The notes under the pieces: model-generated
Database searches by the model: none
Seen by the model: only the letters and a program-made list of their open reading frames with translations
What the model was told of the DNA's origin: nothing
In this document: positions 1 through 35,860 of the stretch, piece after piece
How the letters are laid out: each line of letters starts with the position of its first letter
How positions within the stretch are numbered: position 1 is the stretch's first letter
Assembly: GCA_963169885.1 (NCBI GenBank)
Contig: CAUJFR010000089.1
Span: 1 to 35,860 of the forward strand
Length of the DNA: 35,860 nucleotides
From: Bacteroidota bacterium
GTDB taxonomy: Bacteria; Bacteroidota; Bacteroidia; Chitinophagales; Chitinophagaceae
Direction of reading: 5' to 3'
Translations under genes and position numbers: made by a program

Positions 1-80
1 TCCTCCGGCAAACCCTCAAAAGAGGGTTCCTGTGGAACGGTTTCAATGTCGAGGAAGAGGGTGTTGAGGTAGGGGAACAT
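1..80 (-). CDS. PolB-type 3'-5' exonuclease, N-terminal fragment (runs off the window)
   Basis: Reading leftwards from the ATG at 78-80 gives 26 codons starting MFPYLNTLFLDIETVPQ and continuing to the window edge without a stop. An in-frame stop lies just upstream (93-95), so this ATG is the first available start. The L-F-L-D-I-E-T-V-P stretch matches exonuclease motif I (DxE, metal-binding) at the extreme N-terminus of the predicted 3'-5' exonuclease family related to the DNA polymerase B exonuclease domain, which is common in Bacteroidota. The rest of the gene is outside the window, so the call rests on this motif and its position only. Confidence 0.6.
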   Translation of the reverse strand, partial: MFPYLNTLFLDIETVPQEPSFEGLPE

Positions 81-90
81 CAGGTTGACA

Positions 91-238
91 GGTTAAAAAG
101 TTAATAGGTTGACAAGGGACATACTAAGAAAAGGTAGTAAAGATTTTGAATTATTTGCTTGTTTACCGCATCGGTTTTTTCCACGCCTGTAAAACACTTT
201 CTGCTTTAAGACCTTGTCAACCTATCAACCTTTTAACC
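91..238. repeat. Imperfect inverted repeat of the GGTTGACAAGG family
   Basis: Positions 91-118 and 212-238 are near-perfect inverted copies (GGTTAAAAAGTT... against ...CCTTTTAACC), separated by about 93 bases. Read on the minus strand, the inner part (about 185-228) resembles the repeat copies at 22333 and 24305, sharing an AGGTTGAnAAGG core and a TAAAGCAG box. It fills the gap between the exonuclease fragment and the guanylyltransferase gene. No gene is visible in it. Confidence 0.7.
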
Positions 239-305
239 ATTCAACCCCAAAAAGAAACCCCGGCAAAAAACCAGGGCCTTATATATAAAATCATTACTAA
301 AACAA

Positions 306-1388
306 CTAAAGATACCCATCCCCCATATTACGCTTCACTTCCGCCACATATTCCTTTATCTCCTGTTCTTTTTCTTTTTTACAAATGAGGAGTACGTCTT
401 TGGTATCCACGAGGATATAATCATTCAGTCCCTGGAGGACCACCAGTTTTTCATCCTGCACGTGTACCATACAGTTCTTGGCGTCCATCACCATTACTTT
501 GTTACCCTTTACGGCATTGCCGAAATAGTCTTTTTCCATATTTTCCCAGGCACTGTGCCAGGTACCCAGGTCGCTCCAGGTGAAACCGGCAGGTATCACA
601 AAAACATTTTCGGCTTTCTCCATCACCCCGAAGTCGATGGAAATATTAGTGCACTGCGGATAGATACGTTCCACCGCTTCTTTTTCTGTAGTGGTATTGA
701 AACTGTCTTTTTCGGCGGCGAAGACATCATACACTTCCGGCAGGTGTTTTTCAAAAGCCGTGAGGATGTTTTTTACTTTCCAGGTAAAGATGCCTGCATT
801 CCAGAGAAAGTCACCACTGGCGATAAAGGCCTTTGCAATTTCCTGGTTCGGTTTTTCGGTAAATGTTTTTACCTGGTAGATTTCAGGCGCCGCCTCTTTG
901 GTTTCATATTGAATATAACCATAACCCGTGTTCGGGTAGGTTGGTTTAATGCCGATGGTCACCAATGCATTGATGCTGCCTACAAAATCCAGCGCTTTCA
1001 GGGCTGTTTTGGCAAACTCGTCTTTTTCCATGATCAGGTGATCGGCAGGCGCGGCCATCATCAGTGCTTCGGGATCTTTTTTATAAAGCTTGAAGGCGAT
1101 ATAAGCAATGCAGGCCGCGGTGTTTTTACGGGAAGGTTCTGCAATAATATTTTCCGCGGGAATATCGGACAGCTGGTCCGCTACGATGCCGACATATTCT
1201 TCCGATGTAACGACATAGATATTTTCTTTCGGAACAAAATGGGTATATCGCTCAAATGTCTGTTGTATCAGGGTCTTACCCGTTCCGAGAATATCCAGAA
1301 ACTGCTTCGGAAAATTCGTACGGCTCATCGGCCAGAAACGGCTTCCGATTCCTCCGGCCATGATGGCGACGTAGTGGTGTTTGTTCAT
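306..1388 (-). CDS. manC: Mannose-1-phosphate guanylyltransferase
   Basis: This 360-residue cytosolic enzyme makes GDP-mannose from mannose-1-phosphate and GTP, feeding surface polysaccharide and GDP-sugar synthesis. The nucleotidyltransferase signature is at the N-terminus: AGGIGSRFWP (residues 11-20) followed by MSRTNFPKQF (21-30), the GGxGxRxWPxSRxxxPKQF motif of the family. The AAPADHLI block and a FTEKP segment with the usual spacing follow. The length fits the single-domain form; there is no C-terminal phosphomannose isomerase domain. The next gene upstream on the same strand is arabinose-5-phosphate isomerase, another sugar-phosphate enzyme, separated by about 109 bases of repeat sequence, so cotranscription is possible but not shown. 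Confidence 0.93.
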   Translation of the reverse strand: MNKHHYVAIMAGGIGSRFWPMSRTNFPKQFLDILGTGKTLIQQTFERYTHFVPKENIYVVTSEEYVGIVADQLSDIPAENIIAEPSRKNTAACIAYIAFKLYKKDPEALMMAAPADHLIMEKDEFAKTALKALDFVGSINALVTIGIKPTYPNTGYGYIQYETKEAAPEIYQVKTFTEKPNQEIAKAFIASGDFLWNAGIFTWKVKNILTAFEKHLPEVYDVFAAEKDSFNTTTEKEAVERIYPQCTNISIDFGVMEKAENVFVIPAGFTWSDLGTWHSAWENMEKDYFGNAVKGNKVMVMDAKNCMVHVQDEKLVVLQGLNDYILVDTKDVLLICKKEKEQEIKEYVAEVKRNMGDGYL

Positions 1389-1419
1389 TTTATAAGTTTA
1401 ACTCTCTATTCTTTTTTTT

Positions 1420-1499
1420 AACCGCGGAGAACGCAGAGAAATACAAATACTCCGGAAAAGAACCCTTCTCGCCTCTCGCTTCTAGCTTCTAGCCTCTCT
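1420..1499. repeat. CCGCGGAGAACGC repeat plus pyrimidine heptamer tract
   Basis: ACCGCGGAGAACGCAGAG at 1420-1437 belongs to the same family as copies near 7399, 8047, 8637, 12676, 12771 and 24228. It is followed at about 1464-1499 by a run of CTTCTCG/CTTCTAG-like heptamers that recurs next to the copies at 12735-12767 and 12823-12855. The tract reaches the stop codon of the isomerase gene. Confidence 0.7.
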
Positions 1500-2457
1500 A
1501 TATCAGCCCCTCTCTTATCAAATCGTGCAAATGTATGATTCCCTTGTATTTTCCTTCCTGAGTAACAGCCAGCTGCGAGATTTCATTTTTTCTTAATACA
1601 TCCAGGGCGCTGATGGCGAGCTCTTCGGAGCCGATCGTTTTTGGATCAGGAGTCATGATATCCCCGGCTTTTACCTTTTCAATATCGCTGTTCTTTTCCA
1701 ACATCCGCCGGAGATCGCCATCGGTAATGATTCCGAGCAGGCGGTTATCCTTGTCCACCACGGCAGTAATACCCAGCCTTTTGGCGGTCATTTCCACAAT
1801 CACTTCTTTCAGTGTCTGGCTGGCCAGCACCTGTGGTTTTTCATTATCCGCATACAGATCCGATACCCGGAGATAGAGCTTTTTGCCCAGAGAGCCGCCG
1901 GGATGGAATTTTGCAAAGTCGCCGGATTGGAAACCATTCAGTTCCATCAGGCAGATGGCAAGCGCATCCCCCATAACAAGTTGGGCGGTGGTGGAACTGG
2001 TGGGGGCCAGGTTATTGGGACAAGCTTCTTGTTCTACACTGGTATTCAATACGATAGAAGCATTTCGGGCCAGGTAGGAATCGGTATTACCCACCATGGC
2101 GATCAGGGTATTGCCGAAATTTCGGAGCAGGGGTATCAGGACCTTGATCTCGGGGCTTTCACCCGACTTGCTGATTACCATGACCACGTCATCCTGTTGT
2201 ACCATACCCAGGTCGCCATGGATGGCGTCGGCGGCATGCATAAATATGGAGGGGGTACCGGTGGAATTGAAGGTAGCCACGATCTTGTGGGCGATAATGG
2301 CACTTTTGCCGATGCCGCTGACCACAACACGCCCTTTTCCCGAAAAGATGGCGTTTACCGCTTTTTCGAAATCGTCATTGATAAAGGGGGCTAAACCGGC
2401 TATCGCACGGGCTTCTAAATCAATGGTTTTTAAGGCAACTTCTTTGATGGACGCCAT
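1498..2457 (-). CDS. kdsD: D-arabinose-5-phosphate isomerase (KpsF/GutQ family)
   Basis: This 319-residue cytosolic enzyme interconverts ribulose-5-phosphate and arabinose-5-phosphate, the first step to Kdo in lipopolysaccharide. An SIS sugar-isomerase domain covers about residues 30-170, with GKGRVVVSGIGKSA and the ISKSGESPE loop. The family-typical FHPGGSLGKKL linker follows, then two CBS domains (about 200-319) with GIITDGDLRR. The length matches KdsD. It is divergent from recQ. A TAG stop overlaps the end of the pyrimidine repeat tract, so the 3' boundary sits directly on repeat DNA. A capsule-dedicated KpsF paralogue is possible, but no capsule genes are in view. Confidence 0.92.
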   Translation of the reverse strand: MASIKEVALKTIDLEARAIAGLAPFINDDFEKAVNAIFSGKGRVVVSGIGKSAIIAHKIVATFNSTGTPSIFMHAADAIHGDLGMVQQDDVVMVISKSGESPEIKVLIPLLRNFGNTLIAMVGNTDSYLARNASIVLNTSVEQEACPNNLAPTSSTTAQLVMGDALAICLMELNGFQSGDFAKFHPGGSLGKKLYLRVSDLYADNEKPQVLASQTLKEVIVEMTAKRLGITAVVDKDNRLLGIITDGDLRRMLEKNSDIEKVKAGDIMTPDPKTIGSEELAISALDVLRKNEISQLAVTQEGKYKGIIHLHDLIREGLI

Positions 2458-2800
2458 AATAATGCGGCAAAATTATAAATTATTCAGGGGAAAGCGGGTT
2501 TTCAGTTATGGGCTGGTCTTTTTTAACAATAATGGCCCGCCCCGGACGGTCAAAGATTCGTAAATTCGCCGTCCTTTAATTGGGGGGATCGGAAAGTGGC
2601 AGAATGACTCGCACAGGTTTAGAAAATCAACTATCGCGGCCAGGCCAAAATTTATCCTCAACACCCCAGTATTAACGCTTAGGAGCGGAAAAAAACGCGG
2701 TTGGACCACCCCGTTCGGGTAAAAATGATTACCTTAAAGAACCAGCATTAATCAAAATGCCCTGTCCATAAGGACACTCCTATGATGAAAAACTAGAGAA
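2458..2800. other. Divergent intergenic region kdsD/recQ
   Basis: This 343-base region separates the divergent kdsD and recQ genes and presumably holds both promoters. Several short open frames exist but none resembles a protein. On the minus strand, an AATCTTTG box near 2557 is a possible weak Bacteroidota -7 element for kdsD. I found no convincing -33/-7 pair for either gene, and no copies of the repeat families seen elsewhere. Confidence 0.4.
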
Positions 2801-5065
2801 ATGGGAACTATTGTAAAGAAGCCGGCCGCTAAAAAAGCCGCAAAAACTAAAGAAAAGGCCCCCGCCAGCAAAAACCGGTTTGATCTGCATAAAGCACTTC
2901 AGGAGTATTTCGGTTTTGATAAATTCAAAGGAACACAGGAAAAGTCAATAGAATCCCTGATGGCCGGTCGTGATACGTTTGTGATCATGCCGACCGGCGG
3001 TGGAAAAAGCCTTTGTTACCAGCTGCCCGCCATGGTGCTTGACGGTGTGGCCATTATTGTTTCCCCGCTGATTGCCCTGATGAAGAATCAGGTGGACCTG
3101 GTCCGGGGTTATAGCAGCAATGATGAAGTGGCGCATTTTCTCAACTCCACTCTCAACAAAAAAGAAATAAAGGAGGTGCATGATGACCTGCTTGCGGGTA
3201 AGACCAAGATGCTCTATGTGGCTCCCGAGACCCTGACCAAGCAGGAGAACCTCGAATTTTTTTCCGATCTCAAAGTATCTTTCTTCGCCGTGGATGAAGC
3301 GCATTGTATTTCCGAGTGGGGACATGATTTCCGCCCTGAATACCGCCGTCTCCGTGAGATGATGATCCAGATAAATCCCGATGTGCCCGTGATTGCCCTG
3401 ACGGCTACGGCCACGCCCAAAGTGCAGAGTGATATTGTGAAGAACCTCGATCTGCGGGAACCCAATATTTATATATCCTCTTTTAACCGGTCCAATCTCT
3501 ATTATGAAGTACTGCCTAAGATCAAGAAGGCGCAGACAGATGAGAATATTGTCCGCTTTATCAAGAGTATGAAGAAAAAGAGCGGGATCATTTATACGTT
3601 GAACCGCAAAACCACGGAGGAACTTGCTGATATTTTAATGGCCAACGGGATTAAAGCCGTAGCCTATCATGCCGGACTCGACAGTAAACTGAGGGCCGAA
3701 CGCCAGGACCAGTTTCTCGGCGAAGATGTACAGGTAATCTGTGCCACCATTGCTTTCGGGATGGGCATTGATAAACCCGATATCCGGTTTGTGATCCACT
3801 ATAATATTCCGAAGAGTATTGAAAACTATTACCAGGAGACTGGTCGTGCCGGCCGTGACGGACTCGAGGGAAAATGTGTGTTGTATTATTCGCATAAGGA
3901 TGTGAGTAAGCTGGAACATCTGATGCGTGACAAGCCGCTGAGTGAAAGAGAGGTGGGTGCGCAGCTGATTAATGAGACGGTGGCTTTTGCCGAAACCGGT
4001 GTATGCCGGAGGAAGATCCTGATGAGTTATTTCGGCGAGGAGTATGAGCCGGAAAATTGCGGCCAATGTGATAACTGTAAACATCCGAAAGAAAGAATAG
4101 AGGCGAAGGACGAAGCGGTGCTGGTATTAAAAGTCATCAAAGCCCTCGATGAACGGTTTGCCACGGATTATGTGGTGCAGATCATCAGCGGCCGGCTTAC
4201 GCCGCAGATTCAGATGTTCCGGCATGATGTACTGGATGTATTTGCCAGTGGCAATGACCGCGACAATCATTTCTGGAATTCGCTGATCCGCCAGATGATC
4301 CTGGAAGGATTGCTGACAAAAGATATTGAAGAATACGGGGTATTGAAGTTTACTAAAAATGCGGAAGGATTTTTGAAAAAGCCAAAATCCTTCAAGATCG
4401 TGCTTAATAACCTCTACGACGATGCCAATGCCGACGATGAGGAAAATGTGGAAGTCAGTACCGGTGCAACAACGGACGAGCAATTGTTTGAGATGTTGAA
4501 AGATATGCGGCAGAAAGAAGCGAAGAAAAAGAGCCTGCCTCCTTTTGTCATCTTCCTGGAATCTTCCCTGCAGGATATGGCCACGTTTTATCCCATTACG
4601 CTCGAAGGCCTGGAGAAATGCCAGGGTGTGAGCAAGGGCAAGGCGTTGAAATACGGGAAGCCCTTTGTGGAACTGATTAAAAAATATGTCGAGGATAATA
4701 ATATTGAGCGTCCCGATGATTTTGTGATGAAGAGTGTGGTTAATAAGAGTGGCAATAAAGTATACATCATCCAGAATACGGATAAAAAAGTTTCCCTCGA
4801 AACCATCGCGAAGAACAAAGGCTGGCGCATGGATGAAATGCTTGAGGAAATGGAAACCATTGCCGCCAGCGGTACCAAGCTTAATCTCACTTATGCCATT
4901 GACGAGATGCTCGACGAGGATGATCAGGATGAGATCATAGAGTATTTCAAGAGTTGTGAGACCTCCTCATTACAAGTTGCGCAGGAAGAACTGAGTGAGT
5001 ATAATTTTAACTGGGAGCAGTTGAAGATTATGCGGATTAAGTTTCTTTCGGAGTACGGGATGTGA
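2801..5065 (+). CDS. recQ: ATP-dependent DNA helicase RecQ
   Basis: This 754-residue 3'-5' superfamily 2 helicase acts in recombination and fork repair. After a Lys/Ala-rich N-terminal tail (residues 1-25), the Walker A motif PTGGGKS is at 64-70 and the DEAH box at 165-168 within VDEAHCISEWGHDFRPEY. ATIAFGMGIDKPD and QETGRAGRDG are motifs V and VI. The RecQ zinc site follows as CRRKILMSYFGE...CGQCDNC, then the winged helix and an HRDC domain (about 570-650). The roughly 100 residues after HRDC are a C-terminal extension common in Bacteroidota RecQ. The gene stands alone, and a TAATGAG microsatellite begins directly after its stop. Confidence 0.95.
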   Translation: MGTIVKKPAAKKAAKTKEKAPASKNRFDLHKALQEYFGFDKFKGTQEKSIESLMAGRDTFVIMPTGGGKSLCYQLPAMVLDGVAIIVSPLIALMKNQVDLVRGYSSNDEVAHFLNSTLNKKEIKEVHDDLLAGKTKMLYVAPETLTKQENLEFFSDLKVSFFAVDEAHCISEWGHDFRPEYRRLREMMIQINPDVPVIALTATATPKVQSDIVKNLDLREPNIYISSFNRSNLYYEVLPKIKKAQTDENIVRFIKSMKKKSGIIYTLNRKTTEELADILMANGIKAVAYHAGLDSKLRAERQDQFLGEDVQVICATIAFGMGIDKPDIRFVIHYNIPKSIENYYQETGRAGRDGLEGKCVLYYSHKDVSKLEHLMRDKPLSEREVGAQLINETVAFAETGVCRRKILMSYFGEEYEPENCGQCDNCKHPKERIEAKDEAVLVLKVIKALDERFATDYVVQIISGRLTPQIQMFRHDVLDVFASGNDRDNHFWNSLIRQMILEGLLTKDIEEYGVLKFTKNAEGFLKKPKSFKIVLNNLYDDANADDEENVEVSTGATTDEQLFEMLKDMRQKEAKKKSLPPFVIFLESSLQDMATFYPITLEGLEKCQGVSKGKALKYGKPFVELIKKYVEDNNIERPDDFVMKSVVNKSGNKVYIIQNTDKKVSLETIAKNKGWRMDEMLEEMETIAASGTKLNLTYAIDEMLDEDDQDEIIEYFKSCETSSLQVAQEELSEYNFNWEQLKIMRIKFLSEYGM

Positions 5066-5260
5066 TAATGAGTAATGAGTAATCAGTAATGAGTAGCTGA
5101 TTGCACAGGCTTATTATTTTCGAAAAAACTACTATTGGAAAAAATCGATTATAGTACTCCTAACCCTGAAAGGGTTGAACGATTAATAGCCCCGGGTGAA
5201 ACCCGGGGTATGCGCGCCCCTACGACCCCGGAACCCTGAAGGGGTTCAACCAGTGAAGCA
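5066..5260. repeat. TAATGAG microsatellite and one CCCCGGGT hairpin repeat
   Basis: Bases 5066-5100 are tandem variants of TAATGAG. From 5161 there is one copy of the module beginning TAACCCTGAAAGGGTTGAAC, followed by a perfect hairpin (CCCCGGGT 5190-5197, loop GAA, ACCCGGGG 5201-5208) and an ACCCTGAAGGGGTT unit near 5233. Related copies are at 7605, 8082, 12314 and 21733. It lies in the codirectional gap between recQ and the kinase gene and could act as a terminator for recQ, although no T-tract follows. Confidence 0.75.
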
Positions 5261-5316
5261 CAAGAGCAGGCAACCTCCTTTATTTGCCAAATCCCCCTAA
5301 AAGACTACTTTTCTGT

Positions 5317-7272
5317 ATGAAAAAGATTGCTTTTCTATCCTTATTCGCCTGCTGTGTGATCACAACCGCCCAATCCCAACAACACCTGATTGACAGTATT
5401 ACCAAAGAACTGAAAGGCACCATGTCCGATACCAACCGGGCGGTGAGTATGATGCGGCTGGCCATTGATTATGAACTGGTGGATACGGCGAAGTCCAGAC
5501 AGGCCTACCAGGATGCCATCCGGTTTGCCAAAAGCAAGAAGCTGAATTATAACCTCGGCCGGATTTACCAGAACATGGCTTTTTTATATAGCAATTCAGC
5601 CCGCTATGAGGAAGCGATTGCTATTCTGGATACTGCTATTCAGCATTACCAGCAATCGGATCATCCAAGGGCGCCAAAAATGTTGGCCAATGCTTACAAT
5701 GATATAGGCAATAAGTATAAGGAGATTAACGAAACCGAAACGGCCGTGGAGTATTACCTTAAGGGCATCACGTTGCTGGAACAGGCGGCTTTACCGGCTG
5801 ATCTGGTGACGCCCTATTGTAATATAGCCAATACATTCGGCGATATCGGTGATCCGAAGCGGCAGAATGAATATGCGTATAAAGCACTGGCCGCTGCCAA
5901 AAAGACCGGCCTTGGACAGAAAATATTCATGGCCTGTTTTACACTCGCCAACGCGTATGTCCATACCCAGCAGAATAACCTGGTCATGGCTAAAAAGTAT
6001 ATGGATACTGCCGGCATTTATTTTGACGAAAAAGGCCTGATCAATAGTCCGGATATACAGGTTAGCTATTATCTGGTCCGGGCACAGGTGTACCGGCAAC
6101 TGGAACAGTTTGATTCTGCGGAATTTTATTTCAAAAAATGTTATAGCGTAGCGGAGACATATAACTACAGTTATGGAAAGGCCGAATCGCAGTTGCAGTT
6201 GGGTGGGGTCTCCATTCAGCAGAAAAAATATGCGGAGGCTGAAAAATATCTGCAAGGGGGAATCCGGCTGGCCGACAGCATTGGTTATTTCAATATGCTC
6301 GATGAAGGGTACCGGTATATGGCGGATGTATATGCGGCCACCGGCCGGTACAAGGAAGCCTATGAATATCATCAAAAGTATAAGGACGTGAGTGATTCGG
6401 TTACCAGTCTTGATGCCAGGAAGTATATCACGGACCTGGAGAAAAAATATGAAACCAGTAAGAAGGATAAGCAGTTATTATTACAAGAGACCCAGTTACA
6501 AAAGCGCAAGAACCTGATCTATCTCCTTATCGGTGCGGCGGCGGCTTTACTGTTGTTTTCTTTTCTGGCTTACCGCAATTATCAGCAGAAGAAAAAATTG
6601 CAGCAGCAACGGATCAATGAACTGGAGACCTTGCAACAATTAACCGCCACCGAGGCCATTTTAAAAGGAGAGGAGCAGGAAAGAACCAGACTGGCCAAAG
6701 ACCTGCATGACGGATTGGGCGGTATGTTATCCGGTATCAAATTTTCTTTTCAGACGATGAAAGGAAATATGATCATGACCCCCGATAACCAGCAGGCATT
6801 TGAGCGCAGTATGGATATGATCGACAGTTCCATAAAGGAAATGCGCCGGGTGGCCCACAATATGATGCCGGAGGCCCTGGTCCGTTTCGGATTGAATACC
6901 GCGTTGAAGGATTTTTGTAATGATATCAATCAGTCCGGCGCTTTGCAGATCAATTACCAGTCCATTGGCCTGGAAAACGAATCGGTCGAACAAACCACGG
7001 CTGTCAATATTTACCGGATTGTACAGGAGCTTATCAATAACACGCTCAAGCACGCCGCCGCCCGGACTGCCATCGTGCAGGTCAGCAAAAAGGGCGACTC
7101 CTTCAGCATCACGGTCGAGGACGATGGTAAGGGCTTTGACCCACAACTATTAAAAAGCACGAAGGGAATAGGCTGGACCAATATTCAGAGCCGGGTGGAG
7201 TATATGAAGGGGAGCATTGATGTGCAGTCGGAACCGGGGAAAGGGGTGTCGGTGCATGTGGAGCTGGGGTGA
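5317..7272 (+). CDS. TPR-containing sensor histidine kinase (HisKA_3/NarX type)
   Basis: Start chosen at the ATG at 5317, which gives a clean signal peptide (MKKIAFLSLFACCVITTAQS); an upstream TTG would add 11 unlikely residues. The protein has 651 residues. A periplasmic sensor of tetratricopeptide repeats covers about residues 25-350, followed by a coiled-coil stretch and one membrane helix (NLIYLLIGAAAALLLFSFLA). The HisKA_3 dimerisation domain has the phosphoacceptor His464 in AKDLHDGLGG. The HATPase domain shows the N box (VQELINNTLKHA) and G1 box (VEDDGKGFD). Such kinases normally pair with a LuxR/NarL-type regulator, but none is adjacent, so it is an orphan here. The input signal cannot be inferred. 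Confidence 0.9.
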   Translation: MKKIAFLSLFACCVITTAQSQQHLIDSITKELKGTMSDTNRAVSMMRLAIDYELVDTAKSRQAYQDAIRFAKSKKLNYNLGRIYQNMAFLYSNSARYEEAIAILDTAIQHYQQSDHPRAPKMLANAYNDIGNKYKEINETETAVEYYLKGITLLEQAALPADLVTPYCNIANTFGDIGDPKRQNEYAYKALAAAKKTGLGQKIFMACFTLANAYVHTQQNNLVMAKKYMDTAGIYFDEKGLINSPDIQVSYYLVRAQVYRQLEQFDSAEFYFKKCYSVAETYNYSYGKAESQLQLGGVSIQQKKYAEAEKYLQGGIRLADSIGYFNMLDEGYRYMADVYAATGRYKEAYEYHQKYKDVSDSVTSLDARKYITDLEKKYETSKKDKQLLLQETQLQKRKNLIYLLIGAAAALLLFSFLAYRNYQQKKKLQQQRINELETLQQLTATEAILKGEEQERTRLAKDLHDGLGGMLSGIKFSFQTMKGNMIMTPDNQQAFERSMDMIDSSIKEMRRVAHNMMPEALVRFGLNTALKDFCNDINQSGALQINYQSIGLENESVEQTTAVNIYRIVQELINNTLKHAAARTAIVQVSKKGDSFSITVEDDGKGFDPQLLKSTKGIGWTNIQSRVEYMKGSIDVQSEPGKGVSVHVELG

Positions 7273-8690
7273 CACAGCAAGTACGAGGTCGGGCCTTCTA
7301 AGTGGCATTTTCAAAAAATCGTAAAAGCTCAAAAAACACCCTTTTTTGGCCAAAAAAGGCTCATTTTTAGTCAAAAACAGGCAAAAATTCAATAAAACCG
7401 CGGAGGACGCGGAAGGCGCAGAGGAATAGAGGAGGCTGATAACCCCGACCTGCTGACCATAACGAACCTCCTTCCCCCCGCCATTTGAACCTCACCCCCT
7501 ACCCCTCTCCTGAAGGAGAGGGGTAGGGAGATCCCGTACAAAGATGGGCTCCGATCTCCTTGTTTTCGGCTATGAAAAATTGAATAAAGCTGGGACATGG
7601 CTGCTAACCCCGAAGGGGGTTGAACGATTAATAGCCCCGGGTGAAACCCGGGGTAGGCGTGCCCCCACGATCCCTGGAACCCCGAAGGGGTAATACAATT
7701 ATAGGTCGGTAGAATTGAAGCTGCCCGCTAGCCCCGAAGGGGTGACACAATTATAACCTTCAAACCTGAACGGCCCTCAAACCCCGGACAACCACCCAAT
7801 ACAGACGAGGCCCGGAGGCCCCGTTGAGCTACCCCTTATACATTTCGTTGGATCGCTGAAAGCGATATAATATAACCCCAAAGCTGGAAGCTTTGGGGAA
7901 GGCGTCGGTCAACTGTCAGCGATAAGAAGTACAAAGTATGGACCTTCAAAGCGGCATTTTCAAAAACCCCTGAAAAGGCCTAAAACAACCATTTTTTGAC
8001 TGAAAACGGCTCATTTTTATTAAAAAACAGGTAAAAATTCAATAAAACCGCGGAGGACGCAAAAAAATACGGGAAGCTGCTAACCCCGAAGGGGGTTGAA
8101 CGATTAATAGCCCCGGGTGAAACCCGGGGTAGGCGATCCTTCACAAGTCCCCGGAACCCCGAAGGGGTGAAATGATTATAGTAAAGGAACGAAGGAAACA
8201 AATTCACAAGAAACCCCGAAGGGGTGGCATTATTATATAAAGCAGAAGCCCCGTCAAACAACTAATGCTCATCTTGCCCCGAAGGGTTAATACAATAATA
8301 GCTCGGAGAATAGAAAACAACCACAAAGCCTCGAAGGGGTGACACAATAATAACCTGCAAAACAAACGCTAATCAACCCCGGAACAGCAGCCAATACAGA
8401 CGAGGATATAAGCCTCGTTGAGCGGGCCCTTACGTTTTTCGTTGTGTCGCTGAAAGCGACATAATAAGACCCCAAAGCTGGAAGCTTTGGGGAAGGCGAT
8501 GTTCAACTGTCAGCAAGAGGTAAGAAGTACAGACCTTCTAAGTGCATTTTCAAAAACCAATTAAAAGTCCCCAAAACACCAATTTTTTGCCGAAACTGGT
8601 CATTTTTAGTCAAAAACAGGCAAAAATTTAATATAAACCTCGGAGGACGCGAAGGGCGCAGAGGAATATAGGAGCTTCCGATTTTGCTTC
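7273..8690. repeat. Tandem array of composite palindromic repeats (about 600-650 bp units)
   Basis: No gene is visible. Three successive units start near 7273, 7916 and 8512. Module order in a unit: a CCTTC(T/A)AAG...GCATTTTCAAAA block; an A/T-rich stretch ending CATTTTTA(G/T)T; AAAACCGCGGAGGACGC; (unit 1 only) a ctcaccccctacc hairpin with a 12-bp stem (7499-7526); TAACCCCGAAGGGGGTTGAAC; the CCCCGGGT/GAA/ACCCGGGG hairpin (7635-7653 and 8111-8129); two to four CCCCGAAGGGGT-nnAnACAATTATA units; then three closing hairpins at CGAGG...CCTCG, TCGCT-GAA-AGCGA, and AAAGCT-GGA-AGCTTT (7876-7898 and 8470-8492). The third unit stops after the CGGAGGACGC module. Short open frames here are repeat by-products. 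Confidence 0.85.
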
Positions 8691-8986
8691 ACCCTAACCC
8701 GGCCCAGCTCCCTGCCTACCGGACAGAAAGAGAGGGCGGGAAGATTCCTTAAAGAAAGTAGAATGAGTTTTTAAGATATAACTACTCAGGTGTTGTATAG
8801 ACTTAGAACTGACACCTGACAACCCAATCAAATACAAGGTCCCTCGCTTTGCTCGAAATGACGGCAGTCTGGGGGAGAAAAAAGGGAAATACAAGATTTC
8901 TCGCTTCGCTCGAAATTGCAGTTACCCTTCATTGTTTAGCCACAACTCCTCAGGAGGTGTATTTACTACTAACTTCTAACTACTAT
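8691..8986. repeat. Intergenic repeats: TCGCTTCGCTCGAAAT pair and degenerate palindrome
   Basis: Two copies of AAATACAAG..TCTCGCTTCGCTCGAAAT..CAGT lie at 8830-8868 and 8887-8922. A CCTGCCTACCGGACAG half-palindrome at about 8711-8726 resembles the 21-bp palindromes at 21617 and 24271, and sits in what looks like a decayed copy of the ctcaccccctacc hairpin. The last 40 bases are tandem-like ACTAACTTCTAACTACTA sequence abutting the stop codon of the next gene. No gene is visible. Confidence 0.6.
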
Positions 8987-11900
8987 CTAGCGAACTGCTC
9001 CTACACCCAGCTCCCACAACTTCTTATTCAACCCCGGAATATCCACCGTGGTAAACTGCTCCGCCTGGGCTTTCAGTTTGCTCCATGCCGCATCCATTTC
9101 GGCCTTGCGGTCGAGGGAGGATTGGTTGACCTGAGGGATATCACTTTCGGTCTGGTTGATGAGGAAAAGGTAGTTGGCGGTAAACTTATTGTCGAAATTG
9201 TCCACGTCATCGTAGGCCTTGGCTTTGCGTTGCACCATTTCCTCATCCCAGGTCTTCATGCGGACAATGAGGGTGCCGGCTTCTTTACGCACGGCATCAT
9301 ATTGTGTACCGGCAGGCAAGGCGGCCAGGACAGACTCCAGGTTTTTACGGGTGGCATAGAGTGCATTGATCCGTTTGTGCATATCGGTCACCTTCACTTC
9401 CATCTCCGACATGAGCGCGGTATAGGCTTTATACTCTTCCATCGTTGTCCGGTAATCCGGGTTGGCGAGGATCTTTGCGGAGGTCTCGACCGTTTTACCA
9501 CCTGCTTTTAAAATAAAACGATAGTTACCCGGAATGGCTTTATGCCCGGAATAACTGCTTTCAATATAAACATCCGGCACACCGGGCATGCTGGCGTGAC
9601 GCAGGTTCCAGACAAAACGGTTCAGTTCTTTCTTCGCGGGTAATACCGGCTCAGGACCGGGACCACCATCATAGCGGCGGTAAGTACTGTCTTTAACAGA
9701 AGAGATCACCCGGACAATCTTATTATTTGCATCCAGTACTTCAAGCGTAACGGCTTCGCCCGCTTTTATTTCCGGTAACTGATAATAAAGGGTGATGCCG
9801 GTGGCCGGATTCACGCCACGGAAAGAGTTGGTGCCGGTGAAACTGTCATCACTGCCATCCAGTTCGCTGGAACCGGTGAGCAGCATCATATCCACGGGCT
9901 GGTATAAACGAAGACTGCTGTCGGCCTTGTTGTACTGACGGAGTACGGACAGATCATCCAGGATCCAGATGGCACGACCACTGGTAGCGGCGATGAGATT
10001 ATTGTCTTTTACTTTTAAATCCTGCACGGGTGTAACCGGCAGGTTGAGGCGGAAGGGCGACCAGTCTTTGCCGGCGTTCCAGGAAATGTAGACACCGGTT
10101 TCTGTACCGGCATACAATAAGTCTTTACGCACGGGATCTTCGCGCAGCACACGGGTGAAAGCGCCAACCGGAATACCGTTATCGATCTTCGTCCATGTTT
10201 TACCATAGTCCGTGGTCTTGTATAAGCCCGGTGTTTTATCGTTAAACTTATAGCGTGTAGTGGCGATATAGGCCGTGCCTTTATCAAAAGAAGAGAGTTC
10301 GATCGCGTTGATCTGACATTCGGGCAAACCGGCCGGGGTTACATTGGTCCATGTCTTGCAGTTGTCGCGGGTGAGGTATACGAGTCCGTCATCACTGCCG
10401 GTCCAGATCACGCCTGCCTCCTGTGCGGATTCAGCGATATAAGCAAGTGTGCCATAATTTTCTGCACCTACGGCTTCATTGGTATAAGGCACGCCCATTT
10501 TTCCCTGTTTGCTTTTTTCATTGCGGGTAAGGTCGGGGGAGACTTCGGTCCAATGTTTACCTAAATCATCCGTACGCAGCAATACCTGGGCACCATGATA
10601 GAACACGCGCGGATCATGTTGGGAACAAATGATCGGGGCATTCCAGGTATAGCGGTACTTCATGTCTTTGGCATCACGACCGAGGTATTGAATAGGCGCC
10701 GCCATTACATTGGTGCCCGCATTGTTTTTGGTATCGATAAATTCGATCGTACCGAGATAACTGCCACCCGCCACATAGCGGGGATTGTTGGGATCAAAAG
10801 CCAGGAAAGCACTTTCACCACCGGCGGAAGCACGCCAGCTGCGCGGGGTAATACCGCCACCGCCGATCTCGCGACTCGCGATGCTGATGCTGGTATTGTC
10901 CTGTTGTCCGCTGTAAATGCGGTAAGGAAACTGGTTATCCGTATTGAGGCGGTAGAATTGTCCCGTAGGCATATTGCTTTGGGCACTCCAGGATTGTCCG
11001 CCGTTAAAACTGACCACGGAACCACCATCGTCGGAGAGAATCATATTGCTGGCATTATCCGGATTGATCCAGAGGTCGTGGTAGTCACCATGTACGCCAT
11101 CGATGAGGCTCCATGTTTTGCCGCCATCGGATGATTTTAAGGCAGGCGCACTTAATACATATACGAGATCCTCATTCTTTGGATCCGCAAATACTTCGAT
11201 ATAGTACCAGGCCCGTTGTACGAGACGATGGTCCTTGCTCACCATAGACCAGGATGTTCCGCCATCTGCAGAGACAAAGAGACCGCCCTGTTCTTTCTGC
11301 GTATCACTTTCCACGAGGGCGTATACTTTTTCGGAGTTCGCACGACTCACGGAGATCGCCATTTTACCCAGTTCTTTCGGCAGACCTTCATTGATTTTTT
11401 CCCAATGTTCACCTGCGTCAGTGGATTTATACAAACCACTGCCCGGTCCGCCGCTTATCACCTGCCAGGGGCGGCGGCCATGTTCCCACATCGCGGCGTA
11501 GAGGATCCGGGGATTGTTCATATCCATGGAGAGTTCGGTGCAGCCCGTCATCTCGTTTACGAACAACATATTCTTCCAGGTCTTGCCGCCATCGGTGGAT
11601 TTATAGATACCGCGTTCTTTATTGTTGCCATACAATGCGCCTTGTGCCGCCACGTAAACGATATCCGGATTACGCGGATCGACTTGTATGCGGGCGATAT
11701 GCTGTGTTTGTTCCAGGCCCATGCGTTTCCATGTTTTGCCCGCATCGGTGGATTTGTACACGCCATCGCCGTGGGAAGTCATTACGCCCCGCACGGCATG
11801 TTCGCCCATGCCCACGTAAACTACATTCACATCACTCTCTGCAACAGCCACTGCTCCGACTGAGCCCGTCTGAAAGAAGCCATCAGAGATATTCGTCCAG

Positions 11901-12136
11901 GTAATACCCATATCGGTTGTCTTCCAGAGCCCGCCGCCGGTGGTGCCCATATAGTAGACCATCGGGTTGCCCTTGATTCCTGTAGCGCAATTGGAGCGTC
12001 CACCACGGAAGGGTCCGATATTGCGCCATTTCACGGATTTGAAGACGGCGTTGTAGTCGGTGGAGTCTTTTTTGGGTTGGGCGAAGGAGGGAATTGTAAA
12101 GCTTGTCAATAAAAGAAGGAGGAGGAAACGGTGCAT
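8987..12136 (-). CDS. Secreted VPS10/sortilin-like BNR-repeat protein
   Basis: The 1049-residue product starts with a signal peptide ([20 protein letters not shown]) and has no further membrane segment, so it is exported to the periplasm or cell surface. About eleven Asp-box/BNR-type motifs (S-T-D-x-G-x-x-W) recur over residues 60-760, for example STDGGKTWK and SADGGTSWS, predicting beta-propeller folds of the sortilin/VPS10 class. The C-terminal 250 residues form a helical region after an all-beta part; there is no T9SS sorting tail. Databases often label this family glycosyl hydrolase, but BNR boxes alone do not show sialidase activity and I see no catalytic signature. It is a single gene between two repeat islands. 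Confidence 0.85.
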
Positions 12137-12859
12137 GGGGGAGTAATTTGACGGTAATTTAATGAAAAGGGGCGTCCTTCGGTACGAGGCTTTTATACCT
12201 CACCCCCTGCCCCTTCTCCTTCAGGAGAGGGGAGTGCAGATCCCGTACAACGATGGGCTCCGATCTTCAGGTTATTTGCTTTGAAATTATTGGATAAATA
12301 GGGATGTAGCTGCTAACCCCAACGGGGTTGAACGATTAATAGCCCCGGGTGCCAACCCGGGGTAGGTGTACCCCCAAGACCCCTGGAACCCCGAAGGGGT
12401 AATACAATTATAGCTCGAGAATACGAGAATGTCCACAGAGCCCAGAAAGGGTGACACAATTATAACCTGCAAACCTGAACGGCCATCTAACCCTGGAACA
12501 TCACCCAATACAGACGAGGCTGGAGGCCTCGTTGAGCGGCCCTTGTGCCTTTCGTTGTGTCGCTGAAAGCGACATAATACCCCCTCAAAGCTGGAAGCTT
12601 TGAGGGGCTGCGACGATAATTTTGGGTAACATGTATAAAATCCAGTTTTCTTAGAAACAACAAAAAAATGAATAAAACCGCGGAGAACGCAGAGGGCGCA
12701 GTGAAATACAGAAATACCGGCCGTAACCCCCTTCTCGTTTCTTGCTTCTCGCTTCTCGCCTCTCTCTAAAACCGCGGAGAACGCAGAGGGCGCAGAGAAA
12801 TACATAAATGCCCGTTCGTATCACTTCTCGCTTCTAGTTTCTTGCTTCTCGCCTTGGAA
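12137..12859. repeat. Third composite repeat island
   Basis: No gene is visible. Modules in order: ctcaccccctgcc hairpin (about 12200-12235) followed by the conserved AGATCCCGTACAACGATGGG tract; TAACCCCAACGGGGTTGAAC at 12314; CCCCGGGT/ACCCGGGG hairpin (12343-12362); CCCCGAAGGGG and CCCAGAAAGGG units; CGAGGC...GCCTCG hairpin; TGTCGCT-GAA-AGCGACA; and a perfect 12-bp stem at 12581-12607 with loop GGA. Two copies of AAAACCGCGGAGAACGCAGAG (about 12671 and 12769) follow, each with a CTTCTCG-type pyrimidine tract. Same order as in the 7.3-8.7 kb array, but as a single unit with the CCGCGG module on the other side. Confidence 0.85.
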
Positions 12860-13492
12860 TTATTGTTTCAGAAACTGCACCGTTTTACTTCCATATTTCG
12901 AGTTCCTTACAATGAGCCAGTATCTTCCGGACGGAATTGCCTCCAGATTGAGTTCAACGGAATTTAAACCTTTTGTCAACTTTGCAGTTTTTGTAAAAAG
13001 CGGTGAACCGGAGGTATTAATAACTGAAATGTTGGCGTCTATATTTTCAGATGAAGAAATACTTAAGGTAGTGGTGGTGCTGACAACCGAAGGTACCAGA
13101 CTGTTGATCTCAACCCCCTTACCGTTACTGATTACAGCCACAATTTTTGAATTATATACCCGGCCATCAATATCCCCGACTTTTAACCGGTAAAAGACAT
13201 GCCCTGCAAGCGGATTTGCCGTGGAATCAGCAAAATCAAAGGGGGATTGGCACCGAAAACTACTGGCACTAAACGTATTGATGGTTGTATAATCGGTCCC
13301 GTTATAGGACCGTTGAATTTCAAACCTGGCAAAATCAATACAACAGGCTGTCTTCCAGAAAAGGGAATTGAATTGATGGCCTGATATCGCTTCAAAAGAA
13401 CTAATCTTTACTGGCACCTCTCCCGTAATCTGAGCCTTAAGTAACACAGGAGATTGCAGCAGTAAAGCAGCAAGTAAGAGTACAGTTTTCAT
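12860..13492 (-). CDS. Small secreted protein with T9SS type A sorting domain
   Basis: The 210-residue product has a signal peptide (MKTVLLLAALLLQSPVLLKAQ). A fibronectin-III-like domain follows, of the kind that precedes T9SS tails: the block FEIQRSYNGTDYTTI, then FYRLKVGDIDGRVYNSKIVAV. The C-terminal about 75 residues form the type A sorting domain, ending NSVELNLEAIPSGRYWLIVR...KTVQFLKQ. It should therefore be exported by Sec, moved across the outer membrane by T9SS, and anchored or released at the surface. It has no separate functional domain besides the FN3-like module, so it may be a truncated or minimal cargo. The same FN3 plus sorting layout closes the giant protein at 24721-29160. 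Confidence 0.8.
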   Translation of the reverse strand: MKTVLLLAALLLQSPVLLKAQITGEVPVKISSFEAISGHQFNSLFWKTACCIDFARFEIQRSYNGTDYTTINTFSASSFRCQSPFDFADSTANPLAGHVFYRLKVGDIDGRVYNSKIVAVISNGKGVEINSLVPSVVSTTTTLSISSSENIDANISVINTSGSPLFTKTAKLTKGLNSVELNLEAIPSGRYWLIVRNSKYGSKTVQFLKQ

Positions 13493-13575
13493 AATTTCAG
13501 ATTTAGTGTTTGATTATATTATTTAATACAAGTCATCTTCAAAATCAGGTACCCATTTGCGGAATAAACAGTTTG

Positions 13576-14082
13576 TTACTGTAATTGTGATAGTGACTGA
13601 CGATATTTAATCGTAGAAGAAGCCACCCCATAGCCAGCGGGTAAAACAAGATCAGCTACTTCATGAATGCCTATTTTTATCAGTGCCATATGGTGTATGG
13701 CGTGTTCAAGATTATAGGCAATTTCACGAAAATAATTGGTGGGTATCAGGTTTAGTTCAACACTTTTTTCATCAAACCCGGCCTCGAGTACCAGGTCTTT
13801 ATTCTTTTCAAATAAAGATACTTTTATTTGCTGCATCAGGTTTATGGCTACTTCAGTTGACGACTCAATGCTACTATCCCTTTTTCTGCTTTCATAGTTC
13901 ACCCTGCCCGTGGCATAACCCTCCTGTAGACAAACAAACATTTCAATTACATGTCTTACATGCTGACCTACCGACGCCCCGGAAAGAGTACTCACCTGTT
14001 GGCAATATTGCTGATTGGTCAGCTGGATTAATGAATCTTCTAATTGTTCAAAAATAGCCTGAACCGATTGCTGAATGGTCAT
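13576..14082 (-). CDS. DinB-family four-helix protein
   Basis: The 168-residue all-helical protein has spaced histidines typical of the DinB/YfiT metal-binding superfamily: GQHVRHVIEMF (about residues 34-44) and EHAIHHMALIKIG (about 126-138). These would supply the three His ligands of a divalent metal. Members include thiol-dependent S-transferases (bacillithiol or mycothiol) and many uncharacterised proteins, so the reaction is unknown. It follows YceI on the same strand, with an 80-base gap holding an AT-rich hairpin (14102-14132). I found no copy of the shared sigma-factor motif directly upstream, so it would join that regulon only by readthrough from YceI. Confidence 0.75.
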   Translation of the reverse strand: MTIQQSVQAIFEQLEDSLIQLTNQQYCQQVSTLSGASVGQHVRHVIEMFVCLQEGYATGRVNYESRKRDSSIESSTEVAINLMQQIKVSLFEKNKDLVLEAGFDEKSVELNLIPTNYFREIAYNLEHAIHHMALIKIGIHEVADLVLPAGYGVASSTIKYRQSLSQLQ

Positions 14083-14101
14083 TCCTGTTATAATTTAGAT
14101 A

Positions 14102-14132
14102 AAGAGTTGTATATATAAAATACACAACTCTT
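14102..14132. terminator. AT-rich hairpin between yceI-like and dinB-like genes
   Basis: AAGAGTTGTATAT and ATACACAACTCTT form a 13-bp stem with one mismatch around a 5-base loop. T-rich sequence follows on either side. It may end or attenuate YceI transcription before the DinB gene, or be an operator for the latter. Confidence 0.5.
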
Positions 14133-14162
14133 TTCAATTCCTAAAATGTACAAATGAATTTT

Positions 14163-14729
14163 TTACTCATCCCCCTTATCGTAAGCCGCCGTATAGTTCA
14201 CCTCAATATCATCCGCCACATTATTCTTCATTTTACCTTTGGGTTTTCCTACACCAAATGAGCCGATATCCTTCACGATGAATTTACAATGCACAGCAAC
14301 TTTGCCATCCTTAACCGTAATATGCGCTTTTTCCGTAACCGGCTTGGTTACGCCTTTGATGGTCAGGTCACCCGTAACTGTTGCCTCATACGTACCATCC
14401 TTTGAGAAAATAACCGCGGATAAGTTTGAAATTTTTCCTTTCAGACTGATTTTTGGAAACTGTTTTGAATCCATGAAATTGCTGTTGTTGAAATGCTCCT
14501 GCATCAGGGCTTTTTCAAACGAAAAACTTTGCACAGGAACTGAAATGGCAATATCACCTGTTGTGGAATTAATCACCCCGGTAACGGTATTGTTTGTGGC
14601 AGAAATATCTTCGGCTACCGTATGGGAATAAATAGTGGCCTGCCCCGTTCTGGCTATATACTTTGTTTGTGCGTTTACACCGAAACCGGCCATGACTGCA
14701 AGTGCAAAGGAGAGCATAATTTTTTTCAT
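14163..14729 (-). CDS. YceI-family periplasmic protein
   Basis: Start chosen at 14729, where an ATG opens a proper signal peptide (MKKIMLSFALAVMAGFGVNAQ); the longer frame would add 36 unlikely residues overlapping the upstream gene. The 188-residue protein then matches the YceI lipocalin-like family: TGQATIYSHT near the start, the HFNSNNFMDSKQFPKISLKG segment, and GDLTIKGVTKPV. YceI proteins bind isoprenoid-type lipids in a beta barrel, and in several bacteria they respond to stress. A copy of the shared promoter motif (14752-14778) lies with its -10 part 22 bases before the ATG, so it probably has its own sigma-factor-driven start although DUF6789 is upstream on the same strand. Confidence 0.9.
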   Translation of the reverse strand: MKKIMLSFALAVMAGFGVNAQTKYIARTGQATIYSHTVAEDISATNNTVTGVINSTTGDIAISVPVQSFSFEKALMQEHFNNSNFMDSKQFPKISLKGKISNLSAVIFSKDGTYEATVTGDLTIKGVTKPVTEKAHITVKDGKVAVHCKFIVKDIGSFGVGKPKGKMKNNVADDIEVNYTAAYDKGDE

Positions 14730-14751
14730 AATTGCTGATTTTATTAGTAGT

Positions 14752-14778
14752 GACAGGCTGAAGGAAAAAACCTTACAA
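14752..14778 (-). promoter_or_regulatory. Candidate ECF sigma promoter for yceI-like gene
   Basis: On the minus strand: TTGTAAGGTT, 12 bases, CTGTC, ending 22 bases before the start codon. It fits the pattern and spacing of four other sites at 15259, 16414, 16526 and 19417. Confidence 0.75.
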
Positions 14779-14790
14779 CAGATCAGGTTT

Positions 14791-15243
14791 TTAATAGTGT
14801 TTTGACAATGAAGTAACTGGTTTAACAAAGAGGGCAATTACAATTCCAAAAATAAAATGACCCATTACACTTCCGATCATCATCAGCACCATTGAATCTT
14901 CCGGTTGTGGCATGGGGGCATCGCCAAAAATGGCACCCATGACCGGAAAGCCGATCTGTGCTGCAATAAAAGCCAGCAGCCCATAAATGGCACCCCGGGC
15001 CATTTTATTGACTATTTTCTTTAACCAGCTGTTGAAGAAAAAAACATAGCCGGCTGCGAATACAATACCGATCATAAAATGAATGACCCATCCTAAAGCG
15101 ACAGGCACACCCATCATTCCGGCAAGCATATCGGGGGGGCTCATTTTGGGCATACCCATTGCAACGCCCAGGAGCATTAAAAGGGTCATAACGATCGTGG
15201 CTATGATTCCACTGATAACTGATTGTTGAATTTTGATTTGCAT
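14791..15243 (-). CDS. DUF6789-like integral membrane protein
   Basis: The 150-residue protein has about four to five hydrophobic helices: residues 9-30 (GIIATIVMTLLMLLGVAMGM), 50-70, 83-105 and 120-142. The N-terminal G-x-x-A-T-x-x-M-T pattern and a G-W-x-x-H-F-x-I-G segment resemble DUF6789 inner-membrane proteins of unknown function. Only 66 bases separate it from the upstream thioredoxin gene, yet that gap carries a copy of the shared promoter motif (15259-15285), so it can be transcribed alone. It ends 61 bases before YceI. I cannot name a substrate or partner beyond the redox neighbours. Confidence 0.65.
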   Translation of the reverse strand: MQIKIQQSVISGIIATIVMTLLMLLGVAMGMPKMSPPDMLAGMMGVPVALGWVIHFMIGIVFAAGYVFFFNSWLKKIVNKMARGAIYGLLAFIAAQIGFPVMGAIFGDAPMPQPEDSMVLMMIGSVMGHFIFGIVIALFVKPVTSLSKHY

Positions 15244-15258
15244 AACTTTTTTTCTTAT

Positions 15259-15285
15259 GACGGGGGATTGTCAACTACCTGACAA
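15259..15285 (-). promoter_or_regulatory. Candidate ECF sigma promoter for DUF6789-like gene
   Basis: On the minus strand: TTGTCAGGTA, 12 bases, CCGTC, ending 15 bases before the ATG at 15243. The single -35 difference from the consensus is A to C at the fifth position. The short distance implies a very short leader. Confidence 0.7.
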
Positions 15286-15309
15286 GTAGTTGAAGTTATT
15301 TTCTTCCAC

Positions 15310-15915
15310 TTACTGATCCAGCTGTTTGACAATCTCCAGAAATTCTGCCTGTAAAGTAACCGTCTTGTCTTTAGCATACCAGCCATGCAGTTCTTTCTCA
15401 AAATCATCCCAACTTCTTCCAGCCGGGTTCTTTTTCCATTGCTTTAGCATTTCCTGCGCCGGTATTGGCCTGGGTCCCCAAACAAATGCTTCTTTGCTCA
15501 TCGTTTCATTTACCGCAATCAGTTTGGGAATAGCCCGGGCACCATTGGTCAGGTAATTATCCATCAAGGCGGGGTTTTCATTCCTGAGCAGGATAAATAG
15601 TTTTATTTTTTCCGGATTTAATTTCGCAATCTCTGCTATTACCGGAAGGTTTTGTGCACTATCGCCGCACCAGGCTTCTGTGAGTACTATCCAGGTATAC
15701 TGATGCTGAATGTTTTCAACCGCGTATTTCAGTAATGGATTAAGGACAATGGTTTTGTGGATCCGTTGGGTTCTGGACCAATTTAGTTTTGTGAATTCCA
15801 CTAAAGCATCCGAAGGAGGGGCGGAACTCGTCGTTCCTGTTTGAACCCACTCTTCAAATTTCTTCAGGTAGCTTTCATAGGTGTAAAGTCCCAATCCGGT
15901 TAATAATGTTGACAT
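15310..15915 (-). CDS. Thioredoxin-fold family protein with single-Cys WCGD site
   Basis: The 201-residue cytosolic protein (no signal peptide) carries a thioredoxin-fold core, with WIVLTEAWCGDSAQNLPVIAEIAK placing the active-site cysteine at residue 83. The motif is WCGDS rather than CxxC, so only one redox cysteine is present at the usual place. This is the norm in a Bacteroidota thioredoxin-like subfamily and suggests monothiol chemistry rather than classic disulfide reduction. GARAIPKLIAV provides the cis-proline region. It starts 9 bases after the stop of the CxxC thioredoxin upstream, so the pair forms one operon. Confidence 0.85.
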   Translation of the reverse strand: MSTLLTGLGLYTYESYLKKFEEWVQTGTTSSAPPSDALVEFTKLNWSRTQRIHKTIVLNPLLKYAVENIQHQYTWIVLTEAWCGDSAQNLPVIAEIAKLNPEKIKLFILLRNENPALMDNYLTNGARAIPKLIAVNETMSKEAFVWGPRPIPAQEMLKQWKKNPAGRSWDDFEKELHGWYAKDKTVTLQAEFLEIVKQLDQ

Positions 15916-15924
15916 ACTATATTA

Positions 15925-16398
15925 TTATTTCTTTTGTTTAAGACCCTGTTCGCCAAATTCTATCAGTTGTTTTGCATTCATGTATCCTTTTGTATAGGTT
16001 AGAATATTGCCGTCGGCATCGGTAATAATCAACGTTGGATATGCATTTACTGCAAACTTTTCGCCTAAGGCCGGGCCATCGCCTTTTTCCATATCAATGG
16101 CTACATTAATATAGTTGGCATTAAAAAATTCACCTGCTTCCTTATCAGGAAAGGTTTTTTTCTTCAATAATTTACAAGGGCCACACCAGGAAGCATACGC
16201 GTCAAGGAAAATTAATTTATGCTGCTTTTTAGCTTCTGCTAAAGCCTTATTCCAGTCGGCTTCTATAAACCGGATCCCTGGTTCTGCTTCAGGATTGCTG
16301 TTTGCTTCAATTTGCAGGTTCTTGTCTTTCGGAATAAAGGCAACTGCCAGGATAGCTAAAAAGGCCAGAAGGGCCGACAAAAGAATCTTGTTTCGCAT
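15925..16398 (-). CDS. Exported thioredoxin-like protein (WCGPCK)
   Basis: Start chosen at the ATG at 16398 (MRNKILLSALL...); a second ATG four codons upstream lies only 3 bases after the -10 part of the candidate promoter at 16414-16440, making it unlikely. The 157-residue protein has an N-terminal hydrophobic segment (residues 5-21) that is a signal peptide or anchor. A thioredoxin domain follows, with ASWCGPCK (Cys72 and Cys75), a KTFPDKEAGEFFN segment and the cis-proline NAYPTL. It should act as a periplasmic disulfide reductase. It leads a two-gene operon with the single-Cys family member. Confidence 0.88.
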   Translation of the reverse strand: MRNKILLSALLAFLAILAVAFIPKDKNLQIEANSNPEAEPGIRFIEADWNKALAEAKKQHKLIFLDAYASWCGPCKLLKKKTFPDKEAGEFFNANYINVAIDMEKGDGPALGEKFAVNAYPTLIITDADGNILTYTKGYMNAKQLIEFGEQGLKQKK

Positions 16399-16413
16399 AT
16401 TTTTTAGCATATA

Positions 16414-16440
16414 GACTGCCTGTTGTCCAATTCCTTACAA
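16414..16440 (-). promoter_or_regulatory. Candidate ECF sigma promoter for the thioredoxin operon
   Basis: On the minus strand: TTGTAAGGAA, 12 bases, CAGTC, ending 15 bases before the ATG at 16398. It is part of the five-site set. Confidence 0.72.
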
Positions 16441-16525
16441 TCTGAATTGTTAAAAACGGTTAAAAGTTTGCCAAGTCCATCCCATTCTTAATTTATTGAT
16501 AAACATCACATAAACCGATACCTTT

Positions 16526-16552
16526 TTGTAAGGTAGCTGACCATCATCCGTC
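16526..16552 (+). promoter_or_regulatory. Candidate ECF sigma promoter for the NRDE/ATP-grasp operon
   Basis: TTGTAAGGTA, 12 bases, CCGTC, ending 43 bases before the ATG at 16596. It matches the site at 19417-19443 at every non-spacer position and is divergent from the site at 16414-16440. Confidence 0.8.
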
Positions 16553-16595
16553 TTACCCGTAAATTCGCTTGAAGGGCCAGATAATCTGCTGTTAA

Positions 16596-17357
16596 ATGTG
16601 TACTGTAACATATATACCCACTAAAACCGGGGTTATTCTAACCTCAAACAGGGATGAGCATATCAGCCGGGGCATTGCCTTATATCCGGCCTTCTATCTA
16701 TCTAATAAAAAAAACCTGGCTTACCCAAAGGACCGAAAAGCCGGTGGTACCTGGTTTATCAGCAATGAATATGGAGATACCGGTGTGTTGTTAAACGGGG
16801 CTTTTGAAAAACATATTCCGAAGCCACCCTACCGCAAAAGCCGTGGGCTGGTATTACCGGAAATATTTCAATCAGATTCACCCTTTGCTGCATTCGAACA
16901 CTATAATTTATCCGGAATAGAAAACTTTACCATTATTCTTTGGGAACAAGACCTGTTAAGGGAAATAAAATGGGATGGCGAAAAACTGAAAGTCAAACAG
17001 CAGGATACCAGACAAGCCCATATCTGGTCTTCTGTTACACTTTATGATCAGGACATGATTACTGAGCGGCACAGTTGGTTCAACAACTGGTTAACAACCG
17101 TTACGGAAATTACCCAGGCAGATATCCTGAATTTTCATAGCAGCACACAGACTACCAACAAGGAATACGGGTTATTAATTTCCAGGGAAAACCAAATTTC
17201 CACCTCCAGTATTACCTCACTTTGTATTCAGCAGCAGCATGCGGAATTCCATCACATGGATATTATTCAAAATACAGCATCTACGCTTCAATATGAATTG
17301 AAACAGATTCAAATTGCTTACATCCAAAAAATTGATGAAGCTGCCATTGCTAAATAA
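16596..17357 (+). CDS. NRDE/TANGO2-family protein
   Basis: The 253-residue cytosolic protein begins MCTVTYIP and carries the signature TSNRDEHISR (about residues 16-25), which names the NRDE family to which eukaryotic TANGO2 belongs. AGGTWFISNEYGDTGVLLNGA is the second conserved block. The N-terminal Cys2 after Met suggests an Ntn-hydrolase-type fold. Animal TANGO2 has been linked to heme trafficking and lipid metabolism; the bacterial role is not settled. The ATP-grasp gene overlaps its last 23 bases in another frame, so the two are cotranscribed and probably translationally coupled. A strong candidate sigma-factor promoter is upstream. Confidence 0.85.
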   Translation: MCTVTYIPTKTGVILTSNRDEHISRGIALYPAFYLSNKKNLAYPKDRKAGGTWFISNEYGDTGVLLNGAFEKHIPKPPYRKSRGLVLPEIFQSDSPFAAFEHYNLSGIENFTIILWEQDLLREIKWDGEKLKVKQQDTRQAHIWSSVTLYDQDMITERHSWFNNWLTTVTEITQADILNFHSSTQTTNKEYGLLISRENQISTSSITSLCIQQQHAEFHHMDIIQNTASTLQYELKQIQIAYIQKIDEAAIAK

Positions 17358-18432
17358 AATTAAATCTCAGCCGTTTATCATCCGGTTAATGCATTGGGAA
17401 TACTGGCCGTTTCAACTGCTGTATTCGCCCATTTTTCCTGTATGGATATGGTATTGTATCAAAGCCCGTTCTTTTTTCTTTTTTGGGGCTTCTAATCCAA
17501 CTATTAAAAATGCAGGTTTATTAATGGAGCCTAAAAGTGAGATTGACGGACTTATCCCGGAGCGATATAAGCCCCTTACTTTATTTTTTCAAGCAGGTAC
17601 AGCGTTTGACAAAATAAGAGGAGTCATACGGATTAATAAGTTATCCTATCCGCTGGTGATTAAACCAGACATTGGTATGCAGGGCAAGGCGGTTGTAAAA
17701 GTGCATAGTGATTCGGAGTTACAAAATACCGTTATTAAGTTTACCGTAAATTTCATTATCCAGCCATTTATTCCTTACCCCAATGAAGTGGGAATCTTTT
17801 ATGTTCGCTATCCGGATGAGCAGCAGGGGAAAATTACCGGGATCGTTGAAAAGGAGTTTTTGTCTGTAACCGGTGATGGGATCAGCTCTATTGAAGCCTT
17901 ACTATACAGGAATCCGCGATTTATCCTTCAGATTCCCGCACTCAAAAAAATATTGGGGGAAAACCTGAACGATATTTTACAAAAAGGGGAGCAAAGAGTT
18001 CTGGTTCCTTATGGTAATCATGCAAGAGGATCCTTATTTTTAGACAGTACGTATAAAAATACTGCACAGATAGAGGCTGTAATCGATCAGGCCTGCCGAT
18101 CAATTGACGGATTTTATTATGGCCGGCTTGATATCCGGTTTAACAGTTTTGACGAATTGGGAAAAGATCAAAACTGGAGTATTATCGAGCTCAATGGTGC
18201 AGGCAGCGAACCTACGCATATATACGACCCCGGACATTCCCTTTTCTTTGCCTGGAAAGAAATTATCCGGCATTGGCGGATGCTTTACGAAGTCTCGATC
18301 CAAAATAAAAGAAAGGGCTTTCCTTATTTGAAATTTAAAGAGGGACTGGCAATGTTTAAAGAGAATAGTACCTATTTAAGGAAGTTAAATAAAATCAGTT
18401 TTAAGAAGCCTGAAAAGAATGATACGCTGTAG
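17335..18432 (+). CDS. ATP-grasp domain protein of unknown substrate
   Basis: Start taken at the ATG at 17335, which overlaps the preceding gene by 23 bases; an upstream TTG would add seven residues. The 365-residue protein has a hydrophobic N-terminal stretch (about 22-55), then an ATP-grasp core: YPLVIKPDIGMQGKAVVKV (ATP-binding Lys and flexible loop), FIIQPFIPYPNEVGIFYVRYP, and IIELNGAGSEPTHIYDP, with the Glu-x-Asn metal ligands. The fold joins an acid to an amine or thiol via an acyl phosphate, as in D-Ala-D-Ala and glutamate ligases. The substrate cannot be read from sequence. A perfect hairpin follows the stop. Confidence 0.75.
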   Translation: MKLPLLNKIKSQPFIIRLMHWEYWPFQLLYSPIFPVWIWYCIKARSFFFFGASNPTIKNAGLLMEPKSEIDGLIPERYKPLTLFFQAGTAFDKIRGVIRINKLSYPLVIKPDIGMQGKAVVKVHSDSELQNTVIKFTVNFIIQPFIPYPNEVGIFYVRYPDEQQGKITGIVEKEFLSVTGDGISSIEALLYRNPRFILQIPALKKILGENLNDILQKGEQRVLVPYGNHARGSLFLDSTYKNTAQIEAVIDQACRSIDGFYYGRLDIRFNSFDELGKDQNWSIIELNGAGSEPTHIYDPGHSLFFAWKEIIRHWRMLYEVSIQNKRKGFPYLKFKEGLAMFKENSTYLRKLNKISFKKPEKNDTL

Positions 18433-18436
18433 CAAA

Positions 18437-18468
18437 AATGCCACCTGTTCATAATTACAGGTGGCATT
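18437..18468. terminator. Bidirectional terminator hairpin
   Basis: AATGCCACCTGT and ACAGGTGGCATT form a perfect 12-bp stem around an 8-base loop, between the convergent ATP-grasp and anti-sigma genes. Only short T or A runs flank it. Confidence 0.75.
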
Positions 18469-18491
18469 AGAACCAGGAAAAAATATAAAAA

Positions 18492-18752
18492 TCAGGATGA
18501 GTACTCCCCGAGTATTTTTTCAATTTTGTCCTTAGCTATAGCAGGTAAATTATCCGCTGCATGTACATGCCGGCTTTCGTTTCCAATATGAGTTGTTTGT
18601 TTTTCAAATTTCTTACAAAGGGAACACATGGATGTGTGTACCGACAGCTTCATATTATCTATTAAACCAAGCTTCCCCTCCTCTTTTTTCGCCATCAGGA
18701 AGGTAGCTTCCTTACAATTTACCATGAAATACTTCATCATTAATTTTTTCAT
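18492..18752 (-). CDS. Soluble zinc-binding (ZAS-type) anti-sigma factor
   Basis: The 86-residue protein has the zinc anti-sigma pattern: VNCKEATFLM (Cys13) followed by H39-x3-C43-x2-C46 in SVHTSMCSLCKKF. In ZAS anti-sigma factors these residues bind zinc and, in redox-sensing members such as RsrA and ChrR, let the protein release its sigma factor when thiols are oxidised or zinc is lost. There is no membrane helix, so it should act in the cytosol. It begins 5 bases after the stop of the sigma gene on the same strand, the standard sigma/anti-sigma arrangement. The function is inferred from motif and context; the homology is short. Confidence 0.8.
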   Translation of the reverse strand: MKKLMMKYFMVNCKEATFLMAKKEEGKLGLIDNMKLSVHTSMCSLCKKFEKQTTHIGNESRHVHAADNLPAIAKDKIEKILGEYSS

Positions 18753-18757
18753 ACGCC

Positions 18758-19342
18758 TCAGTTTTTTAACCAGTATTTTTCCACGCAGTCACGCATTTGA
18801 AGCCTGGCCCTGTGTATTAATACCCAATAGTTAGACGAACTTATTTTTAATACCTTACAGATTTCATCGGAATCCAGGTCTTCCATATATTTTAAGGTAA
18901 ACACCGCTTGCTGCAGAGCCTTCAGATGGTCTTTACACCAGTTAATGATTTTCTGAATTTCTTTTCGTTCAACCGGGTTATCAGCGGCTTGCCAGTCTTT
19001 GGGCATCCTGTTTTCGGTCCAGCTGCCTTCCTCATTAAACCATTCGTCGTCCACCCGCTTTAAATCAGGCATGGTCATGACCGCCTGCTCAGTGGATTTC
19101 TTCCGGTAAAAGTCAATTATTTTGTTTTTCAGAATGGTAAACAACCAGTTCTTTTCAGAAGCCTCCCCTTTATAGCCCTCCAACCCCTTTAAAGCGGATA
19201 AAAAGGTATCCTGCACCAAATCCTCTGCGATCACATTGTCGTTTACCCTTGGTAAAGCATATTGATAAAGTAAATCGCCGTACAGCTCCAGCCATTTTTG
19301 AGGATTCGCCTTATTGGCCTGTTTTTCCATGATCAGCGGCAT
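18758..19342 (-). CDS. ECF-type RNA polymerase sigma factor
   Basis: Start placed at the ATG at 19342 (MPLIMEKQANK...); an ATG four codons later is equally possible, while the longer frame begins with TTG. The 194-residue protein has sigma region 2 (NVIAEDLVQDTFLSALKGLEGYKG...NWLFTILKNKIIDFYRKK) and a region 4 helix-turn-helix (AVFTLKYMEDLDSDEICKVLKISSSNYWVLIHRARLQMRDC). The unusual linker between them contains WFNEEGSW. It is followed by a ZAS anti-sigma gene and is divergent from the OB-fold operon. Five copies of a shared -35/-10-like motif lie in the surrounding 5 kb, with a CGTC-type -10 as in many ECF promoters. None was found ahead of the sigma gene itself. Confidence 0.92.
   Translation of the reverse strand: MPLIMEKQANKANPQKWLELYGDLLYQYALPRVNDNVIAEDLVQDTFLSALKGLEGYKGEASEKNWLFTILKNKIIDFYRKKSTEQAVMTMPDLKRVDDEWFNEEGSWTENRMPKDWQAADNPVERKEIQKIINWCKDHLKALQQAVFTLKYMEDLDSDEICKVLKISSSNYWVLIHRARLQMRDCVEKYWLKN
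18834..18860 (-). promoter_or_regulatory. Possible internal promoter inside the sigma gene
   Basis: On the minus strand: CTGTAAGGTA, 12 bases, TCGTC, two mismatches from the five-site consensus with identical spacing. It lies in the region 4 coding sequence, 81 bases before the anti-sigma ATG. It could give extra anti-sigma transcription, or be chance. Confidence 0.35.
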
Positions 19343-19416
19343 TGATTTTTGTAAATATAGTAAAATGAATGAAGGCAGATTCTCCAAAGAGCAACAGAAA
19401 TATTTTAACAGGTGGT

Positions 19417-19443
19417 TTGTAAGGTATTGTTCTGTGACCCGTC
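19417..19443 (+). promoter_or_regulatory. Candidate ECF sigma promoter for the OB-fold operon
   Basis: TTGTAAGGTA, 12 bases, CCGTC, ending 82 bases before the ATG at 19526. It lies in the gap divergent from the sigma gene and is identical at both boxes to the site at 16526. Confidence 0.8.
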
Positions 19444-19525
19444 ACCATCAACACAGAAATGAACTGGTATTGTAAATTGTTTGAGAAGAAAATCACTCCA
19501 GAATATAACGGGTGAACGTATTATT

Positions 19526-19996
19526 ATGAACAAGAAAACATTAAAACGAATCGCAGCGGGGATACTGGTTATCATAATTATAGCAGTCAGCATAGGCGCC
19601 TATATGTGGTTTAAGCCCCACCGGGATGTGCAGGCCACAAAGGCATTCGCTGAAATGAAAACCAGCGAACTGCTGCAGGAGTTTTCAGCGGACGCCAATG
19701 CCGCCAATGCAAAATACCTGTCCCGTGATGGTAATTCCAAAGTACTGGTGGTAGAAGGCCGGGTAAGTAAAATATCCACGAATCAAAGTGGAGAAGCAGT
19801 GATCGTTTTAAAGGACAAGGGCGCTAAAGTGGGTGTCAGCGGCACGTTTACCCAAAAAACAAGTCCGAATACAGCCGGCATAAAGGAAGGAGATATTATA
19901 AAAATCAAAGGCGCCATTACAACCGGTAACAGCTATGATGCTGACCTTGATTTATATGAGCATGCCGTGCTGGTACAATGTGATATTATTAAATAA
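19526..19996 (+). CDS. Membrane-anchored OB-fold (tRNA_anti-like) protein
   Basis: Start at the ATG at 19526 (MNKKTLKRIAAGILVI...). The 156-residue protein has one N-terminal membrane helix (about residues 9-27) and a periplasmic domain. LVVEGRVSKISTNQSGEAVIVLKD...GVSGTFT and GDIIKIKGAITTG give the five-strand OB-fold pattern of the tRNA_anti-like family, seen in Bacteroidota as small uncharacterised envelope proteins. It is first in a four-gene operon: its TAA overlaps the ATG of the DUF6132 gene by one base. A strong candidate ECF promoter precedes it. Confidence 0.75.
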   Translation: MNKKTLKRIAAGILVIIIIAVSIGAYMWFKPHRDVQATKAFAEMKTSELLQEFSADANAANAKYLSRDGNSKVLVVEGRVSKISTNQSGEAVIVLKDKGAKVGVSGTFTQKTSPNTAGIKEGDIIKIKGAITTGNSYDADLDLYEHAVLVQCDIIK

Positions 19997-20202
19997 TGAC
20001 TATGTCGTTTATAAAAATGCATTTAGTGACGCTTTCCGGCGTTTTAATGGGCGCTGTTGCCGGATACCTGTATTGGAAATTTGTCGGGTGTAATTCAGGC
20101 ACTTGTTATATACAATCCAATCCGGTGCGCATGACCTTATACGGAGCACTGTTGGGAGGCCTGATCCTGAATCTTTTTCAACCTAAAACAAATCACCAAT
20201 AG
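19996..20202 (+). CDS. DUF6132 small membrane protein
   Basis: The 68-residue protein has two membrane helices (about residues 9-26 and 47-61) joined by a loop with CNSGTCYIQSNP (Cys32 and Cys37), the conserved VGCxSGTCxIxSNP block of DUF6132. This family often occurs beside rhodanese, thioredoxin or sulfur-handling genes. The conserved cysteine pair suits a thiol or sulfur role, but no function is established. It overlaps the previous stop by one base and ends one base before the next ATG, so coupling is tight. Confidence 0.82.
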   Translation: MTMSFIKMHLVTLSGVLMGAVAGYLYWKFVGCNSGTCYIQSNPVRMTLYGALLGGLILNLFQPKTNHQ

Positions 20203-20203
20203 T

Positions 20204-20824
20204 ATGAGGATAAAAGTAATCCTGTTTGCCCTTTCAGCAACAATAGCTGTTTCCCAATCTTTACGGGCACAGGAGAAAGGCAAATTATTTTTTACCACCG
20301 CCTTTGGTGTCGTCAATACGCAAGGGAAGTTTTCAAATGCGTTTAAGTCCACCCTGGCCTTTAATTCCGGCCTGGAAATGGCATTAAAGAAAAACTGGTT
20401 TGGACAACTTGTTTTTGATTTCAATGCATTAAAATATGACCAGCAGGTCAGGGATGCCAATTCGCCGTTTTTGTTTCAGAATACCAATAGTTCACTTTTA
20501 CTGCTTGGGTTAAACGGAGGTAAAAATATTTATTTCAACAACCATAACTGGTTTACCTCGGTATATGCGGGTGGCGGCTTTTTGAATATTGGTGAGCCGA
20601 GGGTTACCGTGAATTCCAATACCGGTATTGCCAAACAGGATGTGGCAAGGGTAAGTAATGTATTTGCCAGAACCGGCCTGAGACTGGCCTATACTACCCA
20701 ATCAAAATTCTTTCAAACACTCTATCTTGACGGTTCCTTTTGGGCTTCACCAGCCAGGGTCCAGGACGGTCAGGTGAAGGGCTTTTCTTTTTACATCGGC
20801 ACCCGGTTTGGGACCGTACAATAA
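20204..20824 (+). CDS. Predicted outer-membrane beta-barrel protein
   Basis: The 206-residue product has a signal peptide (MRIKVILFALSATIAVSQSLRAQ). Alternating hydrophobic/polar strands with aromatic girdles follow, for example NWFTSVYAGGGFLNIG and GLRLAYTTQSKFFQTLYLDGSFW. It ends in a strand whose last aromatic residue is in GFSFYIGTRFGTVQ, consistent with a small outer-membrane barrel. I cannot assign a named family. Third gene in the operon that starts with the OB-fold protein; it begins one base after the DUF6132 stop. Confidence 0.6.
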   Translation: MRIKVILFALSATIAVSQSLRAQEKGKLFFTTAFGVVNTQGKFSNAFKSTLAFNSGLEMALKKNWFGQLVFDFNALKYDQQVRDANSPFLFQNTNSSLLLLGLNGGKNIYFNNHNWFTSVYAGGGFLNIGEPRVTVNSNTGIAKQDVARVSNVFARTGLRLAYTTQSKFFQTLYLDGSFWASPARVQDGQVKGFSFYIGTRFGTVQ

Positions 20825-20852
20825 AACAATTTTTAACTATTAAAAACATACT

Positions 20853-21326
20853 ATGAGACGGATTTTATCGCTTTCAATAGCATCAGCATCTGCAATGATT
20901 GCTTTATTAGTACTTACCGTAATCCTGTTTACAGCCTGTAATGGTCCTTTATATGACAAATCGCTGCTGGAATCGAAAGACGGAGTGCATTTCGCAGCCT
21001 CTTCATTAGCGGAGGTAAAGGCGATCAGCAAAGCAGAAGGCAAGCCTGTTTTTATCCTGGCGCATGCCAGTTATTGCGCGGTTTGTAAAAAAATGCTGAC
21101 CACTGTTTTTCCGCAAAAGGAAACCGGTGATCTGTTTAATAATAAATTTATTAATGCGCAGGTGGATATTGAAACGGAAGAGGGTAAACAAATTGCAAAA
21201 GAGTACGAAATCAACAGCACACCCACCTTACTATTTCTGGCACCGGATGGGAAGGTCATCCGTAAAACAAGTGGTTTTCAAAGTAAGGAGGAGTTGTTGG
21301 CACTGGTAAAGGGGTTGGTGGAATAA
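20853..21326 (+). CDS. Thioredoxin-like lipoprotein (CAVC)
   Basis: The 157-residue product has a lipoprotein-type signal ending in LFTAC, with Cys29 as the likely lipidation site. A thioredoxin-like domain follows: ILAHASYCAVCKKM (redox pair Cys75/Cys78), TVFPQKETGDLFNNKFINAQVDIE, and the cis-proline NSTPTL. It should sit in the periplasm, tethered to a membrane, reducing or exchanging disulfides. Last gene of the operon, 28 bases after the barrel gene. It is the third thioredoxin-fold protein in 5.5 kb, which supports a thiol-stress role for the cluster. Confidence 0.85.
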   Translation: MRRILSLSIASASAMIALLVLTVILFTACNGPLYDKSLLESKDGVHFAASSLAEVKAISKAEGKPVFILAHASYCAVCKKMLTTVFPQKETGDLFNNKFINAQVDIETEEGKQIAKEYEINSTPTLLFLAPDGKVIRKTSGFQSKEELLALVKGLVE

Positions 21327-21463
21327 TGAATGCTGTGTTTATGAACCACAGCCGATCCGATTTTTGGTCACCCTGCGGTATGACGCAGGATTCGATCTCT
21401 GAAGGGGTGGCATGATTACAAAAAACTAATGTCCGAAGATTAACTGATGCTCTCTTAGTCCGA

Positions 21464-21525
21464 CTTGTCCTCCGTAGCTTCTCCTCCTTCACCATAGGTT
21501 ACGGAGGATAATAAGCGAAGGAGGG
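21464..21525. mobile_element. 62-bp palindromic insertion, copy 1
   Basis: Core TCCTCCTTCACCATAGGTTA then CGGAGGATAA; interrupts a CCGA/AGGGGTAATAC unit. Deleting exactly 62 bases restores CCGAAGGGGTAATAC as found at 7682 and 12390. No target duplication is evident. Confidence 0.7.
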
Positions 21526-21616
21526 AGGGGTAATACAATTATAGCCGGGAAATATGAGAATGTCCACAGAGCCCAGAATGGGTGACACAATTATACCTCA
21601 CCCCCTACCCCCTCTC

Positions 21617-21637
21617 CCTGTCTACCGGACAGGCAGG
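21617..21637. mobile_element. 21-bp palindrome inserted in a hairpin
   Basis: CCTGTCTACCGG followed by ACAGGCAGG lies between CTCTC and CTGAAGGAG. The uninterrupted stem is seen at 7505-7519. A sister copy is at 24271-24291. Confidence 0.65.
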
Positions 21638-21741
21638 CTGAAGGAGAAGGGAGTGCAGATCCCGTACAACGATGGGCTCCGATCTTCTTGTTTTCGGCTA
21701 TGAAAAAATTGAATAAAGCAGGTTGTGGCTGCTAACCCCAA

Positions 21742-21803
21742 CTTGTCCAGCGAAGCCTTTCCTCCTTCACCTTAGGTTACGGAGGATAATATGCGAAGTT
21801 GGG
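21742..21803. mobile_element. 62-bp palindromic insertion, copy 2
   Basis: Interrupts TAACCCCAA/CGGGGTTGAA. Removal restores the sequence present uninterrupted at 12314-12332. The ends CTTGTCC and AGTTGGG flank the TCCTCC...GGAGGA inner arms. Confidence 0.75.
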
Positions 21804-21983
21804 CGGGGTTGAAAGATTCATAGCCCCGGGGTGCAAAAACCCGGGGTACGGGCACCCATACGACCTCTGGAACCCCGAATGGGTGATACTATTATATCCC
21901 GGCAGAATTGAAGATGTCCGCTAGCCCCGAAGGGGTAATACATTTATAGCCCGTCAAGAATGAAGATGCCCACAGAGCCCAGA

Positions 21984-22045
21984 CCTGCCGACCGTAGCCT
22001 TTCCTCCTTCACCATAGGTTACGGAGGATAAAAGGCGAAGGTGGA
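21984..22045. mobile_element. 62-bp palindromic insertion, copy 3
   Basis: Interrupts AGCCCAGA/ATGGGTGACAC; removal restores the exact sequence present at 21571-21589. Arms CC-ACC-GCCTT-TCCTCC pair with GGAGGA-AAAGGC-GGTGG around the CACC-ATA-GGTT centre. Confidence 0.75.
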
Positions 22046-22332
22046 ATGGGTGACACAATTATAACCTGCAAACCTGAACGGCCATCTAACCCCGAAACAC
22101 TCGCCAAATACAGACGAGGCCCGGAGGCCTCGTTGAGCGGGCCTATGAGCTCTTCGTTGTGTCGCTGAAAGCGACATAATACACCCTCAAAGCTGGAAGC
22201 TTTGAGGGCGGGGGTGGTAAAAACGGGTGGAATGTATGAAATGCAGTTTTCCTGAAAATTGCCGAAAAATCACGAAAAATGGCTTGAAATGAGGGATTTT
22301 GGGGTGAAAAGTAGAAAAGTTAACAGGTTTAC

Positions 22333-22405
22333 AGGTTGAAAAGGCCCTAAAGCAGCAATAGTCCGAAAGGTCAGCAAACTCATCTCAGGAGGCCCCTGTC
22401 AACTT
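22333..22405 (+). repeat. 73-bp direct repeat flanking the hip operon, left copy
   Basis: Starts AGGTTGAAAAGGCCCT and ends CCCTGTCAACTT. It is the same length as, and about 86 percent identical by eye (10 differences) to, 24305-24377, in the same orientation. It lies 45 bases beyond the stop of the kinase gene. Confidence 0.8.
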
Positions 22406-22449
22406 CTCCCACAAAGACCTTCCACAATCCCACATCAGCGATTAAGGAC

Positions 22450-23409
22450 CTAAAGACCCAGTACTTTAGCCCGTTGCTGAATCAATTGGGCGAATTGCTC
22501 CTGCAATGGTTGATCGATAAAACTTTTGGGAATGAACTGTAACCAGCTTTCAATGACATTGGAAAACTTACTGTACATATTCCGGATAGCTTTTTCTTCC
22601 AATGCGTTGAAAGAAGAAAAGACGGTGTCAAAATCCTTTCGCTGAATTTTTCTTTTCTTCCCATTAAAATTCAACGCCAGCTCTTCATTATCTCCCTGTA
22701 CCACTAACGCAGAAGCAACCATATCGTAGGCCGGCGCTAAAACGAAACCAGTACCCGGTTGTTCGATCAATGAAAAGTTTTTCAGGTGCATGTCGGCATT
22801 ACCTGTGAGATAAGAGAACAACACCTGTTCAAAAAAATTAGTCAGATCCAATACCGGGTTAGCAGCATATTTCAGGATGGCTTTTCCTATATGCTCATAG
22901 GATCCTTTATACTTGTCTTCTGTAAGCCGTTCCGTTAACTGGCACATATCTTCCATGTGCAGTTTGTTTTTTTTACTGCGGTCGATGCGCCTGGTAATGT
23001 AGGCAAGGTTGCCACTCTGCATTCGTATAAGTGAATGGGGTACTGTTGCAATTCCAGCCAGGGATGCAAGATGCATTGTCAGATCTTCCACTTCGGGCAA
23101 CTGCGGATATTGTTTGGTGGCCGGTTTTAAAATATAGGCCCCCCATAGACCGACAATGGTAAACCGTTGTGGTGTTTTTTGTCCTTCTTTAAGCCTCACT
23201 GATTTTTCAATGTCCAGGGATAGCTTTGGTTGTACGCCGGTAACAGCCACCTGGCTTTTGATCACCTGCTCACCCAGTTGCAGCATTTGATCTTCGGTAT
23301 AAGGCAGAACCGGTGGCTCTGGCTTACCGAAAATCTTCCGGCTACAAGCAGGATGAAAATCAATCATGCCTGTTTCCAGTTTTTTATAGCAATATAGGCA
23401 GTTCATCAT
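22450..23409 (-). CDS. HipA-like Ser/Thr kinase toxin (HipT-like, zinc knuckle)
   Basis: The 319-residue protein begins with a zinc-knuckle-like segment (Cys4-x2-Cys7...His19-x2-Cys22), usual in Bacteroidota HipA homologues and absent from E. coli HipA. The kinase core follows: VTGVQPK (residues 56-62), ATP-binding Lys95 in YILKP, catalytic GNADMHLKN (203-211, Asp206) and metal ligand Asp229 in PAYDM. The HipA N-terminal subdomain is missing and encoded separately just upstream. E. coli HipA phosphorylates glutamyl-tRNA synthetase and HipT tryptophanyl-tRNA synthetase; the target here is unknown. The segment aligned with the autophosphorylated serine(s) reads Ala55-Val-Thr57. Its ATG overlaps the upstream stop by four bases. 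Confidence 0.88.
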   Translation of the reverse strand: MMNCLYCYKKLETGMIDFHPACSRKIFGKPEPPVLPYTEDQMLQLGEQVIKSQVAVTGVQPKLSLDIEKSVRLKEGQKTPQRFTIVGLWGAYILKPATKQYPQLPEVEDLTMHLASLAGIATVPHSLIRMQSGNLAYITRRIDRSKKNKLHMEDMCQLTERLTEDKYKGSYEHIGKAILKYAANPVLDLTNFFEQVLFSYLTGNADMHLKNFSLIEQPGTGFVLAPAYDMVASALVVQGDNEELALNFNGKKRKIQRKDFDTVFSSFNALEEKAIRNMYSKFSNVIESWLQFIPKSFIDQPLQEQFAQLIQQRAKVLGL

Positions 23410-23732
23410 TTTTCTTCTTTTGCTTCAACAATACTTACTGCCCCAATACAGTCTTTACAGCATGCTAATAGCAATCCCATCCTGTCGCGCTCGTTCATCT
23501 TCCAGTTTTTTTCGGCTACTTCCAATAGCCAGCCTTCCGGAATCAATCCGTCAAAAAATGGGATCATCGTTTTGCTGTTGTACGGCTTATCAGATAAAGG
23601 AAGGGTAAGGCTTACCGCTTTTGCATATTCCGATATAAGGTAAGTAGTATCATACCAGAAGCTGTACCCATCTTCCGTTTCGGAAAGATAGCCTGCTGTT
23701 TGGCCATACATTAATACATTAGCTTTCCTCAT
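23406..23732 (-). CDS. HipS-like protein (free HipA N-terminal domain)
   Basis: The 108-residue protein corresponds to the N-terminal subdomain of HipA: VLMYGQTAGYLSETEDGYSFWYD...YNSKTMIPFFDGLIPEGWLLE, with the LxLPLSxxPY and FFxGLxPEG motifs. In the E. coli HipBST system the free domain (HipS) is the antitoxin that neutralises the kinase HipT, while HipB represses and boosts. By architecture the same may hold here, but that is inference. The gene overlaps HipB by 14 bases and the kinase by 4, so all three are translationally coupled. Confidence 0.85.
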   Translation of the reverse strand: MRKANVLMYGQTAGYLSETEDGYSFWYDTTYLISEYAKAVSLTLPLSDKPYNSKTMIPFFDGLIPEGWLLEVAEKNWKMNERDRMGLLLACCKDCIGAVSIVEAKEEK

Positions 23733-23955
23733 GGAATAGTGTTTTTCGGTTCATCGCTACAGGTCCCAGTTCATGACCAAACAGTTTGAGTACCTGATTT
23801 ACTTTATCCATTTTCAGGGTGGCTTTTCCCTGCTCCATGTCTCTTACAAAACGCAAGCCTACACCCGCCTTGTCGGCCAGATCAGGTTGAGTAAGATTGG
23901 CCAGTTTACGTTTTTCCTTTATAAACCGTGAGAGTGTGATGTTATTTTTTTCCAT
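23719..23955 (-). CDS. hipB: HipB-like Xre-family repressor
   Basis: The 78-residue helix-turn-helix protein has LTQPDLADKAGVGLRFVRDMEQGKATLKMDKVNQVLKLFG (about residues 20-60), the Xre/HipB fold. First gene of the three-gene operon. Its ATG lies 4 bases downstream of a palindromic TACCC-N4-GGGTA operator, the first of three such sites at 40-bp steps, so it very likely represses its own operon. The short C-terminal tail (HELGPVAMNRKTLFHEES) overlaps the HipS-like gene. Confidence 0.88.
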   Translation of the reverse strand: MEKNNITLSRFIKEKRKLANLTQPDLADKAGVGLRFVRDMEQGKATLKMDKVNQVLKLFGHELGPVAMNRKTLFHEES

Positions 23956-23959
23956 TGTG

Positions 23960-24053
23960 TACCCTTTCGGGTATAAAATTAATAAAATAATTATAAATGT
24001 ACCCTTTCAGGTATAAAATTATTAACTATCAATTTATTATACCTTAAAGGGTA
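23960..24053 (-). promoter_or_regulatory. Three HipB operators at 40-bp spacing
   Basis: Palindromes TACCCTTTCGGGTA (23960-23973), TACCCTTTCAGGTA (24000-24013) and TACCTTAAAGGGTA (24040-24053) start exactly 40 bases apart. The first two are direct repeats extending into GTATAAAATTA; the third matches the inverse orientation and is followed by TATAAAT. They cover the only upstream region of the hip operon and so are taken as its operators and promoter region. Confidence 0.85.
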
Positions 24054-24059
24054 TAAATA

Positions 24060-24304
24060 TATTATTCAAAAGGATACATTAGCGAAGTAAGGAAAGGGTG
24101 AAATATTTCGCAACAAAAATGCGCTGAAATCAATTTCCAGAAAAACCCGAAAATCGACTGAAAACCGTCTATTTTATCCAAAAAAGCCCCCAAAATCAAC
24201 TAAAAAACGCTCAAAATTCAAAAATACCGCGGAGGACGCGGAAAGCGCGGAGGGCAGTATGGTTGACAAGCCTGCCTGCCGGACAGGCAGGTTAATAAGT
24301 TGAA
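24060..24304. repeat. A-rich stretch, CCGCGGAGGACGC repeat and split palindromic repeat
   Basis: From about 24120 an A/T-rich block resembles those ahead of the CCGCGG modules elsewhere. TACCGCGGAGGACGCGGAAAG is at 24227-24247. A second 21-bp palindrome (CCTGCCTGCCGG then ACAGGCAGG, 24271-24291) interrupts a GGTTGACAAG/TTAATAAG repeat. No gene is visible. Confidence 0.7.
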
Positions 24305-24377
24305 AGGTTGAAAAGGCCCTATAGCAGCAAGAGCCCAAAAGGTTAGAAAACTCTCTTCAGGAGGTCCCTGTCAACTT
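24305..24377 (+). repeat. 73-bp direct repeat flanking the hip operon, right copy
   Basis: Partner of 22333-22405 in the same orientation. Beyond it, 24375-24401 (TTTTCAACTTTTTAACCTTTCAACCCC) is the inverse of the GGTTGAAAGG tract ahead of the repeat, giving a larger imperfect palindrome. Confidence 0.8.
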
Positions 24378-24421
24378 TTCAACTTTTTAACCTTTCAACC
24401 CCGAAAAGCCCCCCGAAAAAC

Positions 24422-24448
24422 AAAAAACCCCGGGAGTTACCCAGGGTT
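24422..24448 (-). terminator. Terminator of tRNA-Phe
   Basis: On the minus strand, AACCCTGGG and CCCGGGGTT form a 9-bp stem with one G-T pair around a 5-base loop, followed by a T-run. It starts 20 bases after the tRNA 3' end. Confidence 0.8.
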
Positions 24449-24468
24449 CCGTAGAAAATCTTCTTCTG

Positions 24469-24541
24469 TGGTGTGGGGCGGGATCGAACCGCCGACACAA
24501 GGATTTTCAGTCCTTTGCTCTACCGACTGAGCTACCGCACC
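24469..24541 (-). tRNA. tRNA-Phe (GAA)
   Basis: The 73 bases fold as a canonical cloverleaf: D arm GCTC...GAGC, anticodon arm AAGGA-CTGAAAA-TCCTT with anticodon GAA, and T arm GGCGG-TTCGATC-CCGCC. The discriminator is A and CCA is not encoded. The acceptor stem GGTGCGG/CCACACC has one C-A mismatch at position 5-68; the other six pairs are Watson-Crick. A terminator follows. Confidence 0.95.
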
Positions 24542-24665
24542 GTTCCTGAAACACATCGGCTTAGTAAGTGGAAGCCTAGCCTCGCTTTTGTGCTTCGGGG
24601 CAGCAAATATAGGAGGAATTCACAAGAAATCCACAAGAAATTTGCCATTTTCTGGACAGGAAATC

Positions 24666-24691
24666 AAAAAAGGCGATCCTTACGGACCGCC
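24666..24691 (-). terminator. Terminator of the giant T9SS protein gene
   Basis: On the minus strand, GGCGGTCC, loop GTAA, GGATCGCC (one G-T pair), then a run of six T. It begins about 30 bases after the stop at 24721. Confidence 0.85.
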
Positions 24692-24720
24692 CTTGCTTGC
24701 CAGAATACTACATCAATCTA

Positions 24721-27700
24721 TTACAACATAAACCGTCCGGTATAAAGCGTTTTTCCTTCCTTACTTACCCTGATCAGGTATATATTATTGGCCGATCCGG
24801 ATTTTACCTGGATGGTCTGCTGCCCGGCGACAACTGTTTGTTGTTGCAACTGGCGACCCAACGCATCGTAAATAATGACTTCTGCTTTGCCACTGATCGT
24901 TGCAGGTACAATTAATCCAACTAATCCACTGCCTGGCATCACGCGCATTTCAAATCCACCGGTACCGGTGTAGTTAACGGCAATCACCGTACTATAGCGG
25001 ATGCGTCCGTCGATGTCCACTTGTTTTAAGCGGTAATACGCAAGTCCGCTGAGCGGATTGATATCGGTAAACTGATAATCATTGCGGATCGATGGATTCG
25101 CGGCGGCGGCTACCTCTCCGATTGTCGTGTATTGCATGCCGTTGGCGCTGCGTTCGATTTCATAATGATCATTATTGTTTTCTGCAGCAGTCGACCAGTT
25201 AAGCAATACAGTTTTTCCCTGCCCGGTACCGGTAAAGGATAACCAGGTAACGGGAAGAATAAAGTTGGATTCTCCAATGGCAAAGGGGGAAAAGCTGCCG
25301 CTGTAGCCGGTATAACTGAGCGTGCCGGCCACTATATCAAATACAGGCGAACCGGAAAGGATATCCCAGCTGCTGCCATTGTAATGCATCAGTTTGGGAG
25401 CGACAAAGGTACCCGTGACATTATTCGCCGGTACCCAGTTAAAATCAAGGTCTACCGTTCCTGCACCGGTACTGGCACCCGTGTTGCCAATATTCCAGGT
25501 GAGGTCTACTCTCGGAGCTCCGAGGGTTACTGAACCGGTGGCGGCACCATTATAGTATACACCATCTGATACCGTGGCATAAAACTCATCGGAGGACCCG
25601 GTGTTGTTGGTAATGGTGACGGGATTATAATAGGATGTACCGATGGGAAATGTTTTGGACGCACTATTGGCAAGGGTCATCTTTAATTTACCAGTGCCGT
25701 TACTGCGTATATACTTGCCCGTGGCAGGTATAATACTTGTTCCACTGAAGATGAAATCATTGGCCCCCAGTATAATATTCTCATTGAGCGCCAGGTTGCC
25801 GGCTGTGATCAGCTGCAGGGGATCATTGAGGGTGAGCGATGCACCATGAGTAATCGTACCGGCTGCACTGTTGCCGATCCGGATTTCAATGAACCCATCG
25901 GTAAACTTATTAGCGAAATAATCCGCTGTAATGGCTAATGTGCCTGTACCGCCTGCGAGACCGATGCTGGTACCATTGGTCTGAGGTTCAATGATGAGAT
26001 TACCAGCAGAGCTGATGGTTTTGGAAGCAGCAATGCTGAGGCTGTTGGTATAAAGACTGATATTGCCCGAAGCGGTGGAAGCCAGGTTCTGATTGAGTGT
26101 AATGGCTGAACCATAAATACTCGCTGCACCTGCCACAGAGAAAGCGATATCTGAAGTAACTGTTTTTGTATTGGTGGATTTACCGATGCGTAAGGAGGTA
26201 ATGGTTGAACGCACTGTATACTCATCCGGAATGCTAAGGTTTGTTGCCCAGTCTGCACCATAGGGCTCGAGGATCAATGCACCCGCACCACCTAAAACCG
26301 TTACAGCGGTGGTGGCCACCGCATTTGTTTGCAGGGTGCCGAATTTCAGGGTTATATCGCCCGTATTGGCATCCCCGATAATAAGACTGTTCACCGCATT
26401 ATTCGCTCTTAGTCCCATGCTGAAATCATCACCGGTATTTCCGCTGGTACCACTGAGACTGATAGCCCCGCCATCGGTGGTAATGCTGCTGTAGGAGTTG
26501 ATAGCGGTGTTTTGTACTACCCAGCCCATCGCTTCTCCGGAGATTGCGGCGGAAACAGTGGCATCACCCAGACTGGTAATATTACCCGTAGTGGTGGAGA
26601 TGCTGATATCATCGCCGTAATAATTTACGAGGGCCAGGCCATGGGCCCATATATAGCTATTACTGACTGCCGAGATTCCTTCCAGGTAGATATTACCCGA
26701 AGTGGAAGAGAGCGTTACATTTCCGGTGGCCGCTACAGCGCCGCTCTCGGTACCGATGAACAGCCCTGCACCCACATTCACATCATTCCGCGTGGTACCA
26801 TATAGTGAAAGATCGCCGGCTGCGGATTGAATGGTACTGTTTACGACTGTTACGCCAAAATCATTATCCCCGTTACCTGTGTCATTGCTTTCGCCTTTCA
26901 TACGGATGCTGCCACCATTGGTATTAATGGTAATGCCTTTGACCTGTACGCCTTGTTTGTTGATCGTAACGGATTGTGCATAGCCGGTGGGTACGGTGAG
27001 ACTGTTTTGTGTTTCGCTGCTGCTGCCGCCGCCTACCCACAAATGACCGCCGCTGGTAGTGATGTTTGAAAAGAGTTCAATACGGCCACCGCCGCTGCCA
27101 TCTGCATCGGCCCAGTACACTACATCTCCCCCATTGCTGGTAAGGGCATAGCCAGCTGTATGAAGAATGTCGCCGCTGGCTTTAAGGTATACATCGCCGT
27201 TAGTTCCGCCGGTACTGGTATTGATCGTACCACCGAGGGTGATCGTGGTACCATAAAAAGATACGGGCCCGGCCACGGTGAGTGACTGGTCGTTGATTAC
27301 AGTATTTGTATTGCCATTTTTCCCAATGGTAATACCACCGATTCCGTTGGCATCCTGATCAAAGAAGAACCAGGAAGAGGAAACGCCCTGGAAGCCGGCA
27401 TCGGAAGGTTCGATTACCACCGCACCGGTACCATTGAAATAAGGTTTATCCGTACTGGCTGCGGTTGACCAGTTCATGGTTTCGGTACGCAGGGTGGTGG
27501 TGCCGCTTCCTGCATTGAACGTGAGGAAGTCGATATCCAGCTGGCCATTGCCACTGGCATCCGAATCCGCATATACATTGATGTTACCATTAGCAGAAAC
27601 CAGACTCCGTCTCGTGGTACCCACAGTAGCAAAAGAACCGCGGGCATTGATATTAATATTGCCCGCTCCGGTGGAAGTCAGTCCAATGCCATTGGCCAGA

Positions 27701-29160
27701 TTAAAATCGCTGGCATAAGCGGTAATATTACCGGCGGATGTAAGGGCGGTATTGAGGGTGATCGTATAATTTTCAGCAGACTCACCCAGTACAATACTGC
27801 TGAAGTTGCTGCCAAAAGCCACATTACCTGCCCAGCTCAGGGTACCGCTGTAAGAAGCGGTATAGGCCTCCATGGTTAGTGAGCCGGTGCTGTTGATATT
27901 TACATTTTTGGTAGCTGTATTGCTGAAGGTGTATTGATCATCGGCTTGTAGCAGGATATTGGCCGTGGAAGCAGTAACTGAAGGAGTAACGCCCTGAATG
28001 GCGGTGGCATCTTTCCGGTTACCGATATACAGATCACCATACAGGTAAAGAGAGGCGTTCAGGGCTCCGTCGCCCTTGAGGGTAATGGTACCGGCCTGTG
28101 ATAATAATTGGGTGATGATATTGGTGTTGGTTATACCAAACCAGAGACCAGATGAGTTGGTGCTTACCCCTTCGATGGTCATACCACCACCGGTTGCGGC
28201 CGTGGATTCAAAGAGGATATTACCGTTGGCATTATTGGAGAGCCAGAAGCCGGCATAGCCGGATGCGGAGGTGGTGCCTTTCAGGTCTAAGGCCGGGGTG
28301 CTGGTGGAAGCGGAGCTGATTGCAACGCTGGGGGCGGCTCCATAGGTCAGTTCCACACCATGTCCCGTGCTTGATTTACCATACATGGTGATCTTGCCGG
28401 TGCCGGAAACGATCTTCAGGTTGCCCTGTGAACCAATTCCCGGATAACTGTTATTGTTGCTGCTGGCACCCCGCAGGATGATTTCACCACCGCTGCTCAG
28501 CAGGGAAACAACGGTACCTGTTCCTGAGAGTGGACCCAGGGTCAGTCCGCCTACGGTATTGGCGCCATAGGTAACGGAGTTAGAGCCGTTCCAGGCAAAT
28601 CCATCGGGGATGCCATCGGCGTTGGTGCCGCCATTGGTACCGTCATCGGGTCCGCCGGCCATAATGATCCGGCCGCCGTTGGTGGAGATGGTTGCCCCTG
28701 TATTGATAAAAATAAAATCGTCAATGGTACCGCCCTGACTGTTATCGGAATCGGCCCAGAGGATCAGGTCCAGTGTGTTGGAGGAGGAGCTGATGGTAAT
28801 ATTCGTGGCGACCTTGATATTGCCTATATCTTTTATAGTAAACGAGGCATTGCCGCCACCGCTTTTAGTAATGTTTGAATTGATGGTAGTACCCACGCTG
28901 CTGTTAGTCACGATTACGCTGGTACCTGCGTTGAGGTAGCCTTCGATCACGCTGGTGTTTACGTTAGCCGCACCCGTTACTGAAATTGTAATCGGATTCG
29001 TACCCGACGTACTCCAGTTGGTACCCGATGTCCCGGTTTGTCCGCCGGAGGACAGGGTCAGGTTTTGCGCATGCGTTACTAAAGAAAAAAGAAGCAGTGT
29101 GGCTAAGTAAATAGCTTTTTGACGAACGGGGACAAGAAGCCCCTTAAGGATGTTGTACAT
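24721..29160 (-). CDS. Giant T9SS-sorted beta-repeat surface protein
   Basis: Start taken at the ATG at 29160 rather than an upstream TTG. The 1479-residue product has a long positively charged signal peptide (VRQKAIYLATLLLFSLVTHAQ). About 1,150 residues rich in Thr, Ser, Gly, Asn and Ala follow, with recurrent GNITL, GTITL and SGGDV-type short strands that predict a filamentous-haemagglutinin-like beta helix. The C-terminus has an FN3-like module (LPVTWLSFTGTGQGKTVLLNW...YYRLKQVDIDGRIRYS) and a type A T9SS sorting domain (KAEVIIYDALGRQLQQQ...GRFML). It is probably a surface adhesin or matrix protein; no catalytic domain is visible. The gene is divergent from an AraC regulator. Confidence 0.85.
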   Translation of the reverse strand: MYNILKGLLVPVRQKAIYLATLLLFSLVTHAQNLTLSSGGQTGTSGTNWSTSGTNPITISVTGAANVNTSVIEGYLNAGTSVIVTNSSVGTTINSNITKSGGGNASFTIKDIGNIKVATNITISSSSNTLDLILWADSDNSQGGTIDDFIFINTGATISTNGGRIIMAGGPDDGTNGGTNADGIPDGFAWNGSNSVTYGANTVGGLTLGPLSGTGTVVSLLSSGGEIILRGASSNNNSYPGIGSQGNLKIVSGTGKITMYGKSSTGHGVELTYGAAPSVAISSASTSTPALDLKGTTSASGYAGFWLSNNANGNILFESTAATGGGMTIEGVSTNSSGLWFGITNTNIITQLLSQAGTITLKGDGALNASLYLYGDLYIGNRKDATAIQGVTPSVTASTANILLQADDQYTFSNTATKNVNINSTGSLTMEAYTASYSGTLSWAGNVAFGSNFSSIVLGESAENYTITLNTALTSAGNITAYASDFNLANGIGLTSTGAGNININARGSFATVGTTRRSLVSANGNINVYADSDASGNGQLDIDFLTFNAGSGTTTLRTETMNWSTAASTDKPYFNGTGAVVIEPSDAGFQGVSSSWFFFDQDANGIGGITIGKNGNTNTVINDQSLTVAGPVSFYGTTITLGGTINTSTGGTNGDVYLKASGDILHTAGYALTSNGGDVVYWADADGSGGGRIELFSNITTSGGHLWVGGGSSSETQNSLTVPTGYAQSVTINKQGVQVKGITINTNGGSIRMKGESNDTGNGDNDFGVTVVNSTIQSAAGDLSLYGTTRNDVNVGAGLFIGTESGAVAATGNVTLSSTSGNIYLEGISAVSNSYIWAHGLALVNYYGDDISISTTTGNITSLGDATVSAAISGEAMGWVVQNTAINSYSSITTDGGAISLSGTSGNTGDDFSMGLRANNAVNSLIIGDANTGDITLKFGTLQTNAVATTAVTVLGGAGALILEPYGADWATNLSIPDEYTVRSTITSLRIGKSTNTKTVTSDIAFSVAGAASIYGSAITLNQNLASTASGNISLYTNSLSIAASKTISSAGNLIIEPQTNGTSIGLAGGTGTLAITADYFANKFTDGFIEIRIGNSAAGTITHGASLTLNDPLQLITAGNLALNENIILGANDFIFSGTSIIPATGKYIRSNGTGKLKMTLANSASKTFPIGTSYYNPVTITNNTGSSDEFYATVSDGVYYNGAATGSVTLGAPRVDLTWNIGNTGASTGAGTVDLDFNWVPANNVTGTFVAPKLMHYNGSSWDILSGSPVFDIVAGTLSYTGYSGSFSPFAIGESNFILPVTWLSFTGTGQGKTVLLNWSTAAENNNDHYEIERSANGMQYTTIGEVAAAANPSIRNDYQFTDINPLSGLAYYRLKQVDIDGRIRYSTVIAVNYTGTGGFEMRVMPGSGLVGLIVPATISGKAEVIIYDALGRQLQQQTVVAGQQTIQVKSGSANNIYLIRVSKEGKTLYTGRFML

Positions 29161-29236
29161 AAGATTGGTGGATAAAGGATTGAACAATTATATTACTAAT
29201 GTATAATCAGGCATATAAATAAAAAAGTAATTAAGA

Positions 29237-29265
29237 ATACTTATTAACCGAATAATGATAAGTAT
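29237..29265. promoter_or_regulatory. ATACTTAT-N13-ATAAGTAT palindrome
   Basis: A perfect 8-bp inverted repeat with a 13-base spacer lies in the divergent gap between the giant T9SS gene and the AraC gene, 82 bases before the AraC start. It could be a regulator site for either gene. The AT-rich composition makes chance occurrence plausible. Confidence 0.4.
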
Positions 29266-29347
29266 GTAAGTAGGGTAAGGGGAAGTGCTTAGTGGGGGGC
29301 TTCCATTTTTTAAACTCCATTTATAAAATTCTGGACCATATATATAA

Positions 29348-30307
29348 ATGACCGCTTTCCGGTCAGGCTACTTTTATCCCTTCGACACAGTTATTGCTAA
29401 ACAGGATTCAACCACTAACAACCGGACTATGTATTATTTAGGCCAATCCAGTGAAGAACTGGTTGTAAAAGACCTGACAACCTTCAATCAACACGAACTG
29501 ACCGCCTTCTCCAAAAACGGATTATTGATTCTCTGGAATATCGAAGGGGAAATGGTTTTATATATTGACCATGTTGAACACCGGATCGCTGCCAACCGGA
29601 TCGTGTTCTTAACCGAGTTTCATAAGGTCACCGTCAGATCGGTTGGCCTCGTACGCCTTATCCGGTTTAACCGCTCCTTTTACTGTATCATCGACCACGA
29701 TGAAGAGGTGGGCTGTAAAGGCATCTTGTTTTATGGCTCCGCTCATGTTCCGGTGATAACCGTCAGTGATGAAGAGGCCGTAAAATTTCAAACACTCTGG
29801 GAAATGCTCTCCCTGGAAATGGTGTCCAGGGATAATCTTCAGCAGGAAATGCTGCAGATGATGTTAAAGCGCTTTGTTATTTTATCCACCCGCCTATTTA
29901 AAAAACAATACCGGCTACCTGCTACCGGAAAAGTTCAGCTCGATACGATCCGGGAATTCAACTACCTCGTCGAATCGCATTTCCGGACCAAACATACTGT
30001 GGCCGCTTATGCCGCCTTGTTGAATAAGTCTCCCAAATCACTGACCAATTTATTTGCCTTAAACGGACAGAAAAAACCATTGCAGATCATCCAGGACAGA
30101 TTGTTACTGGAAGCCAGAAGACAGCTACTCTATACGGATAAAATCGTAAAAGAGATTGCTTATGAAATGGGCTTTGAAGACCTGCAAACCTTTAGCCGCT
30201 TCTTCAGCAACAAGGAAGGCGTGTCTCCCAGGGAATACCGGGAAAGAAAACTGAGACATTTTATCAAAGAAGGAAAAAATGCCAACACTCCGGGTGTTAT
30301 TGCCTAA
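29348..30307 (+). CDS. AraC-family transcriptional regulator
   Basis: The 319-residue protein has an N-terminal cupin-like sensing region (about 1-190) and a C-terminal AraC double helix-turn-helix (about 212-305). Its second half, VKEIAYEMGFEDLQTFSRFFSNKEGVSPREYRER, is the family signature. The ATG at 29348 is preceded by ATATATAA; a later ATG (MYYLGQ, residue 28) is also possible. It probably controls the AhpD-like and isochorismatase-like genes that follow on the same strand after 66 bases, and is divergent from the giant T9SS gene. Confidence 0.88.
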   Translation: MTAFRSGYFYPFDTVIAKQDSTTNNRTMYYLGQSSEELVVKDLTTFNQHELTAFSKNGLLILWNIEGEMVLYIDHVEHRIAANRIVFLTEFHKVTVRSVGLVRLIRFNRSFYCIIDHDEEVGCKGILFYGSAHVPVITVSDEEAVKFQTLWEMLSLEMVSRDNLQQEMLQMMLKRFVILSTRLFKKQYRLPATGKVQLDTIREFNYLVESHFRTKHTVAAYAALLNKSPKSLTNLFALNGQKKPLQIIQDRLLLEARRQLLYTDKIVKEIAYEMGFEDLQTFSRFFSNKEGVSPREYRERKLRHFIKEGKNANTPGVIA

Positions 30308-30373
30308 CCCGCACCCCCACCTGCAACGCAATTTTGCATTGTAATTAATTCACTAAACAGTAAAAAAAACACA

Positions 30374-30922
30374 ATGACAAAATTTGAAGTTCCTGTAAGA
30401 GAAGAAGTGGGGGCAGAGAACAAGACCATTTTTGACAACCTGAAATCCGCCCTGGGTTTTGTTCCGAACCTGTATGCGGTATTGGCTTACTCGGATACCG
30501 GACTGGGACGCTACCTGCAATTCCAGAATGGCAAGACCTCTCTTTCCAATAAGGAAAAAGAAGTGATCAACCTCGTGGTCAGCCAGGTGAATGGCTGTCG
30601 CTACTGCCAGAGCGCACACACGGTTATCGCCAAAATGAATGGATTTAACGATCAGCAGATCCTGGAAATCCGCAGCGGGGAGGCCTCTTTTGACAACCGC
30701 CTGGATGCACTGGCTAAATTAACTTTCGCCATTTCGTCCACCCGTGGTAACCCGGATAAAACGCTGATCGACCGCTTTATGGCTGCCGGTTATACATCCG
30801 GTTCACTGGTAGATCTGGTACTCGCTATTGCCGATAAAATAGTTATGAACTATCTCCACAAAATCACAGAAGTGGCCATTGATTTTCCGGAAGCACCGGT
30901 AATGGTAACCGAAAATGCATAA
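30374..30922 (+). CDS. AhpD/carboxymuconolactone decarboxylase-like protein
   Basis: The 182-residue cytosolic helical protein has the AhpD-type redox motif: Cys75-x2-Cys78-x3-His82 in NGCRYCQSAHTVIA. AhpD members use the cysteine pair as a peroxidase or alkylhydroperoxidase partner; others of the superfamily are gamma-carboxymuconolactone decarboxylases, which lack the pair. The pair favours a peroxidase-like role. It follows an AraC regulator and precedes a periplasmic cysteine hydrolase. It has a paralogue in the window (35258-35809), also downstream of an AraC gene. Confidence 0.87.
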   Translation: MTKFEVPVREEVGAENKTIFDNLKSALGFVPNLYAVLAYSDTGLGRYLQFQNGKTSLSNKEKEVINLVVSQVNGCRYCQSAHTVIAKMNGFNDQQILEIRSGEASFDNRLDALAKLTFAISSTRGNPDKTLIDRFMAAGYTSGSLVDLVLAIADKIVMNYLHKITEVAIDFPEAPVMVTENA

Positions 30923-30966
30923 ACAGTACATAACAACAATCATTTAATAAGTAAAACGACAAACAA

Positions 30967-31698
30967 ATGAAAAAGCAATTTTTATCCATTATACTCTTAC
31001 TCGCCACTATTTCCGGTTTTGCCCAGCTCCCGGATCCCGGATTCAAATTTGACGCTGGTACGGCCATCGTGATCACCGATCCGCAGAATGATTTTTTAAG
31101 TGAGAAAGGAGTGGCCTGGGGTGCCGTAGGCGAAAGTGTAAAAGCAAACGGTACAGTGGAAAACCTGCGCCGGATTTTTGAAACCGCCGCACAGAAAAAT
31201 ATCCCCGTATTTGTTTCCCCGCACTATTATTATCCGCATGATCATCAGTGGAAATTTGAAGGGGTGCTGGAAAAACTGATGCACAATATTCACATGTTTG
31301 ACAGAAAAGGCGCATTGACAACGGAAGGGTTTGAAGGCTCCGGCGCAGACTGGCTCGCCCCGTACAAACAATATATCGCCGGTAAAAATGTAACCGTTAC
31401 TTCCCCGCATAAAGTTTATGGTCCGGAAAGTAATGACCTGGCTTTACAATTAAGAAAAAGAGGAATAAACAAAGTGGTGATCGCCGGTATGTCGGGCAAC
31501 CTCTGTGTGGAAGCACACCTGCGGGAATTGCTGGAAGAAGGTTTCGAAGTGGCGGTAATATCAGATGCAACGGCTTCTGCGATATTACCCGGTCTGAATG
31601 GCTATGAAGCATCGCTGACCAATTTCACTTTATTGTCTTCCAAAGTGTACAAAACAACAGAATTCCTGAACGAAGTAAAAAAACTGAGTTTGAAATAA
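30967..31698 (+). CDS. Exported isochorismatase-like cysteine hydrolase
   Basis: The 243-residue product begins with a signal peptide (MKKQFLSIILLLATISGFAQ), unusual for this normally cytosolic fold. The catalytic triad is recognisable: Asp38 in ITDPQNDF, Lys149 in SPHKVYGPESN, and nucleophile Cys180 in GMSGNLCVEAHLRELL, within the usual GxxxxxCVxxT-type block. Members hydrolyse isochorismate, nicotinamide or N-carbamoyl compounds; the substrate here is unknown. It lies 44 bases after the AhpD-like gene in the same operon. A GC-rich hairpin followed by TTTT closes the unit. Confidence 0.87.
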   Translation: MKKQFLSIILLLATISGFAQLPDPGFKFDAGTAIVITDPQNDFLSEKGVAWGAVGESVKANGTVENLRRIFETAAQKNIPVFVSPHYYYPHDHQWKFEGVLEKLMHNIHMFDRKGALTTEGFEGSGADWLAPYKQYIAGKNVTVTSPHKVYGPESNDLALQLRKRGINKVVIAGMSGNLCVEAHLRELLEEGFEVAVISDATASAILPGLNGYEASLTNFTLLSSKVYKTTEFLNEVKKLSLK

Positions 31699-31724
31699 GG
31701 CTGGAGTGTGGGTTTAGGGAAACA

Positions 31725-31755
31725 GGGGGTTGTTTTCAACAGGCAGCCCCCTTTT
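31725..31755 (+). terminator. Terminator after the isochorismatase-like gene
   Basis: GGGGG (31725-31729) pairs with CCCCC (31747-31751), with an inner GTTG-TTTT-CAAC hairpin and a TTTT tail. Confidence 0.6.
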
Positions 31756-31813
31756 CATTTTACAGCACTGCTACAAGCTACCGTGCTGGTTACGGGAATT
31801 AAAAGAATCGAAA

Positions 31814-32818
31814 ATGATACGTTATTTTTTATATGCCATTATTTATGTGGTATTGCAAGGATTTTTTTCACCGGTTGCGGGTCAGCAGAAAATGTTCCGC
31901 CTCTATGAAGAAAATGATTTTCTAAACTTTCATGGCCGGGCTACGGACGAAGCTTATACCAATGGCACCCGGATTGACTTTTTTAAAGAAGCGGGCCGCG
32001 CGGACCGCTTTATCCTGAACCGCTGGATGCCAGAAGCCGGCGCAAATTCGGTGAATACATTTGGCTGGAGTATAATGCAGCTGATTTATACACCGGTTAA
32101 TATCCGGGCGCAAGTGCCGGATCAATCGGATAACCCATACGCCGGAGCCCTGTTCCTCATCCGTTCGCTCCGGTCAGAAAACCGGGCCCGGATGATCCGC
32201 TATCAGACGGAAGTAATGGCAGGACTGACCGGCCCTTATTCTTTTGCCAGGGAAACCCAGCGAACAGTACACCGGCTGACCAATGATCCGTTGCCGGAAG
32301 GCTGGCATCACCAGATCCGGACTAACCTGATCCTGAATATTGATTTTACCGCTGAAAAACAATACTGGAAACCGAACCGGCATATTGATATTTCAGGTGC
32401 TGTTAATTTTAAAGCAGGTACCTTATGGACCGGAATTTCCAGCTATACGGTAATCAGGACCGGTAAGATCAACGATTTATTCAACGGGTTTATCAATCAC
32501 TATCATTCAGCTGAACCAGTAAACGAACAAACAAGGTTTCAGTTTTATGCCCTGCTGAAACCCGGCATCAGCTATAACCTGAAGAATACATTGATCAGCG
32601 GCGGATTATTTGAAGCGAAAGGCCGCCAAAAACCAGAAGCCCGTGAAGAGGAGCTGGAAAGAGCGATTCCCCGGAAAATAGCCTACGGATACGATTATGG
32701 ATTTGTGATATCCGTTAATAAGCTGAGTCTTGAAATAACACAGAAAGTCAGCACCGCTGATATCAGGGGAAACAGAAAACATGAAGTAGGCAATATCTCG
32801 ATCTATAAAGTTTTTTAA
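31814..32818 (+). CDS. LpxR-like (DUF2219) outer-membrane lipid A deacylase family
   Basis: Start taken at the ATG at 31814, giving a signal peptide (MIRYFLYAIIYVVLQGFFSPVAGQ). The 334-residue barrel shows the LpxR block NDFLNFHGRATDEAYTNGTR, GWSIMQLIYTP, and DNPYAGALF. LpxR removes the 3'-acyloxyacyl chain of lipid A in a 12-strand outer-membrane barrel using a His/Asn/Asp/calcium site. Many Bacteroidota homologues are untested, so the activity here is inferred from family only. It starts about 60 bases after a terminator and is followed 17 bases later by a 2-hydroxyacid dehydrogenase gene. Confidence 0.85.
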   Translation: MIRYFLYAIIYVVLQGFFSPVAGQQKMFRLYEENDFLNFHGRATDEAYTNGTRIDFFKEAGRADRFILNRWMPEAGANSVNTFGWSIMQLIYTPVNIRAQVPDQSDNPYAGALFLIRSLRSENRARMIRYQTEVMAGLTGPYSFARETQRTVHRLTNDPLPEGWHHQIRTNLILNIDFTAEKQYWKPNRHIDISGAVNFKAGTLWTGISSYTVIRTGKINDLFNGFINHYHSAEPVNEQTRFQFYALLKPGISYNLKNTLISGGLFEAKGRQKPEAREEELERAIPRKIAYGYDYGFVISVNKLSLEITQKVSTADIRGNRKHEVGNISIYKVF

Positions 32819-32834
32819 ACCTAAACCCGGACAA

Positions 32835-33797
32835 ATGCATATAGTTATTCCAGCCGATTACCAGCAAGCCGTAAAAAATCTCCGTTGCTTTCAGTTATTA
32901 GATGGACATACGGTAACCATACTGAGTGATTATTCAACGGATGTGGAAACGCTGGCCGCTCAATTCGCAAAGGCCGATGCAATAGTGTTGATCAGGGAGC
33001 GGACAAAAATTTCGGAAGAATTGTTATCCCGGCTGCCGGGGCTTAAACTGATCAGCCAGACAGGGAAGGTTGCCGGACATCTCGATCTCGCTGCCTGTTC
33101 AAAATACAAAGTGGCTGTAGCGGAAGGAGAAGGATCACCCATTGCACCGGCTGAATTGACCTGGAGCCTGATCATGAATGCCAGAAGGCAGTTGCCACAA
33201 GCAATGGAAGCCATGAAGAAAGGATTATGGCAAACCAATATCGGCACGGCACTGCATGGACAACTGATCGGTATCTGGGGCTATGGGAAAATCGGTAAAC
33301 TCATAGCCCGTTATGCTAAAGCCTTTGGAATGGACGTGCTGATCTGGGGCAGTGAAAAATCATTGGCAGAGGCCGCTGCAGACGGCTATGCTGTAGCCCA
33401 AACTAAAGCGGATTTTTTCAGCCGCGTGGATATCCTCAGCCTTCATTTGCGCTTAAGCAGCAGATCGTTTGGTATTGTAAAAGCAACGGACCTTGTCCTG
33501 ATGAAACCGGATGCCCTGATTGTAAATACGAGCCGGGCTGAACTGATCGAGGAAGATGCATTGGTACAGGCACTGCATGCCGGTCGACCGGGTTTCGCCG
33601 CAGTGGATGTGTATGAAGAGGAGCCGGTCATCAGCCCGACGCATCCTTTATTATTAATGCCCCAGGTACTTTGTACTCCCCACCTGGGATTTATAGAAAA
33701 GCAGACCTATGAAAAATATTTTTCAAAAGCCTTTGAAAATATCCTGGCTTTTGCAAACGGGAACCCGGTGAATATTGCCAATCCTGAAGTCCTCTGA
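32835..33797 (+). CDS. D-2-hydroxyacid dehydrogenase family protein
   Basis: The 320-residue cytosolic NAD(P)-dependent oxidoreductase has the cofactor motif Gly149-x-Gly151-x2-Gly154 in GIWGYGKIG and catalytic residues Arg234 (NTSRAEL), Glu263 (VYEEEP) and His283 (CTPHLGF). The PAELTWSLIMNARR helix is typical of a broad clade annotated only as D-2-hydroxyacid dehydrogenase. Substrate specificity cannot be set; phosphoglycerate dehydrogenase is unlikely because the ACT domain is absent. It follows the LpxR-like gene by 16 bases. Confidence 0.9.
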   Translation: MHIVIPADYQQAVKNLRCFQLLDGHTVTILSDYSTDVETLAAQFAKADAIVLIRERTKISEELLSRLPGLKLISQTGKVAGHLDLAACSKYKVAVAEGEGSPIAPAELTWSLIMNARRQLPQAMEAMKKGLWQTNIGTALHGQLIGIWGYGKIGKLIARYAKAFGMDVLIWGSEKSLAEAAADGYAVAQTKADFFSRVDILSLHLRLSSRSFGIVKATDLVLMKPDALIVNTSRAELIEEDALVQALHAGRPGFAAVDVYEEEPVISPTHPLLLMPQVLCTPHLGFIEKQTYEKYFSKAFENILAFANGNPVNIANPEVL

Positions 33798-33856
33798 AAG
33801 GTTCAGGCCGGGCAGGTAATAAATGATTGTTTTGTATAACCGCTAACTTTGTCAGT

Positions 33857-34705
33857 ATGATCCTGGAACATAAAAGGTATGAGCTTTTTGGAAAATTAAC
33901 GTTTGAAAAGCTGGTGATTGAGCCGCCGTTCCGGAAGCTCAACACGATGCCCAATGAAGCCTGTTTCTTTTATGTGATTGATGGCGTCGGGGAAACGATT
34001 TCGGAAGTAGATAAGATCAGGATCCCGACCAAAGAATCGGTTTTACTGAAATGCGGGAATTATATAACCCGGATACCGGTAACCGCCGCCACGGGTCCGT
34101 TTCAGACTATCGCGGTCCATTTTCATCCGGAGATATTGAAAAGGATCTATGAGAATGATCTACCGCTATTTTTACGGAAGCCAGCTGCCGGTAACCTGGC
34201 CATGGCCAATGTAAAGGGCACAGTGCTCATCAGCAAGTATATTGAGAGCCTGTTGTTTTACTTTGAAAACCCCGACCTGGTTAATGATGATTTATTGATC
34301 CTGAAACTCAAGGAAGTGATCCTGCTTTTATCACAGACAGAAGATCAGGCAAATATCCAGCAGGTATTGGCCGGTTTGTTTTCACCGACTACTTATTCTT
34401 TCCAGGAAGTCATCGACGCTCATCTTTATAGTGATATTTCGATAGAAGAACTCGCGCAACTCACTAGTTTAAGCCTTTCCTCCTTCAAACGGGAATTCAA
34501 ACGGATCTATAATGACAGTCCCGGCAATTACCTGCGCAATAAAAAGCTCGATAAAGCAGCCGGTCTCCTGCAGTTCACCGATCAGCGGATTACGGATATC
34601 GCTTACGAGGCAGGTTTTAATGAATTACCTCATTTCTCCAAGTGTTTTAAAGATAAATTTTCTTTATCCCCATCTGAATACCGGTTGAACCAAAAGCCCA
34701 AATAA
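33857..34705 (+). CDS. AraC-family transcriptional regulator
   Basis: Start at the ATG at 33857. A TAACTTTG box fitting the Bacteroidota -7 consensus (TAnnTTTG) lies only 5 bases before it, so the transcript may be nearly leaderless. The 282-residue protein has a sensing N-terminus (about 1-170) and a C-terminal AraC helix-turn-helix pair (ISIEELAQLTSLSLSSFKREF...ITDIAYEAGFNELPHFSKCFKDKFSLSPSEYR). It probably controls the DoxX and AhpD-like genes downstream, mirroring the module at 29.3-31.7 kb. Confidence 0.88.
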   Translation: MILEHKRYELFGKLTFEKLVIEPPFRKLNTMPNEACFFYVIDGVGETISEVDKIRIPTKESVLLKCGNYITRIPVTAATGPFQTIAVHFHPEILKRIYENDLPLFLRKPAAGNLAMANVKGTVLISKYIESLLFYFENPDLVNDDLLILKLKEVILLLSQTEDQANIQQVLAGLFSPTTYSFQEVIDAHLYSDISIEELAQLTSLSLSSFKREFKRIYNDSPGNYLRNKKLDKAAGLLQFTDQRITDIAYEAGFNELPHFSKCFKDKFSLSPSEYRLNQKPK

Positions 34706-34780
34706 TTGAACCGGCTTTGACAAGCGAACCGTTTGTATAGATTGATTTTTGTATTCATCAATAATTCAAAAATCAATCAC

Positions 34781-35212
34781 ATGTACAATCTGAGAAAAAC
34801 GAGTTCCAGCAAAATTTACGGGATCAACCGGGTGATGCTGGGCATTATGTTTATGATGACGGGCTTTATGAAACTGGCCCTGCCCGATTACGGACATGCC
34901 TGGTCCATTCAGCTGCACGAAGCTGGCTTTCCTTTTTATGAGCTGATCTACTGGGGTGTTCCCATAATGGAATTCATCATTGGCACCATCATCTTACTGG
35001 GCTATTATGCCCGGATCGGTGCCCTGTTGGTGATCCCCATCATGCTGGTGGCCGTGTATGTCCACCTGACAGTAACTGACCCCGGAGCCTTTCCTTCACA
35101 ACCGCAGCTGCCCATTATGCCGGTGATCGCCCTTATGATGGCGGGCTTGTTATGGGTCAGGGGCAGTGGCAGCTGGAGTTTTGATATTCAGACACAACTC
35201 CGCAAAGTCTGA
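34781..35212 (+). CDS. DoxX-family membrane protein
   Basis: Start at the ATG at 34781 (MYNLRKTSS...). The 143-residue protein has four membrane helices: residues 16-32 (NRVMLGIMFMMTGFMKL), 52-74, 77-97 and 112-129. The order and the GxxFxxxGxxK helix match DoxX. Its partners in other bacteria handle thiosulfate or quinol oxidation or resistance to thiol stress; the function here is unknown. It lies 75 bases after the AraC gene and 45 bases before the AhpD-like gene. Confidence 0.85.
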   Translation: MYNLRKTSSSKIYGINRVMLGIMFMMTGFMKLALPDYGHAWSIQLHEAGFPFYELIYWGVPIMEFIIGTIILLGYYARIGALLVIPIMLVAVYVHLTVTDPGAFPSQPQLPIMPVIALMMAGLLWVRGSGSWSFDIQTQLRKV

Positions 35213-35257
35213 AGCAACAAGAGGCATTATTTCAATTATAAATAAAACAGATAAACA

Positions 35258-35809
35258 ATGACAAACTTAAACGTTGAGCACATCGTTCGTTCACCCAAGA
35301 CCAATGAAATCCTTGATAATACCAAAAAGGGATTAGGTTTTGTTCCCAATATGTATGTAAACATGGGGGCTAATACTGCGCTGCTGGATGCCTATACCTA
35401 TTCTTATAACAGTTTCAGGGCTAATTCCGGATTTACATCAGCCGAACAGGAAGTGGTGTTTTTATCGGTGGCTTATGAAAACAATTGTGAGTACTGTATG
35501 GCGGCGCACAGTTTTGTAGGGGATCATATGACCCATGTACCGGCCGAAGTGACCGATGCCATACGTGATGGCCAGGCGATTCCTGAAAACAAATATGCGG
35601 CTTTATCAAAGCTTACCCGTCTGATCACAGCTAACCGGGGAAATATCTCCCGGGAGGATATTGATGAATTTCTCGCAGCCGGTTATACCGAAGCGCATGT
35701 GCTGGGTATCATTGCCGGTGTGGCCATCAAAACCATGAGTAATTACTCCAATCATATTACTTCCCCGGAAGTGGATGCGGCTTTTGCCAGCCGGATCTGG
35801 AAAAAATGA
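35258..35809 (+). CDS. AhpD/carboxymuconolactone decarboxylase-like protein
   Basis: The 183-residue helical protein has Cys77-x2-Cys80-x3-His84 in NNCEYCMAAHSFVG, the AhpD redox motif, so a peroxidase-type role is likelier than decarboxylation. It shares overall plan with the protein at 30374-30922: KxxLGFVPNxY near residue 30, ALxKLTxxIxxxRGN, and a C-terminal helix with MxNYxxHIT. The two are paralogues, each downstream of an AraC gene. A terminator follows. Confidence 0.87.
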   Translation: MTNLNVEHIVRSPKTNEILDNTKKGLGFVPNMYVNMGANTALLDAYTYSYNSFRANSGFTSAEQEVVFLSVAYENNCEYCMAAHSFVGDHMTHVPAEVTDAIRDGQAIPENKYAALSKLTRLITANRGNISREDIDEFLAAGYTEAHVLGIIAGVAIKTMSNYSNHITSPEVDAAFASRIWKK

Positions 35810-35825
35810 AAAACCAATTTTTAAC

Positions 35826-35852
35826 AGGAAGGGAGACCCGTTCTCCTTTCCT
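35826..35852 (+). terminator. Terminator after the second AhpD-like gene
   Basis: AGGAAGGGAGA and TCTCCTTTCCT form an 11-bp stem with one G-T pair around a 5-base loop, followed by a T-rich tail. Confidence 0.75.
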
Positions 35853-35860
35853 TTCATCTT

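Follow-up and report, generated by a model that had tools for sequence, protein, structure and literature searches.

The stretch of Bacteroidota DNA analysed here (35,860 nucleotides, hereafter the window) very probably carries, judging from its sequence, a regulon for oxidant repair governed by an ECF sigma factor and a soluble zinc-type anti-sigma factor, in which a sixth promoter-like site, inside the sigma gene, would fire the anti-sigma gene alone.

Promoter-like sites and the genes they face

A first-pass annotation of the window had reported five copies of a shared motif, with a spacer of exactly 12 bases, each 15-82 bases before a gene start. A pattern scan with TTGTNAGGWW-N12-CNGTC recovered all five at the same positions, on the same strands and with the same spacer, and the distances from GTC to start codon likewise agree. 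The sites and the surrounding genes are as follows:

14163..14729, minus strand: YceI family protein (Pfam PF04264)
14752..14778, minus strand: predicted promoter site before YceI (pattern and matrix; 22 bases to ATG 14729)
14791..15243, minus strand: DUF6789 protein (Pfam PF20587)
15259..15285, minus strand: predicted promoter site before DUF6789 (pattern and matrix; 15 bases to ATG 15243)
15310..15915, minus strand: Thioredoxin_9 protein (Pfam PF14595), the next gene downstream of the 15925..16398 thioredoxin
15925..16398, minus strand: thioredoxin-like protein, WCGPC (Pfam PF13098/PF13899)
16414..16440, minus strand: predicted promoter site before the two-thioredoxin unit (pattern and matrix; 15 bases to ATG 16398)
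16526..16552, plus strand: predicted promoter site before NRDE/TANGO2 (pattern and matrix; 43 bases to ATG 16596)
16596..17357, plus strand: TANGO2/NRDE family protein (Pfam PF05742)
17335..18432, plus strand: ATP-grasp-like protein after TANGO2 (below-cut-off Pfam and NCBIfam ATP-grasp matches; ATG 17335, start uncertain)
18492..18752, minus strand: predicted 86-amino-acid soluble zinc-type anti-sigma factor (C13, H39-x3-C43-x2-C46)
18758..19330, minus strand: ECF sigma factor (ATG 19330, alternative ATG 19342; Pfam Sigma70_r2 and Sigma70_r4_2)
18834..18860, minus strand: intragenic promoter-like site CTGTAAGGTATTAAAAATAAGTTCGTC, then TAA (region 4.2 codons I-C-K-V-L-K-I-S-S-S-N)
19417..19443, plus strand: predicted promoter site before the OB-fold operon, divergent from sigma (pattern and matrix; 82 bases to ATG 19526)
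19526..19996, plus strand: OB-fold (tRNA_anti-like) protein (Pfam PF12869)
19996..20202, plus strand: DUF6132 protein (Pfam PF19628)
20204..20824, plus strand: so-called barrel protein (a first-pass label; no match in a Pfam search)
20853..21326, plus strand: thioredoxin-like lipoprotein (Pfam PF13098; "lipoprotein" is a first-pass label)

Pfam searches bore out most of the gene identities first proposed, the barrel and ATP-grasp proteins being the ones with no match above cut-off. The thioredoxin at 15925..16398 has an earlier in-frame ATG at 16410, 3 bases from its site.

Chance as the source of the five-site motif was ruled out by shuffling, by its exclusivity within the genome and by its fixed spacing in relatives. 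The largest count of the pattern in 100 dinucleotide-preserving shuffles of the window was zero. Rather than being common genome-wide, a possibility that the first-pass annotation had raised, the pattern has five exact matches in the whole genome (a draft of 3,635,397 bases in 494 contigs, 84% complete), all of them in the window, and the reversed-pattern control has none. With two mismatches allowed, the pattern is at background in this genome (100 + 116 matches vs 145 + 126 for the control), so the signal resides in the exact motif. Since these five sites themselves supplied the pattern, independent support comes from other genomes: under a matrix built from 15 other-genome sites, the five sites and 18831-18860 (minus strand) are the six best of the window, scoring 17.7-24.4, with the next at 13.7. 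The count of five thus stands for the intergenic sites; the sixth and best conserved site, inside the sigma gene, had been missed.

The best-matching named family of the sigma factor is TIGR02943, of which it is not filed as a member (160.4-160.8 bits, just below the cut-off of 162.2), and its nearest named locus is from a Ferruginibacter (Chitinophagaceae, Bacteroidota). The zinc anti-sigma pattern of C13, H39, C43 and C46 is present in the 86-amino-acid protein as had been claimed, and this protein scores 48.5 bits against NF052368 antisigmaE (cut-off 50). Its predicted structure (pLDDT 89) is best matched by RsiW, ChrR and RslA, weakly (E >= 0.5), and a sequence search for a solved relative gave none that is convincing, the two matches both having E > 0.1. 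The C/H-x3-C-x2-C residues are present in 24/24 aligned homologues, an invariance that is partly by construction since the homologues were picked by that pattern. We compared 101 loci, namely the window, 20 family regions (from 20 of the 38 family genomes, own genome excluded, with an anti-sigma match) and the best 80 of at least 483 candidates, near relatives being included and unweighted; an H-x3-C-x2-C frame lies close after sigma in 95 of these.

The site inside the sigma gene

The intragenic site overlaps the codons of the -35-binding helix-turn-helix and faces the anti-sigma gene, which begins 81 bases farther on; its score of 22.5, under the matrix from other genomes only, is the third best of the window. 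Across the 101 loci, synonymous bias within the sigma gene peaks at three third positions, all belonging to the intragenic motif: the third base is G at codon S157 in 85 loci (19 expected) and at K151 in 64 (24 expected), and T at C150 in 91 (64 expected). The place scores at least 12 in 78/101 loci against 11.0 expected from synonymous choice under local codon usage, and at least 18 in 48 loci against 1.4. The window scan and the codon test were repeated with a matrix lacking the five window sites; these were included in the matrix for the survey of three places described below and for the TAnnTTTG and MsrA scans. From motif to anti-sigma start the median distance is 81 bases, with 62 of 71 loci within 55-95. 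This is strong sequence evidence for a sigma-dependent intragenic promoter, from which transcription of the anti-sigma gene would start, and the arrangement appears to occur in many Bacteroidota.

We consider it very improbable that only the five intergenic sites are real promoters and that the region 4.2 protein sequence and codon bias produced the intragenic match as a side effect. Conserved helix-turn-helix residues (Cys, Lys/Gln, Ser-Asn) do fix part of the motif, and synonymous shuffling still leaves 11/101 loci at a score of 12 or more, but the 78 loci observed led us to reject a codon-bias artefact; moreover, the third positions of TGT, AAG and xCG are strongly preferred though residue 157 is S, P, A or T, and the codons vary where the motif has moved elsewhere. 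Such relocation is seen in a Sphingobacteriaceae clade of eight: in seven members the motif precedes the aligned sigma start by 85-123 bases, and the eighth (L139) scores 11.8 upstream, just under threshold. All eight are under threshold at the intragenic place, and each has Ala, Val, Thr or Ser at residue 151. In the clade of L104, L182 and L185 the motif stands after sigma. Each relocated architecture is essentially one clade and so counts as one or two events; the tree comes from a quick search with the region 4.2 columns included. The architectures do not strictly exclude each other, as L170 combines intragenic with upstream sites. Thirteen of the 101 loci stay under threshold at all three places; weak upstream sites are present in L096 and L102 (8.5 and 11.8), which are counted as siteless.

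A further possibility, to which we give somewhat less than an even chance, is that the gene segment encoding the -35-reading helix-turn-helix of sigma doubles as a promoter read by this sigma, promoter demand fixing both silent positions and helix-turn-helix amino acids, so that one overlapping code would extend over much of the phylum, with the protein freed where the promoter has moved. The intragenic promoter would be a widespread example of a regulatory site within coding sequence, with a measurable codon constraint, and would escape methods that search for sigma promoters solely in front of the operon. The natural series of motifs upstream of, inside and after sigma makes positive versus purely negative feedback directly testable.

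The motif in related genomes

Outside the sigma gene, the 101 loci contain 41 copies of TGTMAGGWW-N13-NNNCTA, and no alternative spacer between 8 and 19 yields more than four; CGAC or CGTC precedes TA in 35 of the 41. With sigma genes included, the same loci (1.54 Mb) contain 56 copies of TGTMAGG-N15-CGTC, against 0-1 for every alternative spacing between 9 and 19; gene calls in this count follow simple longest-ORF rules. Near related sigma genes the motif recurs before the families found in the window: YceI, DUF6789, thioredoxin, TANGO2 (locus L110) and OB-fold (L092, L174, L175 and L188, that of L175 by Pfam). Downstream genes were called by the same longest-ORF rules and named partly by eye and otherwise by family searches; many sites near related sigma loci precede genes without evident link.

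In 396 genomes of the class, the strict motif has 32 matches in 25 genomes, against four for the control (a hand count of the table). Thirty of these matches were inspected: ten are the intragenic site before an anti-sigma gene, and five precede MsrA/MsrB genes, three of them Pfam-checked. The msr sites in L200 and L212 are 150 and 175 bases away, that of L212 inside another frame. The strict motif has no match in the window's own genome, window sites included, because the -10 extensions of the latter differ: they retain GTMAGGWW and CNGTC, mostly without the following TA. The exact 27-mer pattern has matches in 32/147 family genomes, mostly single, as in the reversed control, and was noticed adjoining sigma loci in G059, G114 and G136. 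For its own genome, the first description of the regulon as local holds; relatives also carry the motif on other contigs, ahead of msr and thioredoxin genes. In the own genome (84% complete), MsrA lacks a motif site, the highest score across its locus being 8.5, and MsrB was looked for without success.

That another ECF sigma factor recognises the motif, or that the motif is a repressor or activator site and the sigma pair a mere neighbour, seems to us very improbable. Sigma is missing at E 1e-30 in 4/25 strict-motif genomes, G386 among them, as such a reading would allow; against it stand the two-box form with fixed spacing, the clustering around the sigma gene, the similar consensus of Neisseria sigma-E, whose anti-sigma is of the same kind (excerpt of PMC2893595), and co-occurrence, sigma being present in 15 of the 19 genomes that have the strict motif somewhere other than within the sigma gene vs 4/25 hand-picked comparison genomes (Fisher p 4e-5). 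The link of the regulon to the sigma/anti-sigma pair, as first proposed, is thus supported by recurrence beside related sigma genes, fixed spacing, shared gene families and co-occurrence with sigma, and the motif is conserved in relatives that have the pair.

In G386 the motif stands before MsrA and thioredoxin-like genes. Comparison of the -10 letters of intragenic sites with those of neighbouring promoters gave no strict covariation, CGTC-type loci also having CGAC neighbours; L221, where both read CAAC, is one case of agreement.

Proposed circuit and its counterparts

The best reading is of a pair resembling MseR and HrsE that would control methionine- and thiol-repair genes. Sigma would recognise approximately TTGTMAGGWW-N13-CG(T/A)CTA (in the window, TTGTMAGGWW-N12-CNGTC) and fire five transcription units around its own gene, while being made itself from a housekeeping promoter and held by the zinc anti-sigma factor. 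Oxidant damage to the latter would free sigma, which would switch on the repair genes; through the intragenic site it would also raise the output of anti-sigma without adding to its own. The loop would be purely negative, fast on and self-limiting, without positive autoregulation. The window sigma gene has no motif within 350 bases upstream of its aligned start (best score -3.4). The Bacteroidota housekeeping box TAnnTTTG occurs within 120 bases upstream of sigma in 32/75 intragenic-type loci, against a mean of 6.0 and a maximum of 15 in shuffles that keep base composition only, and in 2/9 upstream-type loci vs 0.7 in shuffles. An exact box is absent from the 150 bases upstream of the window sigma, the nearest sequence being TATATTT, so its housekeeping promoter is a guess. 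That the codons are kept for an RNA-level reason (translational coupling of sigma and anti-sigma, or RNA structure) is the least probable account: the two genes nearly abut (median gap 5.5 bases, 92 loci), but the constrained letters are those of the motif before unlinked genes and stand well away from where the anti-sigma gene begins (median 81 bases).

The comparisons with known systems draw on excerpts of the published reports. RsrA/ChrR-type thiol or electrophile sensing, suggested initially, is a less close analogy than Neisseria sigma-E/MseR and Haemophilus RpoE2/HrsE, which the present system resembles in promoter consensus, in its small soluble anti-sigma and in the regulon seen in relatives (MsrA/MsrB, DoxX, EGKCG peptides) (PMC2893595; PMC7907618), both being linked to methionine sulfoxide repair and the latter also to hypochlorite. 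N. meningitidis shares the small soluble anti-sigma with Cys, His-x3-Cys-x2-Cys, and msrA/msrB is a main target there, as relatives of the window system have the motif before msr genes; its sigma operon is autoregulated from an upstream promoter, whereas the window sigma has no upstream motif, and the excerpts describe no promoter inside the sigma gene (PMC2893595; PMC3240639). The deduced Neisseria promoter (GTMAGBWTT, spacer 12-13, CGTCTAAH) agrees with the window sites in -35 and spacing, but most of the window sites lack its TA after the -10 box; the comparison is with the published consensus. Neisseria sigma-E is reported not to have responded to peroxide, diamide or singlet oxygen (PMC2893595). 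H. influenzae RpoE2/HrsE, likened here by anti-sigma, targets and autoregulation, shares a small cytoplasmic anti-sigma and very limited control of its own promoter, and controls msrAB and a DoxX-like gene; it differs in that its hypochlorite link is experimental (PMC7907618). Experimental precedent for the intragenic promoter comes from C. glutamicum SigH/RshA, whose sigma is transcribed from housekeeping promoters and in which a sigma-dependent promoter, PrshA, was suggested inside the sigma coding region, driving the anti-sigma alone, although its promoters are of GGAAT/GTT type, one organism is concerned and the excerpts mention no constraint on codons (PMC3489674). This was the only such case found in the open-licence literature; earlier publication elsewhere is possible.

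The motif would provide a readable promoter code for a Bacteroidota ECF stress regulon, resembling the published Neisseria code, so that its targets could be catalogued across many genomes for testing. For F. psychrophilum, the excerpted study of transcription starts assigns type IX secretion targets to an ECF motif described as a CGT box (PMC9723704), and we drew no connection between that motif and the present one. Genes for EGKCG-type peptides, as in the HvfA/Buf_EGKCG metallophore peptides (PMC12452194, in excerpt), and for DoxX recur behind the motif in relatives of the window and were not seen in the window itself; the EGKCG-type protein of L221 matches NF050188 weakly (20.1 bits, cut-off 95).

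A sixth motif copy within the sigma gene

The first-pass annotation had described five copies of a promoter-like motif, TTGT(A/C)AGG(T/A)(A/T)-N12-C(C/A/T)GTC, around an ECF sigma gene (18758..19330, minus) and a gene for an 86-residue soluble zinc-type anti-sigma protein (18492..18752, minus). A pattern search of the window recovered all five as described, each directed at its gene with the start codon 15-82 bases downstream, and the exact pattern has no further match in the 3.64-Mb draft genome (GCA_963169885.1; five matches, against none for the reversed control, the same search with the reversed pattern). When two mismatches were allowed, the count in this genome was at the background level, so it is the tight motif that carries the signal.

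The anti-sigma protein was detected in 39 of 147 family genomes, including the window's own. For comparison we assembled 101 loci (1.54 Mb) from 20 regions of 20 of those genomes, the best 80 of at least 483 sigma-alignment candidates, and the window; L-numbers denote loci with a related sigma or motif. In tblastn searches of the 20 family regions, 19 yielded a match to each of the two genes, sigma and anti-sigma; L104 yielded sigma alone, but a looser scan recovered a ZAS-type frame downstream of it. Some of the neighbours YceI, DinB, OB-fold, TANGO2 and ATP-grasp recur in L090 to L094, five regions among the nearest. Most of the 20 family regions also carry the motif within the sigma gene itself. 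The equivalent site in the window was overlooked in the first pass because it lies two mismatches from the pattern used there.

Motif sites in the window
14752-14778, minus, first-pass site
15259-15285, minus, first-pass site
16414-16440, minus, first-pass site
16526-16552, plus, first-pass site
18834-18860, minus, sixth site, within the sigma gene (codons of I-C-K-V-L-K-I-S-S-S-N, region 4.2)
19417-19443, plus, first-pass site

When scored with a matrix derived solely from other genomes (15 non-sigma sites), this intragenic site reaches 22.5, third in the window, where the first five score 17.7-24.4 and the next best 13.7. Its GTC lies 81 bases from the anti-sigma ATG, which is also the median over the 71 intragenic-type loci whose anti-sigma gene was located (range 45-306; 62 of 71 within 55-95). 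A weak motif-like site (score 10.6) is present within the anti-sigma gene at 18688-18717, minus, over the codons of N-C-K-E-A-T; close to the anti-sigma start, L097 reaches 14.3 and L110 reaches 12.7.

Codon constraint and clade-wise placement

In the alignment of 101 sigma genes, third positions deviate most from the codon usage of the set at residues 157, 151 and 150 (divergence 1.50, 0.72 and 0.27; next column 0.19), and these positions are exactly the G, G and T of the motif. Many genomes have Ser, Pro, Ala or Thr at residue 157, and G is the last base of its codon in 85 of the 101. A null model that draws synonymous codons according to the usage of each locus predicts that 11.0 loci reach an intragenic score of 12 and 1.4 a score of 18; 78 and 48 were observed.

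At a threshold of 12, the intragenic site is the sole one in 74 loci, accompanied by a site near the anti-sigma start in two and by an upstream site in one; eight loci have only an upstream site, three have only one that follows sigma, and 13 have none. In the tree, L139 (11.8, just below threshold) groups with seven of the eight upstream loci in a single supported Sphingobacteriaceae clade; the eighth, L171 from Planctomycetota, has its site 315 bases away. The three after-sigma loci form a separate clade, and the intragenic type is scattered over the remaining Bacteroidota rows. Mariniflexile fucanivorans DSM 18792 (L188) and Robertkochia marina (L147) are examples of the intragenic type, and Pedobacter alluvionis DSM 19624 (L125) has the upstream arrangement. 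The motif thus tends to occupy one place at a time, L170 being an exception with two. In L104 the relocated site lies between the sigma and anti-sigma genes; in L182 and L185 no ZAS-type anti-sigma gene was found downstream of sigma, and the site precedes another gene.

The sequence TAnnTTTG occurs within 120 bases upstream of sigma in 32 of 75 intragenic-type loci (mean 6.0, maximum 15 in 200 shuffles); upstream of the window sigma neither an exact TAnnTTTG nor the regulon motif was found. This enrichment, together with the missing regulon motif, suggests that sigma may be expressed from a housekeeping promoter and the anti-sigma from a sigma-dependent one, an arrangement that would provide negative feedback only.

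Motif spacing and putative regulon members

Spacing supports a promoter reading. TGTMAGG-N15-CGTC has 56 matches in the 101 loci, sigma genes counted, against at most one for any other spacing between 9 and 19 and one for the reversed control at N15. With sigma genes excluded, TGTMAGG-N15-NGTC gives 21 matches (five from the window) and TGTMAGGWW-N13-NNNCTA gives 41, each against 0-4 at other spacings. The -10 letters among the 41 are CGAC in 29 and CGTC in six, and seven lie directly upstream of a sigma gene.

The loci hold 63 non-sigma sites, seven of which precede sigma itself. A strict form of the motif, scanned class-wide over 396 genomes, gave 32 hits in 25 genomes and none in the window's own, against four for the reversed control (hand count); 10 of the 30 hits read are intragenic sites ahead of an anti-sigma gene. 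Sigma is present in 21 of these 25 genomes versus 4 of 25 comparison genomes, hand-picked from neighbouring rows rather than drawn at random, and in 15 of 19 versus 4 of 25 (p 4e-5) when six genomes with an intragenic hit only are excluded.

Genes preceded by the motif (named partly by family search or similarity to window proteins, the remainder by eye)
MsrA, MsrB or a fusion of both: L106, L121, L152, L200, L210, L212, L215, L218
Thioredoxin-like proteins: L175, L204, L208, window
DUF6789: L158, L165, L182, L185, L187, L209, window
OB-fold proteins: L092, L174, L175, L188, window
YceI: L090, window
TANGO2: L110, window
DoxX: L173, L195
EGKCG/HvfA-like peptides: L112, L150, L159, L167, L203, also L221
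DUF1223: L119, L121, L124, L131, L138, L139
AhpC/TSA: L119, L125, L192
YHS proteins: L094, L143, L201
Met- and Lys-rich MXKDX-like repeat proteins: L121, L124, L131, L138, L139

A good number of sites in the 101-locus set precede genes with no evident link (for example L111, L149, L168, L172, L183 and L184), as do the class-wide sites of L207 and L211 (arginase-like and AlgH-like proteins); that of L216 has no gene. The MXKDX-like proteins, from Pedobacter and Mucilaginibacter, carry 12-15 Met and 21-25 Lys per 87-92 residues, and the L121 member matches the MXKDX family below the family cut-off. MrpX is a methionine oxidant sink, and by analogy these proteins could possibly serve as such sinks. 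The DUF6789 proteins of L158, L165, L182 and L185 are also methionine-rich (20-27 Met in 141-153 residues). In L221 (same genus, genome G539) both the intragenic site and the site before the HvfA-like peptide read CAAC, and the sigma family has a patchy distribution in this genus, with matches at E 1e-20 in three of 10 genomes, one of them weak. Genome G386 (L193, L215) has the motif ahead of MsrA and a thioredoxin-like gene, with no sigma of the family found at E 1e-30; a diverged sigma may read the same promoter code there.

Relation to known sigma/anti-sigma circuits

Residues C13, H39, C43, C46 and Q52 of the anti-sigma are invariant in 24 aligned proteins; for the first four this partly reflects how the set was chosen, namely by that very pattern. 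Its structural model (pLDDT 89) best matches the anti-sigma factors RsiW, ChrR and RslA, with weak E-values (at least 0.5). The motif resembles the deduced Neisseria sigma-E consensus, given in the available text as -35 GTMAGBWTT, a spacer of 12-13 and -10 CGTCTAAH (PMC2893595). According to that text, msrA/msrB and the sigma-E operon itself are under sigma-E/MseR control, and no response was seen to peroxide, diamide or singlet oxygen; the accessible part of a Haemophilus study places msrAB under RpoE2/HrsE and ties the system to hypochlorite (PMC7907618). The Bacteroidota regulon includes Msr, DoxX and EGKCG peptides, with thioredoxins and methionine-rich proteins as additions relative to these systems as the two sources portray them; the Msr link is absent in the window's own genome. 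We infer, with moderate confidence, a role in defence against oxidants, hypochlorite-like or metal-driven, that attack extracytoplasmic methionine and thiols. Cupriavidus RpoQ/gig was rejected as the same system because its anti-sigma is predicted to be membrane-bound in the text available (PMC10304878).

This kind of circuit is already known from Corynebacterium glutamicum where, as far as the accessible text goes, sigH has housekeeping promoters and rshA a SigH-controlled promoter that the authors place within the sigH coding region (PMC3489674). The literature searched yielded no version from another phylum that is widely conserved, constrained at the codon level and relocated clade by clade.

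Elsewhere in the window, three consecutive genes lie at 22450-23955, minus. One encodes a small protein that by eye is helix-turn-helix-like, and Pfam identifies the other two products as a Couple_hipA domain protein and a HipA_C kinase. Together they look like a HipBST-like toxin-antitoxin operon with a split HipA. The region 24721-29187, minus, encodes a repetitive, secreted-looking protein of 1488 residues.
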